A stretch of 64,000 bases of DNA from assembly GCA_019454045.1 (NCBI GenBank), contig SKCR01038904.1, positions 1 to 64,000 of the forward strand, in the 5' to 3' direction. Shown piece by piece: positions 1 to 64,000 of the stretch. The notes under the pieces were generated by a model, which worked only from the letters and a program-made list of their open reading frames with translations, was not told where the DNA came from and did not search any database. How positions within the stretch are numbered: position 1 is the first letter of the stretch; every line of letters starts with the position of its first letter. The stretch is from Zanthoxylum bungeanum (Eukaryota; Streptophyta; Magnoliopsida; Sapindales; Rutaceae). Made by a program: the position numbers and the translations under genes.

Positions 1-596
1 AATGACCTAAATCGATATTTCCGAAGCACCAAATTAGTCCAATTAATCATGCTTAATTCATTATTACATGTCAAACACACATAATGAAAAATTAAACCCA
101 TTTACATGCTTTTAAGTCTCGGCCAATGAAGGTAATTTTGTCCGATTTGAATTCAATCCGATTAATTACACAATCGACAACGTATTAACTTCCCGAATGA
201 TTTCATACACATCCAATGTTCATAAAATCAAAAAATCCAAGACATTAGGGCAAAGTTCCAATTCGGCCAACATAGAATTTTGGGGATTTTTGTTCAATTC
301 AAAATTCAATCAAATTGACTTCAAATTAACATCATCCTTTATCATTATAACTCATCCAATGAATTAAAATGAAAAAATTCCAAGATCCCAAAATTCAATA
401 AACATTCGGCCAACATGATATATTTGGGGAAAATTATTCCAAATCAATTTTCAACAAATTGGTCCAACCAAAATGCATTTAAACATGTTATAAGCATACT
501 TAAACAATCAATTTATTCAAATCATGCTCAACAAACATTTACCCAAATTTTAAGCCCTACATGTTTCATGCTTGCAACATTAGCTCTTGATGCCAT
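1..596 (-). mobile_element. Copia A leader (5' untranslated), partial
   Basis: This is the untranslated leader of a minus-strand Ty1/copia element of family A; the rest lies left of the window. Read on the minus strand it resembles the leader of the plus-strand copy near 57000-57450, with the same runs of aattaattaa and ttaagcatgatt. Its last bases, about 582-596, are the reverse complement of a degraded initiator-Met PBS (gctcttgatgcca against the usual gctctgatacca). No coding potential; the short open frame at 415-612 runs across the PBS and is not a gene. Confidence 0.75.
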
Positions 597-2638
597 TGTT
601 GGTTATTTCTAAGGTCCCAAGATCAAACAAGACATGAAATTATGTGTGAACACATCAACGGAGGTAGCGGAATACTCACATTGATCGGTAGAGTCGATAT
701 GAAGGCAAATGAACCCAAAAACGCACTGCCATGTAAGCCTACTGCATGCAGTCCACTGCCTACAAAAACAGAAAATTGAGTGAAGAAACGGAGCTCCGAG
801 CTTCGTCCGATGGATCCCGTCTCATGGTCGAACCTCCCTACCACCTTCGCAAGACTTGTAAGTGTGCTAGCACTTGAATTTTCACCATGAAAACCCACTC
901 TAGCTTCCCTCAAAGTCACGGTTTTGGCTTCCAAAACAGTGAGCATTGTGGCCCCTTGGGCGTGAGAGAAGAGAGACAATTGAGAGAGTTTTTGTTGTGT
1001 TAAGTTAATTAAAATGATTTACCAAAAATCAATTTATATTTATGCCATAATTTATTAATTAATAATAAACTTATGACACAAATCATGCAATGGCTTAGAG
1101 TGTCAAACACTCAATTTCCATGCAATAACATTGAGTGCATTGTACACTATCTACATGCAATAACATTGAGTGCATTATACACTATCTACATGCAATGCAT
1201 TAGAATGACATGTGTCATGTGGGCCCCACACGTTTCCAAATGAAAGTGGGCCCACGTGCACTCACGCATTCGGGTTCGATATTTCCGAAATACCGAGCTT
1301 ACGTCGCGACGTTAATTCAATCGAATAATTGCGGCTAGCGAAATTATTATTTACGTCGCTAACGAATTAATTCTAAATTAACTCGTTTGCCCGAATTAAA
1401 ATCTAATTTTAATTCCGCGTCGAAATCTAATTTCGTTTAATATATCGAATATATTAATTTGCCGATTAATTCCAAATTAATCGTTCTCTCTCTTTTAGAC
1501 GACTTTTATCCCGGATAAAATATCTCCGTTATTAATCCTAGATTAATTTTCTCTCTCTTCTATATAATCCCAGATTATTCAAGAGTGCAAGTTGTGCGTC
1601 ATCGGTGGATTATCGGGAAGCGACCCATGAGATCCCCGGATAATCTGGCAGTAAATACGGTCGTCGGAGTATCCGAATCACGTACGTACCACAGTACTAC
1701 GTTCTACCGTTTTACGAGACAAGGTCGACTCCTAGCAAAGCACCAAGTCTTCCCAAGTTCTCCGGACATATTCATCTAAGAATATCATGATCTGTATCAA
1801 GCGTAGTATACAATGTATTGTGCATATCGGCCCAGTATCGGATAGTCACGGTTAGGGCTGGGGCTGGATAAGTGTCTGCCCCGTCCGAAACACATATCGG
1901 ATGTCTGGTAACTAGTCTCTATAATCGGATATTCATGACCTAGTCATAATATCACGATTGGATGCGCATCACTTAGAGCACTAATTCCGTATCCTGCGTG
2001 ACATCATCTCCATTATGACTGGAGTGATACTTCCGTCTTGACATCACATCCAATACACTACGATTCTCTGATAAACCCAGAAGAGGTGAACACAGAACCA
2101 GTTAAGATCCCCCAACCACCAAAACCAAAGTTTACCGATTGTCGTAAGTATTAGCGATGTAAGTCTCAGGTTAAGACTATACACACCTACCTTGATTTCG
2201 GCCTCCCATAGACACCTAGTCAAAATACCAATGGGATTCCGAAGGGTCTATCCAGAGCGAAGAGCTGTTTCCCGTACCATCGGTGAAACACGACCTCCTA
2301 TCGCACTTGCACAAGTATCCAATACTTATATATATGAGAACTATGCCGTTGTGCCCTCAAACGCGCACAAGTGCAATACTAGCCTATTCCGCATTATCGA
2401 TGTCCAGTCTCGATAATACTACGGCTAGGGATATTTAATGATTAATCCTTCTTGGACTGATACTGTCTCATATCATCTCAATCCAGGAACTAATCATAGG
2501 GACCTCTCTTCATTTATATATCTATGGTGATCTAATCACAAAATGACGAGAGTGCAATTTCCTTGTTACATAGTTAATTTGCTACAACAACACAATGATC
2601 TGTGCAAATAGTGACGCTATGGGTCATATTATCCAACA
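597..2638 (-). repeat. Copia A 5' LTR (2,042 bp)
   Basis: A complete LTR running from TGTTGGTTAT to CCAACA on the plus strand, so it lies in minus orientation. It abuts a PBS on the left, which makes it the 5' LTR of the element that leaves the window. It is close to the solo LTR at 49991-52037 (both about 2.04 kb, sharing details such as gcgacccatgagatccccgga); the two define a longer subfamily, whereas other copies are 1.92-2.0 kb. It carries the array of short palindromes at about 1305-1580. Any TSD would start at 2639 (atatg), but its partner is outside the window. Confidence 0.88.
1305..1580 (-). repeat. Palindrome array in the A LTR
   Basis: Consecutive short inverted repeats, each with a 3-nt spacer, for example CGATTAATT/CCA/AATTAATCG, TTTATC/CCG/GATAAA, ATTAATC/CTA/GATTAAT and ATAATC/CCA/GATTAT. 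The same array is found in the other A LTRs that cover this zone. See the finding at 20752. Confidence 0.8.
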
Positions 2639-2931
2639 ATATGGGCGTGGGCTTTGGTTTGACTTGGTTTGACTTGGGTATTTGGGGTTTGATTTTGGGT
2701 ATTTTGGTTGTTTGGGTTTGGTAGGTGGTCTATGGGGGTTTTGGGCCTAAGATAAGCTTTGAAACGGAAGTCCAACAAGCAACCGAAGCTAAACAACGAG
2801 GTTAAATCCAACAAAAATTCCTTTCCAACTTTACCCTTCCAACGTCCGTTTCCCGCGGCTTTCATGACTAAAGAAGTAGTTGCCTCCATACGAGACTCAT
2901 CATTGGGCTAATTTGTAAAAATGCAATGCCT
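2639..2931. other. Unassigned stretch between A LTR and B leader
   Basis: Positions 2640-2740 are strongly G/T-rich (ttggtttgacttgg-like runs). A minus-strand frame of 86 codons (2629-2889) overlaps the end of the neighbouring LTR and matches no family I recognise. It may be a continuation of the left copia B leader beyond the point where similarity to the right arm is lost, or older host sequence. No feature can be supported. Confidence 0.3.
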
Positions 2932-3479
2932 ACACTTTGGTTAAATTAACTTTAGTTTGGAAAGTTTTATTAACGCCTTGGTCCCACCCCACTTGATCTT
3001 TTATAATGTCTTTTATTATAAACAAGTGATTTATATTTATTAGCCTTAAGGGCAATAAATCTCTAAGTTCATCACAGAATAATTACTTAGCTAAGGGATA
3101 AGCAATACACTCTCTATTTCTTAGAAAGTCTCTAGATGCTTGCACCCTAAAATAATCATGCCAATTCTAATCATACATAGAATCATCTAGCACATGAGTT
3201 TTAAAATGTTGGAATTATTTTAGGCATTAAATAACTTTGATTAATATTTAATTATGATATTACATTTTATTTTATTCAAATAAATTTACTATTCACGTTT
3301 TTCTGCAGACGCGTGAACTTTAAATGTAATTTCACAATTTCACATCTTATCCAAATCATGCAAAACTTGTGCCTAAAATTAAGTTCAGGGTGTTAGCTTT
3401 CCAACGAGCTTTTAAACACCTAATTTCGAGTTCAAATGAGAGAGAACTAATCAAAACAAAAACGGAGTGCTGATACCAC
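2932..3479 (-). mobile_element. Copia B leader and PBS, left inverted arm
   Basis: On the minus strand this matches the leader at 5472-6016 almost throughout: the ccaaactaaagttaattta end, the cacttgtttataataaagac block, and the tttccaacgagc block next to the PBS. The PBS complement is at 3467-3479 (gtgctgataccac), one step from the initiator-Met type. It is the start of a minus-strand copia B element whose coding region is missing on the left. Confidence 0.8.
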
Positions 3480-4352
3480 TGTTGGGAAGCGGCCGCAAGT
3501 GCGCAGCGAAAAATTAAAATTATTATGCCGCTTTCCCTTTGACCAAGACCCATTTGTTTTTTATTATTCTACAAGCCTAGGCATGTTACTATATATTCTA
3601 AGCATAAAACTCATAAAACATGCAAAGAACATAAACCTAAACATGCTAACTATCATAAGAACTCTAAATAAAATAAAGAAAGAAAAAGACTTACTTGAAC
3701 CGTAAACTCCTCCAGTCCTCCCTCCAATCTACAAGCTTTTCTTGAACTCAGCAAGCTTTTCCACGTTCCAAAGAGCCACCCAAGTGTGTGGCCTCCAAAG
3801 ATGCACACACCAAAGCAAAAAACTCAACGGCAAGACTACGCCTTGAGTGCACGGGTATTTTGCCCTTGGTGCTAGCCTAGGCAAATACCTCAAAAACTTT
3901 TAAGTCGAGGTTCCTCTAGTCAATTAGACTTAAGGATCCTCAAAATTAGTGGCTTACCCTTTCAACTTTAGAGTTGCTCACTAATATAAACCCAAGATAT
4001 GAATGGTTTGGTGTAAAAATTTGTGAAGAGTCTTTGGGTTTATATAGTGCTCCAAAGACAACAAAATTAATTAAGAATCCGATGTGGGATAAAAGTTAAT
4101 TTAATCTTAGCCATTGGATCTTAATTTAGTGGTTTAATGAGATTATAAAACCCTAATAAGAGTTTGGGCCGAATTGGATTTCAAAACAAATAACAAAAAA
4201 AAATTACTATTCACGTGAATAGTAATTTTTTTTTATTCCAATTCCTAAAGTGCCCCCATCGTCATTCACCAATCCCTAAGCCACTATGGAACCTCATAAA
4301 TGATCTTTTCAATAATTAAACACATTGAACCATTTATGAACAATTCCTACAG
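3480..4352 (-). repeat. Copia B-like LTR, minus (outer end approximate)
   Basis: It starts TGTTGGGAAGCGG directly beside the PBS. Only its first 70 or so bases match the other B LTR (5403-5471 reversed); the rest differs, so it is a diverged subfamily or a recombinant. On the minus strand a TATA-like ctatataaaccc lies around 4032-4046, with a tcccacatcgg motif upstream of it, which suggests an LTR promoter. The outer end is uncertain: cctaca at about 4347-4352 is one candidate. It contains the 40-bp perfect palindrome at 4195-4234. Confidence 0.55.
4195..4234. repeat. 40-bp perfect palindrome with a central CACGTG
   Basis: Nine A, then ttactattcac/gtgaatagtaa, then nine T: every base pairs across the centre between 4214 and 4215. 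The centre is CACGTG, the plant G-box core. It lies within the left B-like LTR. Confidence 0.9.
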
Positions 4353-5471
4353 CAATCATATATGTTGTTATATTTGTACTGTGTACTATTAACCATTGAT
4401 TTCGACTTGTTGTGTGTGACCTTTTGGGTTCCCCTCAAGTTGGACATGAAATGAATCGCGATAATTTAATTGAACATAAATTATCCTCTGATCAGATGGT
4501 CGTTTGATTTCAATGACCAAGGTTGACATCTAGCAACATGTCAAATGAGAAGGAAGTATATATATACCCATTCTGTATGTGATTTACATATGATACGGTC
4601 CCTCGCCTCACTGTATCCCCACCTATTGACCTAGGGTACAGAAATTGTCTACCCAAATGGTCAAAGGTATGGTTGATAATGTCATGGATCGTGCTAACCC
4701 AAGAATCTCACATGATTCTTTCGTTGTGGCCACAGTCTCAAGCACTGATCACACATATCAACCCGCGAACTGGAATATTACTCTTATAATAAAATATTAT
4801 CTGAGAGAGTGGCGATTTTTTGTTGTATCTTTACAAACTTCATGTGTTTCAACAAATTACCCAATCATACCCTTATAACCGGATCTTTTGAACCGGGGAA
4901 GGAGAATTTCAAAGTTATTTGATCCACACATAAGATTGTAAAGACCTCAAGTCTAAGGACTAGTCATATAATCGATACATGAAATTTCTCACAGACACAT
5001 GGGATAAACACTCCATATGAAAACTTTCGGCGGTCAGTTCGATGGTTATGAGCAACTTATGTATCCATGTGATACACCAAGCGGACGGATCTCCGCTAGT
5101 AGCCTATGAGATCGGCTACCCCACTTAAGGGCAGATCATATCATCATGCTAGTCTCTCCGCTTTGTGAACGCCCAGATTATTCACAAAACTATGACTATG
5201 AACATTTAAGAGTAATGATTCTCATAAGGCGTGGAAGCCATCATCTTATTACTCCAAGGTCTTTATTACAGTGTTGTTGATTCATATAAGTTATGTAGGA
5301 CATGTATAATAAAGATTTCCATTTTATTAATTAATGAAAATATTACAAATACATGTACATATAGCCCATCCACAAGTTGGGAATAGGGCATATCCCTAAC
5401 ACTTGGGCAAAAGGATAGCGACATCATAATTTTTTCATTTTCTGCTGCGCACTCACGGCCACTTCCCAACA
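4353..5471 (+). repeat. Copia B 5' LTR, plus (outer start approximate)
   Basis: It ends CACTTCCCAACA at 5471, followed at once by a PBS, so this is a 5' LTR in plus orientation. Blocks such as ctcgcctcactgtatcc and cggatctccgctagtag look like regulatory or structured LTR sequence. The left boundary against the opposing LTR could not be fixed and lies between about 4200 and 4410. No reading frame here looks real. Confidence 0.6.
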
Positions 5472-6851
5472 GTGGTATCAGAGCGCCTTTTTGTTTTGAT
5501 TAGTTCTCTCTCATTTGAACTCGAAATTAGATGTGTAAAAGCTCGTTGGAAAGCTAACACCCATAGCTTACTTTTAGGCACAAGTTTTGCATGATTTGGT
5601 TAAGATTTGAATTGTTAAATTGCATTAAATTTCACGCATCTGAAAAAAAATTTGAATAGTAAATTTATTTGATTAAAATAAAATGCAATATCATAATTAA
5701 ATATTAATCAAAGTTATTTAATGCCTAAAATTATTCTAACATATTAAAACTCATATGCTTGATGATTCTATGTATGATTAGAATTGGCATGATTAGTTTA
5801 AGGTGCAAGCATCTAGAGACTTTCTAAGGAAATAGAGAGTGTATTGCTTATCCCTTAGCTAAGTAATTATTCTGTGATGAACTTAGAGATTTATTATCTT
5901 TAAGGCTAATAAATATAAATCACTTGTTTATAATAAAGACATTATAAAAGATACAAGTGGGGTGGGACCAAGTCGTTAATAAAACTTTCCAAACTAAAGT
6001 TAATTTAACCAAAGGTATTACTAGAGTTAGATAATGATTTGGTGTCTTCCTTCACTCACTACCTTTTTATAGCCAAAAGGAAAAACTGTGAAGACATCTA
6101 GATAATCATTTACTCAAAGCTTACCTTAAAGCATATTTAATGTGTTGGACTAATTTGGAGGATCTATTATTTATTCCTGTTACCAAGGTAATAAAAGCCT
6201 AAGAGGTAAGGGTATTTAAGAGAGTTCGCTCCACCCTCTCTCTGGGGAATTTTCAATTGAGGAATCCATTTGACAGTTATTCACTTAAACTTGCTAAACT
6301 CCACAATAATAATTTAAGTCTAAAATTTGCCTCCCATTGTAAAGTATAGACCCAAAGGGCTTAAACCGTATTGGCAGGACTAGACTTTACCAGACTGACT
6401 AATACCAATTTGTCTCTAAATCGTACTATTGATAATGGTTTGACTTTTATGAGTCATAAGACACAGCGACCCTTAGGTGTGGTCTTATAACTTAGTGGCA
6501 AAGATTAGTTGTCCACAAGGACTAGCATAAGCTATGGCATGTTTGATTGCCCAACCCAATGATCAAGGAATTGTGATTTATATCATAAATTAGTTGGGAA
6601 CCTACCTAATTATCGTATTTTATAACAACCGGCCCTAGTCATAGTTGGGAAATGATGATAATGAGATCCTTGCCCTCAACAAATCCATCATATTTGGGTT
6701 GATGCGATTTGCTTAAAATTTTAAATCAATTGAGTGGGAGCAACTTCATAATATTAAAAGCCCATGTTATTATGAAACATTAATGAAAACATATTCCTAA
6801 TTTTAACATTCTCACTTAACAGGTGGGTTAAAATATTTCACAAACATTCAA
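5472..6851 (+). mobile_element. Copia B PBS and leader
   Basis: The PBS is TGGTATCAGAGC at 5473-5484, complementary to the 3' end of initiator Met tRNA, the usual primer of plant copia elements. A 1.37-kb untranslated leader follows. Its first part (to about 6016) is the right arm of the inverted repeat with 2932-3479; the rest is unique in the window. It leads directly into gag. Confidence 0.85.
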
Positions 6852-7436
6852 TTGGCAAACAGAATATCACTTCGTTTCATCATTGATGAGCATAAGCTCA
6901 AATGGGACAACTATAATGACTGGTTTAGAAACCTTAAAATTGTCTTACGACAAGAAAATATTTTCTATGTTTTTGAAAGACCATTTCCCCCTGAACCCGC
7001 AGAAGTTGCTGACCAAAATACATTTGATGCTCGGAAGAAACACGTCGATGATGATGAGCAAGCAGTTTGCATAATGCTTGGCTCTATGTCAGATGAACTT
7101 CAGAAAGCTCACGAAGATATAGATTTTCAAACCATCATCTTTCACTTGAAGGAGTTGTATGCAACTTCCATTCATACCGTGAGATTCCAAGTGTCATGTG
7201 CCTTATTCCAAACAAGGTATAAGGAAGGATCTGTTAGTGGACATGTGCTTAAGATGATTGGCCACATTGAAAAATTGGTCAACCTCGGGTTCATCATGGA
7301 TCATGAGATAGGTCACGATCTAATTCTGCAGTCCTTACCAAAAGACTTCTCTAACTTTATTATGCAGTTTCATTTGTCTAATAAAGAAGCTACTTTAACA
7401 GAATTGCACAATCTGATAAAAAAAAGTAGAGAATGA
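6852..7436 (+). pseudogene. gag: Copia B Gag, N-terminal part
   Basis: A 194-codon open frame for the capsid-like part of a Ty1/copia Gag (UBN2/gag-polypeptide type): KWDNYNDWFRNLK near residue 17, an LKELYATS stretch near residue 97, and VNLGFIMDHEIGHDLILQSLP in the second half. The protein would build the cytoplasmic virus-like particle. The frame breaks at the stop at 7434, after which homologous sequence (zinc knuckle) continues in another frame. The start is the first ATG after the leader. Best-preserved gag in the window. Confidence 0.85.
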
Positions 7437-7860
7437 CTTGAAATCGGAGCTTAAAACCTCCGTCATGCTTATGGGTACAGACCTGAAGCCGCGAGGCCCA
7501 AATAAAAATAAGGGCAAGGCCAAGGCTCCAAATCACCTAAAGCCCAATGGTAAGGTGGAGAAGAAAAACGGAAAGGGGAAATGTTTCTTTTATGGAAAGA
7601 ATGGTCATTGAAAGAAAGACTGCAGATCCTTGAAAGCCAAGGAAGCTAGGGAAGCCCAATAGGCCAAGAAGCCTAATGCTTCGGGTATGTTGTATATGAT
7701 TGAACTATATTCTCAAAACTCTGAACCTTCTACAGGGGTGTTTGACATCGGTTGTGGGACTCACTTATGTAACAATGTGCAGGGCTTGAGAAACAGTAGG
7801 AGACTCCGTCATGGGGAGGTTGACTTACGCATGGTAATGGAGCAAAACTGGCTGCATTGT
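7437..7860 (+). pseudogene. pol: Copia B Gag zinc knuckle and protease, broken
   Basis: A lysine-rich linker is followed by a CCHC knuckle that reads CFFYGKNGH, stop, KKDC. The second Cys is replaced by Tyr, and a TGA stands where Trp is expected. Next comes the aspartic protease start, FDIGCGTHLCNN; the catalytic DSG of this family reads DIG, so the protease would be dead even without the breaks. Confidence 0.8.
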
Positions 7861-8944
7861 GCGTGTGGACTTATTCATTAGTTTTGCCGAATGGTTTAGT
7901 TTTATACTTAAAAGATTGTGTTTATGTACATTCTCTAGTAAAGAACATCATTTCAATTTATTCTTTATGTAATAAAGGCTTTTCATGCCTAATAAGTTGT
8001 AATGAATGTTCTATTTATTTCAATGAAATAAAATATAGAAATGGTATTTTGAATAATGGTATATATGTCTTACAAACTAACAAAGAATGTTCAACATCTA
8101 ATATATACAACGTTAACTCGAATAATCTCAATGAATCACTTCTATGGCACAGTCGCTTAGGTCATATCAATGAAACAAGATTAACTAAGCTACATAAGGA
8201 TGATATTTCAAACCCTTCAAATATGAACCTTTTGGAACTTGTGAGTCTTGTTTACTTGGTAAAATGACCAAATTACCCTTTAAAGGTAAATGACAGCGTG
8301 CAGCGAAGACATTAGAACTCATTCACTCTGATGTATGCGGACCAATGTCAATCACCGCTAGAGGTGGATTCTCATACTTCATTACCTTTATCGATGATCA
8401 CTCGCGATATTGGTATGTGTACCTTATGCGGTACAAATCTGAAGCCTTTGAGAAATTCAAAGACTTCAAAGCTGAAGTAGAAAACCAGCTTAATAAAAGT
8501 ATTAAGTCACTAAGGTCTGACCGAGGTGGTGAATACTTAAGCGACGTATTTCAAGATTACTTGAGAGAAAATGGCATTATTTCTCAGTGGACTCTTCCGG
8601 GAACTCCACAGCATAATGAGGCCTCCGAAAGGAGAAATCATACATTATTAGATATGGTCCGATCAATGATGCCAGACACGGATCTACCTCTTTCATTTTG
8701 GGGTCTTGCTTTAGAAACTGCAGCACTACTACTAAACCAAATTCCTTCCAAGACTGTTAGTCAAAAATCATATGAGTTATGGTCTGGGAAACGTCCTAGT
8801 CTTAGTTATCTAAGAGTTTGGGGATGTGACAGATATGTTAAGCTCACACAAACTAACAAATTGGATGATAGAGCAGTTAAATGTAAGTTTGTAGGATATG
8901 CCTTGAACTCAAGAGCATACGTGTTCTACGTCCCAAATGAATAA
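7857..8944 (+). pseudogene. pol: Copia B integrase
   Basis: Two frames cover integrase. 7857-8267 has the end of protease and the N-terminal zinc-binding part (LWHSRLGHI). 8345-8944 holds the catalytic core, with FIDDHSRY, LRSDRGGEY (second Asp) and EASERRNHTLLD (Glu), then the SYLRVWGC and FVGYALNSRAY region of the C-terminal domain. The first catalytic Asp, in HSDVCGP, lies at 8328-8340 just before the second frame opens. A frameshift and stops near 8265-8340 separate the pieces; the frame ends at 8944 before the RT. The triad is still visible. Confidence 0.85.
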
Positions 8945-9365
8945 AGAACATTTTGTCTCACGAAATGCTAAATTTCTAGAGAATGAATTCCTTCTCAAGA
9001 AATATAGTGGAGTAGACTTGACCTCGATGAGGTACGAGAAGAACAAACTAACGTAGAACTAAACCCCAGGCCCCTCAAAAGGGCAGCGACGGAACAACCA
9101 CAAGGTTATGAACTTAGAGGTCTGGTAGGAAAAGATATGAGCCTGAAAGATATGGTTTCCATATTGATAAGGAACATGATCAGGTCATTGATAATGACGA
9201 TCCCACCAGTTATGTTGAAGTAATGAGTGAGATTGATTCAGTCAAGTGGCTTGAGGCCATGAAATCCGAAATAGACTCTATGTATCAGAATCAAGTCTAG
9301 GACTTGGTGGATGCACCCGAAGGGATAAAACCCATAGGCTGCAAGTGGATTTACAAGCGTAAAAC
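8945..9365 (+). pseudogene. pol: Copia B reverse transcriptase, N-terminal stub
   Basis: A linker and the start of RT: KWLEAMKSEIDSMYQNQV, a TAG in place of Trp, then DLVDAPEGIKPIGCKWIYKRK. Coding stops where gypsy C is inserted at 9366, so palm motifs and RNase H are absent here. The left flank of the insertion is aaaac (9361-9365); the matching right flank is not in the window. Confidence 0.85.
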
Positions 9366-9714
9366 TGTAAATTCCCGGGTTATTTTAGAATATTAGCATG
9401 AATTTTATTTTTTTCACGCGTGAGGCCGCGTCCGAACGCGAAGTCAATTTTAGTGTATAATGGGAACTTTTTCAAGAAATTAATTAGAAGACAATAATAA
9501 TTAAACTAGAGGGATTAATTTGAGATTTGCCAAATAATAGTATATAAACCTAGATATTTCTACTTACTATACACGTGTAACATACTTACACATCTAAATT
9601 AATAATTTCACATGTTCTAGAAACACCCGCACACTTATTTAAACACACACGTGTTACACTTAATAATATACACACACAATTAATTAAATAAAAACACACC
9701 CAGTTCACACACAC

Positions 9715-10015
9715 AGGCCGAAAGGAAGAAATAAGAAAGGCCGAGAAGATCAAAAGGAGGCAGGCCGAAAGAGAATGGCCAAGAAGAAAGTAGAGAAGAA
9801 AGGATCAGACCGAAAGAGAGAAAATGGCTGAGAAGAAAAAAAGAGAGAGCAGGGAAATCGAGAAGAGAGAAGAGAGAAATAGAGAGAAAAACCAGAAAAT
9901 GACAGAGAGGAAGAGAGAGAGATAGGAGAGACCGAGAGAGTGAGCCGAAGCCAAGAAGAAGAAGAAATGGAAGAGAGAGGGGCTGGACCGAGAAGAAGAT
10001 ACCGAGTGAGAGAAA
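9715..10015 (+). repeat. Purine-rich block in C LTR
   Basis: About 300 bases made nearly entirely of A and G (gagaagaaag-like runs, with recurring ggccgaaag). It is repeated at 19580-19715 in the 3' LTR, so it belongs to the family. The long minus-strand frames here (9680-10018, 9750-10040) follow from the base bias. Confidence 0.8.
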
Positions 10016-10880
10016 CAATTAGTAAGTACACTATGACCATGATTTCCTTGAGCTTAATTTAATTTTGCTATTTGGACTTGGATTGAATTATGAATTTGAC
10101 AGTAACCCTAGATTATTAACGAATTTCTCATTCCCTAATTTCATAATTTTCATGAAACCTAGACTTTAGTTGTTGTATTCGGTTTGATTTAGTTTGCTAG
10201 GGCTGTCATTTATATATTTCATGATAAATGATGTGGGTTAAACTTTGAGTGATGAGAATATATAATTTTCCCCAAATGGCAGCTATGGCCGAATATAGAG
10301 GGTGAGGGGAAGTTTAATTCTGTTTTGATGATGGTGATATGGGCATGGTGTAAAGCATTTAAGAGTGTAGAGATTTTTATTGAAGTGATGAATTATTAAG
10401 CTATGCTATGGTGGGGGTGTGGTCATTTGTTTAGGGGATTAGATTGGAATTTTAATAAGTTAAGTTTTGGTGAAGTAGTGATAAGCATAGGTAAATGAGT
10501 TGGGATGGATGATACTGTTTGGTTGTGAATAAATAAATAAGTGGTTTGTGTATGTTATAAGATTTGATGTAATTTTAAATAACCTGAAAGGAAGTTGAAG
10601 ATGTTGTGCATTTAAATAGAATTGTGTATTAAAATAAACATATGAATATGATTTGGAATCCTGGTTTTACTTGTGTGCGAATCTAGGCTTTGGAAATTTA
10701 ACATGACAAAGAAGTTGAAGATCCTGTGATTTGAGAGTATGTGCCATAGAATGATATAGTAGTAGAGCTTTGAATGTCTGTACAAGTATGGAATTAGTAA
10801 GTTAGTTCAAGAAGTGTCTATGCATATACATATGTTTTTGAGTATGAGTATATATTAATATGAATAATATATGGATAGTA

Positions 10881-10882
<2 letters not shown>

Positions 10883-10908
<26 letters not shown>
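10883..10908. repeat. (AT)13 microsatellite
   Basis: An uninterrupted AT dinucleotide run inside the A+T-rich middle of the C LTR. Confidence 0.9.
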
Positions 10909-10912
<4 letters not shown>

Positions 10913-11698
10913 CAATGGAAATGAATGAATAAGTAAACCTTATATATACAAAGACATACATTCATTATGAGGGTCGATTGTGTGTACATGAGTATAGACC
11001 ACTTGTCGTATTGTTTGTGAGCCATCGGTATTATAATTCATGAAAGTTAAGTTTTGATGAAGTTAATGTGGTGGTGATAAGTATATGCACATGTGTATAT
11101 AATGGTACATTTATATGATAAGTAGTGTTATGGTTTATGTATGTGTGTTAACTTGAAGATCAGTTTGATATTAGAACTGGGAATTAAGAATTGAGTTAAT
11201 GAGATTGCATAATAGAGAAGAATGTAAAATGTTATGATATGATAATATAGTTGGTGTGATAACTTGAGCATGTATGATGAATGCTTGTAAAGAATAGAAT
11301 ACATATGTCATTAATTTATAAGAATGCAAGTATATATAAATATGACTACATAAAGATAAGTACATACGAAAGCATGGCTGTGATTAGTGAAAGCATAAGA
11401 AATGTATATGTATGTTTGTGCATTAAGATTTTCATAAATTGAGTTGAAATTAAGAATGATTTTGAAATTCAATGAATTTTAAAGGGAAAGTTTTAAGTGT
11501 TTTTCTTTGGAAAGAAATGTATATCATAAAATATTTTTACAGTTTCGAGATACATAGTATGATTTTTATGTTTTTCGGGGAATGAGGGAAAAACTCACCC
11601 CAATATGTAACTTGAGATATAGTTGGAATTGACGAATACAGTCACATGTGCACATGTGGAGGACTGAGGGGACGCTCTCAGATCCTCGAGCCGGGCTA

Positions 11699-11938
11699 GG
11701 GGATGGCGATACGTAACGCTCCTAGACCCCAGATTTTGAGTTTGGGTGGTAGCATAGATCCGCACCCCCAGCTCCAGATTATGGCTTGGGGGACGGCGAT
11801 ACGTAACGCCCCAAGACCACAAGATATGAGACAATAGTGGCATGTTTTGGGGGACGGTGATACGTAACGCCCCAAAGTCATAGATTTACACTTCTGCCTC
11901 CAGATAGGCGTATGAGGGGACGGCGATACGTAACGTCC
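11699..11938 (+). repeat. Four copies of a GC-rich dyad motif in the C LTR
   Basis: GGGGACGGCGATACGTAACG followed by CCCC, or close variants, at about 11701, 11788, 11849 and 11916, spaced 60-90 bp. Each is a dyad: the outer GGGG and CCCC pair, and GGCG pairs with CGCC around an ATACGTAA centre. It is strongly GC-rich in an A+T-rich LTR. The reversed C-like LTR also has four copies (39726-40000). Confidence 0.85.
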
Positions 11939-11959
11939 TTATACGTCCAGTTTTTCACA

Positions 11960-12150
11960 CAAAGAAACATAACTCAGAGAAAGTTTTCACTATTCAGATA
12001 CATATTTCAGTTTTCAGTACAGATTTCAGATAGAGACTTCAGTTTTCAGAAATGGATTTCAGATAAACAGTTTTTAGAAAACAGTATTTCAGATTGGCAG
12101 GTTTTATAAAGAGTTTCCAAAAGCAGTTTTCAGAAAATGGCTTTTCAAAA
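11960..12150 (+). repeat. Degenerate TTTCAG repeat
   Basis: Many copies of tttcag/ttttcaga at irregular spacing. The reversed C-like LTR has the complementary ctgaaa run at 39530-39720, so it is an ancestral part of the family. Confidence 0.7.
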
Positions 12151-13236
12151 AAAATTTTCAAAAGTATTTTCTAAAAGTATGGCATAATTAAAGTTCAGTG
12201 TAGCTTATAGGTTATGCATATAAATCATACATTCTGGTTAATATACGAGATGTATATAGCTGACATTAAATCATGGTAACATGATTACATTTATGTGTTT
12301 ATGATTGATGCATGTGTGTATTATATGGTTACATAGAAAGAACAATTTGTAAGATATTAGCGTATGATTAATTGTTTTCATATACTTGTTTATATAGTTA
12401 AAATTAGCTTTTCGGATGTTAATAAAAAGAATATTATATAAATCCAATTTGATGATATTTCAATGAAATAAAAGAAAAATAATTATAATAAATGTCCGAA
12501 CTAGACTAGCAAAGAGTAAGTGGGCAATTATGGAGATATCAGAGTAGCGCAGCTAAAACATGGTAAAACTTAACTTAGTAAAAAGGATATGGATGTTGAA
12601 TGTAAACAGGAAACGAAACTTAAAGTTCATGTATTAATAGTTAGAGAGACTAGTAGCTAGTAATAAGTTTGAAAAATGGATAAGGAATCAAAAGAATAGA
12701 TCAGACTTTGATATATGTGCATGATCACAAAAAGTTCAGATTAATATAAAATTGAATCCAGCTTTTGCATGTGTTTGACACTCAAGGAATGAGCATAGTT
12801 ACTTATTGAGTCTTATGACTCACTACCCAATAATGTTTGAGTTTTGCAGGTGGTTACCTAATCGGTCGACCACATACATTAGAGCTTGAGGAGCGGGATA
12901 GCAGCGTTGTAGTCAGCCAGTCACCAGGTCTTGGGTGGATGAGTGTCAAGTTGTTTATGAGTTTAGTTGTAGAGAATTGAGTTGTATATGTTTAGTTGTA
13001 AAAGTTTTTGTTTATACGTATTTTCGGGCATAGAGCCCAATCGTGATGTCTTGAGTTTATTATTTAGTGTATATTATGTGTTTGGGCCTTATAGGTTGTT
13101 GGAAGTGTTGGACTTTGATCCAAGTTGCATGACTTTTAGCAGAGGTCATGCCGAAATTTCATAAGAGTCAGAGGCTTATGGAGTCAGGATTAGCTTGTCT
13201 TCTGCCGGAATATCATAGCTTAGGCAGGATGTTACA

Positions 13237-13312
13237 AAGATTTTATCAGAGCAGAGGTTATAGAGTGTCGGTGACTGCAGCTGCTGGCTATTCGACTATC
13301 TCAATAAGTATA
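13237..13312 (+). mobile_element. Gypsy C internal region, 5' end with PBS
   Basis: The PBS is at about 13242-13254 (ttttatcagagca, against tggtatcagagca). Only 76 bases of internal sequence follow before the A solo LTR is inserted; internal sequence resumes at 19106. The whole internal region is thus about 200 bp, with no gag or pol. Confidence 0.8.
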
Positions 13313-13692
13313 TGTTAGGTTTCTAAGGTCATACCAAAATCAATCCAAGCATAAAATAATGTGAATACTTAAAGGAGAATATCGGAAATATACTCACTTT
13401 GATCGGTTTGTAGGATGCGTTAATAACAAAAAATTTGCTCCTTGAGTGATAGCTCCAAGCTCACTTTGAATGTTGATGTCCAAACTCCAAGCTTTGAGAT
13501 GGATTCCAAGCTCTTGGGAATGGTTTCCCTATCACCTTGATATGATTCTTTATGTGCTAGCACTTGAAAAAAAAATGCAACAAATCTTCCAAAAACGTCT
13601 TGCAAGTTTCGGCCAAGGAGAGTGTGAGAGAGAGAGGAAGTGGCGTTAATTAGAGAGAAGGAAAAAATGAGTTATGTAACTTGTTTATTTGA

Positions 13693-14452
13693 TGTTGACG
13701 GCTGATTTCGGTCTCAGGGCAATATGAGAATATTACCCCTAGAACAACCCTCCATCAATAGTGAATTTGTTTGGTTATGGGGAACCAAAAGCAAACTTAG
13801 CAAAAGACAGATAAATACACCAATCAACAAGGAGATTTAACGTGGTTCGGCGGATCAGATCCAACCTACGTCCACGGACACAAAACGAATGATACTTTTA
13901 TTACCGAGATATGCTTCTCTGATATCTCTTGTGTTTTACAAGTCTGATCCCAATGATCTTGATATTGATTCTCCTCCACTTACACACACTCTACCCTCAT
14001 ATTTATAATAGTGCAGAAATCAGATTCATTCTTTTACAAGGATTCCCTAGTTGAAACAATTTCCCTTTCCCATAAGGATTCCTAATCAAAAACTACATTC
14101 ACTTCCTTTATCCTACTATGACACTGATTTACTAGTTTACCCCATGAAAGTATGATAATTTGTCATCTTATCTGCAAGAATATGATGCCTTGTTTTCCTG
14201 AGCACGCCTCACCATGTGCTCGGTCTTCATGAGGTCGGTCATGATGGTCCTTTGAGCTGAGAATGCTGCTATCGATCTAATAATGCCCGGTCATCCGATC
14301 TTAAGTGGTCGGTTTACCGTTCATAAAGTGGTCGGCCCCTTACTGTTGGCTTTTAGTGGTCGGGTCGACATTAATGATCTTGACCAAGAAGGGAATTACC
14401 TTTTTACCCATGTCGTACTACTTAAATATCATAGGACCCGAAAATACCATCA
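13693..14452 (-). repeat. Element N 3' LTR
   Basis: Left copy of the LTR pair (760 bp); in element orientation this is the 3' LTR. It matches 16816-17574 closely, with scattered substitutions. The adjoining PPT is weak or degraded. Confidence 0.85.
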
Positions 14453-14689
14453 ATATATGTCTCATAGTTCTCGGTTCCAACGAGTTATACAAGTTGGTGC
14501 CGGGAACTATATAAAAAGAACAGTACTCCTGACGGACTGATGGCTGACCTTCTCTTCTTCTTTTTTACATGTTTATATTCCATTTTTTATCTTTCATAAT
14601 CTGCTCTGAATAATCTCCTGCAAATGATCTCTCGTGGTCCGGCCATGAGGGGACAACCCGAGCTGGAAATTAGATCATGCGGTGGGACG

Positions 14690-15655
14690 TAACCCGACCC
14701 CGAGTTGGGAGAAACACTTAGCTCTGTGGGAATGTTACGTCTCCAGTCCAAGGAGACAGACTCGGTGGGACGTAACCACACTTGGCTCTAGGGGAATGTT
14801 ACGTCCCCAGTCCAAAGAGACAGACTCGGTGGGATGTAACCCGACCCCGAGCTGAGAGAAACACTTGGCCCTGGGGGAATGTTACGTCCCCAGTCCAAAG
14901 AGACAGACTCAGTGGGACGTAACCCGACCCCGAGCTGGGAGAAACACTTGGCTTTGGGGGAATGTTACGTCCCCAGTCCAAAGAGACAGACTCGGTGGGA
15001 CGTAACCCGACCCCGAGCTGGGAGAAACACTTGGCTCTGGGGGAATGTTATGCCCCAGTCCAAAGAGACAGACTCGGTGGGACGTAACCCGACCCTGAGC
15101 TGAGAGAAAACACTTGGCTCTGGGGGAATGTTACATCCCCAGTCCAAAGAGACAGACTCGGTGGGACGTAACCCGACCCCGAGCTGAGAGAAAACACTTG
15201 GCTCTGGGGAATGTTACATCCCCAGTCTAAAGAGACAGACTCGGTGGGACGTAACCCGACCCCGAGCTGAGAGAAAACACTTGGCTCTGGGGGAATGTTA
15301 CATCCCCAGTCCAAAGAGACAGACTCGGTGGGACGTTACCCGACCCCGAGCTGGGAGAAACACTTGGCTTTGGGGGAATGTTATGTGCCCAGTCCAAAGA
15401 GACAGACTCGGTGGGACGTAACCCGACCCCGAGCTGAGAGAAAACACTTGGCTCTGGGGGAATGTTATGTCCACAGTCCAAAGAGACAGACTCGGTGGGG
15501 GGGGGAATGTTACGTCCCCAGTCCAAAGAGACAGACTCGGTGGGACGTAACCCGACCCCGAGCTGAGAGAAAACACTTGGCTCTGAGGGAATGTTACGTC
15601 CCTAGTCCGTAAAGACAGACTCGGTGGGGCGTAACCCGACCCCGAGCTGAGAGAA
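14690..15655. repeat. 83-84-bp minisatellite, about 12 units, in N
   Basis: The unit holds gggacgtaacccgaccccga, a gagaaacacttggctctgg segment, gttacgtccccagtcc and aagagacagactcggtg. Units start near 14684, 14828, 14911, 14995, 15078, 15161, 15246, 15329, 15412 and 15539, with some truncated. GGGACGTAAC and GTTACGTCCC within each unit are inverted to one another. The length near 84 (28 codons) keeps several frames open on both strands, which explains the long but meaningless open frames. Confidence 0.92.
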
Positions 15656-15790
15656 ACAAAATGGCCTCGGTGGAACGAATCCAGCCCCGAGCTGACTACT
15701 CAAGTATTGGCCTCGGCGGAACGAATCCAGCCCCGAGCTGACTACTCAAGTATTGGCCTCGGCGGAACGAATCCAGCCCCGAGCCGATTA
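15656..15790. repeat. 48-bp tandem repeat, about 2.7 units, in N
   Basis: ggcctcggcggaacgaatcc followed by agccccgagctgactactca and agtatt, repeated head to tail immediately after the 84-bp array. Confidence 0.9.
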
Positions 15791-16119
15791 ATCCTTGGGA
15801 CTTATTCGGAAGGGAAATGAATCAACCTTTGAAGCCCTACCGAATTTGTCATGGGCGTCCCCTTGCCAGACCCGCGAAAGACAAAACAAAACTTTAGAAA
15901 ATAAAATCAAAAATGGGAGTGACTCGAAGTGAAACATTTTACAAGTGTAAAAAACAGCACGGATACCTCAAAACAGCGTTCTGTCCGAGGTCTCCAAAAC
16001 ACAATTTTGAATCTTTCAATTCAGCGTCCCGGCGAACCAGGATTCAGATCAAAGAGCGTTTAGGATGGTAAGGGCACATTCCTCTATACGTCAGGTCGCT
16101 TCGGAGCCTGCGTTTCATT

Positions 16120-16462
16120 TGAGGGCTCCTCCTTACAATGCTGGAGCAAGTATACGCCACGAGGGTGTAATCCTTCCTCGTGGTATGCTTCTCACGGATC
16201 TGAAATGACCGAATAGGTAGGGATCAAAGAGTGTCTGAAACATTAAGGGCATGCTCCTCCTTATGCTCGGTAACACTGGAGCAAGCAAACGCCACGAGGG
16301 CATAATCCCTCCTCGTGTTATGCTTCTCACGGATCAGAATGACCGAATAGGTAGGGATCAAAGAGTGTCCGAAACATTAAGGGCATGCTCCTCCTTATGC
16401 TCGGTAACACTGGAGCCAGCAAGCGCCACGAGGGCATAATCCCTCGTGCTATGCTTTTCACG
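16120..16462. repeat. About 130-bp tandem repeat, 2.7 units, in N
   Basis: Units begin near 16123, 16249 and 16382. Each holds gctcctccttatgctcgg, cgccacgagggcataatcc, tgcttctcacggatc and gaccgaataggtagggatca. It is a third, unrelated array in the same internal region. Confidence 0.88.
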
Positions 16463-16815
16463 GATCCGTTGGTCAGACAAAACGTGTGGGAACACACTCC
16501 CTACGGTCGTATTTCCCCAACTGGCCAAACCAGCCATCTTACGGGGGCACTCCCTCCCCGCGATTACCATCTCGAAATATTCCTCATAAATGCAAGTCAT
16601 AGGTTAGTTCTGCTCCAGCTTCGAGGGTTTGACTCTACTACGAAAGGCTCACGTGCTCCCACATGCGTTTCATCCCTATCTTTCCTCATATTTTCCTCCA
16701 TCTTCTCCATCCAATCCGCTGTTGAACTCCCTGACGACCGGTGATTTCCACCTTCTGCCATCGTCTTAATACATGTACTGCTTTTTGTCTGAAATTCCCC
16801 ACAGACGGCGCCAAC

Positions 16816-17574
16816 TGTTGACGGCTGATTTTTGTCTCAGGGCAATATGGGAATATTACCCCAAAACAACCCTCCCTCAATAGTGAATTTGTTTGGTTTT
16901 GGGGAACCAAAAGCAAACTTAGCAAAAGACAGATAAATACACCAACCAACAAGGAGATTTAACGTGGTTCGGCGGATCAGATCTAGCCTACGTCCACAGA
17001 CACAAAACGAATGATACTTTTATTATCGAGATATGCTTCTCTGATATCTCTTGTGTTTTACAAGTCTGATCCCAATGATCTTGTTATTGATTCTCCTCCC
17101 CTTACACACACTCTACCCTCCTATTTATAATAGTGCAGAAATCAAATTCCTTCTTTTACAAGGATTCCCTAGTTGAAACAATTTCCCTTTCCCATAAGGA
17201 TTCCTAGTAAAAAACTACATTCACTTCTTTTATCCTACTAGGACACTGATTTACTAGTTTACCCTATGAAAGTATGATAATTTGTCATCTTATCTGCAAT
17301 AATATGATGCCTTGTTTTCCTGAGCACGCCTCACCATGTGCTCGGTCTTCATGAGGTCGGTCATGATAGTCCTTTGAGCTGAGAATGCTGCTATCGATCT
17401 GATAATGCCCGGTCATCCGATCTTAAGTGGTCGGTTTACCGATCGTAAAGTGCTCGGCCCCTTACTGTTGGCTTTTAGTGGTCGGGTCGGCATTAATGAT
17501 CTTGACCAAGAAGGGAATTACCTTTTTACCCATGTCGTACTGCTTAAATATCATAGGACCTGAAAATACCATCA
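16816..17574 (-). repeat. Element N 5' LTR
   Basis: Right copy of the LTR pair (759 bp). The PBS on the minus strand at 16796-16814 fixes it as the 5' LTR. Confidence 0.85.
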
Positions 17575-19105
17575 ATATTGATTTTCCAAAAATCAAATGA
17601 TATACCAAAATTTGGTAAATGTCACTCACTTCCTTTCACACTTGTGTGTCTTACAAGCCACCATCATTTCATCACCAAACACCATCACCAAAAAGTTAGG
17701 CAAAGTGACTAGGTGATGTGGCTTGTGGGCCACACTTGATTCAAAATCCGAGTGGGCCCACAAACACATTCCGGGCTCAGGTTTGTTAATTCTGAATTAA
17801 CGAATTTTCTGTTGCGAAGTAATTAAATCAAATTTAATTAAATAATTATGCCTAGTAAAATTACTATTCACGTCGCTTGCGAATTAATTCTAAATCAATT
17901 CGTTCGCCCGAATTAAAATCTAATTTTAATTCCGTTATGAATCTAATTTCATTTAATATATCGAATATATTATTTTATCGATTAATTTCAAATTAATCGT
18001 TTTCTCTTTTCTAATAGTATTTTATCCCAGATAAAATCTCTCCATAATTAATCTTAGATTAATTATATTCGAATCATACGTCATCGGTGAATCTTCAGGA
18101 AGCGACCCATGAGATCCCTGGATATGTTGGCAGTAAATATGGTCGTCGGACTATCCGAACACGTTTGTACCTCGTACCATATTTTTACCGATTTATGAGA
18201 CATGGTTGGCTTCTAGCAAAGCGACGTGCCTACCCAATTCTCCAGAAATATTATTAAAGGAATATATAATCTTTGTCAGACGTAGTATACGTAGTATTGC
18301 GTATTTCGATCCAGTATCAGATGTCACATGCAAGGCCTGAGGCTGGAATAGTGTCTGCCCCATACCAAGCATATATCGGATCACGAGCAACTAGTCTCTT
18401 TAATCGGATAATCATGACCTTTTCATATTATCCCGATGGTTGCAACACATTAGATTACCAGTTCTGTATCCCTCCGTGATCATCATATCCATATGACTGA
18501 AGTGATACTTCCGTCTTGACATCACACTCAATACACTAAGATTCTCAATAAACCCAGAAGAGGCGTACACATAACCTGTTAAAGTCCCGGACGACCAAAA
18601 CCAAAGCGTATTGATTGTTGCAAGTACTAGCGATGCAAGTCTCAGGTTAAGACCAAATACACCTACCCTGAAGCAGATTTCCATAGACACAGTCATACTA
18701 CCAATTGGACTCCGCGGGGTCTATCCAGAGCGAAGCTGTTTCCGTACCATCGGCAAACATAACCTCCTATCACACTTGCATAAGTATCCAATACTTAAAT
18801 ATATGAGAACTATGCTGTTACGCTTCCATAACACGCACAGGTTCAATACTAGTCTATTCTGCATTATCGATGTCCAGTCTCGATAATACTACGACTAGGG
18901 ATATTTAATGATTAAACCTTTGTGGATTGATATTGTCTCATATCTTATAATTCGAACTAATCATAAGGACTTTTATCATTTTATATATTCAAGTAATCTA
19001 ATTACAAAATGATAAAATGAAATTTCCATTGTCAAATAATTAATTTGTACAAAAACCACAATGTCTTTTACAAATAGTGACGCTATGGGTCATAATTGTC
19101 CAACA

Positions 19106-19230
19106 TTATATGTGTTATGTTTAGACCATATCGATCTTTGCTTGTTGTCTGCTTTCCAATCTTTGCTTGTTGTTTGGTTTCAGTATGCTCAGAGTAGGAT
19201 TCGAGGACGAATCCTATATAAGAGGGTGAA
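19106..19230 (+). mobile_element. Gypsy C internal region, 3' end with PPT
   Basis: Resumes C after the solo LTR. It ends gaggacgaatcctatataag, aggg, tgaa just before the LTR start TGTAACATCC. This is the customary 3' end of chromovirus internal regions: a GAGGACGAA motif, then a purine tract. No coding sequence. It also shows a short direct repeat of ctttgcttgttgt. Confidence 0.8.
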
Positions 19231-19715
19231 TGTAACATCCCGGGTTATTTTAGAATATTAGCATGAATTTTATTTTTTTCGCGCGTGAAGCCGCGTCCGA
19301 ACGCGAAGTCAATTTTAGTGGATAATGGGAACTTTTCAAGAAATTAATTAGAAGACAATAATAATTAACCTAAAGGGATTAATTTGAGATTTGCCAAACA
19401 AGAGTAGATAAACCTAGATATTTCTACATACTATACACGTGTAACATACTTACACATCTAAATTAATAATTACACTTGTTCTAGAAACACCCACACACTT
19501 ATTTAAACACACATACGTGTTACACTTAATAATATACACACACAGTTAATTAATTAAATACACACCCAGTTCACACACACAGGCCGAAAAGAAGAAATAA
19601 GAAAGGCTCAGAAGAATCAAAAGGAGGCAGGCCAAAAGAGAAAGCCCAAGAAGAAAGTAGAGAAGAAATGATCAGGCCGAAAAGAGAAAATGGCTTAGAA
19701 GAAAAAAAAAGAGCA
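19231..19715 (+). repeat. Gypsy C 3' LTR, truncated
   Basis: The first 485 bp of the C LTR, matching 9366-9845 closely, cut at 19715 by the plus-strand copia A. The remaining 3.4 kb is not found in plus orientation in the window. The flank before the A element is gagca (19711-19715). Confidence 0.85.
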
Positions 19716-21660
19716 TGTTGGAAAATTATGACCCATAGCGTCACTATTTGTAAAAGACATTGTGGTTTTTATACAAATTAACTATGTGACAATGGAAATT
19801 GCTATTTTATCATTTTGTAATTAGATTACTTGAATAAATAAATGATAAAGTCCTTATGATTAGTTCCGGATTATAAGATATGAGACAATATCAATCCACG
19901 AAGGTTTAATCATTAAATATCCTTAGTCGTAGTATTATTGAGACTAGACATCGATAATGTAGAATAGACTAGTATTGCACTTGTGCGTGTTATGGAAGAG
20001 TAACAACATAGTTCTCATATATTTAAGTATTGGATACTTATGCAAGTGTGATAGGAGGTTGTGTTTGCCGATGGTACGGAAACAGCCTCGCTCTGGATAG
20101 ACCCATCAGAATCCCATTGGTAGTATGACTATGTGTCTATGGGAATCCAAATCAAGGTAGGTGTATTTGGTCTTAACCTGAGACTTGCATCGCTACTACT
20201 TGCGACAATCAATACGCTTTGGTTTTGGTCGTCCGGCGCTTTAACAGGTTCTGTGTAAGCCTCTTCTCGGTTTATTGAGAATCGTAGTGTATTGGATGTG
20301 CTGTCAAGATTGAAGTATCACTTCAGTCATATGAAGATGATGATCACGCAGGGATACAGAACTAGTACTCTATTATGTTGCAACTATTGGGATAATATGA
20401 CAAAGTCATGATTATCCGATTAAAGAGACTAGTTGCTAATGATCCGATATATGCTTCGTACATGACATACACTATTCCAGCCCTAGGCCTTGAATGTGAC
20501 ATCCGATACTGGATCGTAATACTACGTATACTACGCCTGGCAAAGATTATATATTCCTTAAAGAATATATCTGGAGAATTGGGTAGGCACGACGCTTTAC
20601 TAGAAGCCAACCATGTCTTGTAAATCGGCAAGAATGTGGTACGAGGTACGCACGTGTTCGGATAGTCCGACGACCGAATTTGCTGCCAATATATCCAGGG
20701 ATCTCATGGGTCGCTTCCCGAAGATTCACCGATGACATATGACTCGAACAGAATTAATCTGAGATTAATTATGAGAGAGAAAATTAATCTAGGATTAATT
20801 GCTGAAAGAATTTATCTGGGATAAAATTCAAATAGAAGAGAGAGAACGATTAATTCGGAATTAATCGATTAAATAATATATTCGATATATTATATGAAAT
20901 TAGATTTCATAACGGAATTAAAATTGGATTTTAATTCGGGCGAACGAATTAATTTAGAATTATTTTCGCGAGCGACTTTAATAGTAATTTTGCTATGCAT
21001 AATTATTTAATTAAATTTGATTTAATTAAGTCGCAACGGAAAATTCGTTAATTCAGAATTAACGAACCTTAGCCCGAAATGTGTTTGCGGGCCCACTCAG
21101 ATTTTGAATCAAGTGTGGCCCACCACAAGTCACATAACTAGTCAAACTACCTACTTTATGGTGATGGAAGTTAGTATTAGTTGTGTTAACTTGTAAGACA
21201 CATTTCATTATTTAATTTTGAAAAGGTGAATGACTTTTACCAAATCTTGGATTTGGTATATGAATTTTTTATTTTGGAAAATCAATATCATCTTACACAT
21301 TTTCATTCTTTTTCTTCTCTCTTATTGGCGTGAACTCGCCCTCTCATTTTCTTACAATTGCCGTGAGTTGCTCACTCCAAAGGGAAGATTTTTGTTGCAA
21401 ATTTCTTTCATAGCTAGCACTTAAAGAGACAACCAAGGTGTTAGGGAAACAATCCCTTGAGTTTGGAATTCATTCACCAAGCTTGGAGCTCAACAGACAA
21501 TCAAAGAGAGGAGCTTGGAGCACTTCTAAAGGAGACAAAGTTTTTATTGTCAACACATCCACATAACCGATCATTGTAAGTATTCTTCCGCAATCTTACT
21601 TCGAGTATTCATATCTTTTATGCTTAATTGATCCTAGGGATGTTCTTAAAGAACCCAACA
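19716..21660 (+). repeat. Copia A 5' LTR (1,945 bp), plus copy 1
   Basis: TGTTGGAAAATTATG to GAACCCAACA, followed by a mutated PBS atggtaccatgagcc (21661-21675). The first kilobase has the blocks shared by all A LTRs (for example ctctggatagaccc and gagacttgcatcgct). The palindrome array follows at 20752-21066. Confidence 0.9.
20752..21066 (+). repeat. Array of ten short palindromes with 3-nt spacers
   Basis: Inverted repeats at 20752-20770 (AATTAATC arms), 20782-20800 (AATTAATC), 20811-20825 (TTTATC), 20847-20867 (CGATTAATT), 20873-20893 (ATAATATAT), 20894-20910 (ATGAAAT), 20915-20937 (GAATTAAAAT), 20945-20968 (imperfect), 21007-21029 (TTAATTAAAT) and 21044-21066 (TTCGTTAATT). All the perfect ones have a spacer of exactly 3 nt, nearly always pyrimidine-N-G. 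As RNA it could fold into a row of triloop hairpins. Confidence 0.92.
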
Positions 21661-23824
21661 ATGGTACCATGAGCCAAATTATGCATGAAATTGATTAGGG
21701 TTCATAATCTTGAATTTGGGTATTTTTGCTTGGAGCATGATTTAATCAAATTGAGTGTTTGGATATGCTTAGATTATGATAGCTTAGAGTTATGCATGAT
21801 TATTTTGGAGAAAAAAAAGATTAGAAAATATTTTCCTAATTACCCTAGCTTGGCCGAAAGTTTGGACCCTTTGTAGCTCATGGTGATTTTGATTTTTTAG
21901 ACCATTGGATGTGTTTAAAATGCATGAGATATATTGATTTGTGATTTAATTAGATTGAAATCAAAATGAATGATAAAATGCATGAAATGCCGTGAGCTTA
22001 ATGAGCATGTAATGACTTGATTTTGTTTCAATTGTGTTGGACATGAATTGAATATAATAAAGCATGATTAATTAATTAAATTGGTGCTTTCGAAATGTTA
22101 ATTTAACTAATTAATTATGACTAAACACTTTAATTAAATAAATTGTGATATTTGAAATATTGGAATTTAATTAATTAGGCTTTAATTTGGAATTGGGCTA
22201 AAATTGTTATATTTGGGCCTGATGGGCTTGGTTGGGCCAAGTTGGTTTAGGACAATTGGATTGGATCCAAATTGAGCCTAAAACCATTCCGTTAAGTCCA
22301 AATATAATAAATAGGCCTTTTAAATTTAATTGGGCTTAATGAGCCGAAATTAATTTTATGGCAAATAGGGTGATTCCTTTATTGGGCCTTGGCATTTGGG
22401 TTTGACCCATATTGGCCAAAGCCCATGCCTTATGAATTAATTAAAAGCCCATTGGACTTTAATTAAATTGACATTGGATGTTAATTGGGCCTTTGAGACC
22501 CATTAAGATTGAATTTAGAATCTAAGTCTAAAAGGCACATTAATAAAGTGTAATTATTTAATTTGGAATTAAATAAGAATTAGTATTGAATACAAATTAA
22601 ATCGGATTTAAAATTGTAGTTCGATATAATTCAAGAATAATCACTTTGAGTACTTCTTCTTAAACGAGTTGGACTCGCGCAAATCAAATCGTTGTTTGAA
22701 GAATTGATGATCACTTAATTCAAAGATTAATTAATTTGATTAGATTGATTGAATAACATGATTTGTGTGAATACATAGATGTATTGTATGAATAATGTAT
22801 ATCGGATGGATATTAGACGGGTGAGGGTAATTTTAGAAATTGTTGTAATAAATTTAGAATTTATTAAATTGGACATGCGAGTCCAGTCTTTATCTCTGGA
22901 CTCTTTGTAATTCTCTTCTCACCAATTCCCCCCAATGTTAATGAGGTTTCTTTATTGCATTATGTAATTGGGTAGAAGTTAGAATAGTGATAGCCGGGGA
23001 GAGGAAATAGAGTGATTTGTTCTAGGAATAATTTGTTAAATATACATCCGTATATCGTTATTATTTTATTCGTGCCTTATTATGTTTTTAGAACGCATGC
23101 TTAGGGTGTATGATGAGACCTAATCAAATATAATAAATTGGTTGCCAATTTACGCGAAAAACCCTCAAACAAATATTAAGCGAATTCCTTCCATTGAGTG
23201 GTTCTTTCTCAAGATCCAAGATTGACATTGGTTTGTTGGCCAAAGTCAAGATCAATGTCCATCACAGATGTGTTTGAACCATGAAAGCTTTGTTCCATAT
23301 TGCATGTCTTGGGAAGTTGTGATTTGTTGGCCAAAGTCAAGGTCACTTCTTGTTCATCGACATGGATTACGAAGTTTTCCAAGGTCAATGGTTCCTGCTT
23401 AACTAGAATCATTAAGCTTGTTGAGCCAATGTCAAGGCTTAGTTGATTCAGAAGAAAATGTTAGGAAAATATATTGGATATATTGGCATATATATTGTAT
23501 ATATGTTTCGGACTTGGAGGTCCACCTACCGGATCTAGGAATTGGATGAAATCCAATTGATCTTAGAGATCTACCTAATTAAATATCATACAGCTTGTTA
23601 GCCAAAGTCAAGGTTGTGTGTTATTTAACGGGATCCTAACCCACTAGGAAACTAGGTTTCCCGAGTACTCAACAGAGGGTTAGAGGCTCGCTGAAAAATA
23701 GTGAGAGGCTAGTATTGAATTTGCAATTTCGTTCAAATACTTGCCAATATGTGCTTTCAAATTATTTCGTCATTTTATGTATTTATTAGTTAGACTAATA
23801 TTTTATTATTTTCTTGTAACAGTT
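21661..23824 (+). mobile_element. Copia A leader, plus copy 1
   Basis: An untranslated leader of 2.16 kb up to the insertion of D; it resumes at 33770. The middle (22190-22500) is rich in TGGGCY motifs. Four copies of a GTTGGCCAAAGTCAAG-like motif lie at about 23231, 23322, 23417 and 23593, and all recur in the other A leaders. The open frames at 21685-21876 and 23209-23412 are not shared as proteins and are rejected. Confidence 0.8.
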
Positions 23825-25907
23825 TGATTAGCAGAAAATATATCAATATTTACCGCCCCTTTTACTTAATATTTTGTTTAGTTTCTCGGGTTTTATGAAC
23901 GTTTTGATGTGTTTTAGTTTATTTTAAAGATAAAATAATATTGGGACTCAATGAAATCATTTAGGTCGAAATTTGGGTCAAATAAGGGCAAAAATTGGAC
24001 TTGACATATTAATTTTGGAGATTGAAAACTTGAAAGGGCGTTTTAACGAAGTGCAGTTTTGGAAATTCCAATTTTACGCATCTGTCGTATTTTGGGAATA
24101 ACTTTTTACTCCGATATCGGATTGAGCTGATTCAAGTTTTCATGTTAAAGAAGACTCAATGATCTACAACTTTGAAGAACAAAATAATTTCGAATTCTTA
24201 AGATTTCAGGACCGAAATTGATGAAACATCCGGAAGTGTGTTATGTGTATTTATTAAAGTCATTTTCAAAGCAAATAAATAAATAAAAAAAGTCAAACTC
24301 CCACCAAACATGATAGCAATTAGTGGAGCAATTAATAATGGATTTGGTGGATGATTTGATGGAGGGAAAATTTTGCCTATAAATACTAAGCCATTTCATT
24401 TGTAAATTCATATTTTCTTCTAAGGAATTCCTTAAGAATACTAAGAAGATTATATCTTGTTTGTTTATTTACAGTTTTCAGTAATTAATTTTCACTTTCG
24501 CACTTTATTTTCTTTACTTTTCAGTTTTTACTTTACACAATTTACTTTTACGCACAATACTTTTCTTCCTTTAATTTTCAGTTTTTACTTTTCAGTAATT
24601 ATGAGGTAACTCCCCTTTGCTGGGGTAAAAATAAAAATTTTATTACTAATATTTAGATTAATCTCCTTTAATTATAATATATAAATTAGTTAAAACCTGA
24701 CTTATGAGGATACTGCCATATTGTTCGGTTGGTAATTATTTAAATTGGTTTTAACCTGACTAAACTGGATACCGCCTGATTGGTCGGTTGGTAATTAATT
24801 ATTAATTTTACTTAATCTGGATACCACCTATATGGCTGGTTGGTAATTATCATGCAAATTTAATATATTATATTAAGTGAGATATCTAAAATAGAAGTAA
24901 TAAAAGTGGATCTTTTTACCTCAACGTTTTCTTTTATTGTACTTTTACTTTATTTACTTTTCAGCAATTTACTTTTCAGCATTTACTTTTCAGCAATTTA
25001 CTTTTCAGCAATTTACTTTTCAGCATTTACTTTTCAGTAATTTACTTTTCAGTATTTACTTTTCAGCATTTAATTTTCAGTATTAAATTTCAGCATTTAC
25101 TTTCCGTCATTCACTTTTCAGCAATTTACTTTTCAGCATTTTACTTTATGTCTTTTATTTTATTTAAGTTTTTACTACCCGTAAATATGTGTCGTAACTA
25201 AGCCAGTTATCTGGGGTTGTGATGAAGTCCAACACCACCGGTTTATAATGGGTTAAATTACGGTTTGGGTAATATAAATGTTTATTTATTGAGCCTTAGT
25301 CTTAATAAATCTTGTTAACTGGCCATTAATAAGATTGATTCGGTAAACTTAAAATGAACTTGGAAAAGAGATTTTAGGTTTAAGACCTTAAACTTAATAG
25401 TCCACGATCTTCCTTAAAGATAGATAACCCTTTAATAGATTTCCTTACAGAATATGAATATACCTGTCGGGCGGGGTAGCCATAATTGGAACTTAATCTT
25501 AATGAATTTAGATAACTTGGTTAACATATGAATATGATTAATTGGGTTATACTGGGTATTTATATTTGACCATCGGAAGAGGCTTTTGCATAATTTCGTG
25601 CTCCAGGTTAATAAACCAATATATTACAGAAACGTAAAATAATTACTTCATCTTTTAAAAGATATTGGAAAGATTCACAACCCTGGATAATTTTATAAAT
25701 TTGAATTTCTTCAATCTATTTTCGAGAAATTTCATTTACTTATTTTAAGTCACTTTCAAATCAAACAACCAATCCATTAGATACTTGTAAACATTTAGCT
25801 TCAATAATTAATAGATTAGGTATTAAGTCCTCGTAGGATCGATAAGTTTTATACTACTTAAACGATAAGTGAGCTTGCGTTATACGCGTGCGATTACGCA
25901 CCGGTCA
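23825..25907 (+). repeat. Element D 5' LTR
   Basis: TGATTAGCAG to ACCGGTCA. It contains three tandem copies of a unit of about 65 bp (ggataccgcc...ggtcggttggtaatta) at 24705-24855 and an acttttcagcaattt minisatellite at 24955-25145. Both also occur in the 3' LTR with small differences. By eye the two LTRs are roughly 95% alike, meaning a fairly old insertion. Confidence 0.9.
24955..25145 (+). repeat. ACTTTTCAGCA(A)TTT minisatellite
   Basis: About a dozen units of 13-16 bp, tttacttttcagca or tttacttttcagcaa. The 3' LTR copy is at 32815-32995 and differs in number and form of units. Confidence 0.88.
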
Positions 25908-25913
25908 AGTTTT

Positions 25914-25931
25914 TGGCGCCGTTGACGGGGA
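25914..25931 (+). promoter_or_regulatory. PBS of D (Asp tRNA type)
   Basis: TGGCGCCGTTGACGGGGA, 6 bases after the LTR. The Athila-lineage PBS, complementary to tRNA-Asp, is TGGCGCCGTTGCCGGGGA, one difference. Confidence 0.85.
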
Positions 25932-26040
25932 CATATTTATCTTTCACTATTAATTTTCAGGTTAGATAACTTTACTTGTATCTAATTTTCTTTTTACTTA
26001 TTGTTTTTATTTTATTGTATTTCAGGTTCTCAGACACTAC

Positions 26041-27544
26041 ATGAGACGAACCAGAATCTTTGAACTTCGACCGCTTGACCCAGAGATTGAAAGAACCATA
26101 AGAAAGTTGAGAAGGGAAAGTCGAGAAGGCCAAGAAGCAATCATTAACATGGAACCTGAACCTTTGAACGTTGCACCACCAATTCCCATTCGAGACAGAA
26201 CCATTCCGGTGGTTGACGGACTCATTTCTTGTATTGTACTTCCTCCCTTACCAGAAAATACGAGTGACATCAAAACATGCATCCAGATGATTCAACAGTC
26301 TGTATAGTTTGGGGAAATGCAACTGAAGATCCTAATGCCCACATCAGCAACTTCCTGGAAGTTTGCGGTACTTTCAATTACAACCAAGCAGATGAAGAAG
26401 CAATGAGACTGCGGGTTTTTTCTATATTCCCTGAAAGACAGAGCTAAAGCTTGGCTACATTCGTTACCACCAGGTTCCATCACAACTTGGAACACTCTAG
26501 CCACCAAATTCCTTGCAAAGTACTTTCCACCAACCAGAACTGCAAAGTTGAGGAATGACATCACAGCCTTCATGCAACAAGATTCAGAATCCCTTTGCGA
26601 AGCTTGGGAAAGATTCAAAGATTTACTTCGGAAATGTCATCATCATGAGATCGCAAAGTGGCAACAAGTCCAAACCTTATACAATGGACTTTCTGGAATA
26701 ATGAGAACCACAATTGATGCTGCTGCTGGAGGAGCTTTGATGGAAAAATGAGAAGATCAGGCCTGAGACTTAATTGAAGAAATGGCCAACAGAAAGGAGC
26801 ATAATCCAAAGAATTGCAGGAATTTATGAAGTTGGAGCTAACACAGCACTGAATTCCAAGTTGGATGTGATTTGCAAAAATCTGGAAACTCTTAACATTA
26901 AAGTTAATGGTGGATCCACAAGTTTACCATTTGGAGGAGTACCTGAGTCAGAATCTTACAACCAACAAGAAGAGACAGTGAACTATGTTAATAATTTCAA
27001 CAGACAGAGGAACAATCCATATTCCAACACCTATAACCCAGGGTGGAGGAATCACCTTAATTTTGCATGGAGCAACAATTCAGGGCAAAAGAACTACCCA
27101 CCACCTGGATTCCAACAACCAAATAAAAGCCATTAGCATGAAAAAGAACCAGGAATAACAGAAGTGCTGGCCTAGTTGAAGAAGCAAGAAGCAAAATATG
27201 ATGATTTAACAGTTATGGTTCAAAATCAAGTAGCATTGAATCAAAGTCATTCAGCCTCTATTAAAGCACTGGAAAATCAAATGGGACAACTGGCCAATGC
27301 TCAGAGTTACAGACCGCCAGAAAATCTTCCCAGCAACACAGAACCAAATCCAAGGAACCGATGGAAGGAGCAATTTCAAGCCATTACATTGAAAAGCGGT
27401 ACTGAAATCAACAAAGATGTTGGAATCAAGGCAACCATTGAAGAAGTTCCAAAAGATGCAGTTCCACAGATGGAGGAAAAAGAAGCAAAGGAAAAAGATA
27501 AAGAAAGAATCACTTTACCTCCAAATTTTCCTCAACGACTCTAG
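26041..27544 (+). pseudogene. gag: Athila-type Gag, broken
   Basis: The capsid polyprotein of an Athila-type element in at least four pieces. 26041-26307 is the N-terminus, starting at the first ATG after the leader. 26310-26440, read in shifted frames, has the EDPNAHISNFLEVCGTF region. 26548-26751 carries ESLCEAWERFKDLLRKCHHH, then GLSGIMRTTIDAAAGGALM. 26774-27136 and 27176-27544 are the C-terminal part, with a Gln/Asn-rich stretch and the ENQMGQLANA segment typical of this lineage. Breaks are a stop at 26305, a frameshift near 26440, two TGA codons at 26748-26770, and a stop near 27136. Confidence 0.85.
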
Positions 27545-28184
27545 AAAAACAATTTGGAAAAACAATTTGCTCGATTCTTGGAGGTGTTCAAAAAGCTGCA
27601 TATCAACATTCCATTTGCAGAAGCCTTTGGAAGAAATGCCCAGCTATGTCAAATTCATGAAAGACATTCTTTCACGAAAATGGAGATTGGGAGATTACGA
27701 GACAATAACATTGACAGAAGAGTACATCGCCATCATTCAGAGGAAACTTCCCCCAAAGTTGAAAGATCCTAGCAGTTTCACCATTCCTTATGTGATAGGA
27801 GAGCATAACTTCGGTAGGACTTTGTGTGATCTAGGTGCAAGTGTTAACTTGATTCCTTTTTCTATTTTCAGGAAATTACAGTTTGGAGAAACAATGCCCA
27901 CATCAGTCTCTCTGTAACTTGCTGATAGAATGCTCGTATTTCCGAGAGGTGTAGTTGAGGATGTACTGGTCAAGGTTGACAAATTTATTTTCCCAGCAGA
28001 TTTTATTGTCATTGATATAGAGGAAGATGAAGACGTCCCCATCATCCTCGGGATACCATTCTTGGCTACCGGGCGAACCATTATTGATGTACAAAAAGGA
28101 GAACTAACCATGAGGGTACAAGACCAAGAAGTAACATTCAATGTTTTCAAAGCCATGAATTTCCTAGATGACGAAAAAAAATGA
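27545..28184 (+). pseudogene. pol: Athila-type aspartic protease region
   Basis: The frame through 27417-27917 has the stretch GEHNFGRTLCDLGASVNLIP; here the active-site triplet is DLG, the form usual in Athila-type proteases. After a stop it continues in 27930-28184, where FIFPADFIVIDIEEDEDVP, IILGIPFLATGRTIIDV and GELTMRVQDQEVTFNV follow, all hallmark segments. It would have cleaved the Gag-Pol polyprotein inside the particle. The single TAA at 27915 looks like a point mutation between two otherwise collinear halves. Confidence 0.88.
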
Positions 28185-28330
28185 GGAATGTTTCAGACTT
28201 GATGTGATATATAGTACCATCCAAAACTCCAATGCAATGCAAAGTTCTACTGACAAACTGTCTGTGAAGCCTGAAGATAAAATGTTTGGCGTACTGAAGA
28301 AGCCTATTCTTGCACTACAAGCAACATAAG
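28185..28330 (+). pseudogene. pol: Remnant before RT and deletion point
   Basis: A short stretch reading NEECFRLDV and MFGVLKKP in shifting frames resembles the segment between protease and RT. At about 28325 sequence jumps to the integrase C-terminus. RT, RNase H and the integrase zinc finger and core (about 2.5-3 kb in related elements) are absent. Confidence 0.65.
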
Positions 28331-28689
28331 AGAAACAGTTCCACCAGCTCAAAGAATTGGAGGAATTTCACATACATCCTTTTGAGAATGCCAAACAGTA
28401 CAAATAAAAGGCCGAAAAGAGACATGATGAGAAGTTAGTGTGCATACAACTTGAACCAGGGCAGAATGTATTGTTAAACAAATCAAGGTTGAAACTCTTT
28501 CCATGGAAGCCAAAATCATGGTGGTCATGTCCATTCTTAATCAGCAAAGTTTTACCAGATAAAGCCGTTGCGATATATGATACCGACTCTAACAAAACAT
28601 TCAAGGTTAAAAACAAGCATGTCAAGCACTACTGGGGAGAATCATTAGAGCGACAAAAAGAAAGTGTCACACTTTCAAATCCAGCATAA
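28331..28689 (+). pseudogene. pol: Athila-type integrase C-terminal end
   Basis: In frame 28438-28689: PGQNVLLNKSRLKLFPWKPK followed by SWWSCPFLI and NKTFKVKNKHVKHYWGE. This is the C-terminal DNA-binding (GPY/F-like) end of Athila integrase, in which the usual R-W-x-GPF reads WWSCPF. Upstream, 28340-28437 gives LKELEEFHIHPFENAKQYK with a stop, the helix before that domain. Nothing of the catalytic core is present. Confidence 0.82.
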
Positions 28690-28830
28690 CGTTCGGGCAG
28701 TCATGTCTAGCTGAAGACGTTAAACTTAGCGCTAGCTGGGAGGCAACCCATGCAATTTGTGTATATATTGTGATGTGGTGTGTTTTAATTTTTGTGTGTT
28801 TAGTTTTTGTAGGTTAAGACGCATTTCAGG

Positions 28831-29280
28831 ATGGAAGAAGCTCTCGTAAATCTTCACAAGCAATTTCCTTCTCTCCCACAAAATTCTCTGATAAAGGTCT
28901 ACAAAGCTCGCATTGAACGAATGAGACTTCTAACGATCCATGGTATTCCTAATGACATTCGTTGGGTAATCGAAGCACAGGTCTGATTAGCAGGTGAGTA
29001 TTCTAATTCTTGTAATTCTTATTTGCTTGGTTTTGGAAGAAGCACTTATGCAAAGAAACGTAGAGCTAAGCAAATGGGTGTTTGTTACAAATGTGCACGA
29101 TGGAATTGCAATACTCGTTGTCGTTCTTTAGGAATGGTATCTGATAATCGCGAAGATAAAATTAAATTCATTAGGGATGGCTTGAGTAAGGAGTCTTTAG
29201 ATGATATATCTTCGACTCTTGAGACGCATCCCAGTGGATATGTTCATATAGCCATTCGTAAAATACATACACAATTCTGA
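28831..29280 (+). pseudogene. Accessory ORF with CxxC motifs, unknown function
   Basis: Follows the characteristic post-pol block tagcgctagctgggaggcaa. It reads 150 codons from the ATG at 28831, with one in-frame TGA at 28984-28986. N-terminal half: basic and helical (KARIERMRLL, GIPNDIRWVIEAQ). C-terminal half: YAKKRRAKQMGVCYKCARW and CNTRCRSLGMVSDNREDK, which gives CxxC-x4-CxxxC, a possible zinc-binding site. I do not recognise the family. A related NREDK...THPS remnant occurs at 37290-37370 in the other Athila-like fragment, so this belongs to the element lineage and is not a one-off capture. Confidence 0.6.
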
Positions 29281-29659
29281 AAAGAAAGACAACAGTTAAG
29301 TCTCAGGAATCTAACCCTAAAAGATCCTGTTTGCCAATTTATAAGAAAATTGGATGGGAAGCTTGTCCCTGACGCATAGACGTTATTTAAGCCGTTACAT
29401 TATTGTAAATATTATATCTCTTTGTCTTTTCTTAATAATTGTGATTTGTTTTGTTATTTTCTCCGATAGGATCCAAGCTGCTTTTTGACCTTTCACGATT
29501 TACTATTTTGCCACTAATCGTCATTTGGAAGATACTTGCGCTATTATTACTCACCCTTTTTCAGTTTCTATGAATTCAACTCATCATTGCACTCTTGAAG
29601 GCATCCAGAGCTGAAAAAAGAAACACAAAAATATGGAAGTCACTTCAAGAAGATGAGTT

Positions 29660-30284
29660 GTAAATATTTATGTGTTTTGTGGTACCAGTGTTGGTGTTAA
29701 ACCAGAATACATAGCAGCAGCACATGAATTGGGTCGAGTCTTAGCTGAAAGGAATATGCACCAAGTATATGGAGGAGGCAATCTTTGACTAATGGGGATC
29801 GTTTCAAAGGCTGTACATGATGGAGGGAGTCAAGTCTTGGGAATCATCCTAAAACCCTTGGCAGAGGCGAATCTTATATGACCATCAAACGACGAGGAAC
29901 TAATCGTGCCAGGTATGTCTGAATGACTTGTAGAGATGATTAACCGTGTTGATGCTTTTATTGCTTTGCCAGGAGGCTTGGGCACGATAGAGGAAATTTT
30001 TACAGTACTATCTTGGGCAAACTTGAACATACACCAGAAACCGCTTGGACTGTACAATGTTGATGGATTTTATGATTTTCTTTGTGTGTTTCTTGATGAT
30101 GCTGGAGAAATGAGTTCGTGCCAAAGCCTGTAAAAGAACTCTCTTTACTGCCAGAACTGCCCCAGATTTAATTGACCAAATCTTAGCCTTTGAACCTCAA
30201 ATTGACCTTATTCTTTCCAAGATAAACTGGTCCGATAATGATCGTGGTAAGAGGCGTCGGATAAATCTGGATCTTAACCTTTAA
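29660..30284 (+). pseudogene. LOG-like: LOG-like cytokinin phosphoribohydrolase relic
   Basis: Reads as nearly the whole of a LONELY GUY protein, the enzyme that frees active cytokinin bases from nucleoside 5'-monophosphates. Seen in order: YVFCGTSVGVKPEYIAAAHE, QVYGGGNL then stop then [33 protein letters not shown] with the catalytic PGGxGTxxE at 29969-29995, [16 protein letters not shown], and TAPDLIDQILAFEPQ. Total is about 208 codons, close to the family's 210-220. Breaks: TGA at 29786, 29879 and 29924 (the last where the family has HxRK), plus two frameshifts, near 30105 and 30138. The tail reads GKRRRINLDLNL before TAA. No intron is visible. It lies between the accessory ORF and the 3' non-coding region of D; certainly dead now. 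Confidence 0.88.
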
Positions 30285-31645
30285 CTTTTCATTTAGATGT
30301 AGAATTTCAGCTAATCAGGTACGATTTTCTAAACTTTTCTTCTATTGTTTAAGACATTGGGGACAATGTCTCATATAGGTTTGGGGGAGGAGAATAGTTA
30401 AATTGTATCTTGTTCTTATTGTTTTATTTTTAGTCAATATTTTTCGAAAAAGTCAAAAAAAAATTGAAAATTTTTACAAAAACCAAAAAAATGTTTTGTA
30501 TTTTGTGTTTTTATTTGATTAATCAGGTGAAATTGATGTGAGATAGCCGAGTAAGGAATTTCCACTCCTGATACGAATCTCAACCTATTTCGGAACAAAT
30601 TAATTTTTATTTATTTCATTTTAAATTATTTAATTTGTGAATTCTTCATAATACTGACTAAAATGAATCTTCATATGCTCAGTTGACAAGTATTATCAGC
30701 ATATATGGTAATATACAGACATGAGCTGTAATTGAAAAGTTTGTAATATTCAGTGCTATAGTATAATTGGAGGAAGCATCTTAAAAAAAGCGATGAGATA
30801 ATAAAAAAGGGAAAAAAAGAAAAAATGTATAAAAAAAAACTTATGAGATCCGAGTTATTAAGTCTGTAAGGGTGTCTTAACACCTAGTGCCCTAAAACCA
30901 ACTGGTTTGGGAGTCACTGGCCCAAAGCTCATTACATGGATCGAAGATGTTGCCAAAAAATATATATCTGAAGTCTGAGTAATTAAGTCCGTATGGGTGT
31001 CTTAACACCTAGTGCCCTAAAGCCAACTGGTTTGGGAGTCAATGACCCAAAACTCGCTACGTAGATGGAAGATATTGTATATAAATAAAAATCAAAAATC
31101 AAAAATCAAAGAAAAAAAATCAGAAAATTCAGAAAAATTATTCAATTGCTTAAAAAAAAGGTGTGAAATCTGATATAACTTTAGGACAAAAATATTATTT
31201 TCTTCTCAACTGCACTTGTGACTATTGTGGGCAAAAATGAGTTGATTAATATTTTGTTAACTGTGTATATGGAGAATGGTAAAAATAATCAGAGAATTTA
31301 CTTATTCGGTAATTTAGAATGAAACAAAACAACTATTGACTTAGATTAGATGTTTCATCTGTTTAGTCACTAACTTCTTTATTCTCTTTTCTCTTGCCTT
31401 TTTGCTTTTGTGTGCATTAGTTTTACTATCTTTTTACTTTTATAAGACTTTGTGGCTATCGTCGCTGTAAACCCTCACGAGACTACAACTTATCCACTAG
31501 GGACACCTAGGGGTTTAAAGGCTTGTTGCATATGCTAAATGCAACCGTGATCCCTACGAAAGTGGCTTAGTTTAATTTTAATTGTTTCTTGTATTTTATT
31601 TTTTTGTTTCGCTCAAGGACTAGCAAAATGTTAGGTTTGGGGGTG
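30285..31645 (+). mobile_element. Element D 3' non-coding region and PPT
   Basis: A+T-rich, with homopolymer A runs (30440-30490, 30780-30840, 31080-31160) and the 120-bp duplication. It ends with a purine-rich tract ttaggtttgggggtg (31631-31645) immediately before the 3' LTR, a plausible PPT. A similar ggtttgggggagg lies at 30378-30390. No gene is seen. Confidence 0.75.
30836..31072 (+). repeat. Direct duplication of about 120 bp with a hairpin
   Basis: Two head-to-tail copies (about 30836-30955 and 30959-31072) share gtaattaagtc-like starts, gggtgtcttaacacctagtg and ccaactggtttgggagtca. Each holds a perfect 5-bp-stem hairpin GGTGT/CTTA/ACACC. The duplication lies in the 3' non-coding part of D. 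Confidence 0.88.
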
Positions 31646-33764
31646 TGATGAGCGGAAAATATATCAATATTTACCGCCCCTTTTACTTAATATTTTGTTT
31701 AGTTTCTCGGGTTTGATGAACGTTTTGATGTGTTTTAGTTTATTCTGCAGATAAAATAATATTGGGACTCAATGAAATCATTTAAGATGAAATGTGGGTC
31801 AAATAAAGACAAATATTGGACTTGACATTAATTTTGGAGATTGGAAACTTGAAAGGGCGTTTTAACGAAGTGTAGTTTTGGAAATTCCAGTTTTGCGCAT
31901 CTGTCGTATTTTGACCTGAACTCTTTACTCCGATATCGGATTGAGCTGATTCAAGTTCCAGATTAAAGAAGACTCAATGATCTACAACTTGGAACAACAA
32001 AATAATTTCGAATTCTGAAGATTTCATGACCGAAATTGATGAAACATCCGGAAGTGTGTTATGTGTAATTATTAAAGTCATTTTCAAAGCAATTAAATAA
32101 ATAAAAAATAAAAATAGTCAAACTCCCACCAAACATGATAGCAATTAGTGGAGCAATTAATAATGGATTTGGTGGAGCAATTAGTGGAGCAATTGATAAT
32201 GGATTTGATAGATGATTTGATTGAGGCAAAATTTTGCCTACAAATACAAAGCTATTTCATTTGTAAATTCATACTTTCTTCTAAGGAATTCCTTAAAAAT
32301 ACTAAGAAGATTGTATCTTGTTTTTTTATTTACAGCTTTCAGTAATTAATTTCCGCTTTCGCACTTTCTTTTCTTTACTTTTCAGTTTTTACTTTTCGCA
32401 ATTTACTTTTACGCACAATACTTTTCTTTCTTTAATTTTCAGTTTTTACTTTTCAGTAATGATGAGGTAACTCCCCTTTGCTGGGGTAAAAGGTAAAATT
32501 TTTATTACTAATATTTAGATTAATCTCCCTTAATTATAATATATAAACTAGTTAAAACCCGAATTAACGAGGATACCGCCATATTGGTCGGTTGGTAATT
32601 ATTTAAATTGGTTTTAACCTGACTAAACTGGATACCGCCTGACTGGTCGGTTGGTAATTAATTATTAATTTGACTTAATCTGGATACCGTCTATATGGCT
32701 GGTTGGTAATTATCATGCAAAGTTAATATATTATATTAAGGGAGATATCTAAAATAGAAGAATAAAAGTGGATCCTTTTACCTCAGCATTTTCTTTTATT
32801 GTACTTTTACTTTATTTACTTTTCAGCAATTTACTGTCAGCATTTACTTTTCAGCAATTTACTTTCAGTAATTTACTTTCAGCATTTACTTTTCAGTAAT
32901 TTACTTTCAGCATTTACTTTCAGCATTTATTTTCAGTATTTAATTTCAGCATTTACTTTCCGTCATATACTTTTCAGCAATTTACTTTTCAACATTTTAC
33001 TTTATGTCTTTTATTTTATTTAAGTTTTTACTACCCGTAAATATGTATCGTAACTAAGCCAGTTATCTGGGGTTGTGATGAAGTCCAATATCATCGGTTT
33101 ATAAGGGGTTAAATTACGGTTTGGGTAATATAAAGGTTTATTTATTGAGCCTTAGTCTTAATATATCTTGTTAACTGGCCATTATAAGATTGATTCGGTA
33201 AACTTAAAATTAACTTGGAAAAGAGATTTTAGGTTTAAGACCTTAGACTTAATAGCCCACGATCTTCCTTAAGGATAGATAACCCTTTAATAGATTTCCT
33301 TATATGATAGGAATATACATGTCAGGCGGCGGGGTAGCCATAATTGGAACTTATTCTTAATGAATTCAGATAACTTGGTTAACATAGGAATATGATTAAT
33401 TGGGTTATACTGGGTATTTGTATTTGACCATCGGAAGAGGCTTTTGCATAATTTCGTGTTCCAGGTTAATAAACCAATATATTACATAAACGTAAAATAA
33501 CTACTTCATCTTTTAAAAGATATTGGAAAGATTCACAACCATGGATAATTTTTTAAATTTGAATTTTCTTAAATCTATTTTCGAGAAATTTCATTTACTT
33601 GTTTTAAGTCACTTTCAAATCAAACAACCAATCCATTAGATACTTGTAAACATTTAGCTTCATTAATTAATAGCTTAGGTATTAAGTTCTCGTGGGATCA
33701 ATATTTTTTATACTACTTGAACGATACGTGCGCTTGCGTTTTACGCGTGTGATTACGCCGGTCA
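31646..33764 (+). repeat. Element D 3' LTR
   Basis: TGATGAGCGG to GCCGGTCA, followed by TSD cagtt. It has the same internal repeats as the 5' LTR (32565-32715 and 32815-32995), with an extra short duplication near 32148-32210 (gtggagcaatta units). Confidence 0.9.
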
Positions 33765-33769
33765 CAGTT

Positions 33770-34626
33770 GGACTGCACCCAAAAATCGTTAATTGAATAG
33801 TTAGACTATTGCAATTAAGATGGCAGGAAAGATCAACGTTAGAGATATTATCATAGGCGAAAATTTCTTTAATGGTGCGATCTTCCTGACTGGAATATGA
33901 ACCTCAGGATTGACCGGGGGGCCGAGAAGATGCTCTATACGATAGAGAGACCTCTCGGGCCTAAGCCCGGAATTGACCAGCCGCTTGAGATTGAGCTTTG
34001 GAAGACTCATAGCGATGACAACTCAACTGCTCAATCTGTCATGCTCGCTGCAATGACCCCCTCAATTTCGTCGCCAGAACAAGGGATTGGATCCCTATTC
34101 TATGATGGAAAAATTGAAGGACCTTCATCGGTCTAACCTTAGATCGCAAAGGTATGAATTACAGAAGAAGCTATTTCACTCTCGAATTTCAGAGGGTACA
34201 TCTGTCGAGCACCATGTGTCGCAGATGATTGCTAACATCGAACAGCTGGGTCGGCTAGGCATAACCTTTTAGGCTGAGACTTCTATAGATTTGATCTTGC
34301 AGTCTCTTCCTGACAGCTGAAGTGGGTTCATCATGAACTACAATATGATGAACCAAGACCATACTCTTGGAGAGTTGATGGCAATGCTGCGTGAAGCAGA
34401 AAAAGAGCTATTGAAGGGCAAAAAGCGCTAGGCGTACTTCGCTTCAACATCTCAGTCTGCCAAGGCTTGGCCAAAGGCTACTGGAGGTGTAAAGAAGAAG
34501 AAGAAGAAGGGCAAGGCCAAATCATCAAAGTCTTCAGGGAAGGCTAAGTACAAATCCCAAGAAGTCTGCCTATAGAGTGGAAAATGGGGTCACTGGAAGC
34601 GTGACTACCGTGAGTACAAGGCGCAC
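33770..34626 (+). pseudogene. gag: Copia A Gag, plus copy 1, broken
   Basis: The A leader resumes after D (ggactgcaccc...) and gag starts at ATG 33820 (MAGKINVRDIII). A frameshift closes the frame at about 33898. Homology goes on in 33897-34136 (MLYTIERPLGPKPGIDQPLE, SVMLAAMTPSISSPEQG) and 34087-34272 (HHVSQMIANIEQLGRLGI). A zinc knuckle follows near 34563-34610, where CLQCGKWGH reads CL, stop, SGKWGH and the last Cys is Tyr. Copia Gag of the UBN2 type; not functional. Confidence 0.82.
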
Positions 34627-35240
34627 ATGAAGGAAATCAAAGCGGGCAAAACACCGGCTTCAGGTATGTTTGTTATAGAAATAAACATGTATACTTCTAG
34701 TTTTAAAAATTGGATTTTTGATTCTGGTTGTGGTACTCATATATGTACTGATGTGCAAAATCTACAAATTAGTAGGAGACTGGCCTCAAGGGATATTGAT
34801 CTACGAGTTGGAAACGAGACCAGAGTCGCATTTTTTACTGTAGGGACTTATATTTTGGAACTGCCCTCGGGGCATGTACTAAACTTATCAGACTGTTATT
34901 ATGTACATAGTTTGACTAGGAATATTATTTCTGTATCTTTATTAGCCCAATGTGGGTATACTTTTGTATTTAGAAACACTGGGTGTTTTATGTATAAAAA
35001 TGATATTGAGATATGCAGTGCTGATGTGTATAATGGTCTTTATATTTTGAATATAAATCAATCTCAAACATATAATGTAACAAACAAAAAGCTTAAATTA
35101 AGTAACAAAGATGAAACTTATATGTGGCATTATCGTCTGGGCACATTAACAAGACTCGCATATCCACACTTTCGAAGAGTGGGTACTTGGACAGATTTGA
35201 TCCAAATTAATATGACATCTGTGAATCTTGTTTATTAGGC
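34627..35240 (+). pseudogene. pol: Copia A protease and integrase start, plus copy 1
   Basis: A 203-codon frame with intact protease motif FDSGCGTHICTDVQ (about residue 33), then VGNETRV, SGHVLNLSDCYYVHSLTRN and the integrase N-terminus at MWHYRLG. A single missing base near 35138 (other copies read ctgggacacatt) shifts the frame, so the last 30 or so codons are out of register. The best-preserved A protease in the window. Confidence 0.85.
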
Positions 35241-36115
35241 AAAATACCTAAAACACCTTTTAGCGGTAAAGGTGCACGTGCCACCGAACTGTTAGCCCTC
35301 GTTCATAGTGACATATGTGATCTCATGTCTAGCCAGGCCTAGAGTGGATATTAATACTTCGTAACCTTTACGGATGATGCATCACGTTATGGTTATGTGT
35401 ATCTTATGAGACACAAGTCGGAAACTTTTGAGAAATTCAAAGATTTTCGACACGAAGTAGAAAAACAGACCGGTAAAAGTATTAAAACATTACGGTCGGA
35501 CCGTGGTGGAGAATAATTGAGCAATGAGTTTCTTGATTACTTGAAAGAGTATGGTATTCTTTCATAGTGGACTCCTCCCGGAACACCTCAATTAAACGGT
35601 GTGTCCGAACGGAGAAACTGAACTTTGTTGGACATGGTAAGGTCGATGATGAGTCGCACTGAGCTACCTATTTCCTTCTGGGGATATGCATTGAACAGTG
35701 CAATACTTATTTTGAATAAGGTTCCGTCAAAGTCTATTCAACAGACTCCGTATGAAATATAGACAGGAAAGAAACCGGGTTTCTCATTCTTGAAGATTTA
35801 GGGTTGCTGGGCATACATTAAACTTTTGGATGGTACCAAACTTGAACTCAAATCGGATAAGTGCCTATTTGTAGGTTATCCTAGGGAAACCAAAGGATAT
35901 TACTTCTACAATCCACAAGAGAACAAATTATTTGTTGCTCTACATGCGGGTTTCCTTGAGAAGGAATTCTTAAATGCAGTGGTTAGTGGAAGGAAAGTAG
36001 AATCGATGAAAATCAGAGTGATACTATTCCTGGCACCGATTCCTTAACGGAACACGAACAGTTCATCGGGGATGAAACTGTAGCACAATATTCTAATACA
36101 CAAGAACCGCGTAGG
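35241..36115 (+). pseudogene. pol: Copia A integrase, plus copy 1
   Basis: Collinear with integrase throughout: HSDICDLMSS, FTDDASRYGYVYLMRHKSE, TLRSDRGGE then stop, PPGTPQLNGVSERRN then stop, and SFWGYALNSAILIL. The catalytic residues D, D and E can all be read, but at least seven codons are now TAG, TAA or TGA, mostly from Trp or Gln. 35826-36047 is the open C-terminal end (KCLFVGYPRETKGYYFYNPQ). Confidence 0.83.
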
Positions 36116-36570
36116 TTGGAGAGAGTCAGAAAACATCCTGAGAGGTATGGGATTCTGATCTCACCTCTTATAGATATTAATCTTACTGAGGAAGACGAAC
36201 CGGCTACGTATGAGGAAGCAATCCAAGGTATCGACTCCGGTTTATGGCAAGATGCCATGAAATCCGAAATGGATTCCATGTACACCAACCAAGTTTGGAC
36301 ACTGGTTGATGCATCAGAAGGCGTAAAGCCTATTGGTTGCAAATGAGTCTTCAAGAAGAAGACTGACATGGATGGCAACATACAAACGTACAAAGCTAGG
36401 CTTGTATCGAAAGGGTTTCGTCAACGGTATGGTGTCGATTACGATGAAACTTTTTCACCTGTTGCCATTATTAAATCCATTCGGATAATGCTTGCTATTG
36501 CAGCATATTTCGATTATGAAATATGGTAGATGGATGTCAAAACCGCTTTCCTTACCGGAAACCTTTTGGA
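36116..36570 (+). pseudogene. pol: Copia A reverse transcriptase, N-terminal half
   Basis: RT begins with RYGILISPLIDINLTEEDEP and AMKSEMDSMYTNQVWTLVDA, then KPIGCK followed by TGA for Trp, ARLVSKGFRQRYGVDYDETF and YEIW, stop, MDVKTAFLTGNLLE. The next residues of the family (DVYMQ) are replaced by foreign sequence at about 36570, so the YxDD motif, RNase H and the 3' LTR are lost at this junction. Confidence 0.85.
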
Positions 36571-37424
36571 GCTACCCGAACCATTCATACCAACCACAGA
36601 GGATGAAGGCTTACGGACATACATATCTTTACATCCTCAGATTGATACTCTTGGAGCATGCATTATGCAAATGTCGGATAAAGAGTGGAACGAGGAAATG
36701 CTAAAATACATCTCTGAAGAAATGATGGAACAAGATGCAGAGCAAAAACAAGAGCAATTGTGTGACATGTTGAAAATCTCGTGACACCAGAGGAACCATC
36801 ACAACAGTGGGGAGTACACATTGAAGACACCGCCCAAAAGCTTGACAGAATTGCACTCTCATTCAAAGTCAAACACCATATGAGACCTCATAATTCATTT
36901 TCTTTTCTTTCAGGAACCATTAGTGCGATAAAGTTAGAGAAGGTGGCACGAGCACTGAATGAGACAAAATTCTTTTGGCCACCTCACCGTTGGAAGAGAC
37001 CCTTTAAAAGAAACGCAAATGGGATCATCCTCAATCGGACATCCAAAACCATGCTGAAACCTCATTGACGGGTGGACTTCAGTCACGTTTGGTTGAAGAC
37101 GATAAATTTAGCGCTAGCGGTGAGGCAACCCATGCAAAATTTTTATTTTATTTTTATTTTTATTTTTATATTTTATGTATACATGTTGTAGCATTTTTAA
37201 TTTTGTGTGTTATGTTTGCAGGGAAAATCATATACGAAGTATTTAAAACAGAGCAAACCAGTGAAAAAAGGTCATCATGGAATAATGTTTGCCAAAATCG
37301 CGAAGACAAAAATTCAATTGAGTAGAGATGGCAGAGTAAGGAGTCAATCTTGAGACGCATCCTAGTGGGCATGATAGTCGAACAATTCACATTTTGCAAA
37401 CGAGAAAAAAAAATAAAAAACATC

Positions 37425-37550
37425 GCATCGCGAGGCATAAACACTATGCATGTCGCGACGCGCGAACCTAACACGTAAAATCCCCAAATTTAGGGCTAAG
37501 TATCGCGATGCGCAGCACCCTACGTCGCGACGCGTACGCGAACAGAGGCC
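37425..37550. repeat. CpG-rich TCGCGAYGCG repeats
   Basis: Four variants of tcgcga(c/t)gcg occur within 125 bp (catcgcatcgcga, gtcgcgacgcgcg, tatcgcgatgcgc, gtcgcgacgcgtacgcg), each a palindrome or near one. CpG density is far above the surroundings. Confidence 0.75.
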
Positions 37551-38149
37551 TTAAAATGCAGCTATTCACCCATTTTCTTCACCTCCATTCTCATTTTCTT
37601 TCATTTTTTTCTCTCAAACATTCGCACTTTTCCTCATATTCTCTCGATTTCTCCCTCAAATCCCTCAACCAAACTCATTAAAACCCACTAAAACATTTCC
37701 CTTACACGAAACCCATCCACCAATTCAGATACCCAACCCTCCATTTTGTGTATAAGCTCGGATTTGGGGAAGAACAACTCGCAACAGCCAGATGATTTCG
37801 TTCCAATTTTTTTTACTTTTTGATTTTACATAATTAATTTTTTTAAATTTGTGATTTGTAGTTTGTGGGTGTTTTATTTATGGTTGTTTTGTGATAGAAA
37901 TTACAGTTCGTGCCAGTGTTATTATGTGTGTTTGCTGTTGAAATATTGTAGTTTGTGGGCGTGTGAGAATTTGCAATTTGTTTGTGGCTGTTGCTATTGA
38001 GAAAAACTAGAAGTTTTGGGGACGAAAGCCGTTTGTAGGAATAAATTTTGAAGTGTTTTAGGGTTAAATTTTGGAATTCTTGAAAATTAGGGGAAGTGCT
38101 GCCAAAAGTTTCATAAAAAATTGAAATTAAAAATGGCCCCTAAAGAGTA

Positions 38150-39010
38150 CGAACCTCTGCGGCTGTTGGATCAAGTTACGATGCCACAAAATTTATATCG
38201 ATAGCCGCTGAGCGTAGATATGAAAAGGGGATGGGACAAAAAGTCCCAATCATGGAAATGGGTTTTGATATTGACCCCGGGCAGTATCCCCAAATTGATA
38301 GAGTCGTCGCCACTCGGCATTGGCACAAGCTCTATAAGCAAACTACCCCCGCATGCATTCATGTGGTTAGAGAGTTTTACACTAATGCTTACGAGCACCA
38401 AGCATATCAGGTGATGGTTAAAGGTCAGATGGTGGCATTTGATCGATCTACGATTAACAGGTTTTATAGGTTGCCAGATATAGAGGATGATGAATACACA
38501 AAAACCATTGAGCACCATGACCTAGACCTTATCACAAAGACACTATACATCCTCAATGTTATCTAGGATATTAACAATGGTGGGGAATATGTCAAAATTA
38601 GTTCTAGGTACCTCACACCTGATGCTCGAGTTTGGTTTCACTTCTTAACCTGCATGGCACCTATATAACAAATGTCATCAAGGAACATATGATTCTGCTT
38701 TACTATTTGCTTTAAGGACAAACTATTGACATAGATAGACTGATAACTAGCAATATTGTTCGGGCAACACACTCTGCACAGACTGGACTTTTATATTGCA
38801 GTCTTACCACTAACCTCTGTGCAGCAGTTGGGGTGCCAATAGACCATATAGAAGAATCAATACAGGCTACCACAACACTTACAGCGAGAATTGCTCAACA
38901 ACTGAGAGCATAGAGTACTCTAGCACAAGCCAGTTCATCTTCAGCACCTGCAGCGCCACAACATCAACCTCAACCTGCATGGAGATCATCTCGGTCACGC
39001 TCCATGTCAC
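38150..39010 (+). pseudogene. Putative plant transposon protein (3' ORF of Athila-like elements)
   Basis: 38231-38566 reads MGQKVPIMEMGFDID near its start, then HWHKLYKQTTPACIHVVREF, YTNAY, VKGQMVAFDRSTINRFYRLP and a stop at 38564. Upstream in the same frame YDATKFISIAAERRYEKG extends it. Downstream, with stops and shifts, come ISSRYLTPDARVWFHFLTC, ARWHTQ-like material and IVRATHSAQTGLLYC. This pattern (REFY..., V.G..V.FD...IN.F..LP, W..F) is that of the Pfam family called putative plant transposon protein (Transposase_32), usually found 3' of pol or in gypsy-derived ORFs. Function unknown; a tail rich in Ala, Pro, Gln and Ser follows. Confidence 0.68.
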
Positions 39011-39018
39011 AGCGCTTA

Positions 39019-40099
39019 TGTAACATCCCCAATTCGGGAGATGCTACCGGTAGGGAATAGGCCGTACTATCCCCATGAGCCTCTGACTATCTGTTTGTAA
39101 TCATCTTAACTTGACTAATCTCAAATGACTTTCGCATGCATATGGACCATTGCCCCGACTAAACAACATGAAATGCATCTCAAATGCTCATATAATGTAC
39201 TCATTAGTACCGCACATCACAACCTTGAAAATGAACACATTAGCATATTCCAATAACTTATTCAATATAGTGCATGATATACAGCTTTTACTTTGGCACA
39301 GATGATACTGAAACTCTATACACACTCTGGTGGACTCGGACCATCTAGTGACTGCTTTCAGTATCCATCCTCCCGAGCTCGTCCTCCATGATCCTGCAAA
39401 ACAAAACACTGGGAGTGAGGGGTTAGACCATTATACGATCTAAGTGAGGGGACAAAAACTGAAATAATATTTGTTTCTAAAACCAAAATTCAAGAAAAAG
39501 CTTTATATGAAAACTATTTTCCTGTCTGAAAACTCTGGGCTTCTTTCTGAAAATCTCGTCTGAAATCTCTCTGTAATATCTTTTCTGAAAGTTTCTTATA
39601 AAACTGTTGTTTCTGAAAACTTTTCTTTCTAGAAATCTTTTTTGAAATCTGTATCTGAAAACCATTTCTGAAATCTTTATTTGAAAATTATTTCTAAAAA
39701 CAGCTCTCTGTCTCTGAAATCTTGACATGTGGGGGCATTACGTATCGTCGTCCCCCCATACGCCTAACTAGAGCCATGAGTGCAAATCCATGACATTGGG
39801 GCGTTACGTATCACCGTCCCCCAAAGCATGCCACTCATGTCCCCGAAACTAGTGGTCTTGGGCGTTACATATCGTCGTCCCCTAAGCCACTGAACTAGAA
39901 CTGGGGGTGCAGATCTATGCTACCCTCCAAGATCTGAAACTAGGATCTAGGGGATTCTGTCATCCCTAGTCCTGAACTAGGATCTGGGGGCATTACATAT
40001 CGTCATCCCCTCATCCTCTACATGTGCACATGTCATCCGTCAATTCCAAGTCTGTCATAAGTTACATACTGAGGTGGGTTTTTCCCCATTCCTCGAAAA
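39019..40099 (-). repeat. C-like LTR fragment, minus
   Basis: It starts TGTAACATCCCC and on the minus strand matches the last part of the C LTR: the ttttgcagg region (39390-39410), the TTTCAG-rich stretch (39530-39720), the four GGCGATACGTAACGCC-type motifs (39726-40000), and cacatgtgcacatgtgg near 40022. It lacks the section corresponding to 12180-12780. It is cut at 40099 after cctcgaaaat. No PBS precedes it on the left. Confidence 0.8.
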
Positions 40100-40947
40100 T
40101 ATATAATATATATCAGACGTAATATATAATATATTACGTAATACGATCCAGTATGGGATGTCACATGCTAGGCCTAGGGCTGGAATTATGTCTGCCTCGT
40201 ACGAAGCACATATCGGATCACTAGCAACTAGTCTATATAATCGGATAATCATGACCTAGTCATACCATCATGATAGATGCAGCAATTAAGAGTACCAGTT
40301 CTGTATCCTACATGATCATCATCTCCATATGACTGAAGTGATACTTCTATCTTGATATCACACCCAATACACTACGATTCTCAGTAAACCCAAAAGAGGC
40401 ATTCACAGAACCTGTTAAAGCCCCGGACGACCAAAACCAAAATGTATTGATTGTCGCAAGTATTAGCGATGCAAGTCTCAGGTTAAGACCAACTACAGCT
40501 ACCCTGATTCGGATTCCCATAGACACATAGCCATACTACCAATGGGATTCCGAGGGGTCTATCTAGAGCGAAGTTGTTCCCGGTCCAACGGCTAACAGAA
40601 CATCCTATCACATTTGCATAAGTATCCAACACTTAAATATATGAGAACTATGATGTTACACTTCCATAACGCGCACAAGTGCAATACCAGCATATTCTGC
40701 ATTATCGATGTCCAGTCTCGATAATACTACGACTAAGGATATTTAATGATTAAACCTTTCGTGGATTAATATTGTCTCATATCTTATTAATCTGGTACTA
40801 ATCATATGGACTTTTATCATTTATATATCCAAGTAATCCAATTAGAAAAATGATAAAAGAGCAACTTCCTTTGTCACATAGTTAATTTGTACAAAGAACA
40901 CCATATATTTTACAAATAGTGATGATATGGGTCATAATTGTCCAACA
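40100..40947 (-). repeat. Copia A 3' LTR, truncated, minus
   Basis: Begins within the A LTR (equivalent to about 44307 of the next copy) and ends GTCCAACA. The PPT complement atctcccactt follows at 40948, so this is the 3' LTR of a minus-strand element. More than 1 kb of its downstream part, including the palindrome array, is missing at the junction with the C-like LTR. Confidence 0.85.
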
Positions 40948-43223
40948 ATCTCCCACTTGGCCTATAGCCAATCACTCAAGTATCCAATACTTGAACTATG
41001 TACGGGTCGCTCATGCTTATGCTGAGATATCGCTTTTGCCAGCGGATATGTAAGGTTCTCATCTGATGGAATCTTGACATCGCCACGATGTGTGAGCTTA
41101 TGAATCAGATGAAACCGTATAAGTACATACTTGGATCATTGATGAGACCGTAATTCTTTAGCCTGTGTTGTAGCCCAGCTCAGCTGCTAACAGAACTACT
41201 CCTAATCCAATTAGGAATTTTATAGATCAAAATGTTTCTTTTACTCCCTCAGCTGAAGCAATATGTTCCGCTTTTGTGGTTGAATCGGCAACAGTATCTT
41301 GCTTGGAAGATTTCCAGCTCACTGTTCCATTGTTCAAACAAAATATGTACCCTTATTGCGACTTATAGTCGTCTTTATCGATTTGGAAACTTGCATCGGT
41401 TAACCTAGTCACCTTAAATTCTCCATCTCCATAGATTAAGAAAGCGTCCTTAGTTCGTCTAAGATAATAGAGGATGTTCTTAACATCAATCCAGTGACCA
41501 TCACCTGGATCGGCCTGATAGTGACCGCAGATGCTCAAAGCATATAAGATACCAGGTCGTGTACATGTTTTTCAATGTACGAGTTCTCGGAGAGTGCCAA
41601 CAACCTTTAGATCTATCAAAGTAGATCATTATTCCTAGAATAAAGGTTGCCTCTCCCAAGAATTTTATGGAGAATTTTAATGAAAGCCAAGCTTTCACCG
41701 ATTTTAATATTGGAATGTAATTGCTAAGAAGCAATACATCATTAATGTATAGGACAATCAATGTCAGTGCGCTCCGACTAACCTTCTTATATACACAAGA
41801 ATCATCTTCGTTTTGAATGAAACCATATACCATTATGATCTCATCAAAACATTGGTTCCAAGAACGCAATGCTTGCTTCAATCCATAAATGGATCGATTT
41901 AACTTGCAAACCTAGTTTACATATTTTGGTGCGACAAAACCATCAGGGTGTTATATAAAATATCCTCCAAAAGGTTTTCGTTAAGGAAAGCGATTTTGAC
42001 GTCCAGTTGCCATATTTCATAATCGAAATATGCAGCATTAGCAAGCATTATCCGAATGGATTTAATCATGGCAATGGGTAAAAGGTTTCGTCATAATCGA
42101 CACCATTTTGATGACGATACCCTTTCGCTACAAGATTACCTTTGTACGTTTGTATGTTGCCATCCATGTCTGTCTTCACCATAAAGACGCATTTGCTACC
42201 AATAGGCACAATGCCTTATGGTACATCAACCGGTATCCAAACTTGGTTGTATACATGGAATCCATTTCGGACTTCATGGCACCTTGCCATATAGCGGAGT
42301 CGATACCTTGTATCACTTCCTCATACGTAGCCGGTTCGTATTCCTCAATAAGATTAATATCTTCATGAGGTGAGATCAGAATCCCATACCTCTTAGGTCA
42401 TTTTCTAACTCTCTCCAACCTACGCGGTTCTTGTGTATTAGAAGATTATGGAATAGTCTCATCCCTGATGAACTATTCATATTCCGTGAGGGGATCAGTG
42501 CCATGAACAATATCACTCTGATTTTCATCGAGGTCTACTTTCCTCCCACTTACCACTGCATTTAGGAATTCCTCTAAGGAAAACCGCATGGAGAGCAAAA
42601 AATATTTTGTTCTCTTATGGGTTATTGAAATAATATCCTTTGGTTTCCCTAGGATAACCAATTACAAATAGGCACTTATCCGATTTGGGTTTTAGTTTGG
42701 TACCATCCAAACGTTTAACATGCCTAGCATCCCCAAATCTTCAGGAATGAGAAACTCGGTTTCTTTCCTGTCTATATTTCATATGGAGTATGTCCAACAG
42801 ACTTTATCGGAACCTTATTGAAAATAAGTATTGCACTATTCAATGCATATCCCGTGAAGGAAATTAGTAGCTCAGTGCGACTCATCATTAACCTTACCAT
42901 GTCCAACAAAGTTCGGTTTCTCCGTTCGGATACACCACTCAAATGAGGTGTTCCGGGAGGAGTCCACTGTGAAAGAATACCATACTCTTTCAAGTAATTG
43001 AGAAACTCATTGCTCAAGTATTTTCCACCACGGTTCAACCGTAATGTTTTAATACTTTTGTTGGTCTGTTTTTCTCTACTTCGTGTCGAAACTCTTTGAT
43101 TTTATCAAATGTTTCCAAATTATGCTTCATAAGACACACATAACCATAACACGATGAAGCATCCATACAGGTTATGAAGTAATGATATCCACCTCTAGCC
43201 TGGCTAGACATGGCCCCACATAC
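40948..43223 (-). pseudogene. pol: Copia A minus element 1: RNase H, RT, integrase part
   Basis: Minus strand, from right to left: integrase C-terminal half (42772-43038: GILSQWTPPGTPHL, VSERRNRTLLDMVR), the FVGYP region (42473-42661, broken), RT N-terminus (about 41900-42400, in pieces), the RT palm (41501-41881: LRSWNQCFDEIIMVYGF, then LYINDVLLLSN where the family has YVDD, so one catalytic Asp is lost), and RNase H (41353-41538 onward: HWIDVKNILYYLRRTKD, LTDASFQID), then the PPT. The copy is cut in the integrase at 43223 by the LTR of minus element 2. Confidence 0.85.
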
Positions 43224-45147
43224 TGTTGGTTCTCTAATATCAATCCCAAGATCATTTAAGCATAAAACATGTGTGAATACGCAAAGAAGTAGCGGAAATA
43301 CTTACATTGAACGGATTGGATGTAGGTGGAAAGTTCAAAACTTTTGCTCATTTGAAGTGCTCCAAGTTCCTCTTTTGATTTGTATGTTGAGCTCCAAGCT
43401 TGATGTTTGATTCCAAACTCAATGGGAAAGGTTTCCCTATCACCTTTGAATGACCCTTTTATGTGCTAGCACTTGAAAATTTTGCAACAAAACTTCCTTT
43501 GTGTCTTTGTAACTCTCGGCAATGGAGAACCAAGAGAGGGAGAGTGGTTTCGGTTTTGCAAGGGAAAATGAGAGAGTGAAAAATATTAAGTCAAAATGAT
43601 TTCCAAAAAATCAAAACATATACCAAATCCAAGATTTGGTAAAAGTCTTTCACCTTTTCAAAATGGAATGTTTTAGAAGCCATCCCTAAAATACCAAATT
43701 CCATCACCATAAAGGTAAGTAAAGTGACAAGTGATGTGACTTGTGGTGGGCCCCACTTGATTCAAAATCTGATTGGGCCCGCAAACACAATCCGGGCTCG
43801 TGTTCGTTAATTCCGAATTAACGAATTTTCCGTTGATTAAATCAAATTTAATTAAATAATTATGCCTAGCAAAATTACTATTAAAGTCACTTGCGAATTT
43901 ATTCTAAATTAATTCGTTCACCCGAATTAAAATCAAATTTTAATTCTGTTATGAAATCTAATTTCATTTAATATATCGAATATATTATTTAATCGATTAA
44001 TTCCAAATTAATCGCTCTCTCTCTTCTATTTGAATTTTATCCCAGATAAATTCTCGCCGTAATTAATCCTAGATTAATTTTCTCTCTCTCATAATTAATC
44101 CCAGATTAATTCTGTTCAAGTCATACGTCATCGGTGAATCTTTGGGAAGCGACCCATGAGATCCCTGGATATGTTGGCAGTAAATCCGATCGTCGGACTA
44201 TCCAAACACATGCGTACCTGGTACCACGTTCCTACCGATTTACAAGACATGGTTGGCTTCTAGCAAAGCGCCGTGCCTACCCAATTCTCCCGAAATATTC
44301 TTAAAGGAATATATAATCTTTTTCAGACGTAGTATACGTAGTATTGCAATCCAGTATCTGATGTCACATGCAATACTTGAGGCTGGAATAGTATCTGCCC
44401 CGTACGAAGCATATATCAGATCATAAGCAACTAGTCTCTATAATCGAATAATCATGACCTTGTCATATTATCCCGATAGTTGTAACATAATAGAGAACCA
44501 GTTCTATATCCCTGCGTGATCATCATCTCTATATGACTGAAGTGATACTTCCGTCTTGACATCACACCCAATACACTATGATTCTCAATAAACCTAGAAA
44601 AGGCGTACACAGAACCTGTTAAAGTCCCGGACGACCAAAACCAAAGCGTATTGATTGTCGAAAGTATTAGCGATGAAGTCTCAGGTTAAGACCAAATACA
44701 CCTACCCTGATGCGGATTCCCATAGACACAAAGTCATACTTACAATGGGATTCTACGGGGTGTATCCAGAGCGAAACTGTTCCCGTACCATCGGTAAACA
44801 CAACCTCTTATTACACTTGCATAAGTATCCAATACTTAAATATATGAGAACTATGCCGTTATGCTCCCATAACGCACACAAGTGCAATTCTAGTCTATTC
44901 CGCATTATCGATGTCCAGTCTCGATAATACTACAACTAGGGATATTTAATGATAAAACCTTAGTGGATTGATAATGTCTCATATCTTATAATCCGGAACT
45001 TATCATAAGGACTTTTATCATTTATATATTCAAGTAATCTAATTACAAATTGATAAAATAGAAATTTCCATTGTCACATAGTTAATTTGTATAAAAACCA
45101 CAATGTCTTTTACAAATAGTGACGCTATGGGTCATAATTTTCCAACA
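43224..45147 (-). repeat. Copia A 3' LTR of minus element 2 (1,924 bp)
   Basis: TGTTGGTTCTC to TTCCAACA; the PPT complement atctcccactt follows at 45148. It is inserted in the integrase of minus element 1 (flank catac, 43219-43223). Palindrome array at about 43805-44117. Confidence 0.9.
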
Positions 45148-45868
45148 ATCTCCCACTTGGCCTATAGCCAGCTACTCAAGTATCTAACACCTGAACTATG
45201 TACATGTCGCTCAAACTTTTGCTGAGGATTAGCTTTGGCCAGCGGATCTGCAATGTTGTCCTCTGATGCGACCTTCTCGATCTTCACATCACCCCGATGT
45301 ATGATCTCAAGAATCAAATGGAAACGTCGAAGAACATGCTTGGATCATTGATTAGACCGCGATTCCTTAGCCTGTGCTATAGCCCCGTTATTGTCACAGT
45401 ACAATGGAACGGGTTCAGCTGCTGACGGAACTACTCCTAATCTAATTAGGAATTTACAGATCTAAACTGCCTCTTTTGCTGCTTCAGCTGTAGCAATATA
45501 TTCCGCTTCTGTTGTTGAATCGGCAACAGTCTCTTGCTTGGAAGATTTCCAGCTTACTGCTCCGTTGTTCAAACAAAATATGTACCCAGATTGCGATTTA
45601 CAGTCGCTTTATCAGTTTGGAAACTTGCGTCGGTAAACCCAGTTACCTCAAGTTCTCCATCTCCATTGATTAAGAACCCATCCCTAGTTCGTCTAAGATA
45701 CTTAAGGATGTTCTTAACCGCAACCCAGTGACCATCACCTGGATCGGCCTGATAGCGACTACACATGCTCAAAGCATAGGAGACATCAGGTCGCGTACAT
45801 ATCATGGCATACATGATCGATCCGAATACCGAAGCGAACAGGATCTAACCCATGTTGTCTCTATCATC
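45148..45868 (-). pseudogene. pol: Copia A minus element 2: PPT and RNase H
   Basis: The PPT (aagtgggagat on the minus strand) is at 45148-45160. RNase H follows: 45569-45814 reads ICTRPDVSYALSMCSRYQAD, HWVAVKNILKYLRRTRDGFL and GFTDASFQTD. Further toward the PPT the segments for cutting the tRNA and hybrid (SWKSSKQ..., EAEYIAA-like) are recognisable in shifted frames. Interrupted by frameshifts. Confidence 0.82.
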
Positions 45869-46790
45869 TTAAGTTTTAGGACACATGCCCTTAGATAGAG
45901 TGACACCATGTGACACTGGCAACAGTCCCCTCTTAGAATGTTCCATGTTGAATCTCTTCAACACTTTGTCAATGTACATGCTCTGGGAGAGTCCAAGCAC
46001 CTTTCTAGATCTATCATTGTAGATCTTTATTCTTAGAATAAAGGCTGCCTCTCCCAGATCTTTAATGGAGAATTTTAATGAAAGCCAAGCTTTCACCGAT
46101 TGTAGCATGGGAATGTCATTGCCAATAAGCAATACATTATCAATGTAAAGGACAATGAATGTCAGTGCGCTCCCACTAACCTTCTTATATACACAAGGAT
46201 CATCCTCGTTTTGAACGAAATCATATTCTTTTATGATCTCATCAAAATGTTGGTTCCAAGAACACAATGCTTGCTTCAATCCATAAATGGATCGATTTAA
46301 CTTGCAAACCTTATCTGCATGTTTTGGTATGACAAAACCGTCAGCCTATTGCATATAAACATCCTCCAAAAGGTTTTCGTTAAGGAAAACGGTTTTGACG
46401 TCCATTTTCCATATCTCGTAATCGAAATATGCAGTAATAGCAAGCATTATCCGAATGGATTTAATCATGGCAATAGGTGAAAAAGTTTCGTCGTAATCGA
46501 CACCATGTCGTTGATGATACCCTTTCGCTACAAGCCTAGCTTTGTACATTTGTATGTTGCTATCCATGTCGGTCTTCTTCTTGAAGACCCATTTGCAACC
46601 AATAGGCTTTACGCCTTCTGGTGCATCAACCAGTGTCCAAACTTGGTTGGTGTACATGAAATCCATTTCGGATTTCATGGCATCTTTCCATAAACCGAAG
46701 TCGATACCTTGTATCGCTTCCACATACGTAGCTGGTTCGTCTTCCTCAATAAGATTAATATCCATTTGAGGTGAGATCAGAAACCCATAC
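45869..46790 (-). pseudogene. pol: Copia A minus element 2: reverse transcriptase
   Basis: 46346-46765 covers the N-terminal RT: SEMDFMYTNQVWTLVDAPEG, VKPIGCKWVFKKKTD, ARLVAKGYHQRHGVDYDETF, WKMDVKTVFLNENLLEDVYM. A stop near 46345 breaks it. 45869-46279 continues with LCSWNQHFDEIIKEYDF, VLYIDNVLLIGND and FSIKDLGEAAFILRIKI. The catalytic YxDD is YIDN, so the second Asp is lost. The most complete A reverse transcriptase here. Confidence 0.87.
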
Positions 46791-47892
46791 CTCTCAGGTT
46801 GTTTTTTGACTCTCTCTGATCTACGCGGTTCTTGTGTATTCGAAGATTGTGGTACAGTCTCATCCCTGATGAACTGTTCATGTTCCGTTAAGGAATCAGT
46901 GTCAGAAATAGTATCACTCTAATTTTCATCGAGTTCTATTTTCCTCCCATTTACCACTGCATTTAGGAATTCCTTCTCAAGGAAAACCGCATGTAGAGCA
47001 ACAAATACTTTGTTCTCTTGTGGGTTGTAGAAGTAATATCCTTTGGTTTCCCTAGGATAACCTACAAATAGACACTTATCCGATTTGGGTTCAAGTTTGG
47101 TACCAGCCAAACATTTAACGTATGTCTAGCAACCCCAAATCTTCAGGAATGAAAAACCTGGTTTCTTTCCTGGTCATATTTCATACGGAGTCTGTTGAAT
47201 AGACTTTGACAGAACCTTATTCAAAATAAGTATTGTACTGTTCAATGCATATCCCCCGAAGGAAATAGGTAGCTCAGTGCAACTCATCATCGACCTTACC
47301 ATGTCCAACAAAGTTCGGTTTCTCCGTTCGGACACACCGTTTAATTGAGGTGTTCCGAGAGGAGTCCACTGTGAAAGAATACCATACTCTTTCAAGTAAT
47401 CGAGAAACTCATTGCTCAAGTATTCTCCACCACGGTCCGACCGTAATGTTTTAATACTTTTGCCGGTCTTTTTACTTCTACTTCGTGTCGAAAATCTTTG
47501 AATTTCTCAACAATTTCCGACTTGTGTCTCATAAGATACACATAACCATAACGCGATGCATCATCCGTAAAGGTTAAAAAGTATTCATATCCACCTCTAG
47601 CCTGGCTAGACATGGGCCCACATACGTCACTATAAACGAGGGCTAACAGTTCGGTGGCACGTGTACCTTTACCGCTAAAAGGTGTTCTAGGCATTTTGCC
47701 TAATAAATAAGATTCGCAGACGTCATATGAATTTATATCAAATCCGTCCAAGTACCCACTCTTCGAAAGTGTGGATATGCGAGTCTTGTTAATGTGTCCC
47801 AGACAACAATGCCACATATAAGTTTCATTTTTGTTAATTAGTTTAAGCCTTTTGTTTGTTACATTATATGTTTGAGATTGATTTATATTCAA
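46791..47892 (-). pseudogene. pol: Copia A minus element 2: integrase
   Basis: 47416-47892 holds the N-terminal zinc-binding part (MWHCCLGHINKTRISTLSKS, CESYLLGKMP) and the first catalytic Asp (VYSDVCGPMSSQ). 47174-47419 has ILSQWTPLGTPQLNGVSERR with the catalytic Glu. 46919-47110 is the C-terminal FVGYPRETKGYYFYN part. A frameshift at 47416-47419 falls at the second Asp, RTVVENT replacing RSDRGGEY. Confidence 0.86.
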
Positions 47893-48309
47893 ATATAAAG
47901 ACCATTATTCACATCAGCACTGCATATCTCCATATCATTTTTATACATAAAACACCCAGTGTTTCTAAAAACAAAAGTATACCCACATTGGGCTAATAAA
48001 GATACAGATATAATATTCTAGTCAAACTAAGTACATAATAACAGTCTGATAAGTTTAGTACATGCCCAGAGGGCAGTTCCAAAATATAAGTCCCTACACC
48101 CAAAACAGCGACCCTGGTCCCGTTTCCAACTCATATATCAATCTCCCCTGAGGCCAGTCTCCTGCTAATCTGTAGATCATGCACATCAGTACATATATGA
48201 GTACCACAACCAAATCAAAAATCCAATTTTTAAAACTAGAAGTAGACATGTTTATTTCTATAACAAACATATCTGAAGCCGGTGCCTTGCCCGCTTTGAT
48301 TTCCTTCAT
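47893..48309 (-). pseudogene. pol: Copia A minus element 2: protease
   Basis: 48094-48309 reads SFKNWIFDLVVVLIYVL: after FD the frame is shifted, where the intact copy has FDSGCGTH. The downstream protease (SGHVLNLS, NIISVS) is found in another frame. Dead. Confidence 0.8.
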
Positions 48310-49119
48310 GTGCGCCTTGTACTCACGACAGTCACGCTTCTAGTGACCCCATTTTCCACACTGCAGGCATACATCTTGGGATTTGTCCTTTACCTTCCCA
48401 GAAGACTTTGACGATTTGGCCTTGCCATTTTTCTTCTTCTTCTTCTTTACACCTCCAGTAGCCTTCGGCCAAGCCTTGGGAGACTGAGATGTTGAAGCGA
48501 AGTGCGCCTCACACTTTTTTCCCTTCAATAGCTCTTTTTCTGCTTCACGCAGCATTGCCATCAGCTCTCTAAGAGTATGGTCTTGGTTCATCATATTGTA
48601 GTTCATGATGAACCCGCTCAACTGTCAGGAAGAGACTGCAAGATCAAATCTATAGAAGTCTCAGCCTTAAAGGTTATGCCTAGCTGACCCAGCTGTTCAA
48701 TGTCAGCAATCTTCTGTGACACATGGTGCTCGACAGATGTACCCTCTAAATTCGAGAGCGAAAAAGCTTCTTCTGTAATTCATACCTTTGAGATCTAAGG
48801 TTAGATTGATGAAGGTCCTTCAATTTTTCCATCATAGTATAGGAATCCAATCCCTTATTTTGGCGACGAAATTGAGGGGGTCATTGCAGCGAGCATGACA
48901 GACTGAGTAGTTGAGTTGTCATCGCTATGAGTCTTCCAAAGCTCAAGCTCAAGCGGCTGCTCATTTCCGGGCTTAGGCCCGAGAGGGCTCTCTATCGTAT
49001 AGAGCATTCTCTCAGCCCCCAGGACAATCATAAGGTTCATATCCCAGTCAGGAAAGTTCACGCTATTAAAGACATTTTCTGCCCACGATAATGTCTCTAA
49101 CTCCGATCTTTCCAGCCAT
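48310..49119 (-). pseudogene. gag: Copia A minus element 2: Gag
   Basis: The ATG at 49119 (minus) gives MAGKIGVRDIIVGRK, then a frameshift. 48855-49130 continues with NVFNSVNFPDWDMNLMIVLG and PLGPKPGNEQPLELELWKTH. 48340-48621 has GFIMNYNMMNQDHTLRELMA, a Lys-rich stretch and the knuckle VCLQCGKWGH, then TAG for Trp and KRDC. All four CCHC ligands are still there around the stop. Confidence 0.85.
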
Positions 49120-52100
49120 CTTAATTGCAATAGTCAAACTATTCAATTAACGATATTTGGGTACAGTCCAACTGTTACAAGAAAATAATAAAATATTAGT
49201 CCAACTAATAAATACATAAAATGACGAAATAATTTGAAAGCGCGTAATGCCAAGTATTTGAACGAAATTACAAATTCAATACTGGCCTCGCACTATTTTT
49301 CGGCGAGCCTCTACCCTCTGTTAAGTACTTGGGAAACCTAGTTTCCTAGTGGGCTAGGATCCCGTTAAATAACACATAACCTTGACTTTGGCCAACAAGT
49401 TGTATGATATTTAACTAGGTAGATCTCTAAGATCAATTGGATCTTATCCAATTCCTAGATCGGGAAGGTGGACCTCCAAGTCTGAAACATATATACAATA
49501 TATATGCCAATATATCCAATATATTTTCCTAACCTTTTCATCTGAATCAACTAAGCCTTGGCTTTGGCTCAACAAGCTTAATGATTCCAATTAAGCGGGA
49601 CCCATTGACCTTGGAAAACTTCGTAATCCATTTCGATGAACAAGAAGTGACCTTGACTTTGGCCAACAAATCACAACTTTCCCAAGACATGCGATATGGA
49701 ACAAAGCTTTCATGGTTCAAACACATCCGTGATAGACATTAATCTTGACTTTGGCCAACAAACCAATGCCAATCTTGGATCTTGAGAAAGAACCATTTAA
49801 TGGAAGGAAAACGTTTAATATTTGATTAAGGGTTTTTCGCGTAATTGGCAACCAATTAATTATCTTTGATTAGGTCTCATGATACATCCTTAAGCATGCA
49901 TTCTAAAAGCATAATAAGGCGTGATAAATAAAATAATAATGATATGCGGATGGATATCTCACAAATTGTTCCTAGAAAAAATCACTCAATTGTTGAGTTT
50001 CTATAGGTCCAAAGATCAAAACTCAAGCATGAATCATAAGCGAATACAACGACGGAAGTGCGGAATACTTACATCGAGCGGTTGAGAGACGATTTGGGCA
50101 ATAAAACAAACTGAATTCTGCTCACTGCCCACTGCTAATGTGCGTGAACTGCAGCAGTTTGTGCTTCTGTTTTGCGCCATTTTGATCAAGAAAAACGAGC
50201 TCCAAGCTTCATCAAAACGTTCCCGGCTCATGGGTATACTTCCCTTATCACCTTGGCATGATCCCGGAGTGTGCTAGCACTCTTGTTTTGCCACAAAACA
50301 CACTTGCTTCCCTCCATTTCTTTTGTTATTATCGGCAGTTCACTGCCTCACAAAAACCAGAAATGGCGTGAGAGAAAAGAGGAGAAGAAGAGGAGAGAGA
50401 TGAGGGAAAATGGAGAGTCAGTAGTGTATACGGTTTTGGTGGAACTTTATGCATCAAATGCATTTGAATTTCATTTGAAATTCATTTCACACACATTTGG
50501 GTTTAATTCCCAACCACACACATCACTCATCACATCAAGTCAACTCAATCAAGTTGTCAAGTCACATCACTCAAAGTGACAAGTGATTTGACGCTTGATG
50601 CGACTAATGATTTGACGCTCGATTTGACGAGCCACGCTCGAATTCGAAATGCGAATGCGCTCGTAAATAATCTCGGGCTCGGATTCACTAATTCTAAATT
50701 AACGAATTTTCCGTCGCGTCGTAATTAAATGATTACGCCAAGCGAAATCACTATTCCCGTCGCTAACGAATTAATTCTAAATTAATTCGCTCGCCCGAAT
50801 TAAAATCTAATTTTAATTCCGCGTCGAAATCTAATTTCGTTTAATATATCAAATATATTAATTCCTCGATTAATTCCAAATCAATGTTTCTCTCTCTTCA
50901 ATTGATATTTTATCCTAGATAAAGTGTCTCCGAAATTAATCCCAGATTAATTTTCTCTCTCATCATATTAATCCCGGATTAATAAAAGTGCGAGTCATAC
51001 GTCATCGGTGAATCTTTGGGAAGCGACCCATGAGATCCCCGGATATGTTGGCAGTCAAATCGGTCATCGGACTATCCGAACACGTGAGTACCAAGTACTA
51101 CGTTTTACCGATTTACTAGACAAGGTTGGCTTCTAGCAAAGCACCAAGTCTTCCCAATTCTCCGGACATATTCTTATAAGAATATTTAGATCTGTATCAA
51201 GCGTAGTATACGATTATATTGTGCATATCGGCCCAGTATCGGATAGTCACGTGCTAGGCCTGGGGCTGGATAAGTGTCTGCCCCGTACGAAGCACATGTC
51301 GGATGTCTGGTAACTAGTCTCTATAATCGGATATACATGACCTTGTCATAATATCACGATGGCCGCGTAGCACTTAAGAGCACTAATACCGTATCCTGTG
51401 TGACATCATCTCCACTATGACTGGAGTGATACTTCCGTCTTGACATCACATCCAATACACTACGACTCTCTGATAAACCCAGAAGTGGTGTACGCAGAAC
51501 CGGTTAAAGCCTGTACCACCAAGACCAAAGTCTATCGATTATCGTAAGTATTAGCGATGTAAGTCTCAGGTTAAGACTATACACACCTACCTTGATTTCG
51601 GCCTCCCATAGACACATAGTCATAATACCAATGGGATTCCGAAGGGTCTATCCAGAGCGAAGCTGTTTCCCGTACCATCGGTGAAACACGACCTCCTATC
51701 GCACTTGCATAAGTATCCAATACTTATATATATGAGAACTATGCCGTTGTGCCCTCACAACGCACACAAGTGCAATACTAGCCTATTCCGCATTATCGAT
51801 GTCCAGTCTCGATAATACTCCGGCTAGGGATATTTAATGATTAATCCTTCGGGGACTGATACTGTCACATATCATTCTCAGTCCAGGAACTAATCATAGG
51901 GACCTCTCTTCATTTATATATCTATGGTGATCTAATCATAAATGATGAGAGTGCAATTTCCTTGTCACATAGTTAATTTGCTACAACAACACAATGATCT
52001 GTGCAAATAGTGACGCTATGGGTCATTTTGTCCAACATCAATTTCCTCTCCCCGGCTAGCACCATTCTAAATTCTACCCAATTACATAATACAATAAAGA

Positions 52101-52690
52101 AACTTCATTACATTGAGGGGAATTGGTGAGAAGAGAATTACAAAGAGTCAAGAGATAAAGGCTGGACACGCAGGTCCAATTTAATAAATTCTAAATTTAT
52201 TACAACAATTTCCAAAATTGCCTTCACCCATCCAATATCCATCTGATATACATTATTCATACATACATCCATGTATTCACACAAAGCATGTTATTCAATC
52301 AATCTAATCCAATTAATTAATCTTTGAATTAAGTGATCATCCAATGTTCAAACAACGATTTGATTTGCGCGAGTCCAACTCGTTTGAGAATAAGTACTCA
52401 AAGTGCGTATTCTTTAATTATATTGAACTACAATTTTAAATCCAAATGAATTTGTATTCAATACTAATTCTTTATTTAATTCCAAATTAAATAATTACAC
52501 TTTTAATGTGCCTTTATGATTTAAATTCTAAATCTAATCTTAATGGGTCTCAAAGGCCAATTAACATCCAATGTCAATTTAATTTAAAGTCCAATGGGCT
52601 TTTAATTAATTTCATAAGGCATGGGCTTTGGCCAATATGGGTCAAACCCAAATGCCCATTTTCATGCTCAATATTGGCTCAAGAAACCAT
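49120..52690 (-). mobile_element. Copia A minus element 2: leader, split by a solo LTR
   Basis: The leader pieces are 49120-49990 and 52043-52690. The first has four complements of GTTGGCCAAAGTCAAG (about 49379, 49555, 49651 and 49742). The second is rich in TGGGCY complements and ends with a degraded PBS (ggctcaagaaaccatt, about 52675-52690). The piece 49991-52037 is a foreign solo LTR. No coding sequence. Confidence 0.83.
49991..52037 (-). repeat. Copia A solo LTR (2,047 bp) with TSD tcaat
   Basis: TGTTGAGTTTC to GTCCAACA, with perfect 5-bp TSD tcaat at 49986-49990 and 52038-52042. It has no PBS or PPT and interrupts the leader of minus element 2 cleanly. The closest relative is the LTR at 597-2638. 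Palindrome array at about 50690-50990. Confidence 0.95.
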
Positions 52691-54695
52691 TGTTGGAATT
52701 CTCTAAGCTTCCAAAGATCATTTCAAGCATGAAATATAAGTGCGAATACAACGAGGGAGTTGCGGAATACTCACATAGATCGGTTGAGCGACGCGGCAAT
52801 GAACAAAAAATGATTTTCTGCCTCTGTCATGGTCACGGCAGTGACTGTTTTTCAGCTCACTGTTTTCGGCCATTGTTGCTCCTTGAACAAGCTCCAAGCT
52901 TCGTCAAACGATTACAAGCTCATGGGTGGACTTCCCTATCACCTTCGCATGTCTCTCAGAGTGCTAGCTCTCTTGATTTTTGCCATAAAAATCAAACAAT
53001 TTGCTTCCATTTTCTTCAATGACTCTCGGCAGTGGGCTGCCAAAACCAGAAGAAAATGCCCCTCCATGGGCGTGAGAGAGGAGAAGAATTGGAGGAGAGA
53101 GAGAGATATAATATGTAATTGGTTTTTGGTAATTGATTTTCCAAATCATATACCAAAATTTTGGCTTTAAAAAGTCAAACAATAAAAGCCATAAATGCCA
53201 ACCACTACATCAATCAATCAATTATCACATCACTCAAAGTGACATGATTTGACGCTTGATGTGACTAGAGATTTGACATGCGTGCCGCATTCGAATTCGA
53301 AATGCGAATGCGCTCGCAAACAATCCCGGGCTCGGGTTCACTAATTCTAAATTAACGAATTTTCCGTTGCGACGTAATTAAATGATTATGCCTAGCGAAA
53401 TCACTATTCACATCGCTAACGAATTAATTCTAAATTAATTCGCACTCCCGAATTAAAATCTAATTTCAATTCCGCATCGAAATCTAATTTCGTTTAATAT
53501 ATCGAATATATTAATTTAATCGATTAATTCCAAATTAATCGTTATCTCTCTTTAAATGATATTTTATCCCAGATAAAATATCTCTGCAATTAATCCCAGA
53601 TTAATTTTCTCTCTCTTCTAATTAATCCCAGATTAATAAAGTGCGAGTCATACGTCATCGGTGAAACTTTGGGAAGCGACCCATGAGATCTCGGGATATG
53701 TTGGCAGTAAATTCGGTCGTCGAACTATCCGAACACGTAAGTACCTAGTACTACGTTTATACCGATTTACAAGACAAGGTTGGCTTCTAGTAAAGCGCTA
53801 TGCCTACCTAATTCTCCAGAAACATGCTTACAGGAATAAGCAATTTATATCAGGCGTAGTATACGGAGTATTGCGTATTTCGATCCAGTATCGGATGATC
53901 ACGTGCTAGGCTGGGGCTGGGGGCTGGTTGTGTCTGCCCCGTACGAAGCACATGTCAGATGTCTGGTAACTAGTCTCTATAATCGGATCAACATGACCTT
54001 GTCATTTTATCCCGATGACTGCAGTACATAAGAGTACTAGTACCGTATCCTATGTGACATCATCTCCACTATGACTGGAGTGATACTTCCATCTTGACAT
54101 CACACCCAACACACTACGATTCTCGATATACCCAGAAGAGGCGTACACAAAAACCGGTTAAAGCCCTGGACGACCAAAACCAAAGTATATTGATTGTCGC
54201 AAGTATTAGCGGTGCAAGTCTCAGGTTAAAACCAAATACACCTACCCTGATTTCGGACTTCCATAGACACATAGTCATACTACCAATGGAATTTCGAGGA
54301 GGTCTATCCAGAGCGAAGCTATTTCCCGTACCATCGGTAAAAACACAACCTCCTATTACACTTGCATGAGTATCATATATCCAAATATATGAGAACTATG
54401 TCGTTATACCCTCACAACGCGCACATGTGTAATACTAGTATTTTACGTATTTATCGATGTCCTATCTCGATAATACTCTGACTAGGGATATTTAATGATT
54501 TATCCTTCGTGGTCTGATACTGTCTCATATCATTCTCAATCCAGGAACAAATCATTAAGACCTCCTATCATTTATATATCTTGGTGATCTAATCACAAAT
54601 GATAAGAGTGCAATCTCCTTTGTCACATAGTTAATTTGTACAACAACATCATTATCTATACAAATAGTGACGCTATGGGTCATAACTGTCCAACA
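52691..54695 (-). repeat. Copia A LTR shared by two internal regions (2,005 bp)
   Basis: TGTTGGAATTC to GTCCAACA. On its left is the PBS of minus element 2, making it that element's 5' LTR; on its right is a PPT complement (atctcccactt), making it the 3' LTR of a further minus internal region. Palindrome array at about 53341-53640. Confidence 0.9.
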
Positions 54696-54953
54696 ATCTC
54701 CCACTTGGCCTATAGCCAGTCACTCGAGTGTCTCACACCCGAACTATGTACGGTTGGCTCAAATTGCTGAGAAAAGGTTTTCGTCAGCGGATTTACATGA
54801 TTATCATCTGATGCGATTTATTCGATCATCACATCGCCACGATGTATGATCCGAACGAATCAGATGAATATCAAAGTATATATCTGGATCGTTGATGAGA
54901 CCATTAATTCTTTAGCTTGTGTTGAAGCCTAGATCAGCGGCTAATAGAACTAT
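54696..54953 (-). pseudogene. pol: Copia A minus element 3: 3' end of RNase H and PPT
   Basis: 258 bp matching, in reverse, the 3' end of the element at 62624-62878 (tcgtggcgatgtgatgatcg, ctgacgaaaaccttttctca, gtgactggctataggccaag, then PPT). It is cut at 54953 (gaactat) by the plus-strand element. Confidence 0.85.
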
Positions 54954-56924
54954 TGTTGGACAATTATGACCCATAGCGTCACTATTTGTACAGATCATGG
55001 TGTTGTTGTACAAATTAACTATGTGACAAAGAGATTGCACTCTTATCATTTGTGATTAGATCACCTAGATGTATAAATGATAGGAGGTCCTTATGATTAG
55101 TTCCTGGATTGAGATGATATGAGAAAGTATCAGTCCACAAAGGATTAATCATTAAATATCCCTAGTCGTAGTATTATCGAGACTGGACATCGATAATGCA
55201 GAATAGACTAGTATTACACTTGTGCGTGTTATGTGAGATCATAACGGCATAGTTCTCATATATTTGGGTATATGATACTCATGCAAGTGTAATAGAAGGT
55301 TGTGTTTTACCGATGGTACGGAAAATAGCTTCGCTCTGGATAGACCCCTCGGAATTCCATTGGTGGTATGACTATGTGTCTATGGAAGTCCGAAATCGGG
55401 GTAGGTGTATTTGGTCTTAACCTGAGACTTGCACCGCTAATGCTTGCGACAATCGGTATGCTTTAGTTTTGGTCGTCCAGGGCTTTAACCGGTTCTGTGT
55501 ACGCCTCTGCTGGGTATATTGAGAATCGTAGTGTATTGGGTGTGATGTCAAGACAGAAGTATCACTCCAGTCAAAGAGGAGATGATGTCACGTAGGATAC
55601 GGTACTAGTGCTCTTAAGTACTGCAGTCATCTGGATGTTATGACTAGGTCATGTATATTCGATTATAGAGACTAGTTACCAGACATCCGACATGTGCTTC
55701 GCACGGGGCAGACACAGTTCCAGCCCCAGGCCTAGCACGTGACATTCGATACTGGATCGCAATACGCAATACTACGTATACTACGCCTGACATAGATTAT
55801 ATATTCCAGTAAGAATATTTCTGGAGAATTGGGTAGGCACAGTGCTTTGCTAGAAGCCAACCATGTCTTGTAAATCGGTAAGAACGTGGTACGAGGTACG
55901 TACGTATTCGGATAATCCGATGACCGTATTTACAGCCAACATATCCAGAGATCTCTTGGGTCGCTTCCCAAAGATTCACCAATGACAGTTGATTCGAATT
56001 AGAATTAATCTGGGATTAATTAAGAGAGAGAAAATTAATCTAGGATTAATTGAGGTATTATTTAATCTGGGATTAAATGTGTTAGGAAGAGAGAGAACGC
56101 GATTAATTTGGAATTAATCGGTAGAATAAAATAATAGTTAAATTTGATTTTTCTATTTAATTTATTCGTATAGGCTAATATTAATATATCAGATATATTA
56201 ATATGAATTGGATTTCGTTACAAAATTAAAGTCGGACTTTAATACGAATGAACGAATTAATTTAGAATTAATTCGTAAACGACATTCGTAATATATTTGC
56301 GAGGCATCGTTATTTAATTAAATTAGATTTAATTATTTAGCGATGAGAATTCGTTTAATCGGATTAAACGGATCCGAGCCACGACAAATGTTCGTAGAGA
56401 CATTTGAATTTTGAATTCAAATGTGGGGCCCACTTAAAATGTGGTAGTTGGGAGAGTGGTTGGCATTTATGCCATACCATCCACTTTCCAACCACCTTGG
56501 AATGGTTTTGGCAAAACCATTTACCCAACCACCTTGTTTAGGTGAAAATGGTAAATTGGCTTTTACCAAAACCTTCTATCTCTCTCATTTGTGCATGCAT
56601 CACACAAAACACACTTGGAACAAAATGGAAACCCTAAAATCCTCTCAATTGGCGTGAGCTTCTTGCCTTCTTCTCTTTGATTTTGTTGCAAAATCAACAA
56701 AGCTAGCACTTCAAGGAATCAACCAAGGTGATAGGGAAACTAACTCAAGGGTTGGAATCTTCAACTCAAAGCTTGGAATCAACAAAGGAAGCATCTTTGA
56801 GATCTTCTTCTAAAAAATTAAAAGCTCAAATCCATTCAATGTAAGTAATTCCGCAACTTATTTTGAATTTATGATCATGTTTTCATGCATATTAGATCTT
56901 TGGCATGTTCTAGGAACACTAACA
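54954..56924 (+). repeat. 5' LTR of plus copy 2 (1,971 bp)
   Basis: TGTTGGACAATTATGACCC to GGAACACTAACA, followed by an intact PBS (tggtatcagagcc). Palindrome array at 56003-56370. Confidence 0.92.
56003..56370 (+). repeat. Palindrome array, diverged copy with compensating changes
   Basis: Perfect inverted repeats with 3-nt spacers at 56003-56021, 56033-56051, 56060-56078 (ATTTAATC), 56100-56120 (CGATTAATT), 56178-56204 (12-bp arms), 56225-56243 (ATTAAAGT), 56253-56275 (CGAATTAATT), 56315-56335 (TAATTAAAT) and 56352-56370 (CGTTTAAT). Several arms differ from those at 20752-21066, yet both arms changed together. Confidence 0.92.
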
Positions 56925-59372
56925 ATGGTATCAGAGCCAAGTTTAAGCATGAAAATTTTAGGGTTCATGTGACTAAAATTTGGGGCTTTTATGTTTTGAA
57001 TATGATTTCTTCAAATTGATGCTTTGAGCATGCTTAGATTATGTTAACTTAGAGTTGTGAATGATTAGATTTGAGACAAATCAAGTGGATCAAAAATTAT
57101 AAATTTCCTTAGTGAGGCCGTGAGCTTCAACAGTCCACTGCAGTTTGATTTTTCATTTTTTACACTATTGGATGTGTTTAAATGCATGATAAAATGTTGA
57201 TTGTTGGTTTGATTAGATTAGAATCAAAGTCAATAATGTTTATGTTAAAATCAAAGAGCATGTTGAGCATGAAATGATGAATTTTGGATTCAATTTGTGT
57301 TAAGCATAAATTGATGGATTAAGCATGATTAATTAAGTTAATTGGTATTTTGGAAATATTGAGTTTAATTAATTAATCATGGCTAATACACTTTAATTAA
57401 AGTAATTGTGATATTTGGAATATTATAATTATGTTAATAAGCCTTTAATTAAGAATTGGGCTAAAAGTGTGTATTTGGGCTTGTTTTGACTAAGTTTGGT
57501 TTTGGACTTTTGGATTGGATCCAATTGGGCCCAAAATCAATTCCATAAAGTCCAAATATATCACTTGACCCTTTAAAGAATTTAATTGGGCCTAATGGGC
57601 CTAAATTAATTTGTAGGCAATAGGGTGATTCCTATTGGGCCTTGGCATTTTGGGTTTGATCCATTATGCCCAAAGCCCATGCCTTAAGAATTAATTAAAA
57701 GCTTATTGGACTTTAATTAAAATGACAATGGATGTTATTGGGCCTTTGAGACCCATTAAAATTGGATTTGGAATCCAAGTCTTTAAGGCTTATAAGTAAG
57801 TGCATATATTTAATTTGGAATTAAATTGGAATTAGTATTGAATACAAATAAATTGGATTTAAAGTTGCAGTTCAAAATAATTCAAGAATACTTACTTTGA
57901 GTATTTATTCTTAAACGAGTTTGACTCATGCAAATCAAATCGTTGTTTGAACATTGGATGGTCATTAATTCAAAGATTAATTAATTGGATTAGATTGATT
58001 GAATAACATGATTTGTATGAATACATGAATGTGTTGTATGAATAATGTATATCAGATGGATATTAGAAGGGCGAGGGAAATTTTGGAAATTGTAATAAAT
58101 TTAGAATTTATTTAAATTGGACCTGCGTGTCCAGCCTTTTATCTCATTTCTCATTGTATTTCTCTTCTCACCTATTCCCCTCAATGTAAATGAGGTTTCT
58201 TTATTGTATTATATAATTGAGTAGAAGTTAGAATAGTTCTAGCCGGGGAAGGGAAATTGAGTGATTTGTTCTAGGAACAATTTGGGACATATCCATCAGC
58301 ATATCATTATTAATTTATTTATCGCGCCTTATTATGCTTTTAGAATGCATGCTTAAGGGTGTATGATGAGACCTAATCAAAGATAATAAATTGGTTGCCA
58401 ATTTACGTGAAAAACCCTCAAAACATATTAAGTGTTTTTCCTTCCTTTGAGTGATTCTTACTCAAGATCCAAAGTTGGCATTGGTTTGTTGGCCAAAGTC
58501 AAGACCTTTGTCAATTGCGGATGTATTTGAATCATGAAAGCTTTGTTCCATATCGGTGTCTTGTCCAAGTTGTGATTTGTTGGCCAAAGTCAAGATCACT
58601 TCTTGTCCATCGACATTGATTACGAAGTTTTCCATGTCAATGGGTTCCGCTTAACTGGGATCATTAAGTTTGTTGTGCCAAAGCCAAGGCTTAGTTGATT
58701 CAGAGGAAAAAGGTTAGGTAATATATTCGATATATTGGCATATATAAGATATATGTTTCGGACTTGGATGTCCACCTACTGGATCTAGGAATTGGATGAG
58801 ATCCAATTGATCTTAGAGATCTACCTAGTTAAGTATCATACAATTTGTTGGCCAAAGTCAAGATTGTATGTTATTTAACAGGATCCTAGCCCACTAGGAA
58901 ACTAGGTTTCCCGAGTACTCAACAGAGGGTTAGAGGCTCGCCGAAAAATAGTGGGAGGCGAGAATTAAATTTGCAATATTCGTTTAATTACTTGCCATAC
59001 GCGCTCAATCAAATATCATTCGTCAAATAAATATTATTTATTAGTTGGAGTAATATTTAATTGTTGTTTTAATAAACAGTTGGACTGTATTCAAACTACT
59101 TCATTTATAGTTGATTATATAATTAGATTATAGTAATCAATATATTGAATTTTACCCTTCATTTATAGTTGATTATATAATTGGATTATAGTAATCAATA
59201 TATTTGAATTTTATCGATAATTTATAGTTGATTATATAATTGGAATATAGTAATCAATATATATTTGATTTTAACCAATAAAAGTATACTTGATTATATA
59301 GTTGGACTATAGTAATCATTATATTAAATAGTACCTGAATCGTTGATTAAATAGTTGGACTATTAGAATCAA
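56925..59372 (+). mobile_element. PBS and leader of plus copy 2
   Basis: The PBS tggtatcagagcc at 56926-56938 is the cleanest in the window. The leader has TGGGCY-rich sequence (57460-57740) and four GTTGGCCAAAGTCAAG-type motifs (about 58482, 58574, 58667, 58852). It ends in a minisatellite (59100-59372). The gag start codon of other copies (aagATGGC) is replaced by aagataaat. Confidence 0.85.
59100..59372 (+). repeat. 60-bp tandem repeat, about five units, before gag
   Basis: Units ttatagttgattatataatt, ggattatagtaatcaatata, tttgaatttta start near 59104, 59163, 59221, 59283 and 59341. Each holds a dyad (TTGATTA and TAATCAA around a centre). Other A copies have a single, related unit just upstream of gag. 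Confidence 0.9.
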
Positions 59373-59999
59373 GATAAATTGAAAGATTAGTGTGTAAAAC
59401 ATAATCCTAGTGAAAATGTGTTTAAACGACTTTAATTTTCAAATTGGGAATAAATTTCAGGATAGTCCTGAAACTAAGAAGTTACTTTATTTGATAAAAT
59501 AACATCTTAGGCCTAAGCCCGGAGTTAAGCAAATAGTAGCGCTGATCTTCGGAAGATTCATGTGATGATAACTTTAATGTTTAATCCATTATGCTTGCCA
59601 TAAAGACTCCTTAATTTCCTAATCAGAACTAAGGATTAGATCCTTAAATTATGATGAAGAAATTGAAGGATCTTCATAATCTATTCTTAGATCTTAGAAG
59701 TATTAATTGCAATTAATAACTCTTCGAGAGTTAATGGCTATTCTCAAGGAGATAAAGCCAAAGTTTGCAATAAGGCAAGTAGCGCAAGGCGCACCTTACT
59801 TCGATATTCTAGAAACCCAAGGCTTGGCCAAAGGCTTCTGGGATATAGAAAAGGTAAAGGCAAAATCATTACTGTCTTCTAGGAAGACAAAGAACATATC
59901 TAAAGATTTCTGCTTAAACTGTTGCAAATGGGATCACTGAAGCGTGACTACCGTATGGACAAAGCAGACATGAAGGATTGAAGACGAGTAAGGCTCTGA
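59373..59999 (+). pseudogene. gag: Gag remnant of plus copy 2
   Basis: Recognisable only piecewise: LRPKPGVK near 59508, LRELMAILKEIKPK at 59719 onward, a Lys-rich tract, and FCLNCCKWDH, stop, in place of CLQCGKWGHWKRDC. Many indels. Confidence 0.78.
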
Positions 60000-61440
60000 C
60001 TTCAAATATATTTGTCATAAATATGTTCACTACTAGTATTAAAATGGATTTGAATACTAGTGTGATACATAAATATGCATTGATGTGCAGAATCTGCTAT
60101 GAGCAGGATACTGACTTCAATTGAGAATTAATTGCGAATCAGAAACGGGACGAAAGTCGCTGTTTTTTAACCGCAGATACCTAAGTTTAGGAACTACCCT
60201 TCGGGTGTGTACTTAAATTAGGAAACTGTTATAATGTAACTAGTTTGACTAGAAACATTATCTCTATATCGAGTATACTCGTTGCGAGTACACCTTTATA
60301 TTCTAGTACACTAAAGTGTTTTATTTTATAAGGATCATATTGAGATAAACACATTAGATGTGAATAACAGTATTTATATTTTGAATATACATAAATCTCA
60401 AACATATAACATGACAACAAATAGCTTAAACTGATTTGATCAGATGAGACTTATTTGTGGCAGTGTTGTCTGGGACACATTAAACAAGACTCGTATATCC
60501 ACACTTTTGAGGAGTGGATACTAGGACGGATTTGATTCCATTCAAATGATGTCTACGAATCTAGTTTATTAGGTAAAGTACCTAAAATACCTTTTACTTG
60601 GTAAAATGTAAGTGCCATCGATCTGTTAGCCCTCGTTCATAGTGACATAAGTGGGGCCATGTCTAGCTAGGCTAAATATGGAAATGAATGTTTCGTGACC
60701 TTTACGGATGTGGCATCGCGTTATGGTATGTGTTTCTTATGAAACACAAATCGGAAACTTTTAGAGTTTCGACACGAAATAGACAACAGATCGGCTAAAG
60801 TATTAAAACATCACGGTTTGACCATGATGAAAATACTTAAGCAATAAGTTTCTCATATACTTGAAAGAGTATAGTATTCTTTCAATGAGGACTCCTCCTG
60901 GAACACGTCAATTTGACGGTGTGTCCAAACAGAGAAATCGAATTTTGTTAGACATGATAAGGTTAATCATGAGTCACTCTGAGCTACCATTTTCCTTCAA
61001 AAGGGATAAGCATTAACAGTGCAATACTTATTTTTGAATAGGTTCCATGAAAATCTGTTTGACAGATTTCATATTAGATATGAACAGGAAAGAAATCGGA
61101 TTTTCTCACTCCTATTGATTTGGGAATGCTAAGCCTAAGTTGGATGATACCAAACAGGAACCCAAAATTGGATAAGTGCCAATTGTAGGTTATCCTGAGG
61201 AAACCAAAGTATAGTACTTATACAACTCAGTAAGAGAACAATATGATTGTTGCTCACCATGCGGTTTTCCTAAGAGGAATACCGATATGCAATGGTAAGT
61301 GGGAGGATAGTAAAACTCGGTGAAAATCAGAGTTATACTGTTCCAGGCACCAAGTCTTTAATGGAACACAAACGGTTCATCAAGGATGAAACCATACCAA
61401 TAATCTTCGAATACACAAGAACAGCGTAGGTCGGAGAGAG
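60000..61440 (+). pseudogene. pol: Protease and integrase remnants of plus copy 2
   Basis: Nucleotide similarity to the other copies is continuous, but frames change every few tens of bases. The signature sequences are ctgggacacattaaacaag (zinc finger, 60470), gacctttacggatgtggcat (60698), ggtgtgtccaaacagagaaa (catalytic Glu region, 60919) and taggttatcctgaggaaacc (61184). The longest plus-strand frame is trivial. An earlier decay stage than any other A copy. Confidence 0.8.
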
Positions 61441-62867
61441 TCAGAAAACAACCTGGGGTATGGGTTTCTGATCTCACCTCATAAAGATTTCAATCTTTTG
61501 AGGAATACAAACTGACTACGTATGAGGAAGTGATACTAGGTATCGACTCCCTATCATGGCAAAGTGCCATAAGTCCGAAATGGATTCCATGTATATCAAC
61601 TATGTTTGGACACTAGTTGTTGTACCGCAAGGCATTGTGCCTATTGGTACTATATAAGTCTTCAAGGAAGACATACGTGGATGGCAGCATACCAACGTGC
61701 TAAGCTAGGCTTGTAGCGGAAAGGTATCGTTATCAACATTATGTTGATTACAACGAAATCTTTTACCTGTTTCCACGTTAAATCCATTTGGATAATGCTT
61801 GTTGATACTGCATATTTCATTTATGAAATATGGCAAATGAATGTCAAAAACGCTTTCCTTAAAAGTAAACCTTTTGGAGGATGTTTACAATATCCTGACG
61901 GTTTTGTCGTAATAAAACTAGTAAACAAGGTTTGCAGGTTATTCGATCCATGTCTGGATTGAAGCAAGCATTAGGTTCTTGGAATTATCGTTTTGATGTA
62001 ATCATAATGGTTTATGATTTAATTCAAAACAAAATGATTCTTGTGTATATAAGGAGGTTAGTGGGAGCGCACTGACAGTAAATGTCCTATAGATAATGAT
62101 GATATGTCATTTCTTGGAAATGATATTTACCATATTACAATCGGTGAAAGCTTGGCTTTCATGAAAATTCTCCGTAGAATTAGTGGGAGAAAAACCTTTA
62201 TACTAGGAATAAAGATCTATTGGGATAGATTTAAAGTTGTTAAGACTCTTCGAGAACTAGTACATTGGAAAATGTACGTGACCTGGTGTCTCATACGCTT
62301 TGAGCATATGGAGTCACAAACAGGCCAATCCTAGTGATGGTCACTGGATTGATGTTAAGAACATACTTAATATCTTAGAGAACTAAACATGATGTCTTAA
62401 AATATGGAGAATGAGAACTTGAAGTGACTGGGATCACTGATGCAAGTTTCCTAACCGATAAAAAATAACGGTACTATACAGTTTGAATAACGGAACAGTG
62501 AGCTGGAAATCTTCCAAGCAAGATACTGTTACCGAATAAACAACAAATGCGGGTTATTGCTGCAGCTGAGGCAGCAATAGAAGCCATCTGGGTAATTAAC
62601 AAATCTGATTAGATTAGATATAGTTCTGTTAGCAGCTGAGCTAGGCTACAACGCAGACTAAAGAATTAATGGTCTCATCAATGATCAAGATATATACTTC
62701 GACTATTCATCTGATTCGTTCGGATCATACATCGTGGCGATGTGATGATCGAATAAATTACATCAGACGATAATCATACAAATCCGCTGACGAAAGCCTT
62801 TCCTCAGCAGTTTGAGCGAACCGTACATAGTTCGGGTGTAAGACACTCGAGTGACTGGCTATAGGCC
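61441..62867 (+). pseudogene. pol: RT and RNase H remnants of plus copy 2
   Basis: 61741-61962 reads YFIYEIWQMNVKNAFLKS and then GGCLQYPDGFVV (the RT fingers/palm). 62104-62334 has AFMKILRRISGRKTFILGIK, the end of RT. The YxDD region near 62080-62110 is disrupted by an insertion and a stop. RNase H is in pieces from 62335, followed by the conserved 3' end and the PPT. Confidence 0.8.
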
Positions 62868-62878
62868 AAGTGGGAGAT
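62868..62878 (+). promoter_or_regulatory. PPT of copia A plus copy 2
   Basis: aagtgggagat, directly before the TGTTGGAC of the 3' LTR. The same tract (reversed) lies at 40948, 45148 and 54696. Confidence 0.88.
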
Positions 62879-64000
62879 TGTTGGACAATTATAACCCATA
62901 GCGTCACTATTTGTACAGATCATGGTGTTGTTGTACAAATTAACTATGTGACAAGGAGATTGCACTCTTATCATTTGTGATTAGATCACATAGATGTATA
63001 AATGATATGAGGTCCTTATGATTAGTTCCTGGATTGAGATGATATGAGACAGTATCAGTCCACGAAGGATTAATCATTAAATATCCCTAGTCGTAGTATT
63101 ATCGAGACTGGACATCGATAATGCGGAATAGACTAGTATTACACTTGTGCGTGTTATGTGAGATCATAACGGCATAGTTCTCATATATTTGGGTATAGGA
63201 TACTCATGCAACTGTAATAGGAGGTTGTGTTTTACCGATTGTACGGAAAATAGCTTCGCTCTGGATAGACCCCTCGGAATTCCATTGGTGGTATGACTAT
63301 GTTCTATGGAAGTCCGAAATCAGGGTAGGTGTATTTGGTCTTAACCTGAGACTTGCACCGCTAATGCTTGCGACAATCGGTATGCTTTAGTTTTGGTGGT
63401 CGTCCAGGGCTTTAACGGTTCTGTGTACGCCTCTGCTGGGTATATTGAGAATCGTAGTGTATTGGGTGTGATGTCAAGACGGAAGTATCACTCCAGTCAT
63501 AGTGGACATGATGTCACGTAGGATACGGTACTAGTGCTCTTAAATACTGCAGTCATCGGGATGTTATGACTAGGTCATGTATATTCGATTATAGAGACTA
63601 GTTACCAGACATCCGACATGTGCTTCGTACGGGGCATACACAGTTTCAGCCCCAGGCCTAGCACGTGACATTCGATACTGAATCGCAATACGCAATACTA
63701 CGTATACTACGCCTGACATAGATTATATATTCCAGTAAGAATATTTCTGGAGAATTGGGTAGGCACAATGCTTTGCTAGAAGCCAACCATGTCTTGTAAA
63801 TCGGTAAGCATGTGGTATGAGGTACGCACGTATTCAGATAATCCGATGACCGTATTTACTGCCAACATATCCAGAGATCTCTTGGGTCGCTTCCCAAAGA
63901 TTCACCAATGACAGTTGATTTGAATTAGAATTAATCTAGGATTAATTAAGAGAGAATTAATCTGGGATTAATTAAGAGAGAGAAAATTAATCTAGGATTA
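62879..64000 (+). repeat. 3' LTR of plus copy 2, cut by window edge
   Basis: The first 1,122 bp of the LTR, close to 54954-56075. The palindrome array starts at 63928 and has one extra unit compared with the 5' LTR: three AATTAATC/GATTAATT-type palindromes in a row. Confidence 0.9.

What the first reader, a model, noticed from the sequence alone, without database searches (positions are those of the whole stretch)
20752..21066. Array of about ten short palindromes, each with a 3-nt spacer, in every copia A LTR that covers the zone
Seen directly: ten consecutive inverted repeats with 6-10-bp arms fill 315 bp, all perfect ones with a spacer of exactly 3 nt and nearly all spacers reading pyrimidine-N-G (TGG, TAG, CGG, TCG, CAG, TTG). 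The same kind of array lies at about 1305-1580, 17785-18064, 43805-44117, 50690-50990, 53341-53640, 56003-56370 and 63928-64000. No ordinary LTR feature (TATA, poly-A signal, PBS, PPT) calls for this. Inference: a structured RNA made of triloop hairpins, a cluster of dyad protein-binding sites, or the product of repeated template-switching during reverse transcription.
Basis: partly seen in the sequence, partly recalled or inferred. Interest (0 to 1): 0.9.

Follow-up and report, generated by a model that had tools for sequence, protein, structure and literature searches.

The report
RNA hairpin code across a retrotransposon
A very abundant plant copia retrotransposon carries dozens of short hairpins along its length, capped by the same three-letter loop pattern and kept on the coding strand, which looks like a repeated docking site for a protein that handles the element's RNA rather than an ordinary promoter repeat.

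Summary
The array is real: each of seven complete zones beats 500 of 500 dinucleotide shuffles. It is the densest part of something larger. Perfect short palindromes with a 3-nt centre reading T-N-G on the sense strand run through LTR, leader and gag-pol: TNG against its reverse complement CNA is 382:2, 62:0 and 37:0 for arms of 7 bp or more. Other sampled DNA of the genome has few. In 54 array copies counted on a tree, stems change 0.83 times per column, linkers 2.84, loop positions 1.2, 7.1 and 2.6; 12 of 81 stem pairs show at least 16 double changes. A second family without detected coding capacity also has TNG and no CNA. Best reading: sense-strand RNA hairpins with a Y-N-G triloop, under selection, acting as many copies of one protein-binding site; Gag and packaging is my likeliest guess (inferred). 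Palindrome clusters are known from Sirevirus LTRs; this element fails the three Sirevirus sequence tests made, and ten literature searches listed no report of an element-wide, strand-fixed loop rule. New variant of a known kind.

The parts
19716..21660 (+). LTR of copia family A (TGTTGG...CCAACA) that holds the reported array (scripts cut it at 21663)
   Evidence: self-comparison and terminal inverted ends
20752..20770 (+). array hairpin 1, loop TGA
20782..20800 (+). array hairpin 2, loop TAG
20811..20825 (+). array hairpin 3, loop TGG, 6 perfect bp
20847..20867 (+). array hairpin 4, loop CGG
20873..20893 (+). array hairpin 5, loop TCG
20893..20911 (+). array hairpin 6, loop TAG
20915..20937 (+). 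array hairpin 7, loop TGG
20945..20968 (+). array hairpin 8, loop TAG, imperfect in this copy
21007..21029 (+). array hairpin 9, loop TTG
21044..21066 (+). array hairpin 10, loop CAG
20024..20040 (+). LTR hairpin outside the array, TAAGTAT[TGG]ATACTTA
21238..21258 (+). LTR hairpin downstream of the array, TACCAAATC[TTG]GATTTGGTA
22554..22576 (+). leader hairpin, TTATTTAATT[TGG]AATTAAATAA
22846..22866 (+). leader hairpin, TAATAAATT[TAG]AATTTATTA
23134..23152 (+). leader hairpin, TAAATTGG[TTG]CCAATTTA
54954..56924 (+). 5' LTR of a second family A element whose 3' LTR is cut by the window end (scripts used 54952-56926); array at 56003-56370, further hairpins at 56400-56424 and 56677-56697
56927..59400 (+). 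stretch taken as the leader of that element (the gag start was not determined): 12 TNG palindromes with arms of 6 bp or more, 0 CNA, 5 other; shuffle mean for TNG 0.10
59401..62870 (+). stretch taken as gag-pol of that element: 12 TNG palindromes with arms of 6 bp or more, 0 CNA, 6 other; shuffle mean for TNG 0.08
61051..61069 (+). example hairpin inside gag-pol, AAATCTGT[TTG]ACAGATTT
56926..56938 (+). tRNA primer binding site (TGGTATCAGAGCC), one base after the LTR end
62869..62878 (+). polypurine tract AGTGGGAG plus AT, directly before the 3' LTR at 62879
1305..1580 (-). homologous array
17785..18066 (-). homologous array
43803..44117 (-). homologous array
50690..50990 (-). homologous array, in a solo LTR (49991-52037) with 5-bp target duplication TCAAT
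53341..53640 (-). homologous array
56003..56370 (+). homologous array
63928..64000 (+). start of a homologous array, cut by the window end

Best explanation
The palindromes are stem-loops of the element's sense RNA: stems of about 6-11 bp of free sequence, closed mostly by U-A or C-G, capped by a three-base loop of the form Y-N-G (mostly U-N-G), repeated a few dozen times along the transcript (densest in the LTR array, then leader, then gag-pol). SHOWN by sequence: existence, fixed loop size, strand orientation, spread over the element, constraint on stems and on loop positions 1 and 3, freedom of position 2, compensatory changes, and presence in a second family in which no coding capacity was detected. 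INFERRED: that the acting molecule is the sense RNA, and that a protein reads the loop. Most likely mechanism (my guess at about 40%): the loops are many copies of one recognition site for the element's own RNA-handling protein, Gag, so that full-length RNA, including that of non-coding partners, is gathered and condensed into particles, as dispersed packaging signals do in single-stranded RNA viruses.
For: Strand and centre: LTR 382 TNG:2 CNA (of 493), leader 62:0 (of 77), gag-pol 37:0 (of 54); distinct inner 7-mers 27:2, 20:0, 19:0. The 2-kb scan of the window and 20 loci of 10 kb shows TNG on + copies and CNA on - copies with very few exceptions. Stretch tests: TNG 8, 12, 12, 8, 8, 6 in six family A stretches against shuffle means of 0.03-0.10, 0 of 300 shuffles each. 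Four pol ORF pieces pooled: 6 TNG and 1 CNA (arms 5 bp or more) against a codon-shuffle TNG mean of 0.56, 0 of 500. Loop letters over ten hairpins in 58 copies: p1 T467 C82 A2 G1; p2 G270 A197 T41 C40; p3 G522 A19 T8 C2. Tree counts on 54 rows: stems 0.83, linkers 2.84, loop 1.2/7.1/2.6 changes per column; at least 16 double changes at 12 of 81 pairs. Pair counts on 56 distinct rows: 96.4% of cells pair; 81 cells changed on both sides against a shuffle mean of 24.1 (0 of 500) and 2-27 when partners are slid. G.U over A.C: 66:32 cells, 40:23 tree changes, 50:15 in one-mismatch stems. Sense strand folds better than antisense in 7 of 7 arrays. Closing pair T-A 55, C-G 17, G-C 7, A-T 5 of 84 distinct hairpins. 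Family C: 4 TNG in part of its LTR and 9 in its internal region, 0 CNA in either, 0 of 300 shuffles each, no Pfam hit in three sense frames of two copies. Dispersed packaging signals as a concept: PMC6281560, passages seen.
Against: No binding, probing or expression data; Gag as reader is a guess, and only a decayed zinc-knuckle remnant was seen, in one copy. In gag-pol alone G.U is not clearly above A.C (14:8 occurrences, 4:6 distinct). The RNA z-score of the whole array is moderate, -3.7, with 1 of 100 shuffles as good, while the minus strand under DNA parameters gives -9.6. Array copies are related: many double changes are shared by descent, and some lie at loosely paired stem ends (pairs 29/49, 243/259, 264/287). 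The number of pairs changed on both sides is 14, but 12 and 11 at two of the six slides, and the structure came from these sequences, which favours it. Centres other than TNG and CNA are also raised over shuffles, e.g. 4 against 0.56 and 6 against 1.12 in family A, 11 against 1.67 and 12 against 1.82 in family C, where they outnumber TNG. In unmasked background TNG/CNA is the largest centre class, 28 of 98; of the 16 listed there with arms of 8 or more I place 10 in family C, 3 beside family A LTRs and 3 elsewhere. In family C the stems differ only slightly less than the rest (0.091 against 0.129, one pair of copies), and its lack of ORFs could be decay. Many gag-pol hairpins are present in only part of the copies.
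Confidence: 0.6

Rival explanations
1. By-product of replication: reverse transcriptase repeatedly snaps back on itself or switches template at short hairpins, which makes and re-perfects palindromes without any function.
For: Would give perfect arms, new arm sequences, a fixed short loop and one strand orientation over the whole element; orientation does follow the transcript. In leader and gag-pol the arm lengths simply decay with length.
Against: Outer loop letters are conserved while the middle one is the fastest, 7.1 changes against 2.84 in linkers; single-pair replacements with T.G intermediates occur (pairs 399/413 and 244/258); another copia stretch in the window, 6800-9850, has only 1 TNG palindrome; LTR arm lengths show a modest second peak at 8-9 bp.
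Confidence: 0.13
2. DNA-level regulatory sites: dyad binding sites for transcription factors in the LTR, as proposed for Sirevirus repeated motifs.
For: The densest cluster lies in the middle of the LTR; Sirevirus palindromes lie upstream of the TATA box and were read as possibly regulatory (PMC2829016).
Against: Arms share little beyond A+T richness while loop letters are shared; T-N-G orientation is fixed though a dyad site has none; such units also sit in the leader and gag-pol.
Confidence: 0.12
3. A host RNA-binding protein, not Gag, reads the hairpins, for nuclear export, stability, translation or small-RNA routing of the transcript. (This shares the RNA-hairpin part of the best explanation, so the two odds are not exclusive.)
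For: What supports an RNA hairpin supports this equally; in maize, Sirevirus palindrome regions are small-RNA hotspots (PMC5311732 and PMC10760457, passages).
Against: The roughly 140 kb of sampled sequence outside family A held 28 TNG/CNA palindromes, a good part of them in family C, so no broad host set was seen, but this sample is small; a silencing role alone would hardly be kept by the element (inference).
Confidence: 0.2

Closest known systems
Sirevirus LTR repeated motifs (RM), Bousios et al. 2010, PMC2829016 (outline, passages, section 9 and part 1 of section 4 seen)
   Same: Clusters of short palindromes (8 or more copies per element) in long copia LTRs, some copies outside the LTR; 5 of the 13 published RMs can be read as 3-nt centres of C-N-G type (CGGT[CAG]ACCG, CGGT[CTG]ACCG, CGGA[CCG]TCCG, and CACCGGA[CTG]TCCGGTG twice; my reading of their Table 3).
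   Different: RMs are copies of one sequence per element, mostly with a CGG-CCG core forming CpG islands; here arms differ and are A+T-rich and the loop is shared, in one orientation, over the whole element. The authors report RMs absent from the classic copia elements they studied; this element is of the classic kind by the tests made.
[quoted passage not shown] 2016, not held; known through passages of PMC5311732 and PMC10760457)
   Same: Palindromes with a 3-nt centre in a rapidly evolving LTR zone with predicted secondary structure.
   Different: One G+C-rich arm sequence; no loop-letter rule, strand rule, compensatory test or coding-region copies in the passages I saw.
Dispersed packaging signals of single-stranded RNA viruses (review PMC6281560, passages seen)
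   Same: Many stem-loops of varied sequence sharing one recognition motif, scattered over the RNA.
   Different: Capsid-protein binding is the basis there; here it is only inferred, and the carrier is an LTR retrotransposon.
YNMG/UNCG-type loops and enterovirus triloops (PMC5633025, passages seen)
   Same: Loop starts with a pyrimidine and ends with G with free letter(s) between; the paper discusses triloops that may mimic the UNCG fold.
   Different: Those are single replication elements, mostly tetraloops, read by protease 3C; no relation by descent is implied.

Membership tests
Ty1/copia LTR retrotransposon | copia-type reverse transcriptase (RVT_2) with an upstream GAG-pre-integrase domain | tested here: met
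   family A ORF pieces at 45869-46918 hit PF07727 and the piece at 47416-47904 hits PF13976; 34576-35238 hits PF22936. The integrase core hit in that call belongs to the other copia element.
Sirevirus | PPT octamer AGGGGGAG, several copies in a long linker before the 3' LTR | tested here: not met
   no AGGGGGAG in the window on either strand; AGTGGGAGATTGTTGG at four LTR starts; it follows the pol stop within a few bases (my reading); classic elements often carry this G-to-T variant (PMC2829016)
Sirevirus | 5' LTR/PBS junction CA/ATTGG... | tested here: not met
   junction reads ...AACA/A/TGGTATCAGAGCC at 56924; ATTGGTATCAGAGC absent from the window
Sirevirus | CGG-CCG core palindromes forming CpG islands (present in most RM-bearing members, not all Sireviruses) | tested here: not met
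   array GC is 0.23-0.31 and arms are A+T-rich
Sirevirus | place in the Sirevirus clade of an RT tree | not tested
   no named reference elements at hand; names in the best 120 homologues were uninformative
RNA hairpin family under selection | compensatory double changes beyond controls | tested here: met
   81 cells changed on both sides, 0 of 500 shuffles, though pairs changed on both sides (14) reach 12 at one slide; at least 16 tree events
RNA hairpin family under selection | match to a described RNA family | tested here: not met
   no Rfam 15 match with E up to 0.1 in 19700-23830
Dispersed packaging signals | many stem-loops sharing a loop motif along the genomic RNA | tested here: met
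   38 YNG palindromes with arms of 6 bp or more in 54952-64000; loop letters. By sequence only.
Dispersed packaging signals | direct binding by the capsid protein | not testable with these tools
   needs binding assays
Dispersed packaging signals | present in RNAs packaged in trans | tested here: inconclusive
   family C, with no coding capacity detected, has the motif, but that family A proteins mobilise it was not tested

The most novel reading that the evidence does not exclude
LTR retrotransposons can use a genome-wide set of loop-coded RNA hairpins (Y-N-G triloops) as dispersed packaging signals read by Gag, and non-coding elements ride along by carrying the same loop code; the known Sirevirus LTR palindromes are a sequence-homogenised version of the same system.
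Probability: 0.3. Interest if true: 0.92.

Novelty: new variant of a known kind. Interest (0 to 1): 0.78.

Why it matters
How plant copia elements choose their own RNA, and how non-coding partners get mobilised, is to my knowledge largely open. A short, strand-fixed loop rule that can be counted in any genome sequence gives a direct test: which lineages carry it, whether the loop letters change together with Gag, and whether non-autonomous elements match the loop preference of their helper. It also offers an RNA-level reading for LTR palindrome arrays that have so far been read as promoter elements.

Tried and rejected
Chance from A+T richness: rejected. A single transcription-factor motif: rejected because arms differ while loop letters are shared. 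General property of this plant's DNA: not supported; outside families A and C the sampled loci show few TNG/CNA palindromes, although that class was the largest in the unmasked background (28 of 98). General property of copia elements: not supported; 6800-9850 has 1 TNG against 0.07 expected, 20 of 300 shuffles reach it. Sirevirus membership: three of three sequence tests failed; the RT-tree test was not made. C-to-T decay of a C-N-G centre as the whole cause of T-N-G: I reject it by inference, since decay on both strands should give C-N-A as often as T-N-G (counts). Rfam: nothing. Relatives in viral contigs: no match. Homologue names for lineage: uninformative in the 120 of 4353 listed. The enod40 paper PMC10578108 (passages) and the LTR survey PMC3601003 (passages) were checked as possible earlier reports; neither describes this in the passages shown. 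The not-in-print statement rests on the listings only.

Weaknesses: the 20 loci of 10 kb were taken at round-number positions on contigs already known to hold family A, so the 30% family share is biased upward. Counts are over related copies, and one place (L010/L011) is in twice; distinct inner 7-mers are given for that reason. One short hit (L007:1-222) was in the 58 copies but left out of A2. One search dropped duplicate rows and rows under 300 bases, leaving 54 of 57. Family C was examined in sense frames only for Pfam. The limits of U3, R, U5 and of leader and gag were not determined. Genome searches with three further array variants (window 1305, 17785, 53341) and with the 50690 variant and family C did not complete, so copy diversity comes mostly from loci met by chance.

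Full report
OBSERVATION. The ten palindromes at 20752-21066 are there. Nine of ten centres fit pyrimidine-N-G, the first being TGA. Three of them pair inward to a 1-nt spacer if read as DNA palindromes, and two are imperfect, so 'all with exactly 3' needs that correction. Each of the seven complete zones exceeds 500 of 500 dinucleotide shuffles. In the loci held from the same genome (3.96 Gb), 58 array copies were found, and each hairpin keeps arms of 6 bp or more in 38-57 of the 43-58 copies that cover it.

SURROUNDINGS. The LTR is 19716-21660 (TGTTGG...CCAACA); the window holds about nine family A LTRs in whole or part. The element at 54954 shows the anatomy: 5' LTR to 56924, primer site TGGTATCAGAGCC one base later, an A+T-rich stretch that I take as leader (cut at 59400; the gag start was not determined), a part homologous to copies with copia pol domains, then AGTGGGAG-AT and the 3' LTR at 62879. 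The pol stop lies a few bases before this tract, so there is no long linker (my reading).

THE PATTERN IS ELEMENT-WIDE AND STRAND-FIXED. Listing 3-nt-centre palindromes (arms 7 bp or more) in sense orientation gave TNG in 48 of 63 cases in the window's LTRs and 11 of 15 in two leaders, with unrelated arms. Over the window and the loci then held: LTR TNG 382, CNG 73, CNA 2 of 493; leader TNG 62, CNA 0 of 77; gag-pol TNG 37, CNA 0 of 54. Distinct inner 7-mers for TNG:CNA are 27:2, 20:0 and 19:0. The numbers of TNG and CNA triplets themselves differ far less (6380:4635, 2266:1091, 2068:1796). A 2-kb scan shows the orientation following the element strand with very few exceptions. In the part of 20 loci not similar to family A, TNG/CNA was 28 of 98 palindromes, the largest class; of the 16 listed with arms of 8 or more I place 10 in family C, 3 beside family A LTRs and 3 elsewhere. 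Six family A stretches each beat 300 of 300 shuffles for TNG; other centres are raised too, less strongly. The other copia stretch at 6800-9850 does not stand out (1 TNG, 20 of 300). Codon-preserving shuffles of four pol ORF pieces reach the observed 6 hairpins in 0 of 500 trials.

SELECTION. On 58 aligned arrays the loop letters are Y-N-G: p1 T or C in 549 of 552, p3 G in 522 of 551, p2 any base. On a tree built from non-hairpin columns (54 rows), stems change 0.83 times per column, linkers 2.84, and loop positions 1.2, 7.1 and 2.6. There are at least 16 changes between Watson-Crick types at 12 of 81 stem pairs, a few of them at loosely paired stem ends, and 40 tree changes to or from G.U against 23 for A.C. 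The independent pair counter gives 96.4% of cells paired and 81 cells changed on both sides (shuffle mean 24.1; 0 of 500), falling to 20.8-57.6% paired and 2-27 cells when partners are slid; pairs changed on both sides are 14 against up to 12 when slid, and related rows can exceed shuffles without structure. Two pairs (399/413 and 244/258) show U-A, U.G and C-G states, the path expected for RNA; the second is also unpaired in 12 rows. In leader and gag-pol, homologous sites keep hairpins with changed arms, for example AACTCT/AGAGTT against AATTCT/AGAATT at 59724, and TCTAAT/ATTAGA against CCTAAT/ATTAGG at 62610. Against this, many gag-pol hairpins are present in only part of the copies.

WHICH STRAND ACTS. 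One-mismatch 9-bp stems with TNG loops show G.U 50 against A.C 15 in total, 23 against 12 distinct; leaders 12:0, gag-pol 14:8 but 4:6 distinct. Sense arrays fold better than antisense in 7 of 7, though the array's RNA z-score is only -3.7. I favour the sense RNA, at moderate strength; single-stranded DNA is not excluded by sequence (the minus strand folds with z -9.6 under DNA parameters).

A SECOND, APPARENTLY NON-CODING FAMILY. Family C (L035 5055-10000 and L038 on the minus strand) has a primer-site sequence and a polypurine tract AAGTGGGAGAAAT before TGTTAGGG. In L038 3500-10000 one ORF of 80 aa or more was listed, and three sense frames of the internal region of each of two copies gave no Pfam hit; decay of former genes is not excluded. 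It has 9 TNG and 0 CNA palindromes in its internal region and 4 and 0 in part of its LTR, 0 of 300 shuffles each; other centres number 12 and 11, so the rule is weaker there. Between its two copies 25 sites compare as loop differences 3, 8 and 5 at p1, p2, p3, and stems 0.091 against 0.129 outside. Keeping such hairpins without proteins would point to a cis signal.

MECHANISM. A loop rule with free stems, many copies, one strand, and presence in an apparently non-coding family is what a multivalent protein-RNA recognition system would look like. Gag and packaging is the likeliest reader (inference, about 40%); a host RNA-binding protein is next. The dispersed-packaging-signal concept is taken from passages of PMC6281560. 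That Y..G loops can form a UNCG-like cap, perhaps in triloops too, rests on passages of PMC5633025; closing pairs here are pyrimidine-purine in 72 of 84 distinct hairpins.

COMPARISON. Sirevirus LTR palindromes (PMC2829016, section 9) are the nearest known thing, reported there as absent from the classic copia elements studied. This element fails the Sirevirus polypurine-tract, junction and CGG-CCG tests; the tree test was not made. Five of the 13 published Sirevirus motifs can be read as C-N-G triloops (my reading of Table 3), so a common basis is possible but unproven; C-N-G reads the same class on both strands and cannot show orientation. By recall, not by any search, the RT resembles the Tork/TAR side of the copia tree.

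VERDICT. Real, non-random, under selection, and wider than reported. The RNA-hairpin reading is well supported; the reader protein is unknown.

Noticed in passing
window 13693-14456 and 16816-17578: A 764-bp direct repeat (96% identical) flanks about 2.4 kb that holds a tandem array (about 14680-15658): looks like a small non-autonomous LTR element with an internal satellite.
   Followed up: no
window 49991-52037: Solo family A LTR, minus strand, with 5-bp target duplication TCAAT, inserted into the leader of another family A copy.
   Followed up: partly
window 59118-59364: Short tandem repeats at 53-62 bp spacing near the leader/gag boundary, most carrying a T-N-G hairpin, with T-A/C-G arm swaps between units and copies.
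   Followed up: partly
window 6807-8944: A different copia element (gag and integrase hits) that lacks the T-N-G hairpins; a natural control.
   Followed up: partly
L035 5055-10000, L038 3516-9218, L051 1-871: Family C, a copia-like element with no detected coding capacity, its own LTR and T-N-G hairpins, TTG being the commonest loop.
   Followed up: partly
L031-L050: About 30% of the 200 kb sampled is family A-like, though the contigs were chosen because they hold family A copies.
   Followed up: no
window 27393-27917 and 38144-38566: Two further open frames of 174 and 140 aa; the first looks like a Gypsy-type protease region, the second like a plant transposon-associated protein (by eye only).
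   Followed up: no
alignment A2, middle column of each loop: Loop position 2 changes about 2.5 times faster than linker columns (7.1 against 2.84 changes); part may be methylation-driven C-to-T change, but the excess is unexplained.
   Followed up: no
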